Assembly (NCBI RefSeq): GCF_014489635.1
Contig: NZ_CP060828.1
Coordinates: 1,488,001-1,552,000 of the forward strand
Length of the DNA stretch: 64,000 nt
Origin: Streptomyces roseirectus
GTDB taxonomy: Bacteria; Actinomycetota; Actinomycetes; Streptomycetales; Streptomycetaceae
Reading direction: 5' to 3'
How positions within the stretch are numbered: position 1 is the first letter of the stretch; each line of letters opens with the position of its first letter. Position numbers and translations under genes: made by a program. Of the stretch, positions 1-64,000 are shown one piece after another. The notes below the pieces were generated by a model. That model was not told the DNA's origin and ran no database searches. It saw only the letters and a list, made by a program, of their open reading frames with translations.

Positions 1-186
1 CCGACCGGCGCTCTCGACCAGCGCACCAGCAACGAGGTCGTCACCCTCCTCACCTCGGTGACCCGCGCCCAGGGAGCCGCCCTGGTCATGGTCACCCACG
101 ATCCCGACGTCGCCGCCCACTGCGACCGCATCCTCCAGGTCCGCGACGGCCGCATCACCGGCCACACCCAGTACACGGTGGCCTGA
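1..186 (+). CDS. ABC transporter ATP-binding protein, C-terminal fragment
   Basis: Open from the first base, so the 5' part lies outside the window; 61 codons then TGA. The visible residues are the end of an ABC nucleotide-binding domain: a D-loop-like PTGALDQ, then VMVTHDPDVAAHCDR with the switch histidine, then a short tail. The order D-loop, about 30 residues, H-loop matches the LolD/MacB-type ATPases that partner FtsX-like permeases, but the Walker motifs are not visible, so the subfamily is inferred. The permease gene is presumably upstream; nothing downstream on this strand belongs to it. Confidence 0.85.
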   Translation, partial: PTGALDQRTSNEVVTLLTSVTRAQGAALVMVTHDPDVAAHCDRILQVRDGRITGHTQYTVA

Positions 187-683
187 TTGCACCGGCCACC
201 GGCACGGCACGGCCCAGCCCCGGACACCACGAGCCGCACCAGCCACACCCCGCGGCCCGGCGGAAACACCCCGCGCGGACCCCACCCCTCAGGCCCGTAC
301 GGAGGCAGACCACCACGCGGACCACACGACACGAGACCCTGACCGGCACATCCCGCAGCGCGCACGGGGCGAGGTCACGAGGCGAAGTTCTGCCTCAGCG
401 GCACACCCGGCGGCCCTGGCCTCAAGCCCGCACAAGACCGGACCGCACGGACCGGACCGGACCGCCCGAGCCTGCCACGGCCCACCCGACCATCCCCGCC
501 GACGGCCACCGCCCGACACCGGACACCCCAGCCCCCCGCCTCCCCAAACCACCCCACCGATCCGCCACCCGCCACCCACCAACCGCCCGCCACCGAACAC
601 CCCACCGACCGCCGTCCCGCCGACCACCCCACCCCGCCCCGACCCCCACCGTCCCCACCCACCCCGTGAGGCATGATCGGTCC
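187..683. other. Intergenic region without a convincing gene
   Basis: About 500 bases separate the ABC gene from the response regulator. The plus strand is strikingly C-rich and G-poor, especially from 480 to 665, where short runs of C alternate with single A or G. Open frames exist in several registers but give only Arg/Gly/Pro-rich translations with no recognisable domain. The last 20 bases before 684 contain TGAGGCATGATC, which may serve as a -10-like element for the next gene. Confidence 0.5.
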
Positions 684-1397
684 ATGACCGCCCCCGCACC
701 GGCCCCGATGCCGGCCCCCGCCACCCCGATCAGGGTGCTGATCGCCGACGACCAGGAGATGGTCCGCACGGGCTTCCGGTTCTTCCTGGACGCGCAGCCG
801 GACATGACGGTGGTCGCGGAGGCGGCGGACGGGGAGGAGGCGGTGACGCTGGCCCGGCAGGTCCGGCCGGACGTCTGCCTGCTGGACATCCGGATGCCGA
901 GGCTGGACGGCCTGGAGGCGACGCGGCTCCTGGCGGGCCCCGGCGTGGAGGACCCGCTGAGGGTCGTCGTGGTGACGACCTTCGACCTCGACGAATACGT
1001 GTACGGGGCGCTGCGCGGCGGGGCGTGCGGGTTCCTGCTGAAGGACTCGGGGCCGACGCTGCTCGCGGAGGCCGTGCGGGCGGCCGCGGCGGGCGACTCG
1101 CTGGTGTCCCCGTCGGTCACGGTCCGCCTGCTGAAGCACCTCACGGAGAAGGAGGAGACCCACACCAGGAGAACCGCCGCCGCGCCCTCACTGGCCGACC
1201 CCCTCACCGACCGTGAACTGGAGGTCGTCCGGCTGGTGGCACTGGGGCGGACCAACGCGGAGATCGCGACGGAGCTGTTCGTGTCGCTGTCCACGGTGAA
1301 GACGCACCTGTCGAGCGTGCAGGTGAAGCTGGGGACCCGCAACCGGGTGGAGATCGCGGCGTGGGCATGGCAGCACGGCCAGGTGAACCCCGCCTAG
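684..1397 (+). CDS. LuxR/NarL-type response regulator
   Basis: The product, 237 residues from the ATG chosen here, is a two-domain NarL-family transcription factor. The receiver domain begins with VLIADDQEMVR (acidic pair) and has the phospho-acceptor Asp in LLDIRMP; a C-terminal HTH runs from LTDRELEVVRL through STVKTHLSSV. An upstream in-frame ATG at 666 would add MRHDRS, but the TGAGGCATGATC stretch there looks like promoter sequence, so 684 is preferred, probably on a leaderless or very short leader. No histidine kinase lies beside it in this window, so it is an orphan here. Its stop overlaps the stop of the convergent HAD gene. Confidence 0.9.
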   Translation: MTAPAPAPMPAPATPIRVLIADDQEMVRTGFRFFLDAQPDMTVVAEAADGEEAVTLARQVRPDVCLLDIRMPRLDGLEATRLLAGPGVEDPLRVVVVTTFDLDEYVYGALRGGACGFLLKDSGPTLLAEAVRAAAAGDSLVSPSVTVRLLKHLTEKEETHTRRTAAAPSLADPLTDRELEVVRLVALGRTNAEIATELFVSLSTVKTHLSSVQVKLGTRNRVEIAAWAWQHGQVNPA

Positions 1398-2332
1398 CGG
1401 GCCGCCTCGGCGGCGGGGTCCAGGCCGGGGTCCGGGTCCAGGCCGAGGTCGAGGCCCAGGACGCGGGCGACGGTGCGCAGGACGCCGTTGTCGTTGTTGG
1501 ACGGCGCGAGGTGGCGGGCCCGGCGGATCACCTCGGGGTGCGCGCCCGTCATCGCAAAGGACCACTCCGCCGCGTCCAGCATCTCCAGGTCGTTGAGGTA
1601 GTCGCCGAAGACCATGGTCTGGGCCGGGGTGATGCCCAGCTCCCGCTGGAGCCGGCGCAGCGCGGCGCCCTTGTTGGCGGTGGCGTTCATGATGTCGACC
1701 CAGTGCTCGCCGGAGACGACGACCTGGTGGGTCGCGGTGAACGCGGCGAGCGCGGGCGCGACGGTCCGCTCGGCGGAGCCGAAGGAGTAGAGGGCGACCT
1801 TGATGATGTCGTCGTCGACGGCGGTGACGTCCTCGACGACCTCGTTGAGCAGGTAGTACCCGCGGACCTCGGCGAGGAACGCGTCGTCGGTCTGCTCGAC
1901 GTACGCGGACCGCTTGCCGCACACGACGACCCCGACGTCGGCCCCGCCCGCGGCGAGCCGCCGCACGGTGTGGACGACCTCGGCGGCGACGTCGGGATCC
2001 AGCGGGTCGGAGCTGAGCTCACGGCCGTCGCGGACGACGTACGTGCCGTTCTCGGCGATGAAGACCATGCCGTCGGCGAGGCCGGTGAAGTCCCGGGCCA
2101 GGGTGGCGTACTGGCGTCCGCTGGCCGGGCTGAAGAGGATGCCGCGCTCGCGCAGCACGCCCAGCGCGTCCGCGAGGCCCGCCGGTGGCCGTTTCTCGTC
2201 GTCGAGGAGCGTGCCGTCCATGTCGGTGACTATCAGCCGGATGTCGGCGGGGGTGCCGGCGGGGGCTGCGGAGTCGGACAGCTCGCCCGGGGCGAGGTGC
2301 GGGGCGTGCTGGGGCGCGGCGGAGTAGGGCAT
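1394..2332 (-). CDS. HAD-superfamily (Cof-type) phosphatase
   Basis: 312 residues. Motif I is DMDGT at residues 37-41, with the nucleophile and acid/base Asp; motif IV is VFGDYLNDLEML, and NKGAALRRL just before it is typical of the Cof/type IIB cap-C2 subgroup that dephosphorylates sugar phosphates or nucleotides. The 30 residues before motif I are a low-complexity Ala/Pro leader. The ATG at 2332 is preceded by AGCAGGA. The frame stays open far upstream, antisense to the glutamine synthetase gene, and that extension was rejected. The gene is convergent with the response regulator, their stop codons overlapping at 1394-1397. The substrate cannot be told from sequence. Confidence 0.9.
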   Translation of the reverse strand: MPYSAAPQHAPHLAPGELSDSAAPAGTPADIRLIVTDMDGTLLDDEKRPPAGLADALGVLRERGILFSPASGRQYATLARDFTGLADGMVFIAENGTYVVRDGRELSSDPLDPDVAAEVVHTVRRLAAGGADVGVVVCGKRSAYVEQTDDAFLAEVRGYYLLNEVVEDVTAVDDDIIKVALYSFGSAERTVAPALAAFTATHQVVVSGEHWVDIMNATANKGAALRRLQRELGITPAQTMVFGDYLNDLEMLDAAEWSFAMTGAHPEVIRRARHLAPSNNDNGVLRTVARVLGLDLGLDPDPGLDPAAEAAR

Positions 2333-2497
2333 GTCCTGCTTTCTGTACGGGTGCGGGCCGATCGTCAGATTACCGGGGCACCTGACGACCGACCGGACCG
2401 TCTCACGACACACACGGCCCACACCTCTCACCACCCCGCCCCGACCCCCCGGACGTGAAACCCTGCCCGAACAGCCCGACTTGCCCGAGGAGGACCC

Positions 2498-3946
2498 GTG
2501 ACGACCGCCCTCTCCGACCCCGTCCCCGGCGGCAGGCCGGGTGACGTGGAGCGCGCGAAGACCCTCGCCGGCACCCTGTCCGCCCGCAAAGTGCACGGCG
2601 TCGTCCTGGCCTACGTGGACACGGCCGGCGTCCACCGCGTCAAGACGGTCCCCACGGCGAAGCTCCCCTCGGCCGCCGCCTGGGGCGTGGGCATGTCCCC
2701 GGTGTTCGACACGTTCCTCGCGAACGACCACATCGTCACGACGGACGTCCTCGGCTCCCCGGACGGCGACCTGCGCCTCTACCCGGACCTGGACCGGCTG
2801 ACCGTGCTGGCCGCGCAGCCGGGCTGGGCGTGGGCGCCGGTCGACCGGATCACGCAGGACGGCGACCCGCACCCCGCCTGCACGCGCACGGCACTGCGCA
2901 GGACCGTCGAGCGCGCCGCCCACGACCACGGCCTGACCTTCCGCGCGGCGATCGAGATCGAGTGGATGCTCGGCCTCGACACGGCCCCGCCCAGTCTCGG
3001 CACGGCCCCACCCAGTCTCGACACGGCCCCGCCCGGCACCTTCGTGCCGGCGACAAGCGCCCCGGCATACGGGGCAACGCGCCAGGTAGAGCTGAGCGCG
3101 TTCCTCGCGGATCTCCTGGCGGCGTGCGCGGCGCAGGAGTTGGACGTCGACCAGGTCCACCCCGAGTACGCGGCGGGCCAGTTCGAGATCTCGGTGGGCG
3201 CGGCGGACCCGGTCGCGGCGGCCGACGTCAGCATCCTCACCCGGCAGACGATCCGCGCGATCGCCGGGCAGCACGGCCTGCGCGTCTCGTTCGCCCCGGC
3301 GGTGACCGCGACGGGCGTCGGCAACGGCGGCCACGTCCACCTCTCGGCGTGGCGCGACGGCCGCAACCTGCACACCGGCGGCGACCGCAGGCACGGCCTC
3401 ACCCCGGACGCGGAGTCGTTCACGGCCGGCGTCCTCGCCCACCTGCCCGCGCTGACGGCCGTCACCGCCCCGAGCCCGGCCAGCTATCTGCGTCTGAAGC
3501 CCTCGCAGTGGGCCGGGGTGTTCACCGCGTGGGGCCTGGAGACCCGCGAGGCGGCCGTCCGCCTGGTCCCCGGCACCAGGGGCCACCGCGCCGAACAGGC
3601 GAACCTGGAGGTCAAGCCGGTCGACCTCGCCGCGAACCCGTACGCGGCCCTGACCTGCCTGATCGCCGCCGGCCTCGACGGGCTGGCCGAGCGGCGAAGC
3701 CTCCCGGAGGAGACGAAGGGCGACCCCGCGGCCCTGACCTCCGAGGAGGCCGCGCGCAGAGCGGTGCGCCGCCTGCCGGTCTCCCTCGCCGAAGCGCTCG
3801 CCGAGTTCCGCGGGGACCGGACCCTGCGCGCCGCGCTCGGCCCGGTCCTCGCGGACGCGGTGGCCGCGGTGCGCGAGGGCGAACTCGCCGCCGTGGCGGG
3901 CCTGGACGACGAGCAGATCGCCGCCGCCTACCGCTGGGTGTACTGA
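2498..3946 (+). CDS. Glutamine synthetase-family ligase (FluG C-domain-like)
   Basis: 482 residues, starting at a GTG with GAGGAGG five bases upstream. The beta-grasp N-domain reads KVHGVVLAYVDTAGVHRVKTV; the catalytic domain contains EIEWML, GQFEIS, NGGHVHLSAW and the C-terminal EVKPVDLAANPYAALTCLIAAG, matching GS I-like enzymes. The Asp-Lys-Pro-X-Asn-like active-site block is recognisable, but a canonical adenylylation Tyr loop is not seen. The enzyme probably joins glutamate to an amine rather than to ammonia. One base downstream begins an amidohydrolase; fungal FluG fuses these same two domains, so the pair is likely one pathway. A heptapeptide is repeated three times in the middle of the N-terminal half. 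Confidence 0.85.
   Translation: MTTALSDPVPGGRPGDVERAKTLAGTLSARKVHGVVLAYVDTAGVHRVKTVPTAKLPSAAAWGVGMSPVFDTFLANDHIVTTDVLGSPDGDLRLYPDLDRLTVLAAQPGWAWAPVDRITQDGDPHPACTRTALRRTVERAAHDHGLTFRAAIEIEWMLGLDTAPPSLGTAPPSLDTAPPGTFVPATSAPAYGATRQVELSAFLADLLAACAAQELDVDQVHPEYAAGQFEISVGAADPVAAADVSILTRQTIRAIAGQHGLRVSFAPAVTATGVGNGGHVHLSAWRDGRNLHTGGDRRHGLTPDAESFTAGVLAHLPALTAVTAPSPASYLRLKPSQWAGVFTAWGLETREAAVRLVPGTRGHRAEQANLEVKPVDLAANPYAALTCLIAAGLDGLAERRSLPEETKGDPAALTSEEAARRAVRRLPVSLAEALAEFRGDRTLRAALGPVLADAVAAVREGELAAVAGLDDEQIAAAYRWVY
2975..3037 (+). repeat. Three tandem 21-bp repeats inside the glutamine synthetase-like gene
   Basis: Units at 2975-2995, 2996-3016 and 3017-3037 differ by only one or two bases. They encode LDTAPPS, LGTAPPS and LDTAPPG in frame, just after the EIEWML strand of the catalytic domain. 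The repeat adds a Pro-rich loop without breaking the reading frame. A triplicated 21-mer of this kind is prone to slippage and could vary in number between strains. Confidence 0.9.
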
Positions 3947-3947
3947 G

Positions 3948-5060
3948 ATGCGGGTCCACGAGGCGCTGGCCGAACTGGAGTTGGTCGACCACCACTGTCA
4001 CGGCGTGGTCCCCCACGACCTGGACCGCCCCGCCTTCGAGTCGCTGCTCACCGAGGGCGGCGTCACCCCCTTCGACACCCCGACGGGCATCGCCGTGCGC
4101 CGCCACTGCGCCCCCGTCCTCGACCTCGCCCCGCACGCCCACCCGGACGAATACCTCGCCCGGCGCGCGGAGTTGGGCGCGCGGGAGGTCAACCGCCGCT
4201 TCCTGCACGCCGCGCGGACCGGAACGTTCTGCGTCGACACCGGCCACACCCCGCTCCCCCTCACGACGCCCGCCGAACTCGCGGACGCGGCACGGGCAAC
4301 GGCGTACGAGGTGGTCCGACTGGAGTCGGTCGCCGAGCGGTTGAAGGCGGGCGGTGTCGAACCGGACGCGTACGCCGAGGAGTTCACGCGTGCGGTGCAC
4401 GAGGCGGTGCGGGCTCCCGGGGTCGTCGGCGTCAAGTCGGTCGCCGCCTACCGCACCGGCTTCGGCCTCGACCCGGCGCGTCCGGCGCCGGAGGAGGTGA
4501 CGCGGGCCGCCCGGACGTGGCTCGCGCACGCGGGGCGCCTCGACGACGCCGTCCTCGTCCGCCACCTGCTGTGGACGGCCGTCGATGTCGGGATGCCGCT
4601 TCAGCTGCACACCGGTTTCGGGGACCGGGACATCCGGCTGCACCGGGCCGATCCGAGCCTGCTGACCGACTGGCTGGACGCGGTCCCGGACAGGGTGCCG
4701 GTGCTGTTGCTGCACTGCTGGCCGTACCAGCGGCAGGCGGCGTATCTGGCGTCGGTGTTCGGTCAGGTGTACCTGGACGTGGGGCTGACGCTGCACCATG
4801 TCGGGCCGGCGCGGGCGGGGGCGGTGCTGGCGGAAGCGTTGGAGATCACACCGTTCGGCAAACTTCTGTACAGCTCGGACGCCTATGGTGTGGCGGAGTT
4901 CTACACGCTCGGCGCGCTGGCGTTCCGCCGTGGTCTCGGGGACCTTCTCCAGGGCCGGGTGGACGCGGGTGAGCTGAGTCCGCCCGACGCGGTGCGCCTC
5001 GCGCGGTGGGCGGGCGCGGAGAACGCACGCCGGATCTACCGGCTGTCCGACCGGTTCTGA
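3948..5060 (+). CDS. Amidohydrolase (FluG N-domain-like)
   Basis: 370 residues, starting one base after the glutamine synthetase-like stop. The N-terminus has LVDHHCHG, the metal-binding HxH-type motif of TIM-barrel amidohydrolases; later VPVLLLHCWPYQRQAAYLASVFGQVYLD supplies a further His, and LYSSDAYGVAEFY the C-terminal metal-ligand Asp. This order matches amidohydrolase_2 proteins related to the N-terminal half of FluG. It probably cleaves an amide made or used by its neighbour, for instance a gamma-glutamyl compound; that pairing is inferred from context. Confidence 0.85.
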   Translation: MRVHEALAELELVDHHCHGVVPHDLDRPAFESLLTEGGVTPFDTPTGIAVRRHCAPVLDLAPHAHPDEYLARRAELGAREVNRRFLHAARTGTFCVDTGHTPLPLTTPAELADAARATAYEVVRLESVAERLKAGGVEPDAYAEEFTRAVHEAVRAPGVVGVKSVAAYRTGFGLDPARPAPEEVTRAARTWLAHAGRLDDAVLVRHLLWTAVDVGMPLQLHTGFGDRDIRLHRADPSLLTDWLDAVPDRVPVLLLHCWPYQRQAAYLASVFGQVYLDVGLTLHHVGPARAGAVLAEALEITPFGKLLYSSDAYGVAEFYTLGALAFRRGLGDLLQGRVDAGELSPPDAVRLARWAGAENARRIYRLSDRF

Positions 5061-5063
5061 AAG

Positions 5064-5076
5064 TATGATCAAGCAA
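5064..5076 (+). promoter_or_regulatory. Candidate leaderless promoter for the NUDIX-like gene
   Basis: TATGAT at 5064-5069 is one base from the -10 consensus and lies six bases before the ATG at 5076, so the predicted transcript would start at the start codon itself. No good -35 hexamer is seen because the region overlaps the end of the amidohydrolase gene. There is no Shine-Dalgarno sequence, consistent with leaderless translation. Confidence 0.5.
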
Positions 5077-5615
5077 TGTCTGACATGACCGAGACCACAC
5101 CCGGTTGGCTGAGCCAGGACGAGCTCGAACTGGCCCGCGCCCGGATGCCGATCCTGTACGTCGAGGCCGTGCCCGTCCGCGTGGACGACCGGGGCGAGAT
5201 CACCAGCATCGGCCTGCTCCTGCGCATCGGACCGGACGGCGATGTCAGCCGGACCCTGGTCTCGGGCCGGGTCCTGCACCACGAGCGCGTGCGCGACGCC
5301 TTGCTGCGGCACCTGGAGAAGGACCTCGGGCCGGTGGCGCTGCCCCGGCTGCCGGCCGCGCTCCAGCCGTTCACCGTGGCGGAGTACTTCCCCACGCAGG
5401 GGGTCACGCCGTACCACGACCCGCGTCAGCACGCGGTGTCGCTCGCGTACATCGTGCCGGTGACCGGTGACTGCCAGCCGCGCCAGGACGCGCTCGACCT
5501 CGTGTGGTTCGAGCCGCAGGAGGCCGCCTCGCCGGCCGTCCAGAGCGAGATGCCCGGCGGGCACGGCTTCCTGCTGCGCCAGGCCCTCGCCCACGTCGGC
5601 CTCTCCGCGTCCTGA
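5076..5615 (+). CDS. NUDIX hydrolase-family protein (DUF4916-like) with degenerate box
   Basis: 179 residues. The overall fold pattern is NUDIX-like: strand ILYVEAVPVRVDD, strand TSIGLLLRIG, then a box region SGRVLHHERVRDALL RHLEKDLG. Relative to G-x5-E-x7-REUXEEXGU the spacing is exact, but RE is RH and the metal-binding EE is KD. Classical pyrophosphohydrolase activity is therefore doubtful, and a binding or regulatory role is possible. A second ATG lies four codons in (5088), but the TATGAT element favours 5076. The stop overlaps the next start by one base (TGATG), so the two genes are coupled. Confidence 0.8.
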   Translation: MSDMTETTPGWLSQDELELARARMPILYVEAVPVRVDDRGEITSIGLLLRIGPDGDVSRTLVSGRVLHHERVRDALLRHLEKDLGPVALPRLPAALQPFTVAEYFPTQGVTPYHDPRQHAVSLAYIVPVTGDCQPRQDALDLVWFEPQEAASPAVQSEMPGGHGFLLRQALAHVGLSAS

Positions 5616-6013
5616 TGCCGCTTCCCTTCCAGCGCGCCGTCCCCTGCACCCTGGTGGTGTGCAGGGGCTGCTGCTGCGGTGACCGCCGCAAGCACCCCGG
5701 CTTCGACCACGCCTGGCAGCTCGACCGCATCCAGGCCGCCGCGGCGGCCTCCGGCGGCGCGTTCGCCGTCCGCACCACCGACTGCCTCGGCCCCTGCGAC
5801 CAGGCCAACGTCATCGTCGTCCAGCCCTCCACCCCCGCCCGTCTCGCCGGTGCCCGCACGGTCTGGATCGGCTTCGCCACGGACGACGACGCGACGGAAG
5901 AACTCATCACCTGGGCCGAGGCGGGCGGCCCCGGCGTGGCCGACCCGCCGGCGGCCCTGGAGATGCAGTTCATCAAGACGCCGAAGGGAAGCAGGGCGCG
6001 GTCGCGGCGGTGA
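5615..6013 (+). CDS. Thioredoxin-like 2Fe-2S ferredoxin-domain protein
   Basis: 132 residues. Cysteines at 11, 16 and 19-21 (VCRGCCCGD) and at 57 and 61 (DCLGPCDQ) give the spaced Cys pattern of thioredoxin-fold [2Fe-2S] ferredoxins. The run of three consecutive cysteines is unusual. It starts at the ATG overlapping the stop of the NUDIX-like gene. The partner and role are unknown; small proteins of this kind often act as electron carriers. Its 3' end is 24 bases from the stop of the convergent ABC exporter. Confidence 0.8.
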   Translation: MPLPFQRAVPCTLVVCRGCCCGDRRKHPGFDHAWQLDRIQAAAAASGGAFAVRTTDCLGPCDQANVIVVQPSTPARLAGARTVWIGFATDDDATEELITWAEAGGPGVADPPAALEMQFIKTPKGSRARSRR

Positions 6014-6037
6014 GGGGTTTCCACCTGCGCCCCTCCC

Positions 6038-7837
6038 CTACGCGCGCACCTCCGAATCGGCCGTGTCGTCCAGGAACCCTCCCGACTGGTGCTGCCACAG
6101 CCGCGCGTACGCCCCCTCCGCCGCGAGGAGCTCGCTGTGGCTCCCCTGTTCGACGATCCGCCCCCGGTCGAGGACGACGAGCCGGTCCATGCCGGCGACG
6201 GTGGACAGCCGGTGCGCGACGACGAGCGTCGTGCGCCCCTCCATGAGCCGCCACAGCGCGTCCTGGACCAGGATCTCGCTCTCGGAGTCGAGCGCGCTGG
6301 TCGCCTCGTCGAGGAGGAGGATCGGCGCGTCGCGCAGGATCGCGCGGGCGAGGGCGACGCGCTGGCGCTGGCCGCCGGAGAGCTTGATGCCGCGTTCACC
6401 GACCATCGTGTCGAAGCCGTCCGGCAGCGCGTCGGCGAACTCCGTGACGTGGGCGGCCTCGGCGGCGCTGCGGATCTCCGCGTCGGTCGCGCCGGGCCGG
6501 GCGAAGGCGATGTTGTCGCGCAGGCTGCGGTGGAACATGGCGGGTTCCTGCGGGACGTACGCGATGAGGCTGCGCAGGTCGGCCTGGCGCAGCCGGCTGA
6601 TGTCCTGTCCGCCGACGAGGATGCGCCCGCCGTCGATGTCGGTCATCCGCAGCAGCAGCCGCGTCAGGGTCGTCTTGCCGCCGCCGGACCGTCCGACCAG
6701 CCCGATCTTCGTCCCGCTCGGGACGTCGAGGTCCAGTTTCTCGAACAGCGGGTCGCCGCCGTCGTGCGCGAAGGTGACCTGCTCGAAGCGGACGTCGGCG
6801 GCGCGGGGGCCGAGCGGTTCGGGCGTCGCCGGGTCGACGACGGTCGGCGGCGTGTGCAGCAGCTCGGTGAACTGGGCCGCCTCGGTCATGGAACTCTCCA
6901 TGCGCCGATAGATCTGATTAAATTCGAACATAATACGAGTAGCATTCATAAAGTACGTGAATGCCACGATGATCGCCTCCACGCTGTGCCCGCCTCCGGC
7001 CAGCATGACGGCGAGCAGCAGACCGAGTGCGTTGGTGAGGACGGACATCGGCGCGACGAACGTGTCGATGCGCAGGTTCCCGTAGTCCCACGACCGCAGC
7101 ATCAGCCGCTTCGACTCCGCGACCCGCACCCGGTGTTCGGCGGCCTCCCGCTCCTCGGCGGCGAAGGCGCGCACGGTGTCCATGTTCATGAGGCTGTCGG
7201 CGACGTGTCCGGAGACCCGGGCGATGGCCTCCTCCCGTTCGTCGACGAGCCGTTGCCGGCGCCGGATCAGCGGCGTCGCCCCGGCGGCCGTCACCACGAT
7301 CATCGTCAACAGGCAGACGACGAGCCAGGGTTCGTAACTCCACAGCACCACCGAGCCGAAGACCAGCGGCACCAGACTCCCCACCACCTGGAACGCCAGC
7401 GTGTCCGCGAACTCCTCGAACCGCGCGGCGAAGCTCAGCACCCGTTTGGTCAGTGACCCGGCGAAGTTGTCGTGGAAGAACGCCGCGTCCTTGGCGAAGA
7501 GTTCGTCCATGCCGACGACATACAGATTCTCGACCCCCTGGGCGTCGACCCGGTTGAGGCAGTGGATCCCGACCCGCCACAACGCCTCCGACCCCAGCAT
7601 CACCGCCGCGAACGCGGCGACGTACGGCCATGTCGTGCCGATCGTCGCCGTCCCGTCCTCGGCGATCCGCCCCACCAGTTTCGCCACGACCAGCGGTGCG
7701 ACGTAGCTGATCCCCGCGTTCCCCAGCGCGGGCAGCAGCATCGCCGGCACCGCCAGCCGTTTGAGCCGGGTGAGTTCCCGTCCGTAGTACCGCAGGGCCA
7801 GCATCACCGAGCCCTTGCGTGAGTGCGCCGTATCCAT
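6038..7837 (-). CDS. ABC exporter, fused membrane and ATPase domains
   Basis: 599 residues from an ATG preceded by AGGGACGG. Residues 1-310 carry the six-helix type IV exporter domain; the ATPase follows with Walker A GLVGRSGGGKTT, signature LSGGQRQRVALARAI, Walker B ILLLDEATSALD and the H-loop in VVAHRLSTV. The size matches half-transporters that homodimerise or pair. The PadR gene is divergent from it across 210 bases, an arrangement typical of a multidrug exporter under a PadR repressor; the substrate is unknown. Codons around residues 289-310 are AT-ended, unlike the rest of the gene. The frame is open upstream through the tRNA and is rejected there. Confidence 0.92.
   Translation of the reverse strand: MDTAHSRKGSVMLALRYYGRELTRLKRLAVPAMLLPALGNAGISYVAPLVVAKLVGRIAEDGTATIGTTWPYVAAFAAVMLGSEALWRVGIHCLNRVDAQGVENLYVVGMDELFAKDAAFFHDNFAGSLTKRVLSFAARFEEFADTLAFQVVGSLVPLVFGSVVLWSYEPWLVVCLLTMIVVTAAGATPLIRRRQRLVDEREEAIARVSGHVADSLMNMDTVRAFAAEEREAAEHRVRVAESKRLMLRSWDYGNLRIDTFVAPMSVLTNALGLLLAVMLAGGGHSVEAIIVAFTYFMNATRIMFEFNQIYRRMESSMTEAAQFTELLHTPPTVVDPATPEPLGPRAADVRFEQVTFAHDGGDPLFEKLDLDVPSGTKIGLVGRSGGGKTTLTRLLLRMTDIDGGRILVGGQDISRLRQADLRSLIAYVPQEPAMFHRSLRDNIAFARPGATDAEIRSAAEAAHVTEFADALPDGFDTMVGERGIKLSGGQRQRVALARAILRDAPILLLDEATSALDSESEILVQDALWRLMEGRTTLVVAHRLSTVAGMDRLVVLDRGRIVEQGSHSELLAAEGAYARLWQHQSGGFLDDTADSEVRA
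6908..6962 (-). other. AT-rich codon patch within the ABC exporter gene
   Basis: Read on the minus strand, about twenty codons for the end of the last transmembrane helix include GCA, TTT, AAT, GCT, ACT, CGT, ATT, GAA, TTT, AAT and TAT, while flanking codons almost all end in G or C. A TATTAT -10-like hexamer on the minus strand lies at 6930-6935. The reading frame is intact and the protein looks normal here, so the oddity is in the DNA rather than the protein. Confidence 0.75.
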
Positions 7838-8047
7838 CCCGTCCCTAGATCGTTCGGGCCCCGGGCGCGCGAAAGGGCACGCAAGCGGGGACAATTGGAG
7901 GAAGAGCGGGCAGTGTCCCGCGCGGGCGGCGGCGCCGTCCAAGCGTTTTTCACGGACCGTCCACGACTCGTCACACACCGGGTCATGCGGTGCGGGACCG
8001 GCACTTCGGCGAAATCGGCCGCTCCCGCCGCCTGTTAGCGTGACCGC

Positions 8048-8626
8048 ATGGCTTTGCGGAACGCGGTGATGGCGGCACTTCTCGCAGGTGAGGCGTCCGG
8101 CTACGACCTGGCGAAGGGGTTCGACGCGACGGTCGCCAACTTCTGGATGTCGACGCCGCAGCAGCTCTACCGGGAGCTGGACCGCATGGAGGCCGAGGGT
8201 CTGGTCACGGCCCGCCTCGTCGAACAGGAACGCCGCCCCAACAAACGGCTGTTCTCCCTCACGGACGCCGGCCGCGCGGCCGTCCGCGCCTACACCGCCG
8301 AGCCGCCGGGCAGGCCCGCGGTGATCCGCGACGAACTGATGGTCAAGGTCCAGTCCCTCGACGCCGGCGACATCGGGGCGGTCCGCACGGCCATCGCCGA
8401 CCACATCAAACAGGCCGAGACCAAACTCGCCCACTACGAAAAACTCCGCCAACGCCTCCTCGCCGGCCGCTCCGAGGACGCCTACTTCACCGAGTCCCCC
8501 CGCATCGGCCCCTACCTCACCCTCCTGCGCGGCATGTCCCTCGAACGGGAGAACATCCAGTGGGCGGAGATGGCGGTACGGAGGCTGGAGCAGCGGATGC
8601 GGGTGGCTGAACAGCCGGGGGCGTGA
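8048..8626 (+). CDS. PadR-family transcriptional regulator
   Basis: 192 residues. The winged helix occupies residues 1-85 ([15 protein letters not shown], then [16 protein letters not shown] and the wing [10 protein letters not shown]), followed by the long C-terminal helical dimerisation domain (Vir_act_alpha_C-like) with [20 protein letters not shown]. The start is the ATG after TTAGCGTGACCGC, a likely leaderless arrangement. Divergent from the ABC exporter, which it probably represses until a ligand releases it. I see no clear palindrome in the 210-base divergent region. Confidence 0.9.
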
Positions 8627-8640
8627 GGGCCGGCGTATGC

Positions 8641-8676
8641 AAAAAGGCCGCCCTTCCCATTGAGGAAGAACGGCCT
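8641..8676 (-). terminator. Rho-independent terminator of the tRNA-Pro gene
   Basis: On the minus strand AGGCCG ... CGGCCT forms the base of a hairpin with an inner CTTCC/GGAAG pairing and a TCAA loop, followed by five T. It lies 20 bases after the CCA end of the tRNA. Confidence 0.75.
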
Positions 8677-8694
8677 CCGACCCGCGAGAAAAGC

Positions 8695-8771
<77 letters not shown>

Positions 8772-8883
8772 TTGCCCGTCTGACCTGGGGTTTCCCTTGG
8801 CCTGGCGTGCACGGAAAATATACCGCACTCGGATCAGTGGTCGCGCATCACTTTCGCGGGCGGGGCGGACGGGCGGGGTGGAT

Positions 8884-8911
8884 TTGACCTCAAGCTTGGT
8901 TGAGGTAGCAC
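8884..8911 (+). promoter_or_regulatory. Promoter with embedded palindrome for the split transketolase
   Basis: TTGACC at 8884-8889 and TAGCAC at 8906-8911 are spaced by 16 bases. The spacer is almost exactly the inverted repeat CCTCAAGCTTGGTTGAGG (8888-8905), six-base arms around a six-base centre, placed to block polymerase. Transcription would begin about four bases before the ATG at 8922. Confidence 0.55.
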
Positions 8912-8921
8912 GATCGGTGAC

Positions 8922-9629
8922 ATGACGATCACCGAAGAACTCGGCAGGACGTACGGCTACGACGATCTGGCGTGGCTGATGGGACGGATGACGGGCGACG
9001 AGAAGCACGGACCGGCGGCGACGTCGACGCTGGACGTGGTGTGGGTGCTGTACGACCGGGTGCTGAGGGGCGGGCCGGAGCGGATCGGGGATCCGGGGCG
9101 GGACCGGTTCCTGTTGTCCAAGGGGCACGGGCCGATGGCCTACTACGCGGTCCTCGCGGCGAAGGGCTTCCTGCCGGTGGAGTGGCTGGACGGCTTCGGG
9201 TCCTACGCCTCCCCCCTCGGCCACCACCCCGACCGCACGCTCATCCCCGGCGTGGAGATCGGCAGCGGCTCGCTGGGCCACGGGCTGCCGCTGGCCGTCG
9301 GCACCGCGCTGGGTCTGCGGGCGCAGGGCCTCGACGATCCCGCCGTCTGGGTCCTGGTCGGGGACGCCGAGCTGGACGAGGGCAGCAACCACGAGGCCAT
9401 CGCCTTCGCCGGGCCCGCCGGGCTCGACCGGCTGCACACCGTCGTCGTCGACAACTCCTCCGCGACGCACTCCCGGCCCGGCGGGATCGCCGCACGGTTC
9501 GAGGTGGCCGGGTGGTCGACGGCGACGGTCGACGGGCGCGACCACGAGGCGCTGTACGAGGCGTTCACCGCCCCGCACCCCGGCCGCCCGCACGCGGTCG
9601 TGGCCCGCGTCGAGCCGAAGAACCCGTGA
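8922..9629 (+). CDS. Transketolase, N-terminal (thiamine pyrophosphate-binding) subunit
   Basis: 235 residues covering the ThDP pyrophosphate domain: [19 protein letters not shown], the [16 protein letters not shown] segment, and the Mg/ThDP site [13 protein letters not shown] followed by VVVDNS, the usual GDG-x(n)-N site with GDA in place of GDG. It is a half-length transketolase, and the other half is encoded 280 bases downstream, so the active enzyme is expected to be an alpha2beta2 assembly. The start ATG lies 10 bases after a -10 element, so the leader is very short. The substrate need not be a pentose phosphate; split transketolases often serve branched or secondary sugar pathways. Confidence 0.88.
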
Positions 9630-9689
9630 CCGCCGGACGCCCGAACGGACACGCCGGTCCCGGCTGGGCCGGGGAGCGCATCGATCCCG

Positions 9690-9870
9690 GCCGGCGTGGA
9701 GAAGACGCCGACCTTGGACGTCACAGAGAAGACGCCGCCCCCGGACGACGCAAAGAGCGCGTCGGCCCCCGCTCGGCCGGCGAGCGTTCGAGCCCTGCCC
9801 GGCCCGACGAGCGTTGGAGCCCTGCCCGGCCAGGCGAGCGCCTGGCCCCCGGCCCATCCGGCATCCCCTC
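9690..9870 (+). repeat. Degenerate 27-30 bp tandem repeats between the transketolase halves
   Basis: Units GGCGAGCGTTCGAGCCCTGC... at 9779-9805 and GACGAGCGTTGGAGCCCTGC... at 9806-9832 match closely, and a third, GGCGAGCGCCTGG..., begins at 9833. Upstream, GAGAAGACGCCG occurs twice about 30 bases apart near 9700 and 9730. The array fills most of the 282-base gap 9630-9911. It is open in one frame but has no recognisable domain. Confidence 0.7.
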
Positions 9871-9911
9871 AGCCTCACCCACCCTCACCCCCCGCTTGAC
9901 AGGAGCCCCCC

Positions 9912-10826
9912 ATGGACACCATGCGTGACCGTTTCGCCCCCACTCTCACCCGCATCCTCGACGAGGACCCCCGCGTCGCCGTCGTCCTCGCCGTCATCGG
10001 TGCGGACGCCTTCGGCGAGGCGCGCCGGCGGCACCCCGGGCGGGTGATCGACGTCGGGATCCGTGAGCAGTTGCTGATCGGCGCGGGCGCGGGGCTCGCG
10101 CTGACCGGGATGCGCCCCGTGGTGCACACGTTCGCGAGCTTCCTCGTCGAGCGCCCCTTCGAGCAGGTGAAGCTGGACCTCGGGCACCAGGACGCGGGCG
10201 CGGTGCTGGTGAGCGCGGCGGCGTCGTACGACTGGCCGGCCGGCGGTTTCACCCACATGGCGCCCGGCGACGTCGCCCTGATGGACACGCTGGACGGCTG
10301 GACCGTGCACGTCCCCGGCCATCCCGACGAGGCCGAGACCCTGCTGCGGCACGCGGTGGCCGCCGGGGACGACAAGGTGTACGTCCGCCTGTCGACGCAG
10401 TCGAACACGCGGGCCCTGCCGGTCGACGGCCACGGCTTCCTGACCGTCCGTGAGGGCCGGCGCGGGGTCGTCGTCGCCGTCGGGACGACGCTGGACGCGG
10501 TGCTCACGGCGACGGAGCACCTGGACGTGACCGTCCTGTACGCGACGACCGTCCGCCCCTTCGACGCGGAGTCCCTGCGCCGGGCCACCGACTCGGCCGG
10601 GACGGACGTCGTCCTCGTCGAGCCCTATCTCGCGGGGACCTCCACGCCCGCCGCGAGCGAGGCCCTGTCCGACCGCCCGCACCGTGTCCTCGCCCTCGGT
10701 GTCGGCCGACGCGAGCTGCGCCGCTACGGCACGGTGGAGGAGCACACCGCCGCGCACGGTCTGGACCCGGCGTCCCTGAGGGAGCGGATCGGGGCGTTCC
10801 TGGGTCGCAGGACGGCGGCGGCCTGA
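9912..10826 (+). CDS. Transketolase, C-terminal (pyrimidine-binding) subunit
   Basis: 304 residues, starting at an ATG with AGGAG eight bases upstream. The pyrimidine domain has VIDVGIREQLLIGAGAGLALTG, whose Glu activates thiamine, then TFASFLVERPFEQVKLD; the C-terminal transketolase domain begins near GFLTVREGRRGVVVAVGTT. It pairs with the N-terminal subunit upstream. The DNA between them is repetitive and may be the remains of a linker or a site of expansion. Confidence 0.88.
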   Translation: MDTMRDRFAPTLTRILDEDPRVAVVLAVIGADAFGEARRRHPGRVIDVGIREQLLIGAGAGLALTGMRPVVHTFASFLVERPFEQVKLDLGHQDAGAVLVSAAASYDWPAGGFTHMAPGDVALMDTLDGWTVHVPGHPDEAETLLRHAVAAGDDKVYVRLSTQSNTRALPVDGHGFLTVREGRRGVVVAVGTTLDAVLTATEHLDVTVLYATTVRPFDAESLRRATDSAGTDVVLVEPYLAGTSTPAASEALSDRPHRVLALGVGRRELRRYGTVEEHTAAHGLDPASLRERIGAFLGRRTAAA

Positions 10827-10865
10827 CGCCGGCTGCGTGGAAGGGGCCGGAAGGGCGGGCCGGCC

Positions 10866-11222
10866 CTACACCCCCGTCACCCCCAGCTCCGGGTACGCCT
10901 CCAGCAGCCTCCCCGGCGCCGCCTGTCTCCACGAGTCCGCGAGGATCGCCCGCAGTTCGTCCTCGTCGTCCACGGCGGACAGGCGGGCGCGGACCCAGGC
11001 GAACTGGGACTCGTGGTCGGCGATCCAGAACTTCCCGGGTTCGGCGAGGACGAGTTCGTCGCGCTCCTCCTTGGGGCAGCGGACGGCGAGGGAGGTCTCG
11101 TCCTCGGGGAGGGTGGCGAACATCTTCCCCGCGACGCGGAACGTCGGCATGCTCCAGGCGATCTTCTCCGTGGTGTCGGGCAGGGACAGGGCGATTCGGC
11201 GTACGTCTTCGGCGTCCGGCAT
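10866..11222 (-). CDS. MmcQ/YjbR-family protein
   Basis: 118 residues from the ATG at 11222 (a GTG at 11246 would add eight residues). The sequence MPDAEDVRRIALSLPDTTEKIAW..PTFRVAGKMFATL, then ELVLAEPGKFWIADH, is characteristic of the small YjbR/CyaY-fold family often annotated as DNA-binding. Biochemical function is not established for the family. It is followed 30 bases upstream on the same strand by the GNAT gene, so the two may be co-transcribed. Confidence 0.85.
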   Translation of the reverse strand: MPDAEDVRRIALSLPDTTEKIAWSMPTFRVAGKMFATLPEDETSLAVRCPKEERDELVLAEPGKFWIADHESQFAWVRARLSAVDDEDELRAILADSWRQAAPGRLLEAYPELGVTGV

Positions 11223-11252
11223 GCTTCGCACCGTACCGGCCACCACTGACAG

Positions 11253-11762
11253 TCACCCTCCGGAGCCCGGCGGGCCGATGCGCTTGTAGTACAAAGTCGT
11301 CGGCCGCAGCGTCCCGCCCGGATCCGCCGCGTAGTCCGGAATCACCCCGGCCCGCGTCCACCCCGCCCCCTGGTACAGCCGCTCGGCGGGACTGTCCGTC
11401 TCCGTGTCGAGGTGCAGCAGCGTCACCCCGTCCGCGACGGCCGCCTCCTCGGCGGCGTCGAGCAGCCGCCGTCCGAGCCCCCGCCCGCGCGCGTCCCGCG
11501 CGACCATCAGCTTGACCAGCTCCGCGCGGTGACGGCTGTTGGGCTTGTCCGGGAAGGCGAGGCTGACCGTGCCGACGACGCGCGGGCCCTCGTGGGCGAC
11601 CCAGACCGTCAGCCGGGGGTCGGCGGCGCGCTCCTTCCACCAGGCGAGGGCGTCCGCGTGGTCGAGGGGTGCGAGGAAGCCGACGGAGGCGCCCGCGTCG
11701 ACGACCTCGACGAGGAGGTCCGCGAGGCCGTCGAGGGCGGTGGGATCGAGCGCGGTGATCAT
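11253..11762 (-). CDS. GNAT-family N-acetyltransferase
   Basis: 169 residues. The acetyl-CoA pyrophosphate loop is in VKLMVARDARGRGLGRRLLDAAEEAA (Q/RxxGxG/A type), preceded by the strand VVGTVSLAF and followed by LLHLDTETDSPAERLYQGAGWTRAG. The domain fills nearly the whole protein. The substrate is unknown. It lies upstream of the YjbR gene on the same strand. Confidence 0.88.
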   Translation of the reverse strand: MITALDPTALDGLADLLVEVVDAGASVGFLAPLDHADALAWWKERAADPRLTVWVAHEGPRVVGTVSLAFPDKPNSRHRAELVKLMVARDARGRGLGRRLLDAAEEAAVADGVTLLHLDTETDSPAERLYQGAGWTRAGVIPDYAADPGGTLRPTTLYYKRIGPPGSGG

Positions 11763-11798
11763 GTCACCGGACTGTAGTACCGGGACGCGGCGTCCGGG

Positions 11799-12701
11799 CT
11801 ACACCCCGCTCACCTCGGCCAGCGCCGCGAGGACGGGCCGGATCAGCGGATGCGTCTCCGCGCCGCGCCTTATCGCCGCGAAGACCCGCCGCGTGGGCGC
11901 GACCCCGTCGACGGGCCGCACCGAGACCCCGGCGAGGTCCATGCCGCGCAGCGCCGAACGCGGGACGAGGGCGACGCCCGCGCCGACGGCGACCAGCGCG
12001 ACGACCGCGCGGAAGTCGTCCGAGGCGTGCTCCACGCGCGGCTGGAACCCGGCGTTCTCGCAGGCCAGGACGGCGACGTCATGACAGGGGTTGCCGGGGT
12101 AGGGCCCGACCCAGACGTCCTTGGCCAGCTCGGCGAGCGGCACCTCGGCGGCGTCCGCGAGCCGGTGGTGCGCGGGGACGACCGCGTCGAAGGGCTCGGC
12201 GTAGAGGGGGACGTGGGTGAGGCGGGGGTCGTCGGCGGGCGGGGCGCCGCGGTACTCGACGGCGACGGCGACGTCCACCTGCCGGTCGAGGACCATCGGC
12301 AGGCTCGCGTCACCCTCCGCGTCCTGGACGCGCAGCCGGATGCCGGGCGCGGTGCGGGCAAGGCGGGTCATCGCGGGGGCGACGACGAGCGCGATGCCGG
12401 TGGCGAACGCGGCGACGGTGACCGTGCCGGCCTCGCCGTTGCTGTACGCCGCCAACTCGGCTTCCGCGCGCTCCAGTTGGGCGAGGACGGCGTTGGTGTG
12501 GCCGAGCAGGATCTCGCCGGCCGGGGTGAGGCGTACGCCCTTGGCGCCGCGTTCGACGAGGCGGTGGCCGGTCTCCTGTTCCAGCGCGGCGAGCTGCTGG
12601 GAGACGGCGGAGGGGGTGAGGTAGAGCGCGGCGGCAGCCGCGGTGACCGTACGGTGGTCGGCCACCGCACGGAGGATGTGGAGCCGCCGGGCTTCGATCA
12701 T
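11799..12701 (-). CDS. LysR-family transcriptional regulator
   Basis: 300 residues. An N-terminal winged HTH (ILRAVADHRTVTAAAAALYLTPSAVSQQLAALEQETG) is followed by the periplasmic-binding-like effector domain ending in PLIRPVLAALAEVSGV. It lies 44 bases downstream of kbl on the same strand and has its own -10 element, so it may be expressed alone or read through from tdh-kbl. A role in threonine or amino-acid control is suggested only by position. Confidence 0.9.
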   Translation of the reverse strand: MIEARRLHILRAVADHRTVTAAAAALYLTPSAVSQQLAALEQETGHRLVERGAKGVRLTPAGEILLGHTNAVLAQLERAEAELAAYSNGEAGTVTVAAFATGIALVVAPAMTRLARTAPGIRLRVQDAEGDASLPMVLDRQVDVAVAVEYRGAPPADDPRLTHVPLYAEPFDAVVPAHHRLADAAEVPLAELAKDVWVGPYPGNPCHDVAVLACENAGFQPRVEHASDDFRAVVALVAVGAGVALVPRSALRGMDLAGVSVRPVDGVAPTRRVFAAIRRGAETHPLIRPVLAALAEVSGV

Positions 12702-12708
12702 GGGTCCG

Positions 12709-12714
12709 ATTATC
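12709..12714 (-). promoter_or_regulatory. Leaderless -10 element of the LysR gene
   Basis: On the minus strand GATAAT lies seven bases before the ATG at 12701, so transcription should start at or one base from the start codon. The preceding 30 bases are AT-rich for this genome. No strong -35 hexamer is visible (TAGGTC at the right distance is poor). Confidence 0.5.
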
Positions 12715-12745
12715 GCAAGGTACTCAAAACTGACCTAATCGCTCC

Positions 12746-13939
12746 TCACGCGTCCAGTTGCTCGCGCGCCGACACGAACGCGTCCACCGCCCGGTTCACG
12801 TCCGCCGTCGAGTGCGCCGCCGACAGCTGGACCCTGATACGCGCCTGCCCCTGCGGAACGACCGGGTACGAGAAGCCGATCACGTACACGCCCCGCTCAA
12901 GGAGCAGTTCCGCGAGGCGCCCCGCCCTCGCCGCGTCCCCGATCATCACCGGGGCGATGGGGTGCTCGCCAGGGAGGATGTCGAACCCCTCCTCGGTCAT
13001 CCGGCGCCGGAACAGCGCCGTGTTCTCGGCGAGGCGCGCGCGCAGGTCACCGGCGGACTCCAGCAGGTCGAGGACCTTGAGGGAGGCCGCGGCGATGACC
13101 GGCGCGAGGGTGTTGGAGAAGAGGTAGGGGCGGGAGCGCTGGCGCAGCAGGGCGACGATCTCGGCGCGCGCGGCGACGTACCCGCCGGACGCGCCGCCGA
13201 GGGCCTTGCCGAGGGTGCCGGTGACGATGTCGACGCGGTCCATGACGCCGTGCAGTTCGGGTGTGCCGCGTCCGCCGGGGCCGGTGAAGCCGACGGCGTG
13301 GGAGTCGTCGACCATGACCATCGCGTCGTACCGGTCGGCGAGGTCGCAGATCTCGCGCAGGGGGGCGACGTAGCCGTCCATGGAGAAGACGCCGTCGGTG
13401 ACGACCAGGCGGCGCCGGGCCGACTGCGCTTCCTTCAACTGGCGTTCCAGGTCGGCGAGATCGCGGTTGGCGTAGCGCAGGCGGCGGGCCTTGGACAGGC
13501 GGATGCCGTCGATGATGGAGGCGTGGTTGAGGGCGTCGGAGATCACCGCGTCCTCCTCGCCGAGCAGGGTCTCGAAGACGCCGCCGTTCGCGTCGAAGCA
13601 GGACGAGTAGAGGATCGTGTCCTCCTGTCCGAGGAACCGCGACAGCCGCGCCTCCAGTTCCTTGTGCACCTCCTGCGTCCCGCAGATGAAGCGGACGGAG
13701 GCCATGCCGTAGCCCCAGCGGTCGAGTGCGTGGTGCGCGGCGTCGATCACCTCGGGGTGGTCGGCGAGGCCGAGGTAGTTGTTCGCACAGAAGTTCAGCA
13801 CCTCGCCGGGGCGCCCGCCGGAGCTGACGTTGACGGTCGCCGACTGCGGTGTGTCGATGACGCGTTCGGGCTTGTGGAGCCCGGCGGCGCGGATGTCGTC
13901 GAGGGTGGCGCGCAGGTCGTCGCGCACGGAGTCGAACAT
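12746..13939 (-). CDS. kbl: Glycine C-acetyltransferase (2-amino-3-ketobutyrate CoA ligase)
   Basis: 397 residues, the usual length. It is an alpha-oxoamine synthase of PLP fold type [17 protein letters not shown], the [15 protein letters not shown] cofactor motif, and the Schiff-base Lys in [10 protein letters not shown]. It converts 2-amino-3-ketobutyrate and CoA into glycine and acetyl-CoA, the second step of threonine degradation. The gene starts 10 bases after the tdh stop, which makes the tdh-kbl operon clear. Confidence 0.95.
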
Positions 13940-13949
13940 CGTGGATCCT

Positions 13950-14978
13950 TCAGCTCGTCCAGTCGAGGATGACCTTGCCGCCCCTGCCGCTCGCGGCGTC
14001 GGCGAACGCGGCCTCGTGGTCGCGGTGGTCGTAGCGGCCGGTGATGACGGGGGCGAGGTCGAGGCCGCCCTCCAGGAGGACGGACATGGCGTACCAGGTC
14101 TCGAACATCTCGCGGCCGTAGATGCCCTTGAGGGTGATCATCGAGGTGACGATCCGGACCCAGTCGACGGGGAACTCCTCGGCCGGCAGCCCCAGCATGG
14201 CGATCTTGCCGCCGTGCGTCATGTTGGCGATCATGTCGCGCAGCGCCTCGGGCCGGCCGGACATCTCAAGCCCGACGTCGAAGCCCTCCCGCAGCCCCAA
14301 CTCCCGCTGCCCGTCGACGATCTGACGCTCCGACACGTTCAGCGCGAGGCTGGCGCCGATCTTGCGTGCGAGGTCGAGGCGTTCCTCGCTGACGTCGGTG
14401 ACGACGACGTTGCGCGCGCCCGCGTGCCGGGCGACGGCCGCCGCCATGAGGCCGATGGGCCCCGCGCCGGTGACGAGGACGTCCTCGCCGACGAGGGGGA
14501 ACGACAGCGCCGTGTGGACGGCGTTGCCGAACGGGTCGAAGATCGCGGCGACGTCGAGGTCGACGGGGACCCGGTGCACCCACACGTTGGACGCGGGCAG
14601 CGCGACGTACTCCGCGAACGCCCCGTCCCGGCCGACGCCGAGCCCGACCGTCGCCCGGCACAGGTGCCGCCGGCCGGCGAGGCAGTTGCGGCACTTCCCG
14701 CACACGAGGTGCCCCTCGCCGCTGACCCGGTCGCCGATCGCGACGTCCGTGACGCCGGCGCCCAGTTCGACGACCTCGCCGACGAACTCGTGCCCCACGA
14801 CCAGCGGGGCGGTGATCGACCGGCTGGCCCAGCCGTCCCACGCGCGGATGTGCAGGTCGGTGCCGCAGATCCCGGTGCGGGCCACCTTGATCAGCACGTC
14901 ACCGGCGCCGACCGCCGGCTCCGGTACGTCCCTGAGCCACAGTCCAGGCTCCGCCTTCTCCTTGACCAGCGCCTTCAA
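13950..14978 (-). CDS. tdh: L-threonine 3-dehydrogenase
   Basis: 342 residues when started at the TTG at 14978, which has CAGGAG eight bases upstream; this gives exactly the family's normal length, whereas the longer open frame does not. It is a zinc-dependent medium-chain dehydrogenase: catalytic-zinc Cys in [17 protein letters not shown], four structural-zinc Cys in [15 protein letters not shown], and the NAD-binding [10 protein letters not shown]. It oxidises threonine to 2-amino-3-ketobutyrate for Kbl. First gene of the operon. Confidence 0.93.
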
Positions 14979-15126
14979 CGCAGCGGCTCCTGAGGTGAGT
15001 TGTCCGGTCGCGGGCACGGCTGGGCGGCCCGGGTCCGGGGAGGGGGAACGGATACGACCAGCAATCTGCCGCACCGGTGGTGCCCCGGTCCATCGAGCTT
15101 TTCTTAAGCGCCGCCGCAGTTGCGCT

Positions 15127-15660
15127 TCACGCCCTCTCCTCCAGCCGCACGACCAGTTCGGCGGCGGTCGCCTTGACGGTCTCAAGGCCCGTCGTCCCCC
15201 AGGTGCGCGGCGTCAGGTCGGCGACACAGACCGTGCCGAGGACCATGCCGGTGCTGTCGAGCAGGGGCGCCCCGAGGTAGGAGCGGACGCCGTACTCGTC
15301 GACGATCGGATTGCCGGCGAACCGCGGGTAGTCGCCGACGTCCTCCAGGGCCAACGCCCGCCGCCGGACGACGACATGGGGGCAGTAGCCGTGGTCGCGG
15401 GGCAGCGTGCGCCCCAACTCCCCCTTGCCGCCCGGCGCGACGTACAGGCCGGCGAAGAACTGCCGTTGCTCGCCGACGAAGTTGACCATCCCGTAGGGCG
15501 CGCGGGTGAGTTCCGCGAGGCGCTGCGCGAGCCGGTCCAGCATGGGCTCCGCGCGCTCCCCGAGGCCGAGTCGGCTCAGCCTCCGGGCCCGCGCGGGGGC
15601 CTCCCGGTCCTCCGGGGTCACCAGCAGCCGCCCCACCGGCCGCGGCGGTCCGTAGCTCAT
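15127..15660 (-). CDS. GAF-domain sensor protein next to the conservon
   Basis: 177 residues, almost entirely one GAF domain ([17 protein letters not shown] ... [51 protein letters not shown]), which binds small molecules or cofactors. The Cys-Pro-His near residue 100 could be a ligand-contact site. It starts 29 bases after the conservon GTPase stop and is probably co-transcribed as an accessory signalling subunit. Several conservons carry a cytochrome P450 at this position instead. Confidence 0.85.
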
Positions 15661-15689
15661 CTCAGGGCTCCTCTCGTGGAGTTGCGGGA

Positions 15690-16382
15690 TCACGCTCGGG
15701 CGTTCTCGGCGGGGGTGTGCGCGATGAGGTGCTTGACGAGGGTCAGCAGGGTCTGGACGCCGGACGCGGAGATCCGGGCGTCGCAGCGGACCACCGGGAT
15801 CGCCGGGTTGAGGTCCAGAGCGGCCCGGACCTCCTCCGGGTGGTACCGGTGTCCGCCGTCGAACTCGTTGACGGCGACGATGAATCCGAGGCCGCGCTCC
15901 TCGAAGAAGTCGACGGCCGCGAAGCAGTCCTGGAGGCGGCGCGTGTCGGCGAGGATCACCGCGCCGAGGGCGCCCTCGCACAACTCGTCCCACATGAACC
16001 AGAACCGCTGCTGGCCGGGGGTGCCGAACAGGTACAGGACGTGGTCCTGGTCCAGGGTGATCCGGCCGAAGTCCATCGCGACGGTCGTCTCCACCTTGTT
16101 CTCGACGCCGTCGAGACTGTCGGTGCCGGCGCTGACGGTGGTGAGCAGTTCCTCCGTGCACAGCGGCGCGATCTCGCTGACCGCGCCGACGAAGGTGGTC
16201 TTGCCGACGCCGAAGCCGCCCGCGATCAGCACCTTCAGCGCGGTCGGGAAGGGAGCCTGGCCGTCGTCCGGGTCGTACGGGTCATCCGGGTCGTCGGGGT
16301 CATCGGGGTCGTAGGGGTCGTACGGGGCGCGGACGCCGTACTCGTCGCGCGCGCCGTACTCAGAGCTGTCGTCGTAGTCCAT
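15690..16382 (-). CDS. cvnD: Conservon GTPase (CvnD-type)
   Basis: 230 residues. A Ras-like small GTPase: P-loop GGFGVGKTT, switch II GTPGQQRFW and, in the place of NKxD, VAVNEFDG. A low-complexity acidic leader (DPYDPDDPDDPDDPYDPDD) of about 40 residues precedes the domain and is unusual in length. The start overlaps the cvnC stop by 23 bases, and translation is probably coupled. In known conservons CvnD works with CvnA-C in a membrane-associated switch resembling a eukaryotic G-protein module. Confidence 0.92.
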   Translation of the reverse strand: MDYDDSSEYGARDEYGVRAPYDPYDPDDPDDPDDPYDPDDGQAPFPTALKVLIAGGFGVGKTTFVGAVSEIAPLCTEELLTTVSAGTDSLDGVENKVETTVAMDFGRITLDQDHVLYLFGTPGQQRFWFMWDELCEGALGAVILADTRRLQDCFAAVDFFEERGLGFIVAVNEFDGGHRYHPEEVRAALDLNPAIPVVRCDARISASGVQTLLTLVKHLIAHTPAENARA

Positions 16383-16728
16383 CGAGCACCGCCTCCAGTA
16401 GGGCCCGGTCGGTGGGGTTGTGGTGGAACTCCGGGGGTTTGGTGGTGAGTGCCCCGCAGTCCACGAGGTCCGACAGCAGCACCTTGGTGACCGCGGCCGG
16501 CAGCTTCAGGTGGGCGGCCACCTCGGCGACCGGGACGGGAGCGCGGCACAGGTCGAGGGCCTGCGCGTGCTCGGGTCCCAGGTAGCCGAGGGGGCTCGTC
16601 CCGGTGGCCCGCACCTGCGACATCAGATCCAGGGCGACGGTGGGCCTGGTGCGCCCGTTGCTCACGGTGAAGGGGCGCACCAGCCGGCCGGCCGCGTCGT
16701 CGAGCCAGGGCTCGTCGCCGGCCGCCAT
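16360..16728 (-). CDS. cvnC: Conservon DUF742 protein (CvnC-type)
   Basis: 122 residues from the ATG at 16728; a GTG immediately upstream is an alternative. DUF742 features are LVRPFTVSNGRTRP near the start, LGPEHAQALDLCRAPVPVAEVAAHLKLP (a winged-helix-like segment), and the terminal PPEFHHNPTDRALLEAVLDGLRRL-type tail. It sits between the roadblock gene and the GTPase gene with five bases to the former. Confidence 0.92.
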   Translation of the reverse strand: MAAGDEPWLDDAAGRLVRPFTVSNGRTRPTVALDLMSQVRATGTSPLGYLGPEHAQALDLCRAPVPVAEVAAHLKLPAAVTKVLLSDLVDCGALTTKPPEFHHNPTDRALLEAVLDGLRRQL

Positions 16729-16733
16729 CACGC

Positions 16734-17171
16734 TCAAGACCTCATCGCCGGGGGTTCGACGGGGTGCTGCCGGGGCGCGGTCACGAGGTACGGCCGCACG
16801 CTCTTGACCAGCATCGCCATCTCGTAACCCAGCACCGCGGCGTCGGCCTCGCGGCCGGCCATCACGGCGAGGCACGTGCCGGAGCCCGCGGTCGTCACGA
16901 ACAGCAGCGCGGAGTCCAGTTCGACCACCACCTGCCGTACGTCCCCGCCGTCCGCGAACCGCACGCCCGCGCTGCGGCCCAGCGAGTACAGGCCCGAGGC
17001 CAGCGCCGCCATGTGGTCCGCGCTGTCGTGGTCCATGCCGTGCACGGACTTCACCAGTCCGTCGCACGACAGCAGCACCGCACTCGTCGTATGCGGCACC
17101 CGCTGCACGAGGCCGCTCATCAGCCAGTCGAGATCGGATACCTGGCCGGTCGTCGGCGCATCGCTCGCCAT
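16734..17171 (-). CDS. cvnB: Conservon roadblock/LC7 protein (CvnB-type)
   Basis: 145 residues with the roadblock/LC7 fold: LDWLMSGLVQRVPHTTSAVLLSCDGL at the start, ADHMAALASGLYSLGRSA and a final strand-helix pair (CLAVMAGREADAAVLGYEM). Such proteins stimulate GTP hydrolysis or exchange on small GTPases, here CvnD. AAGGAG lies 12 bases before the ATG. It follows the short Pro-rich ORF by 32 bases. Confidence 0.92.
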   Translation of the reverse strand: MASDAPTTGQVSDLDWLMSGLVQRVPHTTSAVLLSCDGLVKSVHGMDHDSADHMAALASGLYSLGRSAGVRFADGGDVRQVVVELDSALLFVTTAGSGTCLAVMAGREADAAVLGYEMAMLVKSVRPYLVTAPRQHPVEPPAMRS

Positions 17172-17203
17172 GGTGGATCGACTCCTTGAGGGGGTTGCGG
17201 AGG

Positions 17204-17443
17204 TCAGCGGTGGGGGTGGGAAGGCTTGGGGACATCGACGTCCGCGGCGGCCACCGGGACGGTTCGCCGGGGGCGCCTGCCCGTGGGGCGGGGGCTCGGG
17301 GCGGACGCCGGGGTGGAGCGGGGGTGCGTCCGTCCCGGGGTGAGGGCGGACGGCGTCGGCGGGGCGGGGGTGTCCGGTGCCGAGGGCGCCTCGGCGGGCG
17401 TCGGGGGCGGGAGGGGGTGCGTGTCGTGTGGGTGCTCGGTCAT
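17204..17443 (-). CDS. Small Pro/Thr-rich ORF inserted in the conservon
   Basis: 79 residues, beginning MTEHPHDTHPLPPP and about one third Pro, with a basic C-terminal end. Its ATG overlaps the cvnA stop as ATGA, the usual sign of coupled translation, and it fills the gap up to cvnB. No domain, signal peptide or membrane segment is visible. It resembles the low-complexity tail of CvnA in composition, so it could instead be a piece of that tail separated by a frameshift. No RBS was seen beyond the overlap. Function unknown. Confidence 0.5.
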   Translation of the reverse strand: MTEHPHDTHPLPPPTPAEAPSAPDTPAPPTPSALTPGRTHPRSTPASAPSPRPTGRRPRRTVPVAAADVDVPKPSHPHR

Positions 17444-19887
17444 CCGGCCGGGGCCGTTCCGTCGTGGTGGGTGTGGGTCGCGAGGGTGGGGGTGGGGTCC
17501 GGTTCCAGGCCGAGCTGGGTCTCCGCGAGGCCGATGCCTCGCTGGAACGCGGCCATCAGGCCCGGGTCGTGGCCGCCGGGGTCCTCGCCGCCGGGACGGG
17601 GCGCCGGGCCGCCGCGCAGTTGCGGCGCCAGGTGTTCCTGCGCGCGCCGCCTTGGCAGCCGGGGCTTCTCCATCGTCCCCCGCACGGCCCCCGCTCTCGG
17701 CACGGGCGCCTGCCCCTGCACCTCCTCGACGGCGGCCCGGTCCTCGGCCCGGATCCCGGGCACGGCCTCGGCGGGGGTGGGGCGGTCGGCGCGGGGGGTG
17801 CGGACGGGGAGGGGAGCGGGGCGGGTTGCGCCGCCGGGGCGGGCGACGCCGTCGGGGTGAGCGGCGTCGGCGAGGTGAGCGGCGTCGCCGGGGTGAGCGG
17901 TGTCGGCGGGGTGGGGTACGCCGCCGGGGTGTGGGGCGTCGGGGTGGACGGCGTCGGCGAGTTGGGTGGCGTCGGCGGCGGGGGTGCCCGCGTACGTGTC
18001 TCCCGGCGCGGGACCGTCCGCGGCGACGCCTGGGTACGCGCCGTCGGGAAGCGGCGTCCCCCCGAGGGCGGAACCGCCGGGAGCGGAGTGGCCGAGGGTG
18101 GGGTCGCCGAGGGCGGAGTCGCCGGGGTACGTCCCTCCCGTGGCCTGACCGCCGGAGCCGTGCGTCCCCGGACGAGCGTCCCCGGCGAGGTACGCGTCTC
18201 CCGGTGCCGCCCCGTCGAGACCGGCACGCGTGCCGGCGTCCACCCGCCGCGCGCCGCCGAGCCGATGCGCGCCGCCGCCCGGACGTCCGCGCCCGGACGC
18301 CGGGTCACCGGAGCCGTGGCCTCCCGGACGGGCTCCCCCGACGGGCGCCGCGCCGGAACCGTACGCCTGCTCGGACACCGCCCCGCCGGGACCGTGGGTC
18401 CCCTCCGGCACCGGTCCGCGGGGACCGCGTGTGCCCTCGGGAACCGCGCTGCCTGGGCGCGTCCCGTTCAGCCGGTGGGTCCCCCCGGAACCCTGGCCGG
18501 TGCCCGGCGTGCCGTTCCGCCCCGCGTGCCGGGGTGTCGGGCGCTGGGGCGGGGGCGGGGTCGCCTGCCCGGCCGGGGACGTGCCGGGGGCGTTCGGGGA
18601 GGGCGGGGCCGGCGTGGGCGTGCCGGGTGCGGCGGTGGTCGTCGCGGAGGGTGCCGCCGTCCTCGTCCCCGAAGTCCCGGGCATGCCCGAGGAACCCAGC
18701 AGTTCCTGCGGGACGACCAGTACCGCTTGGACCCCGCCGTAGATGTTGCTCTGGAGCCGCACCCGGATGCCGTGGCGGCGGGCGAGCTGGGAGACGACGA
18801 AGAGGCCGATGCGGCCGTCGGCGAGGAGGCGGCCGACGTTGACCTGGTCGGGGTCGGCGAGGAGGGCGTTCATGCGGGCCTGTTCGTCGGGCGGCATCCC
18901 GAGCCCCCGGTCCTCGACCTCGACGGCGAGCCCGGAGGTGACGAGGTTGGCGCGCAGCAGGACCTGCGTGTGGGGCGCCGAGAAGACCGTCGCGTTCTCG
19001 ACCAGCTCCGCGAGGAGGTGGATGACGTCGGCGACGGCGTGCCCGCGCAGATCCCCGTCGACCGGCGGCACCAGCTTGACCCGCGAGTACTGCTCGACCT
19101 CGGCGATGGCGGAGCGCAGCACCTCGGTCATGGCGACGGGGTGGCTCCACTGCCGACGCGAGACGGCGCCCCCGAGCACGGCCAGGTTCTCGGCGTGCCG
19201 GCGCACGCGCGTGGCGAGGTGGTCGACGTGGAAGAGCCCCTTGAGCAGGTCGGGGTCCTCGATCTCGTTCTCCAGCTCGTCGAGCAGCAGGATCTCCCGG
19301 TGCACGAGCGACTGGAGCCGCCGCGCGAGGTTGAGGAAGACCTCCAGCTTCTGCTCGCTGCCGGTCCGGCTGGACAGCTGGGTCGCCTGGACGACCGCGG
19401 TGACCGCCCCGTCGTGCGTGCGCGCCAGATCCGCCGCGAGCAGTTCGAACTCGTCGGCGTCGGCGGGCGGCAGCCCGCGCGTGCGGCGCTGCGGGGGCGT
19501 CTCCCCGCGGCGTAACGCCTCGACGAGCGCCCGCAGGTCGGCCTCGGAGCGCGCGGTGGCCCGGCGCAGCGCGTCGAGCCGGTCGGTGACGGACCGCGCG
19601 GTGCGCCCGGCGGCGATCGCGGCGACGGTGATCCCGAGTCCGGTCACGGCGGCGGCCGAGGCGAGGACGGCCCACAGTGTCGGCCCGAGCCGCGCCCCGG
19701 TCGCGCGCACGGTGAACAGCACGACCGCGCACGCGCCGAGGGCGACGGCGGTGGGCGGCAGCACCGCGAGCCGTGTCAGGTGCGGCCGTATGTGGGTCTC
19801 GGCCGCTGCGGTGCGGGCGACCGGTCGTCCGTGCCGTCCGCCCTCACGGCGGTCTGCGCGTGCGGCGGGTGCGCGGAGGTGCGACAT
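17440..19887 (-). CDS. cvnA: Conservon sensor kinase (CvnA-type) with long repetitive tail
   Basis: 815 residues. Two transmembrane helices near residues 40-95 (LAVLPPTAVALGACAVVLF and LWAVLASAAAVTGLGITVA), a coiled region, then a HATPase_c domain with N-box HLLAELVENATVFS and G-box VEDRGLGMPPDEQ. No conserved H-box histidine is seen, as in other conservon CvnA proteins. From about residue 420 the protein is a Pro/Gly/Thr/Ala-rich, repeat-laden tail of nearly 400 residues ending in a short ordered-looking segment (GIGLAETQLGLEPDP). First gene of the conservon; it probably sets the state of the CvnB-D switch. Confidence 0.9.
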   Translation of the reverse strand: MSHLRAPAARADRREGGRHGRPVARTAAAETHIRPHLTRLAVLPPTAVALGACAVVLFTVRATGARLGPTLWAVLASAAAVTGLGITVAAIAAGRTARSVTDRLDALRRATARSEADLRALVEALRRGETPPQRRTRGLPPADADEFELLAADLARTHDGAVTAVVQATQLSSRTGSEQKLEVFLNLARRLQSLVHREILLLDELENEIEDPDLLKGLFHVDHLATRVRRHAENLAVLGGAVSRRQWSHPVAMTEVLRSAIAEVEQYSRVKLVPPVDGDLRGHAVADVIHLLAELVENATVFSAPHTQVLLRANLVTSGLAVEVEDRGLGMPPDEQARMNALLADPDQVNVGRLLADGRIGLFVVSQLARRHGIRVRLQSNIYGGVQAVLVVPQELLGSSGMPGTSGTRTAAPSATTTAAPGTPTPAPPSPNAPGTSPAGQATPPPPQRPTPRHAGRNGTPGTGQGSGGTHRLNGTRPGSAVPEGTRGPRGPVPEGTHGPGGAVSEQAYGSGAAPVGGARPGGHGSGDPASGRGRPGGGAHRLGGARRVDAGTRAGLDGAAPGDAYLAGDARPGTHGSGGQATGGTYPGDSALGDPTLGHSAPGGSALGGTPLPDGAYPGVAADGPAPGDTYAGTPAADATQLADAVHPDAPHPGGVPHPADTAHPGDAAHLADAAHPDGVARPGGATRPAPLPVRTPRADRPTPAEAVPGIRAEDRAAVEEVQGQAPVPRAGAVRGTMEKPRLPRRRAQEHLAPQLRGGPAPRPGGEDPGGHDPGLMAAFQRGIGLAETQLGLEPDPTPTLATHTHHDGTAPAG

Positions 19888-19985
19888 CCGTGTCCTCGTC
19901 CTGGTCCGTCGGGCCCCGGTTTCGGCGCGCGCGTGGGTGCGCGCTCAAGGGGTGGGCCTTGCCTGTGCGGCGACTCACAGTAGTT

Positions 19986-20016
19986 GCCAACGCACCGCCT
20001 CCGGCGGGCAGTTGGC
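19986..20016 (-). promoter_or_regulatory. Hairpin in the cvnA leader
   Basis: On the minus strand GCCAAC ... GTTGGC (six-base arms) encloses a second stem CCGCC/GGCGG with a three-base loop. It is followed at once by AACTACTGTGAGTC and lies 100 bases before the cvnA ATG. It could be an operator or a leader structure. The rest of 19888-20196 shows no gene. Confidence 0.4.
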
Positions 20017-20196
20017 GAACTCCTGCGGCAATCGTCCCGCTCTGGTATGAGCCCTCGCACACCTGCCCGATAAGGCTCCGCGCGTGGGTGTCACGAAAGG
20101 AAAAGGACTGATCAGAGGCGGTCCGAACCGATCCCGGACGGAAGCCTGGACACCCCTTCGACCGACGGTCACTCAGCGTGCATGCTCTGGCCATAC

Positions 20197-20235
20197 AAAA
20201 CGCCGGGGCGAGGTCTTTCCGACCTCGCCCCGGCG
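20197..20235 (-). terminator. Terminator of the metallo-beta-lactamase-fold gene
   Basis: A perfect 15-base stem (20201-20215 with 20221-20235) around a five-base loop, followed on the minus strand by TTTTG. It lies 20 bases past the stop of the upstream gene. Confidence 0.88.
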
Positions 20236-20254
20236 TCCGCGTTCGCGACGGCCC

Positions 20255-21415
20255 TCAGCCCTCGCCGACGAGCCCCAGGTCCTCGCGCGACACCTGCGGC
20301 ACCGGCCACTCCCGCTCCAGCGGCGCCGACACCTCGCGCCACCACGCGCGCGCCGGGATCTCCCCGCCGGGCTCGAAGGGCGCCCCCGCGACGGGGACGG
20401 CGACGGCCTGGCCGACGGCCTCCCCGGCGGCCAGCGACCACTCGCCGGGCTCGGCCCACGCGTGCGGGGCGAGGTTGAAGGTGGCCCAGTGGATCGGCAG
20501 CATGACGCCGGACGGGGCTCCGCCCTGGAGGTCGAGGTGGGCGCGCATGCCCTCCTCGGGCGTCATGTGGATGTCGGGCCAGAACTCCGAGTACGCGCCG
20601 ATCTGGATCATCGTCACGTCGAACGGGCCGTGGGCCGCGCCGATGTCCTTGAAGCCCTCGAAGTAGCCGGTGTCGCCGCTGTGGTAGATCCGGTGCTCGC
20701 TCCCGGCGACGGCCCAGGACGCCCACAGCGTGTGCTGCGTGTTGCGCAGGCCCCGGCCGCAGAAGTGGCGGGCCGGCGTGGCGGTCAACGTGAGGCCGCC
20801 GACCTTCGTCTCCTCGTGCCAGTCCAGTTCCCGCAGACGGTCCGCCGGAACGCCCCAGCGCTCCAGGTGCGCGCCGACGCCGAGCGGGACGGCGAACAGG
20901 GTGCCCGTGCCGGTCAGCGCCTTGATCGTGGGCAGGTCGAGGTGGTCGTAGTGGTCGTGCGAGATGACGACGACGTCGACGGGGCCGAGGGCGGCCAGCG
21001 GCACGGGGGCGGGGTGCAGGCGCTTGGGGCCGGCGAAGGGGAACGGGGAGCAGCGCTCGCCCCAGACCGGGTCGAACAGCACGCGGTGGCCGTCGATCTC
21101 CGCGAGGACGCTGGAGTGGCCCATCCAGGTCACGCGCAGGCCGGTGACCGGGGGTTTCGCGAGGTCCGCGAGGGTCGTCGCGTGGACCGGGATCGTGCCC
21201 GAGGGGGCCCTGCGCAGCCTGGTCTCCTTGTCGAAGAACGTCTTCGCGAGGTGCGCCGCCGCGCCTGCGGGACGGGGGCTGCCCGCGCCGCCGGGGTTCT
21301 GGAAAACACCGTCCTTGAAGTGAGGGGATCTACGGATCCGCGCCATGCGCTCACCGCTCGGGTCCGCGCCGAACGCCTCGGGCGTCAGCGAACTCAGGGA
21401 ACGGGAACCGGCCAC
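20255..21415 (-). CDS. Metallo-beta-lactamase-fold hydrolase (NAPE-PLD/UlaG-like)
   Basis: 386 residues from a GTG at 21415 that has GGAGG four bases upstream; an ATG at 21448 in frame is an alternative, and its CATAAT context looks more like a -10 element. The metal site HxHxDH is in SHDHYDHLDL, with further ligands in YHSGDTGY and the C-terminal MLPIHWATF. The opening RVTWMGHSSVLAEIDGHRVLFDPVW is characteristic of NAPE-phospholipase-D-like and L-ascorbate-6-phosphate-lactonase-like members. The substrate is unknown. Confidence 0.85.
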   Translation of the reverse strand: MAGSRSLSSLTPEAFGADPSGERMARIRRSPHFKDGVFQNPGGAGSPRPAGAAAHLAKTFFDKETRLRRAPSGTIPVHATTLADLAKPPVTGLRVTWMGHSSVLAEIDGHRVLFDPVWGERCSPFPFAGPKRLHPAPVPLAALGPVDVVVISHDHYDHLDLPTIKALTGTGTLFAVPLGVGAHLERWGVPADRLRELDWHEETKVGGLTLTATPARHFCGRGLRNTQHTLWASWAVAGSEHRIYHSGDTGYFEGFKDIGAAHGPFDVTMIQIGAYSEFWPDIHMTPEEGMRAHLDLQGGAPSGVMLPIHWATFNLAPHAWAEPGEWSLAAGEAVGQAVAVPVAGAPFEPGGEIPARAWWREVSAPLEREWPVPQVSREDLGLVGEG

Positions 21416-21534
21416 GGTGCCTCCAGGTGAAACGGCTGAGGATTCCATTATGGTCGGCCCCTGTGACAATCCCGTGACGGGCCCTCGACCTGCGGATATC
21501 CGCACCCGAGGCTCCGCGGGCCACCCTCAGGCAG

Positions 21535-22090
21535 GTACCGGCCGAGCACTCCGCCGGGCCTTCCCCGAGTCCCGGCCGGGCCTCCCGCTGGCCGCCGCCT
21601 GTGGGCACCCCGCCGCCCCCTTCCCAGGCCCGCGCAAGCCGCCCACCGGCCTTCCCCGCGTCCCGCGCGGGCTTCCTGCCGACCAGTGCCGGTGGACACC
21701 CCGCCGGTCCCTGCCCCGGGCCCGCGCGAGCCGACCTCCGATCGGTGCCAAGCGGGCCGGTAGGCCGGTGAGGCCGGTAGGCCGGTAGGCCGGTGAGGCC
21801 GGTAGGCCGTGAGGCGGGTGAGGCGGCAAGTACACCCCGCCGCCCTCTCCAACCCCGCGCGGGTGCCCGTAGGCCCGCGCTGGTCGAAACCCCGCCAGCC
21901 CCTCCAGCCCCGCGCGGGTGCCCGTCAGCAGGCGCTGGCCGCACACCCCGCCGCCCCCTCCAGTTCCGCGTGGATACCCGTCGGCCCACGCCGGTCGGGC
22001 GGCGGCGTCTTCCTCAGGCCCACGAGGGGCACCCACGCTGTTCCTCGGCGCCATCGCCTTCGGCGTCGCCTTGCTCGGGCCCACGCAGGC
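21535..22090. repeat. Intergenic array of imperfect 75-90 bp repeats
   Basis: The 730-base gap between the metallohydrolase and SIMPL genes is built of imperfect direct repeats. Blocks of the form CCTTCCCCG-GTCCCG-GCGGGC-TTCCTG-CCG... recur near 21555 and 21650, and blocks of CCAGCCCCGCGCGGGTGCCCGT recur near 21850, 21910 and 21960. Minus-strand open frames across it give only Arg/Gly/Ala repeats, so it is probably not coding. Confidence 0.65.
21755..21826 (+). repeat. Short tandem repeat (GGCCGGTA/GGCCGGTGA)n
   Basis: Eight full 8-9-base units and one partial run head to tail: GGCCGGTA, GGCCGGTGA, GGCCGGTA twice, GGCCGGTGA, GGCCGGTA, then two diverged units and a partial one. It is an obvious candidate for copy-number variation between strains. 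Confidence 0.9.
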
Positions 22091-22182
22091 GACCCGTCGG
22101 GTTTTCCGGTGCCGCTGATGTGAGGTGGGCTGTCATACCGAACCCGCGCGGGCCGACCGGACGGCCCGCGCGCGGGCGCCGG

Positions 22183-22956
22183 TCAGTCCAGCTCGTACAC
22201 CGCCGTCACCGACGAGGTCGCCTTGATCTCGCCGGGCGCGAGCGGCACGGAACCGAGGCCGCCGGGCGGCATGTCGGCGGCCATCGGCGGCGCCGGGGTC
22301 ACGTAGCCCGTGCCGCCCTCGCTGAGGGTCACCAGGCGCCCGAGCGTACGGCCGCTGAGCGCGGCGTACTGCTCGGCCTTGCTGCGCGCGTCCGCGAAGG
22401 CGGCCTTGCGGGCGGCGCGCTGGAGGGGTTCGCGGTCGGCGAGGTCGAAGACGACCGAGTTGATGCGCCCCGCGTCGCCGGTCGCGTCGGTGACGGCCTG
22501 GAGGACGGCGCCGGTCTTCCCGATCTCGCGGACCTTCACCACGAACGACTGCGCGGCCCGGTACCCGGTCAGCACCGAGGTGCCGTCCTGGTAGTCGTAC
22601 ACCGGGCTCAGGGACACGCTGTCGGTACGGACGTCCTTGTCGGCGATCCCCTGCTGCGCGACGGCCTTCAGCAGCGCGTCCGCCGCCTTGTTCTGCGCGG
22701 CCAGCGCCTCCTTCGCGGTCTTGGCGGTCGCTTCCACACCGACGCCCACCACCGCGAGGTCCGGCTCGGCGGTGGCACTGCCGTCGCCGGTCACCGTGAC
22801 GGTCGTCGGCGCTGGCTCGGCGCGCGCGACCACGGGCGCGGACTCGTACCCGCCGTCCAACGCCGCGGCACCGGGCGCGGCGACCGCCGGCAGCCCCAGC
22901 GCGAGAAGACTCACCGCGAACGCGGCGGTGGCACGTGACCTACGGGAGCGGTTCAT
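22183..22956 (-). CDS. Secreted SIMPL-domain (DUF541) protein
   Basis: 257 residues. A Sec signal peptide (basic NRSRRSRAT, then AAFAVSLLALGLPAVAAPGAAA) is followed by one SIMPL/DUF541 domain: TVTVTGDGSATAEPDLAVVGVGVEA at the start and VRTDSVSLSPVYDYQDG in the middle. ATG at 22956 with GGAGGG upstream. Proteins of this family lie in the periplasm or cell wall and have no established activity. It stands alone between two long spacers. Confidence 0.9.
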   Translation of the reverse strand: MNRSRRSRATAAFAVSLLALGLPAVAAPGAAALDGGYESAPVVARAEPAPTTVTVTGDGSATAEPDLAVVGVGVEATAKTAKEALAAQNKAADALLKAVAQQGIADKDVRTDSVSLSPVYDYQDGTSVLTGYRAAQSFVVKVREIGKTGAVLQAVTDATGDAGRINSVVFDLADREPLQRAARKAAFADARSKAEQYAALSGRTLGRLVTLSEGGTGYVTPAPPMAADMPPGGLGSVPLAPGEIKATSSVTAVYELD

Positions 22957-24077
22957 CCGCCGACCCTCCACAAGTTCGGGAACAGTACGCGCCGCCCAGA
23001 CACCCCCAGCCGACGCCCGGCCATCCCAACACCCACCCCCGTTCCCCCACCCACACCACACCCGTACGATCACCTCACTGGCGGAGCGCACACACGGGCC
23101 ACCGCCACAGCCCGATCCTCCCCACCGCGCCGACGCGACACGTCGGGACGGTGCAGCGGGACGCCGGAACGCCATCCACCGAGGCAACGCCCCGCGTGGG
23201 CGCTGAGCTCCAGCTGCCACCGGCGACTCACCGCACCGCGCCCCACCGCTCCGGGCCACGGAGAGGTAGGCCGTCGGGCGGTGCAGCCATGCGGGCCCGT
23301 CCGGCCTCCGCCCGGAGCCGAAGCGACGGCTGCCGCCCTGCCGGGCCACCGGCTCCGCGCCGCCGCACCACCCACCGGGACGTGACCGTCCGCCCCCGGA
23401 GTGGCATCACGGGCCAGACCCGCACGCCGACGGCCCAGCAACCGGCCGGACGCCGCACCGCAATGCCCCGCGCGCGGGGCTACGTGGGTGTTCGGGTGGC
23501 ATCCCGCCCAGTGGTGCAGGGCCCTCCGGACCGCGCTCGTCCGAGTGCCCTGCGATCGCCGGCTCGGCCGAAGCCCATCCTGCTGCGTGAGCCGGTCAGA
23601 GCGGCGGGGGGCGGCAGCCCTGGGCCGACGGGCGGAACCCGGCCACGACCTGCGAAGCCGTGACAGCCGAGCGGCTACACCACTTGGCGGCACGCCACCG
23701 GTGTCCGCTCACAGCGGCCTCCCCGGGGCACTACGCGAGCCCCAAGCCACGCGCCCGCGTACGGCACCCCGGTTGCAGGCGACCGCGTCAGCCGCCCCGT
23801 CCAGGAACACCCGCGTGAAACGGCACCCCGCTCCGGCCCGCCGCCTCACGCCACGCGCGCGGCATCGCCCACCACCCCGGCCCACCCCGCCACGCGCGCG
23901 GGCACGCCCCGAACCGGCCCAGAAGGCTCGGCCCCTCGCGCGTGCCCGTGCGCGGGCGTGCAGAAAGCTCAGCCACTCGCGCGTGCGCGTGCGTGCGGAG
24001 GTCACCCGCGCCGGTCACCCCGCGCGAGCCCCCTGCACCGGCCCCGCGGCCCTCGACCCCGGGCCCCCGCCCCCGCC
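22957..24077. other. 1.1-kb spacer with no convincing gene
   Basis: Both strands are open over several hundred bases, but the translations are low in conserved hydrophobic patterning, have no recognisable motif and lack plausible start sites. The composition drifts toward a C-rich plus strand with many CGCG runs near 23850-24000. I looked for transposase or integrase remnants and terminal inverted repeats and saw none. It holds a direct repeat at 23920-23995. Confidence 0.5.
23920..23995 (+). repeat. Two 35-bp direct repeats, 41-bp period
   Basis: Copies at 23920-23954 and 23961-23995 share CAGAA.GCTC.GCC.CTCGCGCGTGC.CGTGCG.G with five or six differences. Neither is inside a gene. Confidence 0.75.
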
Positions 24078-24899
24078 TCACGCCACCGCAGAGATCCGCA
24101 TCTTGATGTCATCCGGAGACAGCGCCCCCTTGGGGGTGATGTGGTCGCCGGAGGATTCGCCGCGCAGGCGGCGGCCGATCCAGGGGACGAGGTATTCGCG
24201 GGCCCAGTGGACATCGTCGCGGCGGACTTCGAGCGCGGCGCGGGGCGGCAGCTCGGGCCAAGGCTGTTCGGGGTCGGCGGGGACGTCGAGGCCGAGGGCC
24301 TGGCCGGCGCGGAGCGCGACGCGGGTGTGGCCCTCGGGCGAGAGGTGGAGGCGGTCGTCGTCCCAGGCCCGCCGGTCCTGGACGGAGCGCAGGGACCAGA
24401 GGTCGAGGACGGGACACCCGTACCGGTCGGCGATGGCGCGGACATGCCCGTTGTACGTCGCGATCTTGCCGCGGAGGTGTTTGAGGACCGGCATCTGCCG
24501 GGTGTCGAACCCGGTCGTCACCATCACCGTGCCCGCCACCGACGCGAGCTGCGCGACGGCGAGCTCGAACCGTTCCGCGACCTCGTCGGGGTCGGTGCCG
24601 GGCCGCAGGATGTCGTTGCCGCCCGCGCACAGCGACACCAGGTCGGGCGCGAGTGCCACGGCCTGCGGAAGCTGGTCGGCCACCACTTGGTCGAGCAGCT
24701 TCCCCCGCACCGCGAGGTTCGTGTACGAGAAGTCGCCCTCGGGCCGCCGGTCCGCGAGGAGTACCGCGAACCGGTCGGCCCAGCCGACGAACGCCCCGTC
24801 GGGGCCGGGGTCGCCGACGCCTTCGGTGAAGCTGTCCCCCACCGCCACGTACGACCCGATCATCACTGTCTTGCTGTCACTCTTCGAATCGTCTGCCAC
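24078..24899 (-). CDS. SGNH/GDSL-family hydrolase (cytoplasmic)
   Basis: 273 residues from a GTG; an in-frame ATG at 24863 would remove 12 residues. Block I is YVAVGDSFTEGVGD with the nucleophile Ser, block III is LCAGGNDIL with the oxyanion-hole Asn, and block V is DDDRLHLSPEGH with the catalytic Asp and His. No signal peptide is visible, unlike the second SGNH enzyme downstream. Esterase or lipase activity is expected; the substrate is unknown. Confidence 0.88.
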   Translation of the reverse strand: MADDSKSDSKTVMIGSYVAVGDSFTEGVGDPGPDGAFVGWADRFAVLLADRRPEGDFSYTNLAVRGKLLDQVVADQLPQAVALAPDLVSLCAGGNDILRPGTDPDEVAERFELAVAQLASVAGTVMVTTGFDTRQMPVLKHLRGKIATYNGHVRAIADRYGCPVLDLWSLRSVQDRRAWDDDRLHLSPEGHTRVALRAGQALGLDVPADPEQPWPELPPRAALEVRRDDVHWAREYLVPWIGRRLRGESSGDHITPKGALSPDDIKMRISAVA

Positions 24900-25012
24900 A
24901 GCAGCCCATGATTCACCTTCGAATGTGACCTACGCGACCGTAAGAAAGGGTTGACGGACGGTGAGATAAGCCACCTTTAAAGACTTGACCAATCCGGGAA
25001 TAAGCCCGTGCC

Positions 25013-25729
25013 TCAACGGCGTCCGTGGTGTAGCGACCACACCCGGAACCCCTCGATCCGGAAGTGGCTCCAGGTCGTGCGGAACGCGAAGTGCCCGGCG
25101 GTGTACGGCGCGGGGTCGGCGTAGTCGAAGACGAGCCGCCCGTTGTCCCACCACCGCACCGTCGACCCGTCGGAGACGATCCGCACCCGGTTCGGCTCGT
25201 TCGCGACGAGCAGCGGCTCGGTGTAGTCGTAGATCAGCGGCCGCACCCCCGCCTCGCCGACGTACCGGCGCAGCCGGGTCGTGGTGTTGTAGTTCGCGCC
25301 GTACCCGGAGTAGTAGGTCTTCAGGTAGTCGTACTCCGCGAGTGCTCCCCCGCGCGCGGTCGCGAAGAGGTCGTCCGGGGAGCGCACGTCGACGGCGTTC
25401 CAGAAGTTGTTGAGGTCGGAGACCCGGTCGTTGACCCCGCCCGCCCGCACCGGCGTCGCCGTGTACTCGATGACGTACGGCCCCTGGAGCGACTGCCGGA
25501 ACCAGACCGTCGCCCCGGCGGGCACATCGACCTCCAGGACACCCCGGGAGGCGCTGACGGTCCCGCCCTTCTCCAGCTCGACGGCCCACTTGCCGAGCCC
25601 ATGGCAGAAGTCGTCATGGGCGAGAAGCCGGCCCCTCCGCGGGGCGGCAGTCGCTTGGGCAGTGGGGGCGAGGGCCGCCAGTGCGGCGCCCGCGGCAAGG
25701 GCTCCGAACGCTCTACGCGTGGTCGTCAC
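25013..25729 (-). CDS. Tat-exported DUF6250-like carbohydrate-active protein
   Basis: 238 residues from a GTG with GAAGGAG nine bases upstream. A Tat-type signal (TTTRRAFGALAAGAALAALAP) precedes a beta-sandwich-like domain: LLAHDDFCHGLGKWAVELEKGG, VWFRQSLQGPYVIEYTATPV, NDLNNFW-type loop, and GHFAFRTTWSHFRIEGFRVW at the end. The pattern resembles DUF6250/DUF1961 proteins found with pectin and rhamnogalacturonan lyases, in keeping with the decayed lyase-like gene nearby. Assignment is by eye and tentative. Confidence 0.65.
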   Translation of the reverse strand: MTTTRRAFGALAAGAALAALAPTAQATAAPRRGRLLAHDDFCHGLGKWAVELEKGGTVSASRGVLEVDVPAGATVWFRQSLQGPYVIEYTATPVRAGGVNDRVSDLNNFWNAVDVRSPDDLFATARGGALAEYDYLKTYYSGYGANYNTTTRLRRYVGEAGVRPLIYDYTEPLLVANEPNRVRIVSDGSTVRWWDNGRLVFDYADPAPYTAGHFAFRTTWSHFRIEGFRVWSLHHGRR

Positions 25730-25804
25730 GGCAAGATGCTCCTTCGATGTTCGGCACGCGGTGATCAACTGTCCCCGCGAGGATCCACTCACACCACTCA
25801 CCGA

Positions 25805-26881
25805 TCAAGCCCTCCCGGACATCAGGCCGATCAGCCGCTGGGCCACCTTGCGATGCCCCCGCACATTGGGATGGACGGCGTCATTGAGGTCCCCGGCCTC
25901 GGCAGACACCCACCCCGTCGTGTCCACGAACTCGATACGCGGATCGGCGAGTTCGGCGACCACCGCCGAAACGTCCGCCGCATGGGCCCCGTTGAGCGGA
26001 CGCATCGCCAACACGCGGGCATGCGGGGCGGCTTGCCGCAGCCGGATCAGGTAGGCGCGATAGGCGGCCCGGAACTCCTCGCCCCCGTACGCCACGTCGT
26101 TCGCCCCTTGGTTGACGACGACGACATCGGCCCGCCGGTCCGAACTCGCCGGTGAGCCCGCGTAGTTCCACCCGTACGCGGCCCCGGCGTCGGGCACTCC
26201 CCCGTTCCCGGTCTGGATCACCCCCTGCCGCCCGAACCCGACCTGCGTGAGCCGCGCGTGCAGCGCGTCGGCGACCAGCGTCGGATAGGCGGCCGTGGCG
26301 TCGGCGCAGTCGGAGGTGGAGTTGTCGCCGCACAGGGCGTTGACGCCTTGGGTGATGGAGTCGCCGTAGAAGACGAACCGCCGCTCGGGCAACGGCCGTT
26401 GAGGGACGATCCGCCCCTTGAGCCCCGTCAGCGTCACCCCCGTCGCCAGCGGCGGCACCCAGCGGTTCGCCCGCGAGAACACGTCCTTCACCGACAGCTC
26501 GACGGTGTGCGGACCGTGCCCGCGCGCGGTGATCGCAAGGTCCGTCCGGTCGATCGCGTGCCGCTGCCGGGGCCCGCCGTCGACGGAGACGTACACCTGC
26601 GCGGGAACGGTGACCGAGCCGACGTCGAAGAGGGCGTGCACGGTGGTCCCGGTGAAGCGGAACCGCAGCCGGGAACCGGAGTTGACGGTCACGGCGGCCT
26701 CGCCGTCACGGCTCCAGTGCCCCTCGAAGGCGAGGCGCCGGTCGTCGGGGCGGACCGTTCCGGCGGCGGAGGTCCCGTACCCGAGAGCCGGGGTGGGCGC
26801 GAGGATCAGCAGGCTGCCACAGGCCGCGAGCAGAAGCCGTCTCACACCGGAATTCATGCCGGAGTTCTTGCCTGATTTCAC
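25805..26881 (-). CDS. Secreted SGNH hydrolase with N-terminal beta-sandwich (CE2-like)
   Basis: 358 residues from a GTG at 26881; an ATG at 26857 is an alternative that leaves the signal peptide (VRRLLLAACGSLLILAPTPALG) intact. Residues 45-160 form a beta-rich jelly-roll domain (SRLRFRFTGTTVHALFDVG...), followed by the SGNH domain: RFVFYGDSITQG, VVNQGANDV and NDAVHPNVRGH. This layout matches CE2-type acetyl-xylan esterases and related deacetylases. It overlaps the end of the decayed lyase-like gene by four bases. Confidence 0.82.
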   Translation of the reverse strand: MKSGKNSGMNSGVRRLLLAACGSLLILAPTPALGYGTSAAGTVRPDDRRLAFEGHWSRDGEAAVTVNSGSRLRFRFTGTTVHALFDVGSVTVPAQVYVSVDGGPRQRHAIDRTDLAITARGHGPHTVELSVKDVFSRANRWVPPLATGVTLTGLKGRIVPQRPLPERRFVFYGDSITQGVNALCGDNSTSDCADATAAYPTLVADALHARLTQVGFGRQGVIQTGNGGVPDAGAAYGWNYAGSPASSDRRADVVVVNQGANDVAYGGEEFRAAYRAYLIRLRQAAPHARVLAMRPLNGAHAADVSAVVAELADPRIEFVDTTGWVSAEAGDLNDAVHPNVRGHRKVAQRLIGLMSGRA

Positions 26882-27720
26882 GTCGGTATCCGATCGCCGA
26901 GGAGTTGGTGGAGATCCAGGGGATCTCCCTTACCGTGCGCAGGACTTGGGGCGGGGAAACCGTGACTCGGGAGCAGTCGCCGGAGGGGAAGTAGGTGTCG
27001 TTGCCGGTGAAGAAATCCTTCGCGGTGATGCGACACGTTGACGGCGGTGCTCGACGTGACCGCGAACTTCCCGGTGTCCGCGTCGAGCAGACCGGTTCCG
27101 GTGAAGAAGCCGTGAGGCTGGGCGGCGATCGTCCGCAGGGAGTTGACCAGTTTCGCGCGCGCCTGTTCCGCCTTGGGGGCGTGCCGGTCACCGGGGAGGT
27201 AGCCGTCGGTGCGGACCTTGCGCTGCGGGTCGACGGCGAGGAACGTCCGTTCCACGTCGGCGAGTTCGCGCAGCAGGTCACCGGTGCGCTCGTCGCCGGT
27301 GAGGTAGTGGAAGAAGCGCCGGTTGGCGGTGGCCGAGATGCGGACCTGTTTGGCGCTGTCCGCGTAGTGCCGGGTACCGAGCAGGTAGCGGTCGGCCTTC
27401 GGGGCGTCCGGGGCGATCGCGTGGGCCGTCCGCTTCACCGAGCCGTCGGGCCGGTAGGCGGTGGGCCAGGTCCGGACGGGGACGTCGGTGCCGTCGACGG
27501 TGGTCAGTCCGAGCGGCTGCTCCGGGTGGCGGGTGCCGCGCGCCCACGGCACGCCCCAGGTGGCGCCCGCGTGGGCGTCGGGGGCGCCTTCCAGCCAGCG
27601 CAGTTCGGTGCGGGCGCCGGAGGTCGCGGCGGCCGGGCGGGACCGGGCCCAGGAGACCGAGGTGGCGGCGGCCGCGACGGCGGCGCCCTTGATGACGGTG
27701 CGTCGGTGGGCGCCGGACAC
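26878..27720 (-). pseudogene. Decayed exo-rhamnogalacturonan-lyase-like gene
   Basis: The N-terminus is intact: a GTG start with GGAGG, a Tat signal (HRRTVIKGAAVAAAATSVSW), then ELRWLEGAPDAHAGATWGVPWARG and VPVRTWPTAYRPDGSVKRTAHAI, typical of the large exo-rhamnogalacturonan-lyase-family proteins of about 900 residues. After about 120 residues it jumps to what looks like the far C-terminal region (ARAKLVNSLRTIAAQPHGFFTG ... TSSTAVNVSH) and then runs off in another frame. The 280-codon ORF is therefore probably the product of large internal deletions plus a frameshift. The family name is from memory of its N-terminal pattern. Confidence 0.65.
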
Positions 27721-27885
27721 GGGACCTCCAGGGAAGGAGCTTGCGGGAGGGGGCGGAGATCACTGTCTCCCCGCCCTCTTCCGGCTGTCGACGCTTCCGG
27801 CCCTCCTGCCACACGACCGCAATGAAACGATCATGAACGCGCAGAATCCGACATCCGCGCGCCCCCTGAAGGCACCCGGAACGCC

Positions 27886-27923
27886 CCGAAGGCCGGACCC
27901 GGGGATCGGGGTCCGGCCTTCGG
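27886..27923. terminator. Strong intergenic hairpin
   Basis: CCGAAGGCCGGACCC and its exact complement flank an eight-base loop (27886-27900 with 27909-27923). It lies 40 bases past the stop of the M23 peptidase gene and probably terminates it. No T-run follows. Confidence 0.8.
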
Positions 27924-27964
27924 AGGCGTGTCAGATGAGGCGGAGTCTCAGGTGAGGCGAGGTG

Positions 27965-29029
27965 TCAGACGGAGACGCCGTGCGAGCGGAGGAACGCCAG
28001 CGGGTCGATGTCCGAGCCGTAGTTCGCGGTGGTCCGCATCTCGAAGTGCAGGTGCGGCCCGGTCACGTTGCCCGTGGAGCCCGAGTAGCCGATCACCTCG
28101 CCCGCGCTGACGGTCTCGCCGACCGAGACGGTGATCGACGACATGTGCGCGTACTGCGCGTAGTAGCCGTCCGCGAGCCGGATGACGACCTGGTTGCCGT
28201 ACGCCCCGGCCCAGCCGGCCGAGACGACCGTCCCGGCGCCGACGGCCCGCAGGGCGGTGCCGGTCGGCACGACGAAGTCGACGCCCGTGTGATAGCCGCT
28301 GGACCACATGCTGCCCGAGACGCGGTACCCGGTCCCGACGACCGCGCCCTTGACCGGCAGCGCGAACCCGGAGGACGACACACTCCCACCGGACCCCTTC
28401 GAGGAGCCGCCCGAGGAGGAGCTGCCGGACGAAGAGCCGCGGGAAGAGGACCGCGTCGACGCCTGCGAGTCCCGCGAGCTGTCCGACTTCTGGGACGACC
28501 GCTGCGAGGACTGCGACCCCGAAGAGCCCGACGACCCGGATGAGCCGGACGAGGACTGCGAACCGCTCTCCGTGCTCCCGGAGCCGCCACGCGCCGCCTT
28601 CGCGCCGAGCGACAGCCGCAGCCCGGGATGGATCAGCGACGGGTCGGAGCCGACGGCCTCCCGGTTGTCCTCGTAGAGCCGCTGCCAGCCCCCTCGGACG
28701 TTCTGCTCCTGGGCGATCTTCGACAGGTAGTCGCCGGACCGGACGGTGTAGACGGACGTCTTGCGGGTGCCCGACGGAGTCGACGTCGCGGACGCCGCAC
28801 TGGCCGGCGTAGCGGTCCGCGCGGCCGGCACGCTCCGGGCGGCCTGGTCGCCGACGGACGCGACCGACGCGGCGGCCGCGGAGGTGTTCGCGGAGGACGC
28901 CGTCTGCGCGTGCGCCCCGGTGGCCCCGATGAGCGGTATCGCGAGCGCCGCGCCACCGGTTCCGGCGGCGGCCAGCGAACGGGAGAAACGGGGCGGCTTA
29001 GGGCGGCGGTGCTTACCCCTGGCGGACAT
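27965..29029 (-). CDS. Secreted LysM/M23 peptidoglycan endopeptidase
   Basis: 354 residues. A signal sequence with twin basic residues and hydrophobic core (RSLAAAGTGGAALAIPLIGATGAHA) is followed by LysM (YTVRSGDYLSKIAQEQN..IHPGLRLSL, about residues 108-155), a Ser/Gly-rich linker of about 80 residues with near-repeats of SSGSSGS, then an M23 domain with the zinc motif HTGVD and the HLHFE end-motif. It cleaves peptidoglycan cross-bridges or stem peptides. The transcript begins with a c-di-AMP riboswitch, so expression is tied to osmotic and cell-wall state. Confidence 0.93.
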   Translation of the reverse strand: MSARGKHRRPKPPRFSRSLAAAGTGGAALAIPLIGATGAHAQTASSANTSAAAASVASVGDQAARSVPAARTATPASAASATSTPSGTRKTSVYTVRSGDYLSKIAQEQNVRGGWQRLYEDNREAVGSDPSLIHPGLRLSLGAKAARGGSGSTESGSQSSSGSSGSSGSSGSQSSQRSSQKSDSSRDSQASTRSSSRGSSSGSSSSGGSSKGSGGSVSSSGFALPVKGAVVGTGYRVSGSMWSSGYHTGVDFVVPTGTALRAVGAGTVVSAGWAGAYGNQVVIRLADGYYAQYAHMSSITVSVGETVSAGEVIGYSGSTGNVTGPHLHFEMRTTANYGSDIDPLAFLRSHGVSV

Positions 29030-29040
29030 GGAATTCCTCT

Positions 29041-29222
29041 CCTGCGCCTGCGAGGTGAGCTGTCGGGTGCGAGCAGGAGATGCCCGGCCGCAGCGAGGTG
29101 CGGCTTTACCCCTAGCCTCTTCCGGAGACCGGAACAGGCGGTGATTCCTGTGGGTCCCCCGCTCCTGCCGTTTCCTGTGGTCGGGTGCGGCCCCGGGCGG
29201 TGGCAGGATTCGGCGTCCGCCC
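29041..29222 (-). ncRNA. ydaO/yuaA-type c-di-AMP riboswitch
   Basis: Read on the minus strand from 29222 the leader contains, in order, CGAATCCTGCC, GGCAGGAGCGGGGGACCCA, TAGGGGTAAAGCCGC, GCTGCGGCCGGGCA and CACCCGACAGCTCACCTC followed by GCAGGC, ending next to the RBS of the LysM/M23 gene. These are the conserved blocks of the ydaO element known upstream of actinobacterial Rpf and cell-wall hydrolase genes, where c-di-AMP binding turns expression off. The 5' boundary is approximate. Confidence 0.88.
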
Positions 29223-29234
29223 GGATTGCTGGTG

Positions 29235-29264
29235 AACGTAGGCGACGCGGACACGCGATCACAA
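29235..29264 (-). promoter_or_regulatory. Candidate promoter of the riboswitch transcript
   Basis: On the minus strand TTGTGA (29264-29259) and TACGTT (29240-29235) are spaced 18 bases apart and end 13 bases before the start of the conserved riboswitch sequence. Confidence 0.45.
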
Positions 29265-29395
29265 GCAGAATCCGCCTGTGAATTCTCCGCGCGTTGACGC
29301 GCCGTGGGCTTTCCCGGTCACCCCGCGTGCGGACACAACCGGCCCGCATGCCCAATCTCCCTTGAAAAGCGCCCCTATTACGTGAACATGACGCG

Positions 29396-29426
29396 TGACC
29401 CAGGGCCAGGAATATGACCCTGGTCA
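29396..29426. terminator. Imperfect inverted repeat after the alpha-galactosidase gene
   Basis: TGACCCAGGG and CCCTGGTCA pair with one bulged C around a loop containing AATATGA. It lies 70 bases past the alpha-galactosidase stop. The loop is AT-rich for this genome. The rest of 29265-29496 shows no gene. Confidence 0.4.
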
Positions 29427-29496
29427 CACGTCCGATGTAGGGCTTTCCTTATCCCGGAGCGAGCCGGAATGAAATCTGCGAATACGGACAGAAAGC

Positions 29497-31569
29497 TCAG
29501 ATGCGGCGCAGTCGGAATACTCCCGCGTCCAGGTCACCACTCAGTCCGGTCCGCAATCCGTGATGCAGCAGCACCGCACCCCGATGAATTTCGCCCGTTT
29601 CGAGGCATTCGTACGACGCCGTCGCGTCGAGCCCCCGCAGCCGCACCGCCGGCACCGGCTCCCCGTAGTGCTGCGCCTGGAGCCAGGCGAGGACGACCGT
29701 CTCGTCCCCGCGCACGTACTGCACGGCGCTCAGCCCGCCCTGCGGCGCCCTGAGCCGGTACAGGTCGCCCTGCTGGACGACGGGCCGGATCTCCTTGTAG
29801 AGCTCCACCCACTCGCGCGCCTCGGCGAGTTCCGCGTCGGTCCACTCGGAGAGGTCGCCGCCGACGCCGAGCACCCCGGCGAAGGAGCTGACGAACCGGA
29901 ACTTCAGCGAGCTGACCCGGTTGTTCAGCTGGGTGTTGGGGCTGTCGGTGACCCAGGCGGCCATCACGCGCGCGGGATGGATCTGGCTGAAGCCGTGCTG
30001 GATGGCGAGCCGGTCCAGCGGGTCGGTGTTGTCGGAGGTCCACACCTGGTCCGTGCGGCTGAGGATGCCGAGGTCGATCCGGCCGCCGCCGCCCGAGCAG
30101 GACTCGAAGGCGACGCCGGGGTGCGCCGCGCGCAGCCGGTCGAGCAGGGCGTACAGCGCGCGCACGTGGTCGACCCACAGGCGCTGCGGGTAGGGGTCGC
30201 CGGGCCAGCCCGCGTCGGTGAAGCAGCGGTTGAAGTCCCACTTCACGTAGTCGATCGGGGCGCTGGACAGCAGGCCGTCCAACTGCTCCCACAGGTACTC
30301 CTGGACGTCCTCGCGCGCGAGGTTGAGCATCAGCTGGTTGCGGGACTCCGTGCGCGTGCGGCCCTCCTGGAACTGCACCCAGTCGGGGTGGGCGCGGTAG
30401 AGGTCGCTGTCCGGGTTGACCATCTCGGGCTCGACCCAGATGCCGAACTGCATGCCGAGGCCGTGCACCTGGTCCGCGAGGGGCTTGAGGCCCTGCGGGA
30501 AGCGGTCGGGGTTGGGCGCCCAGTCACCGAGGCCCGCACGGTCGCTGGTGCGCGCGCCGAACCAGCCGTCGTCGACGACGAACAGCTCGACGCCGATGTC
30601 GGCCGCCTTGCGCGCGAGGACGAGCTGCTGCTCCTCGGAGATGTCGAAGTTGGTCGCCTCCCAGGAGTTGAACAGCACCGGGCGGTCCTGCCCGGCGTCC
30701 GGGATCACGTGCTCGCGCTGGTAGGCGTGCCAGGCGCGGCTGGCGCCGCCGAAGCCGCCGGCGGACCACAGGGCCGCGAAGACGGGCGTCGTGAAGGAGT
30801 CGCCGTCGGCGAGGAGCAGGAGGCCCGACTCGTCGTGTCCGGCGCCGCCGGTGATCTGCACGCGCGCGTCGGGAAGCTGGGCGACGGCGATCCGCCAGGA
30901 GCCGGACCAGCCGAGGGCGGCGGTGAAGACCTCGCCGGTCTCCTCGGTCGCGTCGGTGTCGAGGGCGACCCAGGGCAGGTGCGGGTGCCCGGTGTGGCCG
31001 CGCCGGCTGCCGATGACCTTCTCGCCGTAGGTCAGGCGCGTCTGCGTGAGGCGGGACTCCGCCGCCCAGCGGCCGTGCAGCTGGGACAGGCGCCAGCCCT
31101 CGCGGTGCGGGAGCGTCCAGGTCGCGGAGTCGGCGCGCAGCAGCTCCAGAGGCTCGGCGCCGTCGTTGCCGAGGACCGCCCAGCGCTCGACGACGTCCCC
31201 GCGCATGCGGTAGTGCAGGGCGACGGTCAGTCCGCCGTCGCGGAACGTGATCCGCAGTTCGTCACCCTGCGCGTCGTACGACTCGAAAGCCCACTCGGTG
31301 CCCCGGCGCGCGGGCGTGCGCACGGAGAGCGCGGGGCGCGTGAAGCGGGGGCCGCCCTCGACCGGGTACTCCTCGCGCCCGTCCAGCGGGGACTCGAACG
31401 ACGAGCAGTGCGGGAGCGGGATCGCGGCCAGGGCCTCGGCGTCGGCCAGGGCGATCACCGGTCCCCAGTGCAGGTGCAGCAGTTCGCCGCGCTCGGTGAG
31501 GTGGAGGGCGTAACTGCTCGTGGGGCCCGACAGGACCCACGTACGCCCGTTCTCAGCGGTTTCCAGCAT
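29497..31569 (-). CDS. GH36 alpha-galactosidase
   Basis: 690 residues, no signal peptide, so cytoplasmic. An N-terminal beta-supersandwich (to about residue 270), a TIM barrel beginning NSWEATNFDI and DDGWFGAR, then an all-beta C-domain. The nucleophile is Asp445 in YVKWDFNR and the acid/base Asp513 in TSDNTDP, 68 residues apart as in characterised GH36 enzymes; FESCSGGGGRIDLG lies between. It hydrolyses alpha-1,6-galactosides such as melibiose and raffinose, with substrates presumably imported by a transporter not in this window. Confidence 0.92.
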   Translation of the reverse strand: MLETAENGRTWVLSGPTSSYALHLTERGELLHLHWGPVIALADAEALAAIPLPHCSSFESPLDGREEYPVEGGPRFTRPALSVRTPARRGTEWAFESYDAQGDELRITFRDGGLTVALHYRMRGDVVERWAVLGNDGAEPLELLRADSATWTLPHREGWRLSQLHGRWAAESRLTQTRLTYGEKVIGSRRGHTGHPHLPWVALDTDATEETGEVFTAALGWSGSWRIAVAQLPDARVQITGGAGHDESGLLLLADGDSFTTPVFAALWSAGGFGGASRAWHAYQREHVIPDAGQDRPVLFNSWEATNFDISEEQQLVLARKAADIGVELFVVDDGWFGARTSDRAGLGDWAPNPDRFPQGLKPLADQVHGLGMQFGIWVEPEMVNPDSDLYRAHPDWVQFQEGRTRTESRNQLMLNLAREDVQEYLWEQLDGLLSSAPIDYVKWDFNRCFTDAGWPGDPYPQRLWVDHVRALYALLDRLRAAHPGVAFESCSGGGGRIDLGILSRTDQVWTSDNTDPLDRLAIQHGFSQIHPARVMAAWVTDSPNTQLNNRVSSLKFRFVSSFAGVLGVGGDLSEWTDAELAEAREWVELYKEIRPVVQQGDLYRLRAPQGGLSAVQYVRGDETVVLAWLQAQHYGEPVPAVRLRGLDATASYECLETGEIHRGAVLLHHGLRTGLSGDLDAGVFRLRRI

Positions 31570-31595
31570 CAGACCCTCACACGATCGAAAAGCAG

Positions 31596-31620
31596 ATTAA
31601 ACACATACGAACAGGTACGA
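31596..31620 (-). promoter_or_regulatory. Regulatory region upstream of the alpha-galactosidase
   Basis: The 200 bases before the ATG are AT-rich for this genome. On the minus strand TTTAAT (31601-31596) could be a -10 element. Just upstream TACGAACAGG and TACGACCAGA (plus-strand reading, 31606 and 31616) are direct repeats spaced 10 bases, one helical turn, and could bind a sugar-responsive regulator. Confidence 0.35.
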
Positions 31621-31771
31621 CCAGACAGGAACATCATCGGGGGTGGCGGGCCCAACCGGCAACGCCTGTGGACAAGCCATTGGCTGTCACACCCATGTCG
31701 TATCGTCGACAACGTGTCCCACCGGCCATTTCTGAGCCGCGCCGGGCGGGACCGACTGGGAGGGAGACCCC

Positions 31772-32572
31772 GTGACGCAGCAGATCCCCTCGACCGAACC
31801 CGAGCTGGCAGGCGTACGCAACTTCCGTGACGTGGGCGGCCTGCCGACGACTGACGGGCGCCGGGTGCGCCACGGCCTGCTGTACCGCAGCGGCCACCTG
31901 GCGCACGCGACCGAGGAGGACGCCGCGTTCCTGGCCTCCCTGGGGCTGCACACGGTCTTCGACTTCCGCAACGCGGCCGACCAGAAGCTGGAGGGCCCCG
32001 ACGTCGAGCTGCCGGGCACGCGCAACGTGAACCTGCCGCTGTCGGACCCGGCGGACGGCGCGGAGTTCTGGAAGATGGTCCGCGACGGCCGGATCGAGGA
32101 GCTGCGCGAGATCCTGGGCGACGGCAGGGCGGCGGGCCGGATGACGGCCTCGTACCGGACGATCATCCGCACCCGCACCGGCGAGCACACCCAGGTGCTG
32201 GCCGCCCTCGCCGACGACAGCGTCCCCGCGCTCATGCACTGCGCGGCCGGCAAGGACCGCGCGGGCCTGTCCATAGCCGTGACGCTCCTCGCCCTGGGCG
32301 TCGAGCGCGAGGCGATCGTCGCGGACTACCTGGAGTCCAACGCGACGCACCGCCGCTACCGGCTGCGCGGCGCCGACGGCTCCGCCCCGCCCGAGCGCTC
32401 CCCCGAGATCACCGCACTGCTCAGCCCTCTCTTCGAGGCTCGCGTGGAATACCTCCAGGCGGCGTTCGACACGATCGACGAGAACTGGGGATCGGTGGAC
32501 GCCTACCTGGAGCACGGCCTCGGCGCCGGCCCGCAACTACGCGCGCGCCTGCGGGACCGCTTCCTGGAGTGA
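31772..32572 (+). CDS. Tyrosine-protein phosphatase (SiaA/PtpB-like DSP)
   Basis: 266 residues from a GTG with GGGAGGG upstream. RNFRDVGGLPTTDGRRVRHGLLYRSG begins the fold; the phosphatase loop is HCAAGKDRAG with Cys157 and Arg163 (CX5R), as in the PtpB/atypical dual-specificity family, and the Lys-Asp within the loop is typical of enzymes that also act on phosphoinositides. No signal peptide, so an intracellular or non-classically secreted enzyme. It lies between the galactosidase and the hopanoid-region regulator. Confidence 0.88.
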   Translation: MTQQIPSTEPELAGVRNFRDVGGLPTTDGRRVRHGLLYRSGHLAHATEEDAAFLASLGLHTVFDFRNAADQKLEGPDVELPGTRNVNLPLSDPADGAEFWKMVRDGRIEELREILGDGRAAGRMTASYRTIIRTRTGEHTQVLAALADDSVPALMHCAAGKDRAGLSIAVTLLALGVEREAIVADYLESNATHRRYRLRGADGSAPPERSPEITALLSPLFEARVEYLQAAFDTIDENWGSVDAYLEHGLGAGPQLRARLRDRFLE

Positions 32573-32589
32573 GCCCCCGCCCCCTGCCG

Positions 32590-32715
32590 CTACTGCTTGG
32601 CCCCCAGCTCGAACAGCAGCCACAGGAACCCGGCGAACAGATGCCCGCCGACGACGTAGATGAGCAGCCGCACCCACAGCCCGCGCGGGAACCGCTCCTC
32701 GCGTTGTTCGGTCAT
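32590..32715 (-). CDS. Small membrane protein (DUF6126-like), 41 residues
   Basis: MTEQREERFPRGLWVRLLIYVVGGHLFAGFLWLLFELGAKQ-type sequence: a charged N-terminus, then a single hydrophobic helix (LLIYVVGGHLFAGFLWLLF), consistent with DUF6126. Its ATG overlaps the XRE-cupin stop as ATGA, so it is translated with it. Below the size limit of most gene finders. Function unknown; position suggests a membrane partner of the regulator. Confidence 0.8.
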   Translation of the reverse strand: MTEQREERFPRGLWVRLLIYVVGGHLFAGFLWLLFELGAKQ

Positions 32716-33323
32716 CGCGTCTCTCCAGGGGTCGGGCCCAGGCACAGGGCGGCCGTGGGGCTCTGCAGCAGGGTGTGGACGAAGAGCAGGTCGACGCCGG
32801 GCTCGTCGCGCGCGGCGATGCGGTGCGGGGTCAGCGAGTCGAAGTGCGCGCTGTCCCCGGGGTCGAGGAGGTGCGTGGAGTCGCCGAGGGTCAGCCGCAA
32901 CCGCCCCTTGAGGACGTACAGCCACTCCTCCCCGGGGTGCACGCGCACGATGTCGCCCTGGGCCCCGTGCGGGACGCGCACCCTCAGCGCCTGCATCCCG
33001 CGCCCGGCGGCCCCGGCCTGGACGTACGTCCACCCGCCCGCCTCGGTGGGCTCCATGTCCCCGGCGCGCACGACGGCGTCCCGGGTCGGTGCCCCCTCTC
33101 CCAGCAGCTCCGAGACCGTCGTACCGTAGACCCTGGCGAGCGCCAGCAGCATCGGCAGCGACGGCTGCCGCTGCCCGGTCTCCAGCCGCGACAGGTGCGC
33201 GGGCGACAGCCCGGCGGACCGCGCGGCGGCCTCCAGCGTGAGGGAGGCGCGCCGCCTGAGGGCGCGCAGCTGAGGTGCCATCGCCGGAACCCCGGCGACC
33301 GGCTCGACGTCCGGAGTGCTCAT
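32712..33323 (-). CDS. XRE-cupin transcriptional regulator
   Basis: 203 residues. HTH_XRE spans about residues 18-72 (LRALRRRASLTLEAAARSAGLSPAHLSRLETGQRQPSLP) and a cupin_2 sensor follows (VHPGEEWLYVLKGRLRLTLGD ... LDPGDSAHFDSLTPHRI). Such proteins sense small molecules through the cupin. ATG at 33323 with GGAGG upstream. Two nearly identical palindromes stand in front of it. It is the next gene after the hopanoid operon on the same strand, separated by 64 bases. Confidence 0.9.
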   Translation of the reverse strand: MSTPDVEPVAGVPAMAPQLRALRRRASLTLEAAARSAGLSPAHLSRLETGQRQPSLPMLLALARVYGTTVSELLGEGAPTRDAVVRAGDMEPTEAGGWTYVQAGAAGRGMQALRVRVPHGAQGDIVRVHPGEEWLYVLKGRLRLTLGDSTHLLDPGDSAHFDSLTPHRIAARDEPGVDLLFVHTLLQSPTAALCLGPTPGETR

Positions 33324-33343
33324 GCCTCCATTCAGCCCCGAGC

Positions 33344-33378
33344 TTGCCTCTGGGGCAACTTTCTTGCCTCAGAGGCAA
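33344..33378 (-). promoter_or_regulatory. Twin palindromic operators in front of the XRE-cupin gene
   Basis: TTGCCTCTGGGGCAA (33344-33358) and TTGCCTCAGAGGCAA (33364-33378) have the form TTGCC-N5-GGCAA, one arm pair perfect, and are spaced 20 bases centre to centre, two helical turns, so the dimers would bind the same DNA face. TTGCCC in the first could be the -35 of the minus-strand promoter. Probably autoregulatory. Confidence 0.6.
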
Positions 33379-33387
33379 AACCCGGGA

Positions 33388-34773
33388 TCACCGGTTGGCC
33401 ACCGCCTGCTTGATCAGCGTCTTCCCGAAGTCCCACATCAACCCGCCCCCGCTGTGCGCGTCGTCCATGACCTCGGTGAACGCGGTCACGAACCGGTCGA
33501 CGTCCGCCTCGTCGACGACCAGCGGCGGGATCAGCTTGATGACCTCCAGATGGTCCCCGGAGACCTGCGTGAGGATCCGGTGCCGCTGGAGGAGGGGGAC
33601 GACGACCATCTGCGCGAAGAGCCCCTTGCGGGCGGCCTGGAGCATCGCCCAGCGGCTGCGCAGCTTCAGCGAGGACGGCTTCCCGAACTCGATCCCGATC
33701 ATCAGCCCGCGCCCGCGCACGTCGGCCAGCAGCTCGTACGTGTCGATCAGCGCGGTGAGCCGGGACTTCAGCAGCTCGCCGACGCGGCGGACGTGGGCGA
33801 CGGTCTGCTCGTTCTCCATCACGGTCAGTACCGCGAGCCCGACGGCCATGGCCTGCGCGTTGGACCCGAAGCTCGCGGAGTGGACGAGGACGCGGTCCAT
33901 GGACGAGTAGACCTTCTTGAAGATCCAGTCCCGGCCCAGCGTCGCCCCGACGGGCACGTACCCCCCGGAGAGCGCCTTCGCGACGCACACCAGGTCCGGC
34001 TCGACCCCGTCCTCGTGCTGGTGGGCGTAGAAGTCCCCGGTCCGCCCGAGCCCCGTCTGCACCTCGTCGGCGATGAGCAGCGCCTTGTGCCGGCGCAACA
34101 GCTCCTGCGCGCCCCGCAGATACCCCGGCGGCGCCTCGTGGACCCCCTTGCCCTGGATCGGCTCGACGATGAGCGCGGCGACGTCGCCCTTCCTCAACTC
34201 CCGCGCCAGGGCGTCGAGATCGCCGAGCGGGACGGCCGTGTCGGGCAGCAGGGGCGCGAACCCGTCCCGGAAGCCGTCCTCGCCGTTGACGGAGAGGGCG
34301 CCGGTGGTGAGGCCGTGGAAGGCGTGCTCGCAGTACAGGACGCGCGGCCTGCCGGTCGCGTACCGGGCGAACTTCAGGGCCGTCTCGACCGCTTCGGTGC
34401 CGCTGTTGCCGAAGAAGACGCGGTCCAGGTGCGGGCTGTGCGCGAGGAGCCGTTCGGCGAGCAGGCCCGGCAGGGGCTGGCAGTCGAAGCGGGTGAGGTC
34501 GGCGAGGCCGAGGTCGAGGACGTCGTGCAGCGCCTTGCGGATGACGGGGTGGTGGCGGCCGAGGGCCATCACCCCGAACCCGGCGAGCATGTCGAGGTGG
34601 TCGTTGCCGTCGGCGTCCCAGAAGTGGGCGCCCTCGGCCCGCTCGTACACCTTGTCGAAGCCGATCGTCCGCAGCATGCGCGGCAGTTGGGGGTTGAGGT
34701 ACCTGTCGTGCAGCCCGTACCGCTCGGCGCCGCGCGCGGCGAGGAGGGCGCCGAGGTCGAACTCCGTGCTCAT
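33388..34773 (-). CDS. Class III aminotransferase of the hopanoid cluster
   Basis: 461 residues. A PLP fold type I aminotransferase (class III): [51 protein letters not shown] with the PLP Asp, and the Schiff-base Lys in [15 protein letters not shown]. Given its place after dxs in a hopanoid operon it probably plays the HpnO role, adding the terminal amino group to form aminobacteriohopanetriol, a lipid reported from Streptomyces aerial hyphae. The ATG overlaps the dxs stop (ATGA). Last gene of the hopanoid run before the regulator. Confidence 0.85.
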
Positions 34774-36701
34774 TCCGTCTCCTTGACTACGAGATCCCGG
34801 GCTGCGGCGTCCTGAGCCGAGACGTCCTCGGCCGCCACGTCCTTGACGGCCAGGCTCGCCCCGATCCGCCCCGCGATCTCCACCGGCGTCAGCCCGAGGT
34901 CCGCCAGCACCTCCCCCCGCTTCGCGTGCGCGAGGAACTGCTCGGGAATCCCGAACCTCCGTACGGGCACGTCGACTTCGGCGTCCCCGAGCGCCAGCTC
35001 CACCGCCGATCCCACCCCGCCCGCACGGGAGTTGTCCTCGACGACGGCCACGAGCCGGTGCCGCGCGGCGAGGCCGGGCAGCTCGGGGTCGACGGGCTTG
35101 ACCCAACGCGGGTCCACGACCGTGCAGTCGATCCCCCGCGCCGCCAGCAGCTCGGCGGCCTGCAGACACACCGGCGCCATGACCCCGACGGCCACGAGCA
35201 GGACGTCCGTCCCCTCGCGCAGGACGTCCATGTTCCCGAGCCGTCCGACCGCCGGAACCACCGGCCCGACCGACTCCTTGGGGAACCGGATCAGTGTGGG
35301 CGCGTCGTCCACGGCGACCGACTCCCGTAGCTGGAGCCGGAGTTGGTCGGCGTCGCGGGGCGCGGCGATGCGCAGTCCGGGCACGACCTGGAGGATCGAC
35401 AGGTCCCACATCCCGTTGTGCGAGGCCCCGTCGACCCCGGTGACGCCGGCCCGGTCGAGGACGAAGGTGACGCCGCAACGGTGCAGGGCGACGTCCATGA
35501 GGAGCTGGTCGAAGGCCCGGTTGAGGAAGGTGGCGTAGACGGCGACGACCGGGTGCAGTCCGCCGGTCGCGAGGCCGGCCGCGCTGACGGCCGCGTGCTG
35601 CTCGGCGATGCCGACGTCCCAGACCCGGTCCGGGAAGCGCGCGGCGAACGCGCCGAGGCCGACGGGGTGGAGCATCGCGGCGGTGAGGGCCACGACGTCG
35701 TCGCGCTCCTCGCCGATGCGGACCATCTCCTCGCCGAACACCGACGTCCAGGAGGGCCCGCCGGACGGCGCGAGCGGTGCGCAGGTCGCCGGGTCCATGA
35801 CGCCGACGGTGTGGAAGTGGTCCTCCTCGTGCGCGAGGGCGGGCTCGTAGCCGCGCCCCTTCTCGGTGAGGCAGTGCACCAGCACAGGACCGTGGAAGCG
35901 TTTCGCGCGGCGCAGCGCGGACTCGACGGCCCTGGTGTCGTGGCCGTCGATCGGGCCGACGTACTTCAGACCCAGGTCCTCGAAGAGGCCCTGCGGCGCG
36001 AACGCGTCCTTGAAGCCCTTCTTCGCGCCGTGCAGCGCCTCGTACACGGTCTTCCCGACGACGGGCGTGCGCTTGAGGACGTCCTTGCCCCAGGCGAGGA
36101 CGCGCTCGTAGGAGTCGGTGGTGCGCAGGGTCGCGAGATGGTTGGCGAGGCCGCCGATGGTGGGCGCGTAGGAGCGCTCGTTGTCGTTGACGACGATGAT
36201 CAGCGGCCGGTTCTTGGCGGCGGCGATGTTGTTCAGCGCCTCCCAGGCCATGCCGCCGGTCAGCGCCCCGTCCCCGACGACGGCGACGACGTGGCCCTTC
36301 TCGCCCTGCACGTCCCGCGCCTTGGCGAGGCCGTCGGCCCAGCCGAGGGCGGTGGAGGCGTGGCTGTTCTCGATGACGTCGTGCTCGGACTCCTCGCGGG
36401 AGGGGTAGCCGGACAGGCCCCCCTTGCCGCGCAGCTTGGAGAAGTCCTGACGTCCCGTCAGAAGCTTGTGTACGTACGCCTGGTGGCCGGTGTCCCACAG
36501 GATGCGGTCGGCCGGTGACTCGAACACCCGGTGCAGGGCGATCGTCAGCTCGACCACGCCCAGGTTGGGTCCGAGGTGGCCGCCGGTCCTGGCGACCGCG
36601 TGCACCAGGAACTCCCTGATCTCCTCGGCCAGTCGGCGCAGTTGCGGCTCGGTCAGCGCCTTCAGGTCGCGCGGCTGCCGGACGCTCTCCAGAATCGTCA
36701 C
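34770..36701 (-). CDS. dxs: 1-Deoxy-D-xylulose-5-phosphate synthase
   Basis: 643 residues from GTG, the usual length. The ThDP site is in [18 protein letters not shown], the catalytic Glu in [15 protein letters not shown], the first His in [15 protein letters not shown], and the DXS_C domain ends near [11 protein letters not shown]. It condenses pyruvate and glyceraldehyde 3-phosphate in the first step of the MEP pathway. A dxs copy inside a hopanoid cluster suggests a dedicated precursor supply. The start is 27 bases after the ispG stop. Confidence 0.95.
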
Positions 36702-36728
36702 GCTCGGGCCCCCTTCGGTCCGTGCTGT

Positions 36729-37886
36729 TCAGCTCACGGTGACGGCCGGCTCCCCCGCCTCGACGCCGTCCTTCTCCATCTGCGCGGCGATCTTCATCGC
36801 CTCCTCGATGAGGGTTTCGACGATCTTCGACTCCGGGACGGTCTTGACGACCTCCCCCTTGACGAAGATCTGCCCCTTGCCGTTGCCGGAGGCCACCCCG
36901 AGGTCCGCCTCACGCGCCTCCCCGGGCCCGTTGACGACGCACCCCATCACGGCCACCCGCAACGGCACCTCCATGCCGTCGAGACCCGCCGTGACCTCGT
37001 CGGCGAGCTTGTAGACGTCGACCTGCGCGCGCCCGCAGGACGGACAGGACACGATCTCCAGGCGCCGTTGCCTCAGGTTCAGCGCCTGAAGGATCTGGAT
37101 GCCGACCTTGACCTCCTCGGCGGGCGGCGCCGACAGCGAGACCCGGATCGTGTCGCCGATGCCCTGCGCGAGCAACGCCCCGAACGCGACGGCCGACTTG
37201 ACGGTCCCCTGGAACACCGGCCCCGCCTCGGTCACCCCCAGATGCAGCGGGTACTCACACTGCGCGGCGAGCTGCCGGTACGCCTCGACCATGACGACCG
37301 GGTCGTTGTGCTTCACGGAGATCTTGAGGTCTCGGAAGCCGTGCTCCTCGAACAGCGACGCCTCCCACAGCGCGGACTCGACCAGCGCCTCCGGCGTAGC
37401 CTTCCCGTACTTCTGGAGCAGACGACGGTCCAGGGACCCGGCGTTGACCCCGATCCGGATCGGCGTCCCGTGATCGTTCGCGGCCTGCGCGATGTCGCGC
37501 ACCTTGTCGTCGAACTGCTTGATGTTCCCGGGGTTGACGCGGACCGCCGCGCACCCGGCCTCGATCGCGGCGAACACGTACTTGGGCTGGAAATGAATGT
37601 CCGCGATCACCGGGATCTGCGACTTCCGGGCGATCGTCGCCAGCGCGTCCGCGTCGTCCTGCGTGGGACAGGCCACGCGGACGATCTGGCAGCCGGACGC
37701 GGTGAGTTCGGCGATCTGCTGGAGGGTCGCGCCGATGTCCGACGTCCGCGTCGTCGTCATCGACTGCACCGAGACGGGGGCCCCGCCCCCGACCGGTACC
37801 GGCCCGACGTCGATCCGCCGCGAGACGCGTCGCGCGGCGATCGGGCGGGCCGGTACCTCGGGGACGCCCAGGGGGACGGTGGTCAC
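36729..37886 (-). CDS. ispG: 4-Hydroxy-3-methylbut-2-enyl diphosphate synthase (flavodoxin)
   Basis: 385 residues from a GTG that overlaps the hpnH stop as GTGA. A TIM-barrel ([16 protein letters not shown] ... [19 protein letters not shown]) with an Fe-S C-terminal domain, whose Cys ligands are in [11 protein letters not shown] and [12 protein letters not shown]. It reduces MEcPP to HMBPP, the penultimate MEP step. Like dxs, a cluster-embedded copy presumably in addition to a housekeeping one. Confidence 0.95.
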
Positions 37887-38905
37887 TCGCGGTTTCCGGC
37901 GACGGTCTCGCGCATGGCCCGCAGCGACTCCTTCAGCGAGCCCATGGTGGCGAGGACGGCGGTGGGTTCGTAGCCGCAGTGGGCCATGCAGTTGTCGCAG
38001 CGGGGGTCCTTGCCGCGGCCGTACTTGTCCCAGTCGGTCTTCTCGATGAGTTCGCGGTACGTCGGGACGTAGCCGTCGCTCATCAGGTAGCAGGGGCGCT
38101 GCCAGCCGAACAGGGAGTAGTTGGGGATCGCCCACGCCGTGCAGGGGAAGTCGACCTTGCCCTCCAGGAAGTCCAGGAAGAGCGGGGAGTGGTTGAGCCG
38201 CCAGCGGCGCCTGCTGCCGCCGGAGAACGCCTTGCGGAACAGTTCGTGGGTCTGTGCGACGCCGAGGAAGTGGTCCTGGTCGGGGGCCTTCTCGTAGGCG
38301 TAGGCGGGCGAGATCATCATCTCGTCGACCTTGAGGTCGTCGTTGAGGTAGTTCAGGACCTCGATGATGGTCTGCGGGGTGTCGGTGTTGAAGAACGTCG
38401 AGTTGGTGGTGACCCTGAAGCCGCGCCGCTTGGCCTCCTTGATCGCCTCCACCGCCTCGTCGAAGACGCCCTCCTTCGCCACCGACTCGTCGTGCCGCTC
38501 ACGCAGGCCGTCGATGTGCACGGTGAACGCGAAGTACGGGGACGGGGTGAACTTGTCGATCTTCTTGCGCAGCAGGACGGCGTTGGTGCACAGGAAGACG
38601 TACTTCCTGCGGGCCACCAACTGGCGCACGATCTCGTCGATCTGAGGGTGCATCAGGGGCTCGCCGCCCGCGATCGACACCATCGGGGCACCGGACTCCA
38701 GGACCGCGCCGACGGCCTGGGCGACGGGCATGCGCTGCTTGAGCACACCGGCCGGATGCTGGATCTTTCCGCAGCCCTCGCACTTCAGGTTGCAGGCGAA
38801 AAGGGGCTCAAGCTCCACGATCAGGGGGAACTTGTCCCGCTTGCGGAGCTTCTGTTCGGCCAGGTATGTGGCGACTTTGATGGACTGACGCAGCGGCATG
38901 GCCAT
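37883..38905 (-). CDS. hpnH: Adenosyl-hopene transferase (radical SAM)
   Basis: 340 residues. The start is the ATG at 38905, directed by GGAGGTGA; a GTG at 38914 lies within that ribosome site. The cluster-binding motif is CNLKCEGC (CX3CX2C), followed by [16 protein letters not shown]-terminal Cys group [10 protein letters not shown] may bind an auxiliary cluster or structural metal. It joins the 5'-deoxyadenosyl group of SAM to diploptene, giving adenosylhopane, the first step of side-chain extension. Confidence 0.94.
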
Positions 38906-38910
38906 CTGGC

Positions 38911-39552
38911 TCACCTCCGGGGGAGCAGCACATTACGGTGCCATTCGAAGAAAGAAGGCAGGACGGAACGAAGGACGCGGAAAGCCGATATTCCACCGCG
39001 CAGCGTGCCGATCCGGACGAGTTCATGTTCCGGAGCGTCCACGACCACCCGGACGGCCGCAACGGGGCGCGTGCCCGCGCGCACGGCGCTCAGAAGCGTC
39101 GCGGCGGACTCCATGTCCACCGCGATCGCGCCGGTCGCCCTGAGCGCGGACCGCTCCGGGCCCCGCACGACATGGTCGGACCCCACCAGGGGCCCGGTGT
39201 GGACGGTGCGCCCCGGCAGGGTGCGCGCGAGTTCCTTGACGAGCAGGTCGGTGTCCCAGCAGGGCACGCTCCCGCGCGGATCCCGGGTCTCCTCGGCGAC
39301 CACCAGGTCACCGGGGTGCATCCCGGGAGCGAGCCCCGCGCAGAACCCGGTGGCGAGCACGGCGGCCCCTTCGAGCGGCGGATCTGCCAGCACCCGCCCG
39401 ACCGACCGCTCGGCGGCCCGCGGCCCCATCCCGGTGCGCAGCACGGTCACGGGCCCGGCGGCCCCGCCCCTGTCCCCCAGGCGCAGGGCGACGTGCTCGA
39501 TGCCCAGCGCGCAGGCGATCAGCAGCGGGGCCGGGCCGGACGGGGCTCCCAT
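38911..39552 (-). CDS. hpnG: Adenosylhopane nucleosidase (phosphorylase family)
   Basis: 213 residues. MTA/SAH-nucleosidase-like fold: VLRTGMGPRAAERSV, ATGFCAGLAPGMHPGDLVVAEE, and AVDMESAA with the ribose-binding Met-Glu and substrate-binding residues. In hopanoid producers HpnG removes adenine from adenosylhopane to give ribosylhopane. The ATG overlaps the shc stop (ATGA), and its own stop overlaps the hpnH ribosome site, so the three are coupled. Confidence 0.9.
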   Translation of the reverse strand: MGAPSGPAPLLIACALGIEHVALRLGDRGGAAGPVTVLRTGMGPRAAERSVGRVLADPPLEGAAVLATGFCAGLAPGMHPGDLVVAEETRDPRGSVPCWDTDLLVKELARTLPGRTVHTGPLVGSDHVVRGPERSALRATGAIAVDMESAATLLSAVRAGTRPVAAVRVVVDAPEHELVRIGTLRGGISAFRVLRSVLPSFFEWHRNVLLPRR

Positions 39553-41708
39553 CAGCTCGCCTTGACGCCGGACGGCCCGGCGGAGGGCGCCTGCCCCGGA
39601 CTCCGGCCGCCGGGGGCGGAGACGCCCCGCCCGGAGGCGGTGCCGGCGGAGGACCGCCCGCCCGGACCAGCACCCTTCTGCGCCGCCCCCGGCGCTGGAC
39701 CGGCACCCTTCTGCGCCGCCTCCGGCGTCCGCACGAACACCGGCTCCCCGTTCACGTACCGTCCGAGCGCGGTCAGCGGGAACACCTGCCGGTACAGGTG
39801 GTAGTTGATCGAGAAGTCCCACGGGAACCCCGTACCGGTGAAGTACGGCTCGTCCCACGAGCCGTCCTCCCGCTGGGTCCGCGCGAGCCACGCGATGCCC
39901 CGCTCGACGGCCCGCGAGTCGCGTTCACCCGCCGCGAGCAGCGCCATCAGGGCCCAGCCGGTCTGGGAGGGCGTGGAGGCGCCGCTGCCGGCCCACTTCG
40001 TGGAGTCCTGGTAGGAGCGCAGGTCCTCGCCCCAGCCGCCGTCGTCGTTCTGGACCCGCTCCAGCCAGGCGACCGCGCGGCGGATCGCGGGGTGCCGGCC
40101 GGGCAGCCCGGCGGCGACGAGGGCGGGGACGACCGAGCCGGTGCCGTAGACGTAGTTGACGCCCCAGCGCCCGAACCACGAGCCGTCCGGCTCCTGTTCG
40201 GCGAGCAGCCAGGCGATGCCGCGCCGGGTGCGCGGGTCGTGGGACAGCCCCTCGACCGCCAGCATCTCGACGACGTGCGCGGTGACGTCGGCGGACGGCG
40301 GGTCGATGACCTCGCCGAAGTCGCAGAACGGCAGCCGGTTGGGGAAGGGGCTCGTGTTGTCGACGTCGAACGCGCCCCACGCCCCGTTCCTGGACTGCAT
40401 CCCGAGGTTCCAGCGCACCCCGCGCCCGATCGCCCGCTCCACCCGCTCGGGGTCGTGGTGGCGCACCCGGCGCAGCGCGAGGACGACCTCGGCGGTGTCG
40501 TCGATGTCGGGGTAGTTGTCGTTGTGGAACTCGAACGCCCAGCCCCCGGGCGGCAGTCCGGGCCGGCGCACGGACCAGTCGCCGGGCCGCACGATCTGCT
40601 CGCCGAGCATCCAGTCGGCGGCCTTCACCAACTGCGGGTGGTCGGCGGGCACTCCGGCGTCCGCGAGCGCGATGGTCGCCAGGCACGTGTCCCACACCGG
40701 CGACTGGCACGCCTCGATCATCCGCGCGCCGTCCTCACGCCACACCGCGTACCGGTCAAGGGACTCCAAGCCGGCCCGCATGACGGGGTGTTCGAGGTCG
40801 TAGCCGAGCAGGTGCAGGGCGATCACCGAGTACACGGCGGGCGGCTGGATCCCGCCCCAGCAGCCGTCGTTCTCCTGCCGCTCGACGATCCAGCGGGCGG
40901 CGGAGTTCAGCGCGGCCCGCCGAAGCCGGCGCACGGCGAACGGCCGGTAGCCGCGCACGACCTTGTCGAGCCGCTGGAAGAGCCCGTCCCAACTCCCCAG
41001 CGGGGCAAGCGGCTTGGGCGGGTTCGGCACGGCGGGGTCGGTGTGCAGCTCGTCCAGCGGGAAGGGCGCCGGGCGCACCGGGCGCTTCGCGGAGACGACG
41101 GTCAACGGCACGATCGTCTGCCGGGCCCAGCAGCCGAAGTTGTAGATGGACAGCGGGAACCACTTGGGGAAGTAGATGAGCTCCGGCGGGAGTTCGGGCA
41201 GGTCCTCCCACTTCCACCAGCCGAACAGGGCCAGCCAGATCCGGGTGAAGACCCGGGTGGCGGCGATGCCGCCCCGGTCGCGGATCCACTCGGCGGCCCG
41301 CGCCATGTGCGGCGCGTCGGGCTCGTCCCCGGCGAGGCGGAGGGCGACGTACGCCTCGACGGTGGCGGAGAGGTCGGCGGGGCCGCCGAAGAAGGTGGCC
41401 CAGGTGCCGTCCTCGCGCTGCTCGCCCCGGACGAACAGGGCGGACGCGCGGGTCGTGGCCTCGTCGCGGATGCCGAGGAACTGGCGGAGCAGCAGGTCCT
41501 CGGCGTCCATGGTGACGTTGGTCTCCAGGTCGCCCTTCCACCAGCCCTGCGCGTCCTGGTGGGCGAGCAGGTGGTCGGTGGCGCGGCGCATGGCGCGTTC
41601 GGCGGCTTCTTGTACCCCGGCCGCCACGGGGATGGTGATGTCGGTGTCGCTGGCCGAGGCAGCGCGGGGCGGCAGGGCCCCGGTGCTTCCGTCGGTCGTC
41701 GCTGTCAT
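39552..41708 (-). CDS. shc: Squalene-hopene cyclase
   Basis: 718 residues. The catalytic DxDD acid is Asp401-Ile-Asp403-Asp404 in the YPDIDDTAEV segment. QW repeats abound (QDAQGWWKGD, REDGTWATF, NDGCWGGIQ, RNGAWGAFD, PDGSWFGRW, NDDGGWGED, REDGSWDEP) as in triterpene cyclases. It cyclises squalene to hopene and diplopterol at the membrane. The final 60 residues form a low-complexity Gly/Ala/Pro tail absent from typical 630-680-residue homologues, with an 11-residue tandem duplication. ATG with AAGGGGAAGCC upstream. Spacing of 122 bases from the upstream gene is the only real gap within this operon. Confidence 0.96.
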   Translation of the reverse strand: MTATTDGSTGALPPRAASASDTDITIPVAAGVQEAAERAMRRATDHLLAHQDAQGWWKGDLETNVTMDAEDLLLRQFLGIRDEATTRASALFVRGEQREDGTWATFFGGPADLSATVEAYVALRLAGDEPDAPHMARAAEWIRDRGGIAATRVFTRIWLALFGWWKWEDLPELPPELIYFPKWFPLSIYNFGCWARQTIVPLTVVSAKRPVRPAPFPLDELHTDPAVPNPPKPLAPLGSWDGLFQRLDKVVRGYRPFAVRRLRRAALNSAARWIVERQENDGCWGGIQPPAVYSVIALHLLGYDLEHPVMRAGLESLDRYAVWREDGARMIEACQSPVWDTCLATIALADAGVPADHPQLVKAADWMLGEQIVRPGDWSVRRPGLPPGGWAFEFHNDNYPDIDDTAEVVLALRRVRHHDPERVERAIGRGVRWNLGMQSRNGAWGAFDVDNTSPFPNRLPFCDFGEVIDPPSADVTAHVVEMLAVEGLSHDPRTRRGIAWLLAEQEPDGSWFGRWGVNYVYGTGSVVPALVAAGLPGRHPAIRRAVAWLERVQNDDGGWGEDLRSYQDSTKWAGSGASTPSQTGWALMALLAAGERDSRAVERGIAWLARTQREDGSWDEPYFTGTGFPWDFSINYHLYRQVFPLTALGRYVNGEPVFVRTPEAAQKGAGPAPGAAQKGAGPGGRSSAGTASGRGVSAPGGRSPGQAPSAGPSGVKAS
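39664..39729 (-). repeat. 33-bp tandem duplication in the shc 3' end
   Basis: Copies 39664-39696 and 39697-39729 differ at four positions and encode PEAAQKGAGPA-like and PGAAQKGAGPG-like peptides in the C-terminal tail of the cyclase. The repeat lies past the last QW motif, so it should not affect catalysis. Confidence 0.85.
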
Positions 41709-41762
41709 GGCTTCCCCTTCAGTGCAGTCGTGCGAAGTCGTGCTGCTGTGGGTCCGCCGTCG

Positions 41763-41795
41763 GCCGGTGCCCGCCTCTCTCCTCGTGGCACCGGC
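41763..41795 (-). promoter_or_regulatory. Hairpin in the only gap of the hopanoid operon
   Basis: GCCGGTGCC and GGCACCGGC (nine-base arms, 15-base loop) lie in the 122 bases between the polyprenyl synthase stop and the shc ATG. No T-run follows on either strand, so it is more likely a processing or stability element, or a weak attenuator, than a terminator. Confidence 0.4.
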
Positions 41796-41830
41796 CGGCG
41801 ACTACGCGAGGGCTATTCGACCGATAGTGA

Positions 41831-42991
41831 TCATCTCTTTCGTACGACGACGAAGTCCGCGAGCGCCGTGAACTTCTCCCGCACCTGCTCCGGCATGTCC
41901 ACGTCGCCGAGGGCTTCGATGGCGATGGTGTGCTGGCGGCGGGCCTCCGCCGCGGTCCACTCCCGGCCGCCCGCCTCCTCGATGAGGGCGGCGCGGGCCG
42001 CGAACTCCTCCTCGGAGAAGTTCGCGAAGTCGGTGCTCTTCGCGTCGGCGGCGAGCAGTTCGCCCAGCCGCTCGGAGGCGCTGCCGCCGGCCGCGAGCGC
42101 GGCGACGACGGGCAGCGACTTCTTGCGCTGGCGCAGGTCGGACCAGGTCTGCTTGCCGGTGGCGACGGGGTCGCCCCAGATGCCGAGGAGGTCGTCCACG
42201 GCCTGGAAGGCGAGGCCCAGGTGGTAGCCGTACCTCTCCAGGGTGTCGGCGTCCTTCTCGCCCGCCCCGCCGAGGACGGCCCCGACGGAGGAGGCGCAGG
42301 CGAGCAGCGCGCCGGTCTTGTTGCCCTCCATCTCCAGGCACTCCTCGACGCTGACGCGGTCGCGGTGCTCGTAGGAGATGTCCTGGGCCTGCCCGTCGAT
42401 GAGGGCGCGGGTGGCGGCGGTGAGGCGGCGGGCGGCGCGGCCGGCGCCCGCGGTGCCGGACTCCAGCAGGACCTCGTAGGCGAGCGCGAACAGGGCGTCG
42501 CCGACGAGGATCGCCTGCGCGGGGCCGTGCACCTTCCAGACGGTGTCGCGGTGGCGGCGCTGCTCGTCGCCGTCCATCAGGTCGTCGTGCAGGAGGGAGA
42601 AGTTGTGGACGAGTTCCACGGCGACGGCGCCGGGCACGCCGGTCTTCGGGTCCGCGCCGGCGACCTCGGCGGACAGCACGGCGAGCGCGGGCCGTACGGC
42701 CTTGCCGCCGTCGCCCTCGGTGGGGTTGCCGTGGGCGTCGATCCAGCCGAAGTGGTAGGCCGCGACCGTGTCCATGGGCGGCGCGAGGCGGCCGGCGGCC
42801 TCCCGCAGCACCGGGGTGGCCAGGGTGCGGCCGCGCTCCAGGAGCGCGGCCACGTCGACCGCGGTCCTTCGAGCGTCGGCCGGCGAGGCCGGGGGCACAG
42901 TGGGCACAGTTTCTCCTCTTGTCGCGGTGGGCGCGGTGTCCGCGGTACCGGAGATGCGGGAACCTGCCGAGCTGTGCTGGTGGAGCTTCAC
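41831..42991 (-). CDS. Polyprenyl diphosphate synthase (FPP/GGPP type)
   Basis: 386 residues from a GTG that overlaps the hpnE stop (GTGA) and has GAGGTGAGG upstream; a GTG at 42907 with GAGGAG is an alternative giving 358 residues. The first Asp-rich motif is LLHDDLMDGD, the second FQAVDDLLGIWGD, with KAVRPALAVL as the IPP-binding Lys-Arg. It makes the FPP or a longer diphosphate for HpnCDE. Two residues before the first motif are small, so product length is not obvious. Confidence 0.9.
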   Translation of the reverse strand: MKLHQHSSAGSRISGTADTAPTATRGETVPTVPPASPADARRTAVDVAALLERGRTLATPVLREAAGRLAPPMDTVAAYHFGWIDAHGNPTEGDGGKAVRPALAVLSAEVAGADPKTGVPGAVAVELVHNFSLLHDDLMDGDEQRRHRDTVWKVHGPAQAILVGDALFALAYEVLLESGTAGAGRAARRLTAATRALIDGQAQDISYEHRDRVSVEECLEMEGNKTGALLACASSVGAVLGGAGEKDADTLERYGYHLGLAFQAVDDLLGIWGDPVATGKQTWSDLRQRKKSLPVVAALAAGGSASERLGELLAADAKSTDFANFSEEEFAARAALIEEAGGREWTAAEARRQHTIAIEALGDVDMPEQVREKFTALADFVVVRKR

Positions 42992-44463
42992 CTGGCCTCA
43001 CCTCGCAGGGGCACACCGGTCGCCTGCTGCTGTCGGCCGGGGGCCTGGGGGGCGTCCCCGGGGAAGGCGCGGTGGGCGGCTTCCCCGGCGGCGAAGAGCC
43101 GGGCGGGGCGGGGGCGGCCCAGCGTGCCGAGCGCGGCCTCGGCCGCGTTCGCGCCGCTGCGGACCGCGCTCTCCATGGTCGCGGGCCACCCGGTGGCGGT
43201 CCACGCACCGGCCAGGTAGAGGCCGGGGGCTTTCGTACGCGCGCCGGGGCGCAGCCGGCCGGTGCCGGGCGCGGGCGCGAAGGTCGCGGTCTTCTCACGG
43301 GTGACGAAGAAGTCCCGGACGGCGGCGCCGCGCGCCTTGGGCAGCAGCCGCTCCAGCTCGGGCAGGTAGCGCTCGCGCAGCTCGGCCACGGGCGCGTCGA
43401 TCTCGTCCTGCGCGGCCGACTGGGACAGGGCCAGGTACTGGCCGTCCTTCAGCCCGGAGGCGTCGGTGCGGTCGAAGACCCACTGCACGGGCGTGCCGAG
43501 AGCCGCGAGGAAGGGCACGTTCATGACCGGGCGGTCGTAGATCACGTGCACGTTCAGGATGGGCGCCGTGCCGATCTCCAGCAGGCGTTCCGGTTCGTCG
43601 AGCGCGCCGGCCGGCAGGAGGTCGTACGCCTCGCGCTGGGGGACGGCGAGGACGACCGCGTCGGAATCGATGGCGCGGCCGGGAACTTCCACGGTCCAAC
43701 GGCCGTTGTCCTGGCGGGAGATGGAGGTGACGCGTGTACGGACCTCGATGCTCACGCCCGCGGAGTCGAGCGCCTTGCGGGCCAGCCGGTCGTGCAGTTC
43801 GCCGAGCGGTACGTGCGCCCAGCCGATGTCGGCGGCGCCCGGGTCGGACAGCAGACCGGTCTTGAACACCATCGCGGCGAGCCCCAGCGAGGCATCGCCC
43901 GCGACCGCGTTGAGGGTGGCGACCCCGACCAGGTCCCACAGGGCCTCGACGGCGCGCGCGGACTGACCGTGCGCGGCGAGCCAGGAGCCGAAGTCCTGGT
44001 CGTCCAGCGCCGGATCGGCGAGGTCGAGCCCCTTCAGCGCGAGCGCGGCCCGGCCCACCTTGGCGCGCTCGGCGAGCGAGAGATGCGGGTACGCGGCGAG
44101 GCTGCGCCCGAGGTGCAGCGGCACCGGCAGCGCGTCCCGCCGGAGCCTGCCCAGGCGCCGTCCCTCGGGTTTCGCGACGTCCACGACCGGGACGTCCAGC
44201 CGGGCCTGGAGCGGCGCGAGTGCGGCGGCGCCGACGCGGTCCAGGAACCACCGGTAGGCCGTGCAGCAGCGCAGGTAGACGTGCTGGCCGTTGTCGACGC
44301 TCAACTCGCCGCGCCGGAAGGAGAAGGCGAGGCCGCCCAGGCGCGGGCGGCCTTCGAGGAGGGTGACGCGCAGTCCGGCGTCGGCGAGGCCGAGCGCCGC
44401 GGTGACCCCGGCGAGCCCGCCCCCGACGACCACGGCATGGCGTCCGGTGCTCTCGTCGGTCAT
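42988..44463 (-). CDS. hpnE: Hydroxysqualene dehydroxylase
   Basis: 491 residues. A flavin amine-oxidase-fold protein: the FAD GxGxxG variant is HAVVVGGGLAGVTAALGLADAG..LLEGRPRLGG, and the C-terminal FAD segment is GLYLAGAWTATGWPATMESAVRSG. It removes the hydroxyl of hydroxysqualene (made by HpnC and HpnD) to give squalene, using reduced FAD. The ATG overlaps the stop of the DUF6380-like microprotein. Confidence 0.93.
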   Translation of the reverse strand: MTDESTGRHAVVVGGGLAGVTAALGLADAGLRVTLLEGRPRLGGLAFSFRRGELSVDNGQHVYLRCCTAYRWFLDRVGAAALAPLQARLDVPVVDVAKPEGRRLGRLRRDALPVPLHLGRSLAAYPHLSLAERAKVGRAALALKGLDLADPALDDQDFGSWLAAHGQSARAVEALWDLVGVATLNAVAGDASLGLAAMVFKTGLLSDPGAADIGWAHVPLGELHDRLARKALDSAGVSIEVRTRVTSISRQDNGRWTVEVPGRAIDSDAVVLAVPQREAYDLLPAGALDEPERLLEIGTAPILNVHVIYDRPVMNVPFLAALGTPVQWVFDRTDASGLKDGQYLALSQSAAQDEIDAPVAELRERYLPELERLLPKARGAAVRDFFVTREKTATFAPAPGTGRLRPGARTKAPGLYLAGAWTATGWPATMESAVRSGANAAEAALGTLGRPRPARLFAAGEAAHRAFPGDAPQAPGRQQQATGVPLRGEAR

Positions 44464-44597
44464 CGCGCGTCCTCCTGTGTGTGCCCGCGGTGGTGGATGA
44501 ACTGTGCACCGGGGGCCGTCGCAGTCAGGGACGCCGCGCCGGGCCGGAGGGTTGCCTGTGCGACGCCGGAGGAGTGAGGGGTTGTCAAGAGGGCCAT
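44460..44597 (-). CDS. DUF6380-like microprotein between hpnD and hpnE
   Basis: 45 residues, beginning MALLTTPHSSGVAQ and containing ATLRPGAASLTATAPGAQ and IHHRGHT; the ATLR-GAASLTAT core is what I recall of the Streptomyces DUF6380 family. The ATG overlaps the hpnD stop as ATGA, and its own stop overlaps the hpnE start in the same way, so it bridges the two genes. Preceded by AGGAGG seven bases upstream. It is too short for most gene callers. Function unknown; it may mainly ensure coupling. Confidence 0.8.
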   Translation of the reverse strand: MALLTTPHSSGVAQATLRPGAASLTATAPGAQFIHHRGHTQEDAR

Positions 44598-45556
44598 CAG
44601 GGGTGCCTCCTGACGGTCTGGCGGGAGACGCGGGAGACGGTGCGGGCGTCGAGTCCGGACAGGCCGCGCGCGGCGACGTACGCCTTCTCGCGGCCGGGCA
44701 GGGAGACCCGGCCGCGCAGGACGGCCTCGGGGTCGCGTTCGATGCGGTCGAGCAGGCGCCGGTAGATCCCGGCCATCGCGGCGACGCAGGCCCCGCTGCG
44801 GCGGTCCAGCATCGGCAGCAGCCGGTACCCCTCGGCGAACAGCGCGCGGGCGCGCCGCACCTCGAAGTGGACGAGGCCCGCGAAGTCGGAGCCGGGCGGG
44901 GGCGTCGGGGAGGCGAAGCCGGCGGAGCAGCCGAACTTGGCGAGGTCGTCGGCGGGCAGGTAGGTGCGGCCGTTCTCGGCGTCCTCGCGGACGTCGCGCA
45001 GGATGTTCGTGAGCTGGAGGGCGAGGCCGAGGGTGTCGGCGTACTCGGCGGCCCGCTCCACGCCGCGCGCGCCGGGGCGGGTGCCGAAGACGCCGACGGA
45101 GAGCCGGCCGATGGCGCCGGCGACGCAGCGGCAGTAGGTCCTGAGGTCGTCCCAGGTCTCGTAGGTCTCGCCGCGCAGGTCCATCTCGACGCCGTCGATC
45201 AGCTCGTCGAGGCCGGTCAGCGGGACCGGGAAGGCGCGCGAGGCGTGGGTGAGGGCGACGGCCACGGGGTCGGTGTCGTCCTCGGCGACCTCGCCCTCGC
45301 GGACCCGGGCGAGCAGGGCGCGCGTCTCGGCGAGGCGGGTGCTCTTCGTCGCGGGTTCGAGGTCGCCGTCGCCGATGTCGTCGACGCGCCGGGAGAACGC
45401 GTACAGCGCGGACATCGCGCGTCTCTTGGGTGTGGGCAGCAGCCGGATGCCGTAAGCGAAGTTGCGGGCCTGTGTGCCGGTGACGGCCTCGCAGTAGCTG
45501 TAGGCGGCGAGTACCGGCGCGGACACGTGCGGTGACGGTTCCACGGTCCGGATCAC
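44597..45556 (-). CDS. hpnD: Presqualene diphosphate synthase
   Basis: 319 residues from a GTG with GGAGAGG that overlaps the hpnC stop. A trans-isoprenyl synthase fold: first Asp-rich motif RRVDDIGDGD, second RDVREDAENGRTYLPADD. It condenses two FPP to presqualene diphosphate. With HpnC and HpnE it replaces a squalene synthase. Confidence 0.94.
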   Translation of the reverse strand: MIRTVEPSPHVSAPVLAAYSYCEAVTGTQARNFAYGIRLLPTPKRRAMSALYAFSRRVDDIGDGDLEPATKSTRLAETRALLARVREGEVAEDDTDPVAVALTHASRAFPVPLTGLDELIDGVEMDLRGETYETWDDLRTYCRCVAGAIGRLSVGVFGTRPGARGVERAAEYADTLGLALQLTNILRDVREDAENGRTYLPADDLAKFGCSAGFASPTPPPGSDFAGLVHFEVRRARALFAEGYRLLPMLDRRSGACVAAMAGIYRRLLDRIERDPEAVLRGRVSLPGREKAYVAARGLSGLDARTVSRVSRQTVRRHP

Positions 45557-46443
45557 CCCTCTCCTCGCAGGGTCACGCCCACCTCGCGCAGCAGTCTGAG
45601 CCTGCCGGGCTTGGGCGGGCCGGGAAGTACGTCGTACCGGGCGGCGGAGAGCGCGTGGGCCGCCGCCCGTCCTCCCGCCACGAACCCGGCGAGCAACAGC
45701 CTGAGCCTGCCGGTGACGCTACCCACAAGGGGGGCGCCTTCATTCAGGAGTTGACAGGCGCGTTGCGCTTCGAACGCGACCAGCGCGCGCACGGACGCGC
45801 CCGCGTGCGCCTCGGCGAGGTCCGCCTCGGTGACGTGGAAGCGCTTCATGTCCTCGGCGGGCAGGTAGACGCGGTCGCGGGCCAGGTCCTCGGCCACGTC
45901 CTGGAGGTGTTCGACGATCTGCAGGGCGGTGCAGATCGCGTCGGAGCGGCGGATCCGCTCGGGGGTCGCGGTGCCGGTGACGGCGAGGACGAGCCGGCCG
46001 ACGGGGTTCGCGGACAGCTCGCAGTAGGCGAGGAGGTCGTCGTAGGTCTCGTAGCGGCTGACGAGCTGGTCCTGGCGGTTGGCGGCGATCAGGCCGAGGA
46101 ACGGCTCGGGGGTCAGGGCGCGGCGGCGGACCGTGGGCCGGAGGTTCAGCAGCAGGGGGTGGCGCGGGGTGCCGTCGAAGACGCGGCGCAGGTCGGCCTC
46201 GAAGGCGTCGAGCATCAGGAGCCGGTCGTCCGCGTCGGTGTCGGGGACGCCCAGGTGGCGGGCGTCGGCGCCGCCGGGGGCGAGGTCGCCGTCGCCGATG
46301 TCGTCGACGAGACGGGCGAAGCCGTAGATCGCCATGAGGTCGTCGCGCCAGGCGCGGGGGAGGAAGAAGGGGGCGACGGGGAAGTTCTCGTCGGCCGCTT
46401 TGTCGAGGGTGCCACGGTCGGTCCTGGGAGTTTCCGTAGCCAT
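45553..46443 (-). CDS. hpnC: Hydroxysqualene synthase
   Basis: 296 residues from ATG, with GGGAG upstream. The same fold as HpnD: VDDIGDGDL and LQDVAEDLARDRVYLPAED. It converts presqualene diphosphate to hydroxysqualene. First gene of the hopanoid operon; its 300-base leader holds promoter-like elements. Confidence 0.94.
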   Translation of the reverse strand: MATETPRTDRGTLDKAADENFPVAPFFLPRAWRDDLMAIYGFARLVDDIGDGDLAPGGADARHLGVPDTDADDRLLMLDAFEADLRRVFDGTPRHPLLLNLRPTVRRRALTPEPFLGLIAANRQDQLVSRYETYDDLLAYCELSANPVGRLVLAVTGTATPERIRRSDAICTALQIVEHLQDVAEDLARDRVYLPAEDMKRFHVTEADLAEAHAGASVRALVAFEAQRACQLLNEGAPLVGSVTGRLRLLLAGFVAGGRAAAHALSAARYDVLPGPPKPGRLRLLREVGVTLRGEG

Positions 46444-46459
46444 TGCCGTCACATCTCCC

Positions 46460-46658
46460 GTTCTACACTGCCGACCCAATACACACTATTTCGGACACGC
46501 CGCCCGGACCCCCGCGCGGCGGTGTCCCAGCTGAGGTCGTCCGCGCACGTTATCGCCCCACTTGCCGCGATTCGAGACCGGTACAGCTTACGTTCTACAG
46601 CGCACGCTCGTTCGTCGGGGTCTCCCGCAGATCACAACAACACACCGATTGGTGTCAA
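46460..46658 (-). promoter_or_regulatory. Promoter region of the hopanoid operon
   Basis: On the minus strand TTGACA (46658-46653, a perfect -35) and TGATCT (46634-46629) are spaced 18 bases. Further down, TGTAGAAC occurs twice, at 46599-46592 and 46467-46460, each a potential -10; the second lies 16 bases before the hpnC ATG. A leader of roughly 180 bases from the distal promoter would result. No protein-coding gene is seen in it. Confidence 0.5.
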
Positions 46659-46702
46659 GATTCCTGCGCCCCGGGCGAGTTGACATTTCTTTTGCATACG
46701 GA

Positions 46703-46732
46703 GGGCCCCACCGGAAGGTTCCGGCGGGGCCC
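46703..46732 (-). terminator. Terminator after the TagH-type ATPase gene
   Basis: GGGCCCCACCGGAA and TTCCGGCGGGGCCC form a 14-base stem with one mismatch and a two-base loop, 13 bases after the ABC ATPase stop. It separates the exporter operon from the hopanoid promoter. Confidence 0.8.
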
Positions 46733-46745
46733 TTCGGCGCACGGG

Positions 46746-47528
46746 CTATTTGCCCGTGAACTTCTCGTACTCCTTGATGACCGCGTCGGTCGGACCGTCC
46801 ATCCGCAGCTCACCGCGCTCCAGCCACAGGACCCGGTCGCAGGTGTCGCGGATCGACTTGTTGCTGTGGCTGACGAGGAACACCGTGCCCGCCTGCTTGC
46901 GCAGTTCGCGGATGCGTTCCTCGGAGCGGACCTGGAACTTGCGGTCGCCGGTCGCCAGCGCCTCGTCGATCATCAGGACGTCGTGGTCCTTCGCGGCGGC
47001 GATGGAGAAGCGCAGGCGCGCCGCCATACCGGAGGAATAGGTGCGCATCGGCAGGGAGATGAAGTCGCCCTTCTCGTTGATCCCCGAGAAGTCGACGATC
47101 TCCTGGTAGCGCTCCTTGATCTGCTCCCGGGACATCCCCATCGCGAGCCCGCCGAGGACGACGTTGCGCTCCCCGGTGAGGTCGTTCATCAGGGCCGCGT
47201 TGACGCCCAGCAGCGAGGGCTGGCCGTCGGTGTAGACCTTGCCGCTCTCCGGCGGCAGCAGCCCGGCGATCGCCCGCAGCAGCGTCGACTTGCCCGAGCC
47301 GTTGGTGCCGATCAGCCCGATCGCCTCGCCCCGGTAGGCGGTGAACGACACCCCGCGCACGGCGTGCACCTTGCGCACCGCGCGCTCCTCACCGCCCTTG
47401 CGGCGCTTGACGATCCGGCTCAGCGCGGCCGTCGCGCTGCCCTTGCCGCCCTTGGCCCCGTTGACGCGGTAGACGATGTGGACGTCCTGCGCGATGACGG
47501 TCGGCACCCTCGCACCCTGCTCAGCCAC
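46746..47528 (-). CDS. Polysaccharide/teichoic-acid-type ABC exporter ATPase
   Basis: 260 residues from a GTG with GGAGGAGAGG upstream; it overlaps the permease stop by eight bases. Walker A GLIGTNGSGKST, signature YSSGMAARL, Walker B VLMIDEALATGDRKF, H-loop LVSHSNKS. YSSGM and DEALATGD are diagnostic for the TagH/Wzt group exporting undecaprenyl- or lipid-linked glycans. No C-terminal carbohydrate-binding domain is present. It ends the CDP-alcohol/GT2 operon. Confidence 0.92.
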   Translation of the reverse strand: MAEQGARVPTVIAQDVHIVYRVNGAKGGKGSATAALSRIVKRRKGGEERAVRKVHAVRGVSFTAYRGEAIGLIGTNGSGKSTLLRAIAGLLPPESGKVYTDGQPSLLGVNAALMNDLTGERNVVLGGLAMGMSREQIKERYQEIVDFSGINEKGDFISLPMRTYSSGMAARLRFSIAAAKDHDVLMIDEALATGDRKFQVRSEERIRELRKQAGTVFLVSHSNKSIRDTCDRVLWLERGELRMDGPTDAVIKEYEKFTGK

Positions 47529-48450
47529 GGCCGTACCTCTCCTCCGCCTGCCAGAAGTACACGAAACCGCCGACGGCGAACAGGACGGCCCAGCCGCCCG
47601 CGACCATCCAGACGTGGTCGGGCAGGTTGGCCGACCCGTAGTCCTCGATCAGGGCGAAGCGCATGAGGTCCATGTAGACGGCCGTCGGGTTCCACTGGAG
47701 CACCGTGGAGACCCAGCCCGGCTTCTCCGCGAGGTACACCGGGATGGAGAACATCACGCCGGACGCGTACATCCACGTCCGCAGCACGAACGGCATGAGC
47801 TGCGCGAGGTCGGGGGTCTTGGCGCCCGCGCGCGCGAAGATCAGGGCGAGGCCGGTGTTGAAGAGGAACTGGAGCGCCAGCACCGGCACGATCAGCGCCC
47901 ACGACAGGTCGGGGTAGCTGCCGAACGCCATCACGACGAGGAACAGCACCAGCATCGACCACAGCAGCTGCTGGAGCTGCTGGAGCGCGAAGGAGACCGG
48001 CAGGGACGCGCGCGGGAAGTGCAGCGCGCGCACCAGGCCCAGGTTGCCGGAGATCGCCCGCACGCCCGACATGACCGAGCTCTGCGTGAAGGTGAAGACG
48101 AAGATGCCCGTGACGAGGAACGGGATGTAGACGTCCTTGGGCATGCCCTTCCCGGCGTTCAGGATCAGCCCGAAGATCAGGAAGTACACGACCGCGTTCA
48201 GCAGCGGGGTGGCCACCTGCCAGAGCTGGCCGAGCTTCGCCTGGCTGTACTGGGCGGCCAGCTTGGCCGAGGAGAAGGCCAGGATGAAGTGGCGCCGGCC
48301 CCACAGCTGGCGGACGTACGCGCGCAGCGACGGGCGGGCCCCGCTGACGGCCAGCCCGTACTTCGCGGCGAGCTGTTCGGGCGTGAGCCCGTCGTCCGGT
48401 GACGGGGGCTCACTCGTCATGACGCCGCCTTCATGGGTTCTCTCACTCAC
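47521..48450 (-). CDS. Polysaccharide/teichoic-acid-type ABC exporter permease
   Basis: 309 residues from a GTG; an ATG at 48420 would drop ten residues. About six transmembrane segments in an ABC-2 fold, e.g. LLNAVVYFLIFGLILNAG, FLVTGIFVFTFTQSSV, LLWSMLVLFLVVMAFG, ALIVPVLALQFLFNTGLAL and WMVAGGWAVLFAVGGFVYFW, with SARPSLRAYVRQLWGRRHFIL as the N-terminal amphipathic region. It is the TagG/Wzm partner of the ATPase, probably carrying the product of the upstream synthetic genes across the membrane. Confidence 0.9.
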   Translation of the reverse strand: MSERTHEGGVMTSEPPSPDDGLTPEQLAAKYGLAVSGARPSLRAYVRQLWGRRHFILAFSSAKLAAQYSQAKLGQLWQVATPLLNAVVYFLIFGLILNAGKGMPKDVYIPFLVTGIFVFTFTQSSVMSGVRAISGNLGLVRALHFPRASLPVSFALQQLQQLLWSMLVLFLVVMAFGSYPDLSWALIVPVLALQFLFNTGLALIFARAGAKTPDLAQLMPFVLRTWMYASGVMFSIPVYLAEKPGWVSTVLQWNPTAVYMDLMRFALIEDYGSANLPDHVWMVAGGWAVLFAVGGFVYFWQAEERYGRG

Positions 48451-48546
48451 AAGCGGAAACTTTCGTCTCGGGATGCGGGGCCTCGGCGGGCCGGGCACGA
48501 GCCGGGGGCCGCGGGGCGGCCCGGGGTGACCTCGGGGACGAGCTTT

Positions 48547-49428
48547 TCAGATGATCGGCGGACGGCCCAGCCGGGTCAGCCGCCACACCGTACGCCACCG
48601 CATCGGCCTGCGCGGGCCGCAGTCGGTTCTCCAGCCCTCCCCGAACCCGCCGAACCACGCCTTCAGCGCGGGTATGGAGGGCCGGCGCAGCAGGGTCAGC
48701 GCCAGCCACACCCCGAGGTAGACGGGGACCAGCGGGGCGGGCAGGTTGCGGCGGGCGAGCCAGACGCGGTTGCGGGCCACCATGCGGTGGTAGACCGCGT
48801 GCCGCGAGGGCGCGGTCGTCGGGTGGAACAGCACCAGGTCGGACCGGTAGTCGATCAGCCAGCCCGCGTCCAGGGCCCGCCACGCCAGGTCGGTCTCCTC
48901 GTGCGCGTAGAAGAACGCGTCCGGCAGGGTGCCGACCTCCGCGAAGACCCGGGTGCGGACGGCGTTGGCGCCGCCGAGGAACGTGGTGACCCGCGAGGAG
49001 CGCATCGGGTCGGCGGCCCGCAGCCTCGGCACGTGCCGGCGCTGGGTGACACCGGTGTCCGGGTCGGCGATGCGGAAGCTGACGATGCCCAGGCGCGCGT
49101 CGTCCGCGAACGCTCTGCGGCACAGCTCGGCGGTGTCGTGCTCGGGCAGCAGGCCGTCGTCGTCGAGGAACAGCAGTATGTCGACGTCCCGGCCGCTCGG
49201 CCCGAACGCCTCGATGCCGACGTTGCGCCCGCCCGGGATGCCCAGGTTCTCCGGCAGTTCGACCGTGCGCACGCCCACGGGGACGTCCGGGACGGGCGCG
49301 CCGTTGCCGACCACGACGACCTCGACCGGGTCGCCGTCCTGCTTGGCGACCGAGTCGAGCAGCGCGCGCAGTTCCTCGGGGCGGTTGCCCATCGTGATGA
49401 CGACGGCGCCGACTTTCAGCGCGTTCAC
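48547..49428 (-). CDS. GT2-family glycosyltransferase
   Basis: 293 residues from a GTG that overlaps the CDP-alcohol transferase stop (GTGA). GT-A fold: GAVVITMGNRPEELRALLDSVAKQ, the DXD-type LLFLDDDGLLP, GGRNVGIEAFG, and the acceptor-side FYAHEETDLAWRALDAGW (ED motif) of rhamnosyl/GT2 enzymes. A hydrophobic stretch near LVPVYLGVWLALTLL may anchor it. It presumably adds a sugar to the polyol-phosphate product before export. Confidence 0.88.
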   Translation of the reverse strand: MNALKVGAVVITMGNRPEELRALLDSVAKQDGDPVEVVVVGNGAPVPDVPVGVRTVELPENLGIPGGRNVGIEAFGPSGRDVDILLFLDDDGLLPEHDTAELCRRAFADDARLGIVSFRIADPDTGVTQRRHVPRLRAADPMRSSRVTTFLGGANAVRTRVFAEVGTLPDAFFYAHEETDLAWRALDAGWLIDYRSDLVLFHPTTAPSRHAVYHRMVARNRVWLARRNLPAPLVPVYLGVWLALTLLRRPSIPALKAWFGGFGEGWRTDCGPRRPMRWRTVWRLTRLGRPPII

Positions 49429-50204
49429 TTCAGCCTGCTGGAGACCAGCACCGACACCAGGTGCAGCAGCGTCTGCAGCAGCGCGATCCCGGCCAGCACG
49501 GCGGTGCCGAGGCGGGTCCAGAACAGGTCGCCGTGGTAGTGGTCGGCGACCGCGAGGACCAGGATCAGCAGCGACGCCTCGATGCCGAGGATCAGCCGGT
49601 GGAACTTGAGCGCGGCGGCGGCCCGGCGCGCGAGCGCCATCCCGGAGGAGCGCGGCTCGGACGCCGCCTCCTTGACCGGCGCCATCCCGTTCTGGTGCCG
49701 GGCCACACCGACCAGGTCCGTCTCCGCCTTGATCAGGATCGCGCCGAGCGCGGCGAGCGTCCCGAGGAACGCCCACAGCCAGTCGATCCGCCCGGTGCCG
49801 AACACGTCGGCGGCGCGCAGACCCAGCCCGACGAGGACGGCCGCGTCGGTCAGGTAGGCGCCGACCCGGTCCAGGTAGACCCCGGCCAGCGAGTACTGCT
49901 TGCGCCAGCGTGCGATCTCCCCGTCGACGCAGTCCAGCAGCAGGTAGAGCTGGACGGCGACGACGCCGAGGACGGCGCCCCAGATGCCGGGCACCAGCAG
50001 CGCGGGCGCGGCCAGGACGCCGCAGACGGTCATCAGGTACGTCAACTGGTTCGGCGTGACGCGCGTGTTGACCAGGTACCGGTCGACCCTGAGGGACACC
50101 TCGCGCATGTAGAGGCGGCCCATCCAGTGCTCGCCGCTGCGCCGGTCCTTGACCCCGGCGGGGTGCACGACGGGCCGGAGTTCAGCTACCGATGGCCTTG
50201 ACAT
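49425..50204 (-). CDS. CDP-alcohol phosphatidyltransferase-family protein with variant motif
   Basis: 259 residues with several transmembrane helices. The signature DCVDGEIAR-x8-GVYLDRVGA keeps the first three Asp, but the fourth, catalytic-base Asp of DxxDGxxARx8GxxxDxxxD is Ala. A following ...YLTD supplies an Asp four residues later. N-terminal half contains VTPNQLTYLMTVCGVLAAPALL. It overlaps the dehydrogenase stop by 23 bases. Activity is likely altered: either another acidic residue takes over or it works on an unusual alcohol. Confidence 0.88.
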   Translation of the reverse strand: MSRPSVAELRPVVHPAGVKDRRSGEHWMGRLYMREVSLRVDRYLVNTRVTPNQLTYLMTVCGVLAAPALLVPGIWGAVLGVVAVQLYLLLDCVDGEIARWRKQYSLAGVYLDRVGAYLTDAAVLVGLGLRAADVFGTGRIDWLWAFLGTLAALGAILIKAETDLVGVARHQNGMAPVKEAASEPRSSGMALARRAAAALKFHRLILGIEASLLILVLAVADHYHGDLFWTRLGTAVLAGIALLQTLLHLVSVLVSSRLK

Positions 50205-51243
50205 AGTCGGCGTAGACGTCCTTGATCTGGTCGGTCTTGAGGTCGAGGTGTTCGAGGATCGTGTAGCGGCCGGGGCGGGTCTGCGGGGCGAACTCGACGG
50301 CCTGGACGAACTCGTCCACGCTGAAGCCGATCTCCTCCGGCAGCACCGGCAGCCCGTGCCGGCGCAGGACCTCCGCCATGTACGCGGACTCCTCGTGGGC
50401 GCCCCGCAGGTACATGGCGAACGCGGCACCGAGTCCGCACTGTTCGCCGTGGGCGGCGGCGCGCTTGGGGAACAGCAGGTCGAACGCGTGGTTGATCTCG
50501 TGGCAGGCGCCGGAGGAGGGCCGGGAGTCGCCGGAGACGGACATCGCGATCCCGGTGAGGACCAACGCCTCGGCGAGGACCTGGAGGAACCCGTCGTCGC
50601 CGACGCCGCCGGGGTGGCGCAGCACCGCCTCGCCCGCCTGGCGGGCCATGGCGGCGGCGAGGCCGTCGATCTTCTCGCCGTTGACCCGGTTCGACAGCTC
50701 CCAGTCGGCGACCGCCGAGATGTTGGAGATGGCGTCGCCGATGCCGGACCGCACGAAGCGGACGGGGGCCTCGCGGACCAGTTCCAGGTCGATCACGACG
50801 GCGATCGGGTTCGGCACGCCGTAGGAGCCGCGGCCCGCGTCGTTGTCGAGGGTCGCGACCGGTGAACACAGGCCGTCGTGCGCGAGGTTGGTGGCGACGG
50901 CCACCAGCGGCAGCCCGACCCGCGCGGCGGCGAACTTCGCGCAGTCGATGATCTTCCCGCCGCCGAGCCCGACGACGGCGTCGTAGTGGCCGGCCTTTAT
51001 GGCGCCGGCGAGCTGGATCGCGTCGTCGAGGGTGCCGCCCCCGACCTCGTACCAGCTCGCGCCCGGCAGCAGCGGCAGCAGCCGCTCCTTGAGGCGGGCC
51101 CCGGAGCCGGGGCTCACCGCGACGGCCAGCTTTCCCGAGTGCGAGATGCGCTCGTCGGCGAGGACCCCGGCCAGGTCGTCGAGGGCACCCGGGCGGATGT
51201 CCACGACGACCGGCGACGGGATCAGCCGGGTCAGTACTGGCAT
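50182..51243 (-). CDS. Glycerol-1-phosphate dehydrogenase-like iron/zinc ADH
   Basis: 353 residues. Dehydroquinate-synthase-like fold. VVGLGGGKIIDCAKFAAARVGLPLVAVATNLAHDGLCSPVA is the NAD-binding and HDG region of sn-glycerol-1-phosphate dehydrogenase (AraM/EgsA) proteins; metal ligands are expected in SGIGDAISN, CHEINHAFDLL and AAHGEQCG. The family reduces dihydroxyacetone phosphate to glycerol-1-phosphate, the archaeal lipid stereoisomer. Between a nucleotidyltransferase and a CDP-alcohol transferase, it probably supplies the polyol phosphate. The substrate is inferred from family and context. Confidence 0.85.
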   Translation of the reverse strand: MPVLTRLIPSPVVVDIRPGALDDLAGVLADERISHSGKLAVAVSPGSGARLKERLLPLLPGASWYEVGGGTLDDAIQLAGAIKAGHYDAVVGLGGGKIIDCAKFAAARVGLPLVAVATNLAHDGLCSPVATLDNDAGRGSYGVPNPIAVVIDLELVREAPVRFVRSGIGDAISNISAVADWELSNRVNGEKIDGLAAAMARQAGEAVLRHPGGVGDDGFLQVLAEALVLTGIAMSVSGDSRPSSGACHEINHAFDLLFPKRAAAHGEQCGLGAAFAMYLRGAHEESAYMAEVLRRHGLPVLPEEIGFSVDEFVQAVEFAPQTRPGRYTILEHLDLKTDQIKDVYADYVKAIGS

Positions 51244-51968
51244 GCGATCTCCCGCCCCTTGGCCAGGTCGTCGTGGTTGTCGATCTCGACCCACTTGACG
51301 TCGCCGATGGGCGCCACGTCGATCTGGAAGCCCCGGTTGACCAGCTCCTGGTAGCCGTGCTCGTAGAACTGCTGCGGGTCGGTCTCCCAGACGGTCTTGA
51401 GCGCGTCGGCCAGCGCGTCGGTGGCCTCGCCCTCGATGAGGGTGACACCGATGTACTCGCCCGTCGCCTCGGCGGGGTCCATCAGCTTGGTGATCTTGCT
51501 GACGCCCTTCTCGGGGTCGGCGACGACCTTCATCTCCTCGTCGGCCAGGGACTTGACCGTGTCGAGGGCGAGGATGATCCGCTTGCCGTCGCCGCGCGCG
51601 GCGAGCAGCGTCCTCTCGACGGAGACCGGGTGGACGGTGTCGCCGTTGGCGAGGATCACGCCGTCCTTGAGGGCGTCACGGCCGCACCACAGGGAGTAGG
51701 CGTTGTTCCACTCCTCGGCCTTGTCGTTGTCGATGAGCGTGAGCGTCAGGCCGTACTTGGCCTCCAGGGCGGCCTTGCGCTCGTAGACGGCCTCCTTGCG
51801 GTACCCGACGATGATCGCGACCTCGGTGAGGCCGATCTCGGCGAAGTTGCCGAGGGTCAGGTCGAGGACGGTCGTGTCGCCGTCCACCGGCACCAGGGCC
51901 TTGGGCAGGGTGTCGGTGTAGGGGCGCAGTCTCCGGCCTGCGCCGGCCGCCAGCACGAGGCCGATCAT
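51231..51968 (-). CDS. Nucleotidyltransferase (phosphocholine/sugar-phosphate cytidylyltransferase type)
   Basis: 245 residues. GT-A-like NTP transferase: MIGLVLAAGAGRRLRPYTDTLPKALVPVDG, later NDKAEEWNNAYSLWCGRDAL and GVILANGDTVHPVSV (metal Asp), ending VKWVEIDNHDDLAKGR. This order matches LicC-like cytidylyltransferases. It would activate the polyol phosphate to a CDP derivative. The ATG overlaps the DUF5941 gene stop (ATGA). Confidence 0.88.
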   Translation of the reverse strand: MIGLVLAAGAGRRLRPYTDTLPKALVPVDGDTTVLDLTLGNFAEIGLTEVAIIVGYRKEAVYERKAALEAKYGLTLTLIDNDKAEEWNNAYSLWCGRDALKDGVILANGDTVHPVSVERTLLAARGDGKRIILALDTVKSLADEEMKVVADPEKGVSKITKLMDPAEATGEYIGVTLIEGEATDALADALKTVWETDPQQFYEHGYQELVNRGFQIDVAPIGDVKWVEIDNHDDLAKGREIACQY

Positions 51969-53767
51969 GCGGATTCTCCTTCGTCGTGTACGGCTGGGGC
52001 GCCGGCCTTGTGTGCGGCGACCCAGAAGCGGATGCTCTCGACGAGCACCAGCAGGGCGACGGCCACGGCGAGCGCCGTGAGCGCGAGCGTGAACGGCTCC
52101 CCGGTGAGCAGGGCGGCGAGGACGCAGGCGAGCAGCGTCCGTCCCTCCTGCCCCCCGGTGGCGCGCACCAGCCAGGCCGGCGGCGCTCCGGCGCCACCGC
52201 GGATGCGGTACACCGTGTCGTAGTGATGGTAGGCGACGGCGGCCACCAGCCCGAAAGCCGCCGGAAGCGCTCCGTTCACCTCCGCGCGCGCGGCGAGGAG
52301 GAGGACGGTGGCGTACTCGGCGGTACGGAAGAGGGGGACGATCAGCCAGTCGAGGGGGCCGGTGAGGGGCCGGGCGGTGACGGTCGCCGAGGCGAGGACG
52401 TGGAGGGCGGCGAACAGGACGGCCCAGCCGCTGCCGTACCCCGCGAGGGCGACGGCGAGCAGCAGCGGTGCCGCGGTGCCGGCGACCGTGCCGACGCGGG
52501 CGAGGGTGCCGTGGTCGCGGACGCCGATCCGGCGTGCCACCGGGTGCAGCGCCTCGACGAGCGCGCCGTTGTCCGCCATGTCCGCCAGCGCCCGCGCGGA
52601 GCGCTCCGTGTTGGGCGTACGGCGGCGCAGCGAGCGCAGGACGCGGCCGGCGGTGGTGTAGAGGGCCGCGAGGCCGCAGCCGATCAGCAGGGCGTAGAAG
52701 GTGATCCGGGGGGTGGCGGCGGCCGTCAGGACCGCGATCATCGCCCAGCGTTCGCCGATCGGCAGGATGATCATGCGGCGCACCCAGACGGACAGGCCCA
52801 CCTTCTTGACGGGGCCGGTCGCGGGCGGGGCGACGTCGTCCTCGGCCTCGTGGTAGGCGAAGTCGACCATGTGCCGCACGGTCTGCACCGCCATCGCGGC
52901 CAGCGCGAGCCCCCACACGTCGTCGCCGCCGCGCGCCGCTCCGAGGGCGAGGCCGGCGTAGTACGCGTACTCCTTGGCCCGGTCGAAGGTCGCGTCGAGC
53001 CAGGCGCCGAGCGTCGAGTACTTGAGGGCGTAGCGGGCGAGCTGGCCGTCCGTGCAGTCCAGGACGAACGACACGATCAGCAAGGCGCCGGCCGCGACGA
53101 ACCCGGTGCGGGTGCCGGTCGCCGCGCAGCCGGCCGCGATCAGGGCCGTCAGCAGGGAGGCCGTGGTGACCTGGTTGGGGGTCAGGCCCCGGCGGGCGCA
53201 CCAGCGGGCCAGGTAGCGGGAGTAGGGGCTGATGAAGAAGGTCGTGAAGAACCCGTCGCCCGACTTCACGGACGACCGGAGGCGGACGGCCTCCTCGTCG
53301 ACGGCGGCGACGGCCTCCCGCGCCTCGCTCCTGGCCTGCGGATCCCGCGGGACGACGGCGACGAGGCTGCCGAGCGCGGGCCTGTGCACGGCGGCGCCCT
53401 CGGCGTCGAGGGCCGTGACGACCCGGTCGGCCAGGCTGTCGACGGCGGTGGCGGTACGGCCGCCCGCCGACGTCTCGCGCGCCAGCGCCCGCGTCAGCGT
53501 GGCCCGTGCGTCGGCGCGGGCCACCACGACGCCGGGGACGGCGGCCAGCGGGAAGCGGGGGTCGGTCAGGGCGAGGCGCAGCGCGTGGAGGTGGCCCACG
53601 AAGCGGGCGTCCACCAGCGCGACGCGCTCCTCGCAGGGGGTCCGCGCCATCGCGCGTTCCGCCTCGGCGGCGCCGGCGACCGTCCTGACCTCGAACCCCA
53701 GCGCTCTCAGGTCCGCCTCGATCGAGGATCCGGGGACCGGAGAGCCGGCGAGGATGGCGGTCGACAA
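51965..53767 (-). CDS. CDP-alcohol transferase fused to a DUF5941 domain
   Basis: 600 residues from a TTG with GGGAGTGAG upstream; no ATG or GTG lies close by. Residues 1-150 form a Rossmann-like domain with a degenerate nucleotidyltransferase feel; 160-390 carry the CDP-OH_P domain with an intact signature (DCTDGQLARYALKYSTLGAWLDATFD) and a preceding GDGFFTTFFISPYSRYLARW; 400-600 is membrane-rich DUF5941 (PLTGPLDWLIVPLFRTAEYATVLLL, AYHHYDTVYRIRGG). The layout recalls inositol-phosphate cytidylyltransferase/DIPP synthase fusions. First gene of the operon. Confidence 0.88.
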   Translation of the reverse strand: MSTAILAGSPVPGSSIEADLRALGFEVRTVAGAAEAERAMARTPCEERVALVDARFVGHLHALRLALTDPRFPLAAVPGVVVARADARATLTRALARETSAGGRTATAVDSLADRVVTALDAEGAAVHRPALGSLVAVVPRDPQARSEAREAVAAVDEEAVRLRSSVKSGDGFFTTFFISPYSRYLARWCARRGLTPNQVTTASLLTALIAAGCAATGTRTGFVAAGALLIVSFVLDCTDGQLARYALKYSTLGAWLDATFDRAKEYAYYAGLALGAARGGDDVWGLALAAMAVQTVRHMVDFAYHEAEDDVAPPATGPVKKVGLSVWVRRMIILPIGERWAMIAVLTAAATPRITFYALLIGCGLAALYTTAGRVLRSLRRRTPNTERSARALADMADNGALVEALHPVARRIGVRDHGTLARVGTVAGTAAPLLLAVALAGYGSGWAVLFAALHVLASATVTARPLTGPLDWLIVPLFRTAEYATVLLLAARAEVNGALPAAFGLVAAVAYHHYDTVYRIRGGAGAPPAWLVRATGGQEGRTLLACVLAALLTGEPFTLALTALAVAVALLVLVESIRFWVAAHKAGAPAVHDEGESA

Positions 53768-53823
53768 CCGAACTCACTCCCTGAGTGCCGGCGCGCCCCG
53801 GCCACGTACGACGTTTTCCCGAT

Positions 53824-53904
53824 GCCCCGCTCCCGAAAGCGGGGCGGGCGGCATGACGGCAGAGGCTATCGGATAGCGGAAGGCTCCCGTTCACTGCCCG
53901 TTCA
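53824..53904 (-). promoter_or_regulatory. Regulatory region of the CDP-alcohol operon
   Basis: Three features stand upstream of the TTG start. A hairpin GCCCCGC/GCGGGGC (53824-53845) lies in the leader. A perfect palindrome GCTATCGGATAGC sits at 53865-53877. Two copies of CCCGTTCA lie at 53886-53893 and 53897-53904, spaced 11 bases (TGAACGGG on the minus strand), one helical turn. GATAGC in the palindrome could be the -10. Confidence 0.4.
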
Positions 53905-54058
53905 GCCGTGCTCAAGACCGTCCACACCGGGCCTGGGCGAGATCATCATGGGTGATCAAGGGGGTTGCGGACAAACCGCGGGCGGGGGTCGTCACCGGGG
54001 GTGAGGACGCGGTGCGGCGGGCGTGAGCGCGGGGCACGGACACGGCGGGCCGCGACTG

Positions 54059-54109
54059 TCTGACCTGCGGTTCGTTTGCGCAGGTCAGAGCACATGACAA
54101 CGGTGTTCA
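54059..54109 (+). promoter_or_regulatory. zitB upstream region: inverted repeat and candidate Zur box
   Basis: TCTGACCTGC and GCAGGTCAGA (54059-54068 and 54080-54089) are perfect ten-base arms around an 11-base spacer. Next comes TGACAACGGTGTTCA (54095-54109), a partial palindrome of the TGA-N9-TCA form seen in Zur boxes. TTGCCG (54118) and TAGTTC (54139) could be the promoter hexamers with a short 15-base spacer. Zur is known to activate zitB in Streptomyces coelicolor; the box is assigned here only by form. Confidence 0.45.
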
Positions 54110-54179
54110 GTGCCGCGTTGCCGGATACCCCCCACCCGTAGTTCACTGTGGGCCGGACGAGTGGCGGGAGGACGGTTTC

Positions 54180-55115
54180 ATGGGGGCTGGACACGATCAC
54201 GGGCACAGCCACGCGCCGCAGGGCGGGACGGCCGCGGCGGCGTACGCCGGGCGGCTGCGGATCGCGCTGGGGATCACGCTCGGTGTGATGGTCGTGGAGA
54301 TCGTCGGCGGGATCGCGGCGGACTCGCTGGCGCTGGTCGCGGACGCGGCCCACATGGCCACCGACGCCGTGGGCCTCGGGATGGCGCTGCTGGCGATCCG
54401 GTTCGCGGGGCGGCCGGCGAGCACGCACCGGACGTTCGGGCTGGCCCGCGCGGAGATCCTGGCGGCGCTGGCGAACTGCCTGCTGCTGCTCGGGGTCGGC
54501 GGGTACGTGCTGTACGAGGCGGTGTCGCGGTTCTTCACGCCCGCGCCGACCGAGGGCGGGCTGATGATCGTGTTCGGCGCGATCGGCCTGGTCGCGAACA
54601 TGATCTCGCTCACGCTGCTGATGCGGGGCCAGCAGGAGAGCCTGAACGTGCGGGGCGCGTTCCTGGAGGTCGTCGCCGACGCCCTCGGGTCGGTGGCGGT
54701 GCTGGTGTCGGCCGTGGTGATCCTGACGACCGGCTGGCAGGCGGCCGACCCGATCGCCTCGCTGGTCATCGGGCTGATGATCGTGCCGCGGACGGTCAAG
54801 CTGCTGCGCGAGACGCTGGACGTGCTGCTGGAGTCCGCGCCGAAGGACGTCGACATGGCCGAGGTGCGCAGTCACATCCTCGCGCTCGACGGGGTGGAGG
54901 ACGTCCACGACCTGCACGCCTGGACGATCACCTCGGGGCTGCCGGTGCTGTCCGCGCACGTCGTCGTCCGCTCCGACGTGCTCGACGCGGTCGGCCACGA
55001 GAAGCTGCTGCACGATCTGCAGGGGTGTCTCGGGCACCACTTCGACGTGGAGCACTGCACGTTCCAGCTGGAGCCGAGCGGGCACGCGGAGCACGAGGCG
55101 CGGCTCTGCCACTGA
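54180..55115 (+). CDS. zitB: Cation-diffusion-facilitator zinc exporter
   Basis: 311 residues, six transmembrane helices, His-rich start (GHDHGHSHAPQG). Helix 2 has the metal pair in AHMATDAVGL (HxxxD). Helix 5 reads LEVVADALGS, so Glu replaces the His of the usual HxxxD. The C-terminal cytoplasmic metal domain begins after VPRTVKLLRETLDVLLE. It exports zinc or another divalent metal. The name rests on resemblance and on adjacency to idi, as I recall for zitB in S. coelicolor. Confidence 0.85.
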   Translation: MGAGHDHGHSHAPQGGTAAAAYAGRLRIALGITLGVMVVEIVGGIAADSLALVADAAHMATDAVGLGMALLAIRFAGRPASTHRTFGLARAEILAALANCLLLLGVGGYVLYEAVSRFFTPAPTEGGLMIVFGAIGLVANMISLTLLMRGQQESLNVRGAFLEVVADALGSVAVLVSAVVILTTGWQAADPIASLVIGLMIVPRTVKLLRETLDVLLESAPKDVDMAEVRSHILALDGVEDVHDLHAWTITSGLPVLSAHVVVRSDVLDAVGHEKLLHDLQGCLGHHFDVEHCTFQLEPSGHAEHEARLCH

Positions 55116-55354
55116 GGGGTGGCGCGGGGTGCGGGGCTTGTTCGGGTGGTCGGACGATCGGATCATCGGGCAGGTTTGCGACGGGCCACTCGTCCGGGTT
55201 GCTTTGCCGCCCCGGGTCCCGCTCCGGGCGGTTCCGGGGCGTCCGGGGCGGGCAAGATCACCCTTCGGGCCCCGTTCCCGGCACGGCTCGACGTCGGGAG
55301 AGCCGGACGTGTGCGGCAGACTGGGGGGCGCCAGGACCGATGCTAAGGATGGGT

Positions 55355-55948
55355 ATGCCGATCACACCTGCGACCACGACGCACAGTTCACCGAACGGCA
55401 CCGCGGACCCGATTCTGCTCGAACTGGTCGACGAGGACGGCGTCACGATCGGCACCGCCGAGAAGCTGACCGCGCACCAGCCGCCGGGACAGCTGCACCG
55501 CGCGTTCTCGGTGTTCCTCTTCGACGAACAGGGCCGGCTGCTGCTCCAGCAGCGGGCCCTGGGCAAGTACCACTCCCCCGGCGTGTGGTCCAACACGTGC
55601 TGCGGCCACCCCTACCCCGGCGAGGCCCCGTTCGCGGCGGCGGCCCGGCGCACCCACGAGGAGCTGGGCGTCTCGCCGTCGCTGATGGCGCAGGCGGGCA
55701 CGGTCCGCTACAACCACCCGGACCCGGAGTCCGGCCTGGTGGAGCAGGAGTACAACCACCTCTTCGTCGGTCTCGTGCAGTCGCCGCCGCGGCCGGACCC
55801 GGAGGAGGTCGGCGACACGGCCTTCGTGACGGCTGCGGAGCTGGCCGAGCGGCACGCGAAGGATCCGTTCTCCTCCTGGTTCATGACCGTCCTGGACGCC
55901 GCCCGGCCCGCCGTCCGCGAGCTGACGGGCGACATGGCCGGCTGGTGA
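55355..55948 (+). CDS. idi: Isopentenyl-diphosphate delta-isomerase, type 1
   Basis: 197 residues from an ATG with AAGGA upstream; another ATG lies two codons earlier. A NUDIX-fold isomerase: the catalytic Cys is in SNTCCGHPYPGE and the NUDIX helix in APFAAAARRTHEELG; the second catalytic Glu is in VEQEYNHLFVG, TWFM-like tail absent. It interconverts IPP and DMAPP, supporting the isoprenoid supply for the hopanoid genes nearby. The 239-base leader shows no gene. Confidence 0.93.
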   Translation: MPITPATTTHSSPNGTADPILLELVDEDGVTIGTAEKLTAHQPPGQLHRAFSVFLFDEQGRLLLQQRALGKYHSPGVWSNTCCGHPYPGEAPFAAAARRTHEELGVSPSLMAQAGTVRYNHPDPESGLVEQEYNHLFVGLVQSPPRPDPEEVGDTAFVTAAELAERHAKDPFSSWFMTVLDAARPAVRELTGDMAGW

Positions 55949-55980
55949 GCCGGGGGCCGGCCGTCGCGCGAAGCGGCTGG

Positions 55981-56484
55981 TCAGCCCGTGCGCAAAGGTT
56001 TCAGCGGAAGGGCCGCCCAGATGACCTTGCCACCCGTCGTCGTGTGCTCGACGTCGCACACCCCGCCCGCCTCCCGGGTGACCTCCCGCACGAGCAGCAG
56101 ACCCCGCCCGCCGGTCGGGCTGTGGGGGTTCTCCAGGGCGGTCGGGCGGTAGGGGTGGCTGTCCTCGACGGACACCCGCACCCATTCCGCGCCGACGGCC
56201 ACCTCCAGCGCGAGCGTCGGGGAGAGCAGCGCCGCGTGCTTGACGGCGTTGGTCACCAGCTCCGACACGATCAGCAGGAGGCCGTCGACGACGTCGTCCG
56301 CGACGGGCACCCCCTGCCTGCGCAGCAGGTCGCGTACGGCCCTGCGGGCCTGCGGGACCGAGGCTTCCACCGCCGGCGCGGTGAACCTCCAGACTCCCTC
56401 GTACGGCAACGGGCCGGGCGCCTGTCCGGTCGTGCTGTCGCTGTCCTGGGGGCGTGGGTCGGGCCCGCGCCCGTGGTCGTCCAT
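55981..56484 (-). CDS. RsbW-like anti-sigma/regulatory ATPase
   Basis: 167 residues. HATPase_c_2 domain: N-box LLIVSELVTNAVKHAALLS, G1 SVEDSHPYRPTA, G2 TGGRGLLLVREVT. The first 45 residues are low complexity. Such single-domain ATPases either bind sigma factors or phosphorylate anti-anti-sigma factors; no sigma or STAS gene is adjacent. Convergent with idi, 32 bases between stops. Confidence 0.9.
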   Translation of the reverse strand: MDDHGRGPDPRPQDSDSTTGQAPGPLPYEGVWRFTAPAVEASVPQARRAVRDLLRRQGVPVADDVVDGLLLIVSELVTNAVKHAALLSPTLALEVAVGAEWVRVSVEDSHPYRPTALENPHSPTGGRGLLLVREVTREAGGVCDVEHTTTGGKVIWAALPLKPLRTG

Positions 56485-56698
56485 TGTCCGGTCGCCGCCT
56501 CTGTGCTCGGTTGTCACCACACGTCGAGTGTTGGGAGAGGGAGCGTTCACTCCGGTTGACTGGGCACAATTCGCCCGGCATCGATCGGTATTGATCGTTT
56601 CGCATGTCCTCAGGGGTGACGGTTTACGTTTGCGACCGGTTCGTTGATCACACGGTTGCCGGAATCGTCCCTCCGGGCGGCGGTTAGCATCGCCTCCC

Positions 56699-57442
56699 AT
56701 GGAGCCCCGCCTGTCCCACCACGTCGCCGACTCGGTCGCCACCGTCGTCATCGGCCACACCGCCCGGCGCAACGCCATGACCCCCGCGATGTGGCGCGCC
56801 CTGCCGCCGCTGCTCGACTCCCTCGCGGGCGACCCGCGCGTGGGGGTGCTGGTGCTGACCGGTGAGGGCGGCACGTTCTGCGCGGGCGCCGACATCTCCG
56901 CCATGGGCGACTCGGCCGACGAGGCGCGGGAGCTGGCGGTGCTCGCGGAGGACGCCCTCGCGGCGTTCCCGAAGCCGACGCTGGCCGCCGTGCGGGGGCA
57001 CTGCGTGGGCGGCGGGGCGCAGTTGGCGGTGGCCTGCGATCTGCGGTTCGCCGAGGAGGGCGCCCTGTTCGGCGTCACGCCCGCGAAGCTCGGCCTCGTC
57101 TACCCGGCGTCCACGACCCGCCGCCTCGTCTCCCTCGTCGGACCCGCCACCGCCAAGTGGCTGCTGTTCTCCGGCGAACTGATCAGCACGGAGCGCGCCC
57201 TGCGCACCGGTCTCGTCGACGAGGTACTGCCCGAGGGCGAACTCGACAAGCGCGTCGACGAGTTCACCCGCATCCTGCTCTCGCGCTCGCGCCTCACGCA
57301 GGCGGCGGCGAAGGAGTTCGTGAACGGGCAGGACGATCGCGAGGCGTTCTGGGCCGAGACCGAGCGCGGGAGCGGGGACATCGCCGAGGGGGTGGCCGCG
57401 TTCATGGAGCGGCGGGCTCCCCGGTTCGAGTGGCGGGTGTGA
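56699..57442 (+). CDS. Enoyl-CoA hydratase/isomerase-family protein
   Basis: 247 residues. Crotonase fold: VLVLTGEGGTFCAGADISAMG and AVRGHCVGGGAQLAVACDLRFA with the oxyanion-hole Ala and Gly, followed by FGVTPAKLGLVYPAS; the Glu of the second catalytic position is not certain. TAGCAT eight bases before the ATG suggests a leaderless start. The substrate is unknown. Confidence 0.9.
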   Translation: MEPRLSHHVADSVATVVIGHTARRNAMTPAMWRALPPLLDSLAGDPRVGVLVLTGEGGTFCAGADISAMGDSADEARELAVLAEDALAAFPKPTLAAVRGHCVGGGAQLAVACDLRFAEEGALFGVTPAKLGLVYPASTTRRLVSLVGPATAKWLLFSGELISTERALRTGLVDEVLPEGELDKRVDEFTRILLSRSRLTQAAAKEFVNGQDDREAFWAETERGSGDIAEGVAAFMERRAPRFEWRV

Positions 57443-57499
57443 GGGGCCTTCCCCCGGGACCCCGCGTCGTACGGGGGCTGAGGGTCGTACTCCATGGCC

Positions 57500-57610
57500 A
57501 GTGATCCGGTGGCTGCCGGGGGCGGACGTGTCGGCGTCTGCGAAGACCTCTGCCGGGCCGGTCGCGTCGGGGCTCTGGGCGCCGTCGACGAGGGTGGTGC
57601 GTTCCGCCAT
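57500..57610 (-). pseudogene. Remnant of a GlxA-type (DJ-1/PfpI-AraC) regulator
   Basis: On the minus strand, from an ATG at 57610, the segment [16 protein letters not shown] then [13 protein letters not shown] matches the start of GlxA-family regulators (VFDGVQ-LDVTGPVEVFAGA...PG-YRI). About 35 residues are alignable by eye, then the similarity ends and the frame runs antisense into the crotonase gene. The remaining about 280 residues are missing. It looks like a decayed gene; the assignment rests on a short match. Confidence 0.5.
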
Positions 57611-57759
57611 GTTCCTGGTTCTTCGCGGGTGTTCGGGGGGCCGCGATGACGGGCTTCCCAGCTTTTCCGGCGTGGCCGATTCCGCGTCCGGGTCACCCGC
57701 TGTCAGTGGCACCTGCCACAATTGCGACGCAAGCTGACGTGGAGAAGGCGGTACGGGTC

Positions 57760-60087
57760 GTGACCGAAGCAGGGTCCATCGAAGGCAGGATCGCCGAGGA
57801 GCTCGGCGTACGGGAGCGGCAGGTCAGGGCGGCCGTGGAGCTGCTCGACGGCGGCTCGACGGTGCCGTTCATCGCCCGCTACCGCAAGGAGGCGACGGAG
57901 ACGCTCGACGACGCGCAACTGCGCACGATCGAGGAGCGCCTGCGCTACCTGCGCGAGCTGGAGGAGCGGCGGGCGGCGATCCTGGAGTCGGTCCGCGAAC
58001 AGGGCAAGCTCACCGACGAGCTGGCGGCGCGCATCCGGGGCGCCGAGACGAAGGCGCGCCTGGAGGACATCTACCTCCCCTACAAGCCGAAGCGGCGTAC
58101 GAAGGCCCAGATCGCGCGCGAGGCGGGCCTCGAACCGCTCGCCGAGGGCCTGCTCGGTGACCCGTCCGTCGACCCGCTGGCCGCCGCTGCGGCGTTCGTG
58201 GACGCGGAGAAGGGCGTCGCCGACCCGCAGGTCGCCCTGGACGGCGCGCGGGCGATCCTCACCGAGCGGTTCTCGGAGGACGCCGACCTGATCGGCGAGG
58301 TCCGCGAGCGGATGTGGACGCGCGGGCGGCTGGCCGCGAAGGTCCGCGCGGGCAAGGAGGAGGCGGGCGCCAAGTTCGCCGACTACTTCGACTTCGCCGA
58401 GCCGTTCACGGCGCTGCCCTCGCACCGGATCCTGGCGATGCTGCGGGGCGAGAAGGAGGAGGTCCTGGACCTCGTCCTGGAGCCGGAGGAGCCCCAGGAG
58501 GGCGCCGTCTCCTCCTCGTACGAGCCGATCATCGCCTCCCGGTTCGGGATCGCCGAGCGGGGCCGCCCGGCCGACAAGTGGCTGCTCGACACGGTCCGCT
58601 GGGCCTGGCGCACCCGCATCCTCGTCCACCTCGGCATCGACATCCGCCTGCGCCTGCGCACGGCCGCCGAGGACGAGGCGGTGAACGTGTTCGCCGCCAA
58701 CCTCCGCGACCTCCTCCTCGCCGCCCCCGCGGGCACGCGCGCGACGCTCGGCCTCGACCCCGGCTTCCGCACGGGCGTGAAGGTCGCCGTCGTCGACGCG
58801 ACCGGCAAGGTCGTCGCCACGGACGTCATCCACCCGCACGTCCCGGCGAACAAGTGGGACGAGGCGATCGCCAAGCTCGCGCGCCTCGCGAAGGAGCACG
58901 CGGTCGAGCTGGTCGCGATCGGCAACGGCACCGCGTCCCGCGAGACCGACAAGCTCGCCGGTGAACTCATCACCAAGCACCCCGAGTTGAAGCTGACGAA
59001 GGTGATGGTCTCCGAGGCCGGCGCGTCCGTGTACTCGGCGTCCGTGTTCGCCTCGCAGGAACTGCCCGGTATGGACGTCTCGCTGCGCGGCGCCGTCTCC
59101 ATCGCGCGCCGGCTCCAGGACCCGCTCGCCGAGCTGGTGAAGATCGACCCGAAGTCGATCGGGGTCGGCCAGTACCAGCACGACCTGTCCGAGGTGAAGC
59201 TCTCCCGCTCGCTGGACGCGGTCGTCGAGGACTGTGTGAACGGCGTCGGGGTCGACGTCAACACGGCGTCCGCGCCCTTGCTCGCCCGGGTCTCCGGGGT
59301 GACGTCGACGCTCGCCGAGAACATCGTGGCCCACCGCGACGCCAACGGGCCGTTCCGGTCGCGGACCGAGCTGAAGAAGGTGGCCCGGCTCGGGCCCAAG
59401 GCGTACGAGCAGTGCGCCGGGTTCCTGCGGATCCGGGGCGGGGACGACCCGCTGGACGCGTCCAGCGTCCACCCCGAGGCGTATCCCGTCGTCCGGCGGA
59501 TGGTGAAGACGTCCGGGCAGGAGGTCGCCGCGCTGATCGGGAACACGGGGGTGCTGCGGTCGCTGCGGGCGGGTGACTTCGTCGACGAGACGTTCGGGCT
59601 GCCGACCGTCTCCGACATCCTCCGGGAGCTGGAGAAGCCGGGGCGCGACCCCCGGCCCGCGTTCAAGACCGCCACGTTCAAGGAGGGCGTCGAGAAGATC
59701 GCCGACCTCGCGTCGGGGATGGTCCTCGAAGGGGTCGTCACGAACGTGGCCGCGTTCGGGGCGTTCGTCGACGTCGGTGTGCACCAGGACGGTCTCGTGC
59801 ACGTGTCGGCCATGTCCAAGACCTTCGTCAAGGACCCCCGGGACGTGGTGAAGCCGGGGGACATCGTCAAGGTGAAGGTCCTCGACGTGGACATCCCCCG
59901 CAAGCGGATCGCGCTGACGCTGCGGCTGGACGACGAGGCAGTTGCCTCCGGCGGGGGTGGGGAGCGGCGTCAGCGAGGTGGTGGGCGTCCGCCTCAGCAG
60001 CGGCCTGCGCCGGCTCCGGCCAACAGTGCGATGGCGGATGCTTTGAGGAAAGCGGGGTTGGTGAATCCCAAGAGGGGGAAGCGGTAA
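57760..60087 (+). CDS. tex: Tex-family transcription accessory / RNA-binding protein
   Basis: 775 residues from a GTG; longer in-frame starts exist upstream but do not fit the family's usual N-terminus [17 protein letters not shown]. Domains in order: helical Tex N-domain, YqgF-like RNase H fold ([18 protein letters not shown] ... [11 protein letters not shown]), helix-hairpin-helix ([19 protein letters not shown]), and an S1 domain ([29 protein letters not shown]). A Gly/Arg-rich tail follows. A housekeeping RNA-binding protein. Confidence 0.93.
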
Positions 60088-60096
60088 AGGTTTCGT

Positions 60097-60137
60097 GGGG
60101 GACTGCGGGGCCGATGTGGCTGGTCGCGCAGTTCCCC
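60097..60137. repeat. Streptomyces intergenic repeat element, also a bidirectional terminator
   Basis: GGGGGACTGCG and CGCAGTTCCCC pair (one G-T) around a 19-base loop with GTGGCTGGTCG, followed by CGCGCCCCTAAAAAAC. The phrase GGCTGGTCGCGCAGTTCCCC recurs between genes in many Streptomyces genomes to my knowledge. It lies between the convergent tex and ABC-F genes. Confidence 0.7.
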
Positions 60138-60143
60138 GCGCCC

Positions 60144-61784
60144 CTAAAAAACTTCCACCTGGCCTGCGTTGACCCGAAGGCGGCGGGTCACCCGCACCGC
60201 GTCCAGCATTCTGCGGTCGTGGGTGACCAGGAGCAGCGTGCCCTCGTAGGCGTCCAGCGCCGATTCCAGCTGCTCGATCGCCGGCAGGTCGAGGTGGTTG
60301 GTCGGCTCGTCCAGGACCAGGAGGTTGACGCCCTTGCCCTGGAGCAGCGCCAGGCCCGCCCTGGTCCGCTCGCCCGGTGAGAGCGTCGCCGCCGGGCGCA
60401 GGACGTGGTCCGCCTTCAGGCCGAACTTGGCCAGGAGGGTGCGGACTTCTGCCGGTTCCGTGTCCGGGACGGCCTCGCAGAACGCGTCCAGCAGCGACTC
60501 CGGGCCGTAGAACAGCTTGCGGGCCTGGTCGACCTCGCCGACCAGGACGCCGGAGCCCAGGGCCGCGTGGCCCGAGTCGAGGGGGAGGCGGCCGAGCAGC
60601 GCGGCCAGCAGGGTCGACTTCCCCGCCCCGTTCGCGCCGGTCACGGCGACCCGGTCCGCCCAGTCGACCTGGAGGGTGACCGGGCCGAACTCGAAGTCGC
60701 CCAGGCGCACGCGCGCGTCGCGCAGGGAGGCCACGACCGCGCCGGAGCGGGGCGCGGCGGCGATCTCCATGCGGAGTTCCCACTCCTTGCGGGGCTCCTC
60801 GACGACGTCCAGGCGTTCGATCATCCGCTGGGTCTGGCGGGCCTTCGCCGCCTGCTTCTCGCTGGCCTCGCTGCGGAACTTGCGGCCGATCTTGTCGTTG
60901 TCGTTGTTCGCCTTGCGCCGGGCGTTCTTGACACCCTTGTCCATCCAGGAGCGCTGCATCTGGGCGCGGTCCTGGAGGGCGGCGCGCTTGCCGGCGTACT
61001 CCTCGTAGTCGTCGCGGGCGTGCCGGCGGGCGGTGGCGCGCTCTTCGAGGTAGGCGTCGTAGCCGCCGCCGTACAGGTTGACCTGGCCCTGCGCGAGGTC
61101 GAGTTCGAGGACCTTGGTGACCGTGCGGGTCAGGAACTCGCGGTCGTGGCTGACGACGACCGTGCCGGCGCGCAGGCCGGTGACGAAGCGTTCGAGGCGG
61201 TCCAGGCCGTCGAGGTCGAGGTCGTTGGTGGGCTCGTCGAGGAGGAAGACGTCGTAGCGGGACAGGAGCAGCGAGGCGAGGCCCGCGCGGGCGGCCTGGC
61301 CGCCGGAGAGGGCCGTCATCGGCTGGTCGAGGCCGACGGCGAGGCCGAGGGAGGCCGCGGTCTCCTCCGCGCGTTCGTCGAGGTCGGCGCCGCCGAGGTC
61401 GAGCCAGCGCTCCAGGTGCAGGGCGTAGGCGTCGTCGGCGCCGGGGACGCCGTCGGCGAGGCCCTGGGCGGACTCGTCCATCAGGCGCTGGGCCTCGGCG
61501 ACGCCGGTCCTGCGGGCCAGGAACTCGCGGACCGTCTCGCCGGGGCGGCGTTCGGGCTCCTGCGGGAGGTGGCCGACGGACGCGGTGGGCGGGGAGAGCC
61601 TGAGTTCGCCCTCCTCCGGGGCGGTCAGGCCCGCGAGCAGTCTGAGCAGCGTGGACTTGCCCGCTCCGTTGGCCCCGACCAGGCCGATCACGTCCCCGGG
61701 GGCCACGACGAGGTCGAGTCCGGAGAAGAGGGAGCGGTCGCCGTGGCCGGCGGCGAGGTTCTTGGCGACGAGGGTGGCGGTCAC
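60144..61784 (-). CDS. ABC-F family ATP-binding protein
   Basis: 546 residues from a GTG. Two ABC domains, each with Walker A GANGAGKSTLL and signatures LSGGQAARAGLA and LSPGERTRAGLA; Walker B motifs VFLLDEPTNDLD and LLVLDEPTNHLD. A charged coiled-coil linker (QRSWMDKGVKNARRKANNDN..KFRSEASEKQAAKAR) joins them. No transmembrane part, so a ribosome-associated translation factor or antibiotic-protection protein. Confidence 0.92.
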   Translation of the reverse strand: MTATLVAKNLAAGHGDRSLFSGLDLVVAPGDVIGLVGANGAGKSTLLRLLAGLTAPEEGELRLSPPTASVGHLPQEPERRPGETVREFLARRTGVAEAQRLMDESAQGLADGVPGADDAYALHLERWLDLGGADLDERAEETAASLGLAVGLDQPMTALSGGQAARAGLASLLLSRYDVFLLDEPTNDLDLDGLDRLERFVTGLRAGTVVVSHDREFLTRTVTKVLELDLAQGQVNLYGGGYDAYLEERATARRHARDDYEEYAGKRAALQDRAQMQRSWMDKGVKNARRKANNDNDKIGRKFRSEASEKQAAKARQTQRMIERLDVVEEPRKEWELRMEIAAAPRSGAVVASLRDARVRLGDFEFGPVTLQVDWADRVAVTGANGAGKSTLLAALLGRLPLDSGHAALGSGVLVGEVDQARKLFYGPESLLDAFCEAVPDTEPAEVRTLLAKFGLKADHVLRPAATLSPGERTRAGLALLQGKGVNLLVLDEPTNHLDLPAIEQLESALDAYEGTLLLVTHDRRMLDAVRVTRRLRVNAGQVEVF

Positions 61785-61875
61785 AGAGGGTAGATCCTAG
61801 CGGGGGTTCGGGGGTGGGGGCTTCGGGGTTTCCACGGACCGCTTGGAGGGCGGTCGTCGTGGGGAGGTTCGGGGG

Positions 61876-62817
61876 ATGAGCCGTGACGTGGTGATCGTGG
61901 GTGGCGGGGTCGTCGGGCTGACGACCGGGGTCGTGCTCGCCGAGCGGGGGTGGCGGGTGCGGGTGTGGACACGGGAGGCGGTCGAGGAGACGACGTCGTC
62001 GGTCGCGGGCGCGCTGTGGTGGCCGTACCACATCGAGCCTCAAGTCGCCGCGCGCGGCTGGGCGTTGGAGTCGTTCGCGGTGTACCGGGAGCTGGCGGCG
62101 GACGTGCCGGAGGCCGGGGTGCGGATGGCCGAGGGGGTGCTCGGGGAGACGTCGCTCGACGAGGTCGGGTGGCTGGCCGGGACCGTGCCGGGGCTGCGGG
62201 CCGCGACGCCGGACGAGTACGCGGCCGGGCCGGGGTTGTGGGCGCGGCTGCCGCTCGTCGACATGGCCGCGTATCTGCCGTGGCTGCGGGGGCGGTTGGA
62301 GCGGGCGGGCGGGAGCGTGGAGCTGTGCACGGTGTCCGACCTCGCCGAGGCGGACTCGGCCGTGGTGGTGAACTGCGCCGGGCTCGGGGCGCGGGAGCTG
62401 GCCGGTGACGACGGAGTGCGGCCGGTGCGCGGGCAGTTGGTCGTCGTCGAGAATCCCGGGGTCGAGCACTGGGTGGTGTCCGACGGGGCGGACGGGTCTC
62501 TGACGTACTTCCTCCCTCAGCCCGGCCGGCTGCTGCTCGGCGGTACGGCCGAGGAGGGCGTCTGGTCCCGCACGCCGGATCCCGCCGTCGCGGAGGCGAT
62601 CGTCCGCCGGTGCGCGGCGCTGCGGCCCGAGATCGCGGGGGCGCGGGTGCTGGGGCACCGGGTGGGGTTGCGGCCGGCCCGGGAGGCGGTGCGGCTGGAA
62701 CGGGGGGTGCTGGGTGACGGTCGGGTGGTGGTGCATCACTACGGGCACGGGGGTGCGGGGGTGACGGTGGCCTGGGGGTGCGCCCGGGAGGCTGCGGGGA
62801 TGGTGGAGGGGGGTTGA
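61876..62817 (+). CDS. FAD-dependent D-amino-acid-oxidase-family oxidoreductase
   Basis: 313 residues from an ATG with GGGGAGG eight bases upstream. FAD site VVIVGGGVVGLTTGVVLAERG; SVAGALWWPYH is the DAAO-type loop, and VVNCAGLGARELAGD and the C-terminal HHYGHGGAGVTVAWGCA complete the fold. The length fits D-amino-acid oxidases (about 315-350). Likely oxidises D-amino acids or glycine-like compounds with oxygen. Confidence 0.9.
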   Translation: MSRDVVIVGGGVVGLTTGVVLAERGWRVRVWTREAVEETTSSVAGALWWPYHIEPQVAARGWALESFAVYRELAADVPEAGVRMAEGVLGETSLDEVGWLAGTVPGLRAATPDEYAAGPGLWARLPLVDMAAYLPWLRGRLERAGGSVELCTVSDLAEADSAVVVNCAGLGARELAGDDGVRPVRGQLVVVENPGVEHWVVSDGADGSLTYFLPQPGRLLLGGTAEEGVWSRTPDPAVAEAIVRRCAALRPEIAGARVLGHRVGLRPAREAVRLERGVLGDGRVVVHHYGHGGAGVTVAWGCAREAAGMVEGG

Positions 62818-62842
62818 GGGGGTCGGGGGTGAGGGCTTGAGG

Positions 62843-62876
62843 CACGGCGCCGCAGGGGTTGGCCTGCGGCGCCGTG
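62843..62876. terminator. Bidirectional terminator
   Basis: CACGGCGCCGCAGG and its exact complement form a 14-base stem with a six-base loop, between the convergent oxidase and hydrolase genes. Confidence 0.85.
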
Positions 62877-62895
62877 TGGGGTGGGGCGTGATGGG

Positions 62896-64000
62896 TTACG
62901 GCATGCGTCGGGCCTCGGGCAGCGGGCCCACGCCGTCCAGCGGGGCGTGGGTCCTCGGCGGGACGGGGAGTGTGCCGCCGGTCGCCCGGGTGAAGGCGGG
63001 GGCGCCGCCGACGAGGGGGAGGCTCGCCGAGGTGCGGGCGAGGTCGAGGGTCAGGGTCGGGGTGTCGGCAGGGGGTTCGACGAGGTTCTTGTCGGTGCCC
63101 GCGACGATCAGGGCGAGGCGGTGGCCCGCCGGGACGACGTGGTCGGTGGCGCCCAGGTCGATCGTGAGGGTGTAGGGCTTGCCCGGGGTGAGCGGGACGC
63201 CGTGGCCGGGGTCGGCGGAGGTGCCGAGGTCGGCCCAGCCCCGGCTGACGACGTTGTACTCGACGTCGGTCGTGCGGGCCGCCGTCTCCTTGAAGCAGGC
63301 GCTGTCGCCGGCCGTGCTCGCGCCCCAGCAGGTGCGGTTCGTGAGCGTCGAGATGCCCTCGCCCGCCGCCGCGTAGTCGCGGATGGTGTCGGGACCGAGG
63401 TCGACGAGGACGGCGGAGAGGTGGGCCGTCGGGGTCGTGGGCGTCGCGGTGACGGTGACCGTCGGGGAGCCGGCGAGGCGCAGGTCACGGGTGAGCGGGC
63501 CGGTGACGAAGCCGGCCTTCTCGGGCGTCGCGGTGTCGATGTGCGCGGCCCAGTCGGCCTCGTTCAGCGCGGGGTTGTCGGTGAACGTCTCCGTGCCGGT
63601 GCCCCGGCGCGGGCCGAGCGCGCCGACGCCCGGCCGGGTGCCGGTCGTGGGGTGGAGGGTCGTCGCCTTCGTGCCGGCCGGGGGCCAGGCGCGGGACGTC
63701 TCCCACTGGTCCGGGTGGCGTTCGACGTCGGCCGTGGGCTCGCGGTCGATGCCGTTGTCGTAGCCGAGGAGTTCGTGGTCGAACCAGCGGTGCAGGGTGT
63801 CGACCCAGGTGGCGCGGCGGAAGTCGAAGGGGTCGACGTGGCCCGTCTGGGAGAGCCAGATCTTGCGCTTGACGCCGTGCTGCGCGAGCGCGTCCCACCA
63901 CTGGCCGAGGTGCTTCGTACGGACGTTGAGGTCCTGCACGCCGTGCACGGCGAAGACGCTGGCCTTCACCTTGCCGGCGTCCTTGACGTAGTCGCTGCCG
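62896..64000 (-). CDS. X-Pro dipeptidyl-peptidase-like (CocE/S15) hydrolase, C-terminal part
   Basis: The gene runs off the right edge; 368 codons are visible. SVFAVHGVQDLNVRTKHLG and SQTGHVDPFDF carry the last catalytic residues of the alpha/beta-hydrolase domain (Asp of GVQDLNV, His of GHVDPFD), followed by a jelly-roll domain (GPLTRDLRLAGSPTVTVTATPT ... PYTLTIDLGATDHVVPAGHRLALIVAGTD) typical of S15 and CocE proteins. The Ser nucleophile and any signal peptide lie outside. Confidence 0.88.
   Translation of the reverse strand, partial: GSDYVKDAGKVKASVFAVHGVQDLNVRTKHLGQWWDALAQHGVKRKIWLSQTGHVDPFDFRRATWVDTLHRWFDHELLGYDNGIDREPTADVERHPDQWETSRAWPPAGTKATTLHPTTGTRPGVGALGPRRGTGTETFTDNPALNEADWAAHIDTATPEKAGFVTGPLTRDLRLAGSPTVTVTATPTTPTAHLSAVLVDLGPDTIRDYAAAGEGISTLTNRTCWGASTAGDSACFKETAARTTDVEYNVVSRGWADLGTSADPGHGVPLTPGKPYTLTIDLGATDHVVPAGHRLALIVAGTDKNLVEPPADTPTLTLDLARTSASLPLVGGAPAFTRATGGTLPVPPRTHAPLDGVGPLPEARRMP

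Follow-up and report, generated by a model that had tools for sequence, protein, structure and literature searches.

In the chromosome of Streptomyces roseirectus (GCF_014489635.1, NZ_CP060828.1) a compact block of seven genes was found which, on balance, appears to serve the synthesis of a teichoic-acid-type wall polymer and to provide the activated glycerol phosphate for it. Judging from the enzyme families involved, this glycerol phosphate is probably of the mirror-image form. The window analysed spans 1,488,001-1,552,000 of the contig (64,000 nt), and all positions are given within it.

The gene block

Seven ORFs, all on the minus strand, occupy positions 46746-53767 and are named G1 to G7 in transcription order.

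51965..53767, minus strand: G1, TTG start at 53767; 600-aa membrane protein, CDP-OH_P_transf and DUF5941
51231..51968, minus strand: G2, LicC/IPCT-type cytidylyltransferase; Pfam NTP_transferase
50182..51243, minus strand: G3, glycerol-1-phosphate-dehydrogenase-family enzyme; Pfam Fe-ADH_2
49425..50204, minus strand: G4, second CDP-alcohol phosphotransferase-like protein; CDP-OH_P_transf 1.8e-8; signature without D4
49857..49934, minus strand: signature stretch of G4, residues 91-116, D91xxD94GxxA98R99...G108xxxD112xxxA116; Ala replaces D4
48547..49428, minus strand: G5, GTG start at 49428; GT2 glycosyltransferase; Glycos_transf_2 1.5e-10
47521..48450, minus strand: G6, GTG start at 48450; TagG/Wzm-type ABC permease; ABC2_membrane 1.5e-12
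46746..47528, minus strand: G7, GTG start at 47528; TagH/Wzt-type ABC ATPase; ABC_tran 2.5e-20

Overlaps of 4 bases (G1/G2, ATGA), 13 bases (G2/G3), 23 bases (G3/G4), 4 bases (G4/G5, GTGA) and 8 bases (G6/G7) link the genes, and the sole gap, between G5 and G6, measures 96 bases, or 126 if G6 starts at the ATG at 48420. A sequence-only reading of the window had reported seven minus-strand genes with these overlaps, and all are present at the positions it gave; the Pfam matches (DUF5941 with CDP-OH_P_transf, NTP_transferase, Fe-ADH_2, CDP-OH_P_transf, Glycos_transf_2, ABC2_membrane and ABC_tran) likewise bear out its family assignments. No Rfam family reached the gathering threshold in 42000-55500, and promoters and terminators were no more numerous in 46300-54300 than in shuffled sequences. 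Among the NCBIfam models, G5 shows weak kinship to MftF and GlfT1. G6 matches the galactan exporter permease at 50 bits (3e-13; cut-off of 380 not reached), with TagG absent from the matches listed, and G7 matches TagH (PRK13546) at 185 bits (1.5e-54; cut-off of 320 not reached).

Proposed pathway

As its family suggests, G3 would reduce dihydroxyacetone phosphate to sn-glycerol-1-phosphate, which G2 would couple with CTP to give CDP-1-glycerol, the mirror image of the TagD product CDP-3-glycerol. Co-occurrence and linkage in relatives (see below) suggest that CDP-1-glycerol would then supply TagF-family glycerophosphate polymerases encoded elsewhere, together with G1 and G4. G1, in which the catalytic signature is complete and a hydrophobic domain is added at the C-terminus, most likely primes in the manner of TagB by placing glycerol phosphate on an acceptor linked to a lipid. 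G4 lacks the aspartate proposed as catalytic base; most likely it either passes an alcohol phosphate to a type of acceptor for which this position requires no base, for example a phosphate like undecaprenyl phosphate, or relies on a different base. G5 would glycosylate after G4; the G4 and G5 steps are the most speculative. The lipid-linked product would be exported by G6/G7 and attached by LCP proteins, whose genes lie near the block in other families.

Conservation of the gene set

The comparison uses the 80 top-ranking loci out of 568 confirmed in a capped scan, and since they were drawn by similarity to G4, they show the make-up of G4 loci rather than their frequency; all locus counts rest on homology matches. 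Among these best 80 of 568, both G2 and G3 are present in 65 loci and neither is ever found alone, G5 is present in 61 of the 65 loci with G3, and G2-G3-G4-G5 stand in the same order on one strand in all 60 loci that have the four. The gene-order comparison therefore shows that the genes form a conserved unit, as had been supposed; their synteny in Streptomyces is already in print (2026; accessible part of PMC13118837). A G4 relative at E ≤ 2.4e-115 is present in all 40 same-genus genomes listed from a 394-genome class sample.

G4 stands without G2/G3 within the fetched stretch in 15 of the best 80 loci, and G3 without G4 in four of 35 G3-bearing genomes of the class sample; since both situations occur, the donor of G4 need not be CDP-1-glycerol. 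In two loci (L181 and L183), G2-G3-TagG-TagH lie beside TagF-like and GDPD genes with G4 absent from the stretch, and a strong G4 match is also absent from the two genomes, that of L183 being 80 percent complete. A third such candidate, L185, was rejected: its contig ends just beyond TagH, and in the same genome G4 with G1 and GT2 starts another contig (L088).

Co-occurrence with TagF-family and TagD genes

The S. roseirectus genome contains six matches to PF04464 (TagF family; best 4e-125) and no TIGR01518 (TagD) match at E ≤ 1e-3. With a PF04464 threshold of E < 1e-60, the family is found in 32 of 35 G3-bearing genomes vs 13 of 113 others in the class sample (n = 148; p 1e-18, ignoring descent). 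Three of the 35 G3-bearing genomes in the class sample (two of these three incomplete) and three of 13 in the phylum sample have no PF04464 match under this threshold. In the two samples pooled, the 51 PF04464-bearing genomes comprise 33 with G3, eight with strong TagD, ten with neither and none with both (p 7e-5, again ignoring descent), where 'strong' denotes an E-value line set by us and the class-sample matches are all below the curated cut-off. The genomes with TagD and PF04464 belong to five family codes only, and the ten with neither G3 nor strong TagD indicate that another donor source exists.

In 21 of the 35 G3-bearing genomes TIGR01518 scores weakly, with E-values from 5e-4 to 2.4e-17 and no more than 66 of the 165 bits needed. 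These matches are taken for other cytidylyltransferase-superfamily proteins; four, from other Streptomyces, were checked, and none of the four carries an RTxGISTT-type motif. This motif is present in three of the four strong class-sample TagD loci tested (L171-L174 of six fetched), and in both loci where TagD adjoins PF04464 (L198 and L199); the strong match of genome G085 (L174, again L201) is outside the pattern.

The five PF04464 places listed in S. roseirectus are more than 4.3 Mb from the block, which counts against the feeding of TagF enzymes by it. This lack of linkage would suit a different arrangement, in which the block would use CDP-glycerol for a small linkage unit or for decorating a glycopolymer with another backbone, the TagF-family enzymes being supplied with CDP-glycerol or a CDP-polyol from elsewhere. 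The exporter pair within the block fits this arrangement as well, as do G4-GT2 pairs that lack G2/G3 and in some cases (L058-L060) lie close to TagF-like genes. Against it stand the missing TIGR01518 match in S. roseirectus, the G2-G3 genes that accompany TagG-TagH and TagF-like genes in L181 and L183, with no G4 in the stretch, and the absence of any genome with both G3 and strong TagD among the 51; we consider it rather unlikely, and of the alternatives the most credible.

The dehydrogenase G3 and the cytidylyltransferase G2

With 232 bits (8.6e-69), the best NCBIfam match of G3 is to NF002022, the model for NAD(P)-dependent glycerol-1-phosphate dehydrogenase, whose equivalog cut-off of 413 bits is not reached. 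Its profile scores 217 bits with the archaeal G1PDH 4rgq vs 81 bits with 1kq3, the best-scoring chain labelled glycerol dehydrogenase if 3ce9 is set aside. The single top chain is 3ce9 (225 bits), deposited as glycerol dehydrogenase, for which we know of no assay. H248 and H265 are invariant in 13 of 13 aligned sequences and Asp170 is present in 12 (Glu in L054); these three we take to be the metal-binding residues of the dehydrogenase family. The segments SRPxSG...H and HGE are kept. At the level of sequence G3 looks closer to the G1P dehydrogenase than to 1kq3, in line with the initial assignment, and we propose it as a DHAP reductase.

The three best solved relatives of G2 are LicC (1jyk), 6pd1 and 4jd0, the last aligned over 4-236. 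R13, K23 and D110 are invariant in 13 of 13 aligned sequences. The active site of COG1213-type cytidylyltransferases is given as Arg, Lys and Asp (R16, K26, D112) in the accessible part of PMC12275187; compared with these, the Arg-Lys spacing of G2 is the same and the Asp is one residue off. We propose G2 as a candidate CTP:sn-glycerol-1-phosphate cytidylyltransferase.

These two enzymes might instead handle another substrate, G3 reducing a different phosphoketose and G2 activating a non-glycerol polyol phosphate, in the manner of TarJ/TarI for ribitol. COG1213-type cytidylyltransferases have several substrates, and CpgD gave no product with glycerol-1-phosphate (portion of PMC12275187 consulted); the score of G3 under the G1PDH cut-off would also agree. 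The 217 bits to G1PDH vs 81 to 1kq3, the kept SRPxSG...H and HGE segments, and the resemblance of both G1 and G4 to the CDP-glycerol binder AF2299 make this improbable.

The CDP-alcohol transferases G1 and G4

G1 (Pfam DUF5941 2.4e-81, CDP-OH_P_transf 1.1e-10) consists of an N-terminal part of about 160 aa, a class I CDP-alcohol phosphotransferase domain and the hydrophobic DUF5941, in which a crude hydropathy analysis marks four hydrophobic stretches. Profile comparison is no more than suggestive of a decayed nucleotidyltransferase domain in the N-terminal part (E 0.014, probability 3 percent). That DUF5941 is a decayed second CDP-alcohol transferase domain is not claimed: DWLIVPLFRTAEY falls in register with AWLDATFDRAKEY at E 0.05 and probability 1 percent.

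AF2299, whose pocket has been shown holding the glycerol of CDP-glycerol (PMC4634129), is the closest solved relative of both G1 (6.8e-18) and G4 (5.5e-19, profile). The eight-residue class I signature, DxxDGxxAR...GxxxDxxxD, has been called absolutely conserved, with D4 as the proposed catalytic base (PMC4634129). It is intact in G1 (DCTDGQLAR...GAWLDATFD), where D4 is Asp, followed by Arg, in 36 of 36 aligned rows.

An unexpected observation, absent from the sequence-only reading, is the loss of this Asp in G4. At the D4 position (116), 75 of 90 family members have His, 15 Ala, as in S. roseirectus, and none Asp, the other seven signature residues being invariant in all 90. Among 38 homologs fetched without selection on the motif, 33 have His and five Ala. 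The pattern needs three changes on the tree, the simplest course being three separate replacements of His by Ala. Positions 116/120 read His/Glu in 73 members, Ala/Asp in 12, Ala/Glu in three and His/Asp in two (n = 90), and the Asp at 120 is possibly a replacement carboxylate, but two changes on a tree would suffice for such a pattern.

Genomic neighbourhood

Near representatives of the related loci, genes of the PF04464, LCP, TarS-linker GT, Stealth and IspD families are found. Of the 44 G3-bearing loci without hpnC among the best 80 of 568, 31 have a gene resembling TarI, TagF or LCP within the fetched stretch. These neighbours and the TagF-family co-occurrence lend independent support to the route envisaged at the outset, the reduction, CTP activation, joining and export of a G1P-based envelope product; of the two products then offered, they favour the teichoic-acid-like polymer and disfavour the phospholipid.

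The products of CDP-alcohol transferases are mostly lipids, and a membrane lipid (phospholipid or glycolipid) whose head group or backbone is glycerol-1-phosphate would be in keeping with this. G1 also has extra C-terminal hydrophobic stretches, as in lipid-acceptor enzymes (PMC4634129). Such a product is very unlikely, given the TagGH-like exporter and the GT2 in the block, the TagF-, TarI- and LCP-like neighbours in other families, and the absence of PcrB from the S. roseirectus genome, on which ground an archaeal-type ether lipid was rejected.

In this window hpnCDE lie next to the block, and hpnC does so in 21 of the best 80 of 568 loci, but all 21 are from Streptomyces, Kitasatospora or Wenjunlia and the same block stands elsewhere in the other 44 G3-bearing loci; many loci from other families have wall-polymer genes at that place. 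The hopanoid border is lineage-specific, the membrane or envelope hint drawn from it is not supported, and a hopanoid head group or export function is rejected as extremely improbable.

Comparison with known systems

With the Bacillus wall teichoic acid pathway (TagD, TagB, TagF, TagGH, LCP) the proposed wall-polymer pathway would share a CDP-glycerol donor and TagGH-like export, and TagF-like and LCP genes lie near the block in relatives. Bacillus uses TagD, whereas in S. roseirectus, which has no TagD match, we propose that G1PDH and a LicC-type cytidylyltransferase together furnish the donor. To our knowledge, the Bacillus pathway has no counterpart of G1 and G4. Archaeoglobus AF2299 and IPCT/DIPPS, to which G1 and G4 are closest among solved structures, are likewise CDP-alcohol phosphotransferases with a small soluble CDP donor (CDP-glycerol or CDP-inositol); in contrast to them, G4 lacks D4, G1 carries DUF5941 and the context is one of bacterial export. 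The Bacillus AraM/archaeal G1PDH ether-lipid route has the G3 family in common, but S. roseirectus lacks PcrB and its G3 is instead associated with a cytidylyltransferase and with genes of the wall type. Mycobacterial galactan export (Wzm/Wzt and GlfT1) is weak kin of G6, G7 and G5, with scores far under the equivalog cut-offs; we know of no CDP-alcohol chemistry in that system.

Streptomyces synteny clusters 14531, 14532 and 14538 hold the same genes (NT, CDP-alcohol transferase and GT2 with crtB, tagH, tagG and araM) and are described as teichoic acid biosynthesis-associated; unlike here, the accessible text gives them without pathway, CDP-1-glycerol, TagD complementarity or D4 loss (PMC13118837). 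The product of the block had been called undescribed; this stands for mechanism and product within the literature searched, and not for the Streptomyces synteny, as printed in that text. That paper with its araM label aside, no work that links the wall polymers of actinobacteria with G1PDH or CDP-1-glycerol was found in the open-access literature.

Implications

Glycerophosphate polymers are made by Streptomyces (S. hygroscopicus), and actinobacterial genomes sequenced by 2011 were without clear LtaS orthologues (PMC3196553, 2011, accessible part); an LtaS homologue was named in Bifidobacterium bifidum in 2025 (PMC12286996). Such polymers, with no clear LtaS and no TagD match here, raise the question of where activated glycerol phosphate comes from. 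The walls of S. coelicolor also carry teichulosonic acid and polydiglycosylphosphate, according to titles cited in PMC7831098, which counts against the proposed pathway. The tagO gene could not be deleted in S. coelicolor (PMC7300013, accessible part), so that wall-polymer genes may matter for growth.

Tentatively, and as something short of probable, we suggest that CDP-sn-1-glycerol is the precursor of glycerophosphate wall polymers in many actinobacteria, and that these bacteria use a base-less family of CDP-alcohol transferases whose acceptor is probably a lipid carrier phosphate. With this donor, the chirality of the polymer would be opposite to that of Bacillus, which is sn-glycerol-3-phosphate (PMC7086022, in part), and the family could do without a catalytic base because its acceptor would probably be a phosphate, not an alcohol. 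The block would offer a concrete answer on the source of activated glycerol phosphate, and the chirality prediction contradicts a printed assumption, CDP-1-glycerol being called likely absent in bacteria in the accessible part of PMC8262930. G4-type transferases without D4 would provide a test of how essential the supposed catalytic base is to a large enzyme family.

Conservation of the gene block

The genome carrying the window consists of a single contig of 9.95 Mb. A check of the sequence found the order, strand, overlaps and lone 96-base gap of the seven genes to be as the sequence-only reading had described them, and its family assignments are upheld by Pfam and NCBIfam. The genes are as follows.

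51965..53767, minus strand: G1, CDP-alcohol transferase with DUF5941
51231..51968, minus strand: G2, LicC-type nucleotidyltransferase
50182..51243, minus strand: G3, glycerol-1-phosphate-dehydrogenase-like enzyme
49425..50204, minus strand: G4, second CDP-alcohol transferase
48547..49428, minus strand: G5, GT2 glycosyltransferase
47521..48450, minus strand: G6, TagG-like permease
46746..47528, minus strand: G7, TagH-like ATPase

A G4 match at E ≤ 1e-3 is present in 261 of 394 genomes searched from the class, many of these being weak matches to other CDP-alcohol transferases, and full-length relatives reach out to E 7.8e-37. All 40 of the same-genus genomes listed have a G4 relative at E ≤ 2.4e-115, and most of the G4 proteins listed as best come from Streptomyces records. 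A G4 profile was run against contigs of named genomes, and the best 80 of the 568 loci confirmed were scored for gene presence by our own bit-score lines. G4 is scored in 79 of them, G2 and G3, always together, in 65, G5 in 64, and the TagG-like and TagH-like genes in 51 and 49, respectively; the absences are soft, because several contigs are short. G2 to G5 are all present in 60 of the 80, and in all 60 they are collinear and on one strand. The titles of the loci include Streptomyces, Kitasatospora, Streptacidiphilus, Nocardiopsis, Nonomuraea, Streptosporangium, Planomonospora, Microtetraspora, Actinomadura, Solirubrobacterales and Thermoleophilia. The block is a real, conserved unit.

Proposed source of CDP-glycerol

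G3 scores 217 bits against the archaeal G1P dehydrogenase 4rgq versus 81 bits against the glycerol dehydrogenase 1kq3; its top chain is 3ce9 (225 bits), deposited under the name glycerol dehydrogenase. The three best solved relatives of G2 are LicC (phosphocholine cytidylyltransferase), 6pd1 (a phosphonate cytidylyltransferase) and 4jd0. The last is an inositol-1-phosphate cytidylyltransferase (PMC12275187), and the nearest solved relative of both G1 and G4 is AF2299, the pocket of which accommodates the glycerol of CDP-glycerol (PMC4634129). Given the family kinship of G3 and G2 and the likeness of G1 and G4 to AF2299, G3 followed by G2 would be expected to yield CDP-sn-1-glycerol. The alternative, that G3 and G2 handle the phosphate of a polyol other than glycerol, appears improbable when weighed against the same kinships. 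PMC8262930 regards CDP-1-glycerol as probably absent from bacteria. The wall polymer of Bacillus, in contrast to the CDP-sn-1-glycerol expected here, is of sn-glycerol-3-phosphate, which the stereospecific GlpQ frees from the polymer ends (PMC7086022). The stereochemistry of the Streptomyces product is a prediction, as are the roles of G1, G4 and G5; the chirality of Streptomyces glycerophosphate polymers was not found in print in the literature searched.

Of 148 genomes sampled from the class, 35 have G3 (E ≤ 1e-60) and nine a strong match to TIGR01518, the TagD model (E < 1e-30; 52 match at E ≤ 1e-3, with the curated cut-off exceeded by none). A strong match to PF04464, the TagF family (E < 1e-60), is counted in 45 by the best E-values listed, and 66 match this family at E ≤ 1e-3. 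Strong PF04464 matches occur in 32 of the 35 G3-bearing genomes versus 13 of the 113 others, and strong G4 matches in 31 of the 35 (the exceptions being genomes G204, G352, G376 and G383). None of the 148 genomes combines G3 with a strong TagD match, while weak TIGR01518 matches, the best at 2.4e-17, are found in 21 of the 35.

A phylum sample of 246 genomes (PF04464 at E ≤ 1e-60, TagD at E ≤ 1e-25) contains 13 with G3, 16 with PF04464 and ten with TagD, and G3 and TagD are together in none; ten of the 16 PF04464 genomes have G3, four have TagD and two have neither. The two samples overlap and were pooled as their union, in which the 51 strong-PF04464 genomes divide into 33 with G3, eight with TagD, ten with neither and none with both (Fisher p = 7e-5, descent ignored). 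Over all genomes of the class sample alone, G3 versus TagD is statistically insignificant (p = 0.12, descent ignored). Sorted by anonymous family code, the genomes that combine G3 and PF04464 fall into eight families and those that combine TagD and PF04464 into five, none being common to both lists. PF04464 is matched six times in the genome of the window itself, TIGR01518 not at all, even at 1e-3, and PcrB is absent. We read these distributions as suggesting that G2-G3 stand in for TagD.

The two CDP-alcohol transferases

The eight signature residues of CDP-alcohol phosphotransferases are termed absolutely conserved, with the fourth Asp (D4) the likely base; changing D4 to Asn nearly abolishes activity and does not compromise substrate binding (PMC4634129). 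G4 has Ala at this position (residue 116). Of 38 homologs fetched without selection on the signature motif, 33 have His at the position and five have Ala. A larger set of 90 proteins, 89 of them distinct and some perhaps drawn by a pattern requiring His or Ala at D4, has His in 75, Ala in 15 and Asp in none, and the remaining seven signature residues are invariant. The best-scoring same-genus loci fetched have Ala in 30 of 30, and other Streptomyces have His. On the G4 tree (row L112 unlabelled), the His/Ala pattern requires three changes, forced by well-supported branches. Of the 15 proteins with Ala116, 12 have Asp120; of the 75 with His116, 73 have Glu120 (window 49857-49859 and 49845-49847). 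In the genome of the window, Asp is at D4 in five of the six CDP-alcohol transferases caught by the signature pattern, the sixth being G4; a seventh PF01066 match is missed by the pattern.

Since the site is otherwise invariant and the base exchangeable, G4 would appear to be an active enzyme, either with an acceptor (e.g. phosphate) that needs no base at D4 or with another base, for which His26, invariant in the 90 proteins, is a candidate. A role in binding only is possible.

A G4 paralogue that stands alone, apart from the cassette genes, is seen in several Streptomyces (loci L072-L075, L137, L160 and L163), with 52-54 percent identity to the window G4 and Ala at D4. The G4 tree groups the public records L105, L134 and L115, whose titles are Bifidobacterium breve (MAG contigs) or Glycomyces fuscus, with other lineages, the Glycomyces fuscus record falling within Nocardiopsis; they therefore look mislabelled or contaminated.

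The relatives of G1 have Asp at D4 in 36 of 36. AF2299 has an N-terminal cytidylyltransferase-like domain (PMC4634129), and profile comparison is only suggestive of kinship between the N-terminal part of G1 and G2. At the C terminus, lipid-acceptor enzymes typically have three or four additional helices (PMC4634129); as the hydrophobic DUF5941 of G1 occupies their place, our guess is that the acceptor is lipid-linked. Of ten relatives of G1 compared with PF19365, nine match it, one of these nine below the cut-off of the family. DUF5941 (G1 residues 386-600) might be a decayed duplicate domain: it aligns in register, non-significantly, with the motif region of G1's own CDP-alcohol transferase domain.

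Neighbours of the block

The hopanoid role hinted at by the neighbouring operon is not supported across loci. The gene hpnC adjoins the block in 21 of the 80 best loci, titled solely Streptomyces, Kitasatospora or Wenjunlia; a TarI(IspD)-, TagF- or LCP-like gene lies within the fetched stretch in 31 of the 44 G3-bearing loci without hpnC and in none of the 21 with it. Neighbour Pfam names, from single representatives, include PF04464 glycerophosphotransferase (locus L051, only 33 bits), LytR_cpsA_psr, TarS linker, Stealth and IspD. Two loci of one family (L181 and L183, f76) have G2-G3 beside TagG-TagH, TagF-like and GDPD genes, with no G4 in the stretch. Locus L185 is left out of their number, since its contig stops shortly after TagH and G4, with G1 and GT2, opens a different contig (L088) of that genome. 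The common denominator of these neighbours is therefore wall-polymer synthesis, not hopanoids.

In a same-genus genome (L192, G403:C1:848000-866000) a second G3 copy is separated from two strong PF04464 matches by roughly 6-8 kb. A nucleotidyltransferase of another kind lies near G1 and/or G4 in some loci that lack G2/G3 (L057 12853-15209, L051 2106-4191, L059 15262-15954 and further loci of gene cluster 3). A Stealth-type protein is near in L057 and a TagF-like one in L051. The donor modules with which the G1/G4 transferases work may thus be exchangeable.

Discussion

Judged from sequence comparison, the block probably covers the CDP-glycerol branch and the assembly steps in the making of a teichoic-acid-type polymer. 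A wall-polymer cassette with its own source of activated glycerol phosphate is the best overall explanation, at somewhat better than even confidence. The gene set and the teichoic label are already known, since PMC13118837 reports a syntenic Streptomyces region with crtB, tagH, tagG, araM, GT2, CDP-alcohol transferase and nucleotidyltransferase genes and assigns it to teichoic acid biosynthesis. The papers PMC6506517, PMC12286996, PMC9385802, PMC3196553, PMC7300013, PMC6629963 and PMC7831098 were also drawn on. As far as the literature searched goes, what is new is the predicted CDP-1-glycerol, the way the block and TagD complement each other across genomes, and the absence of the base in G4.
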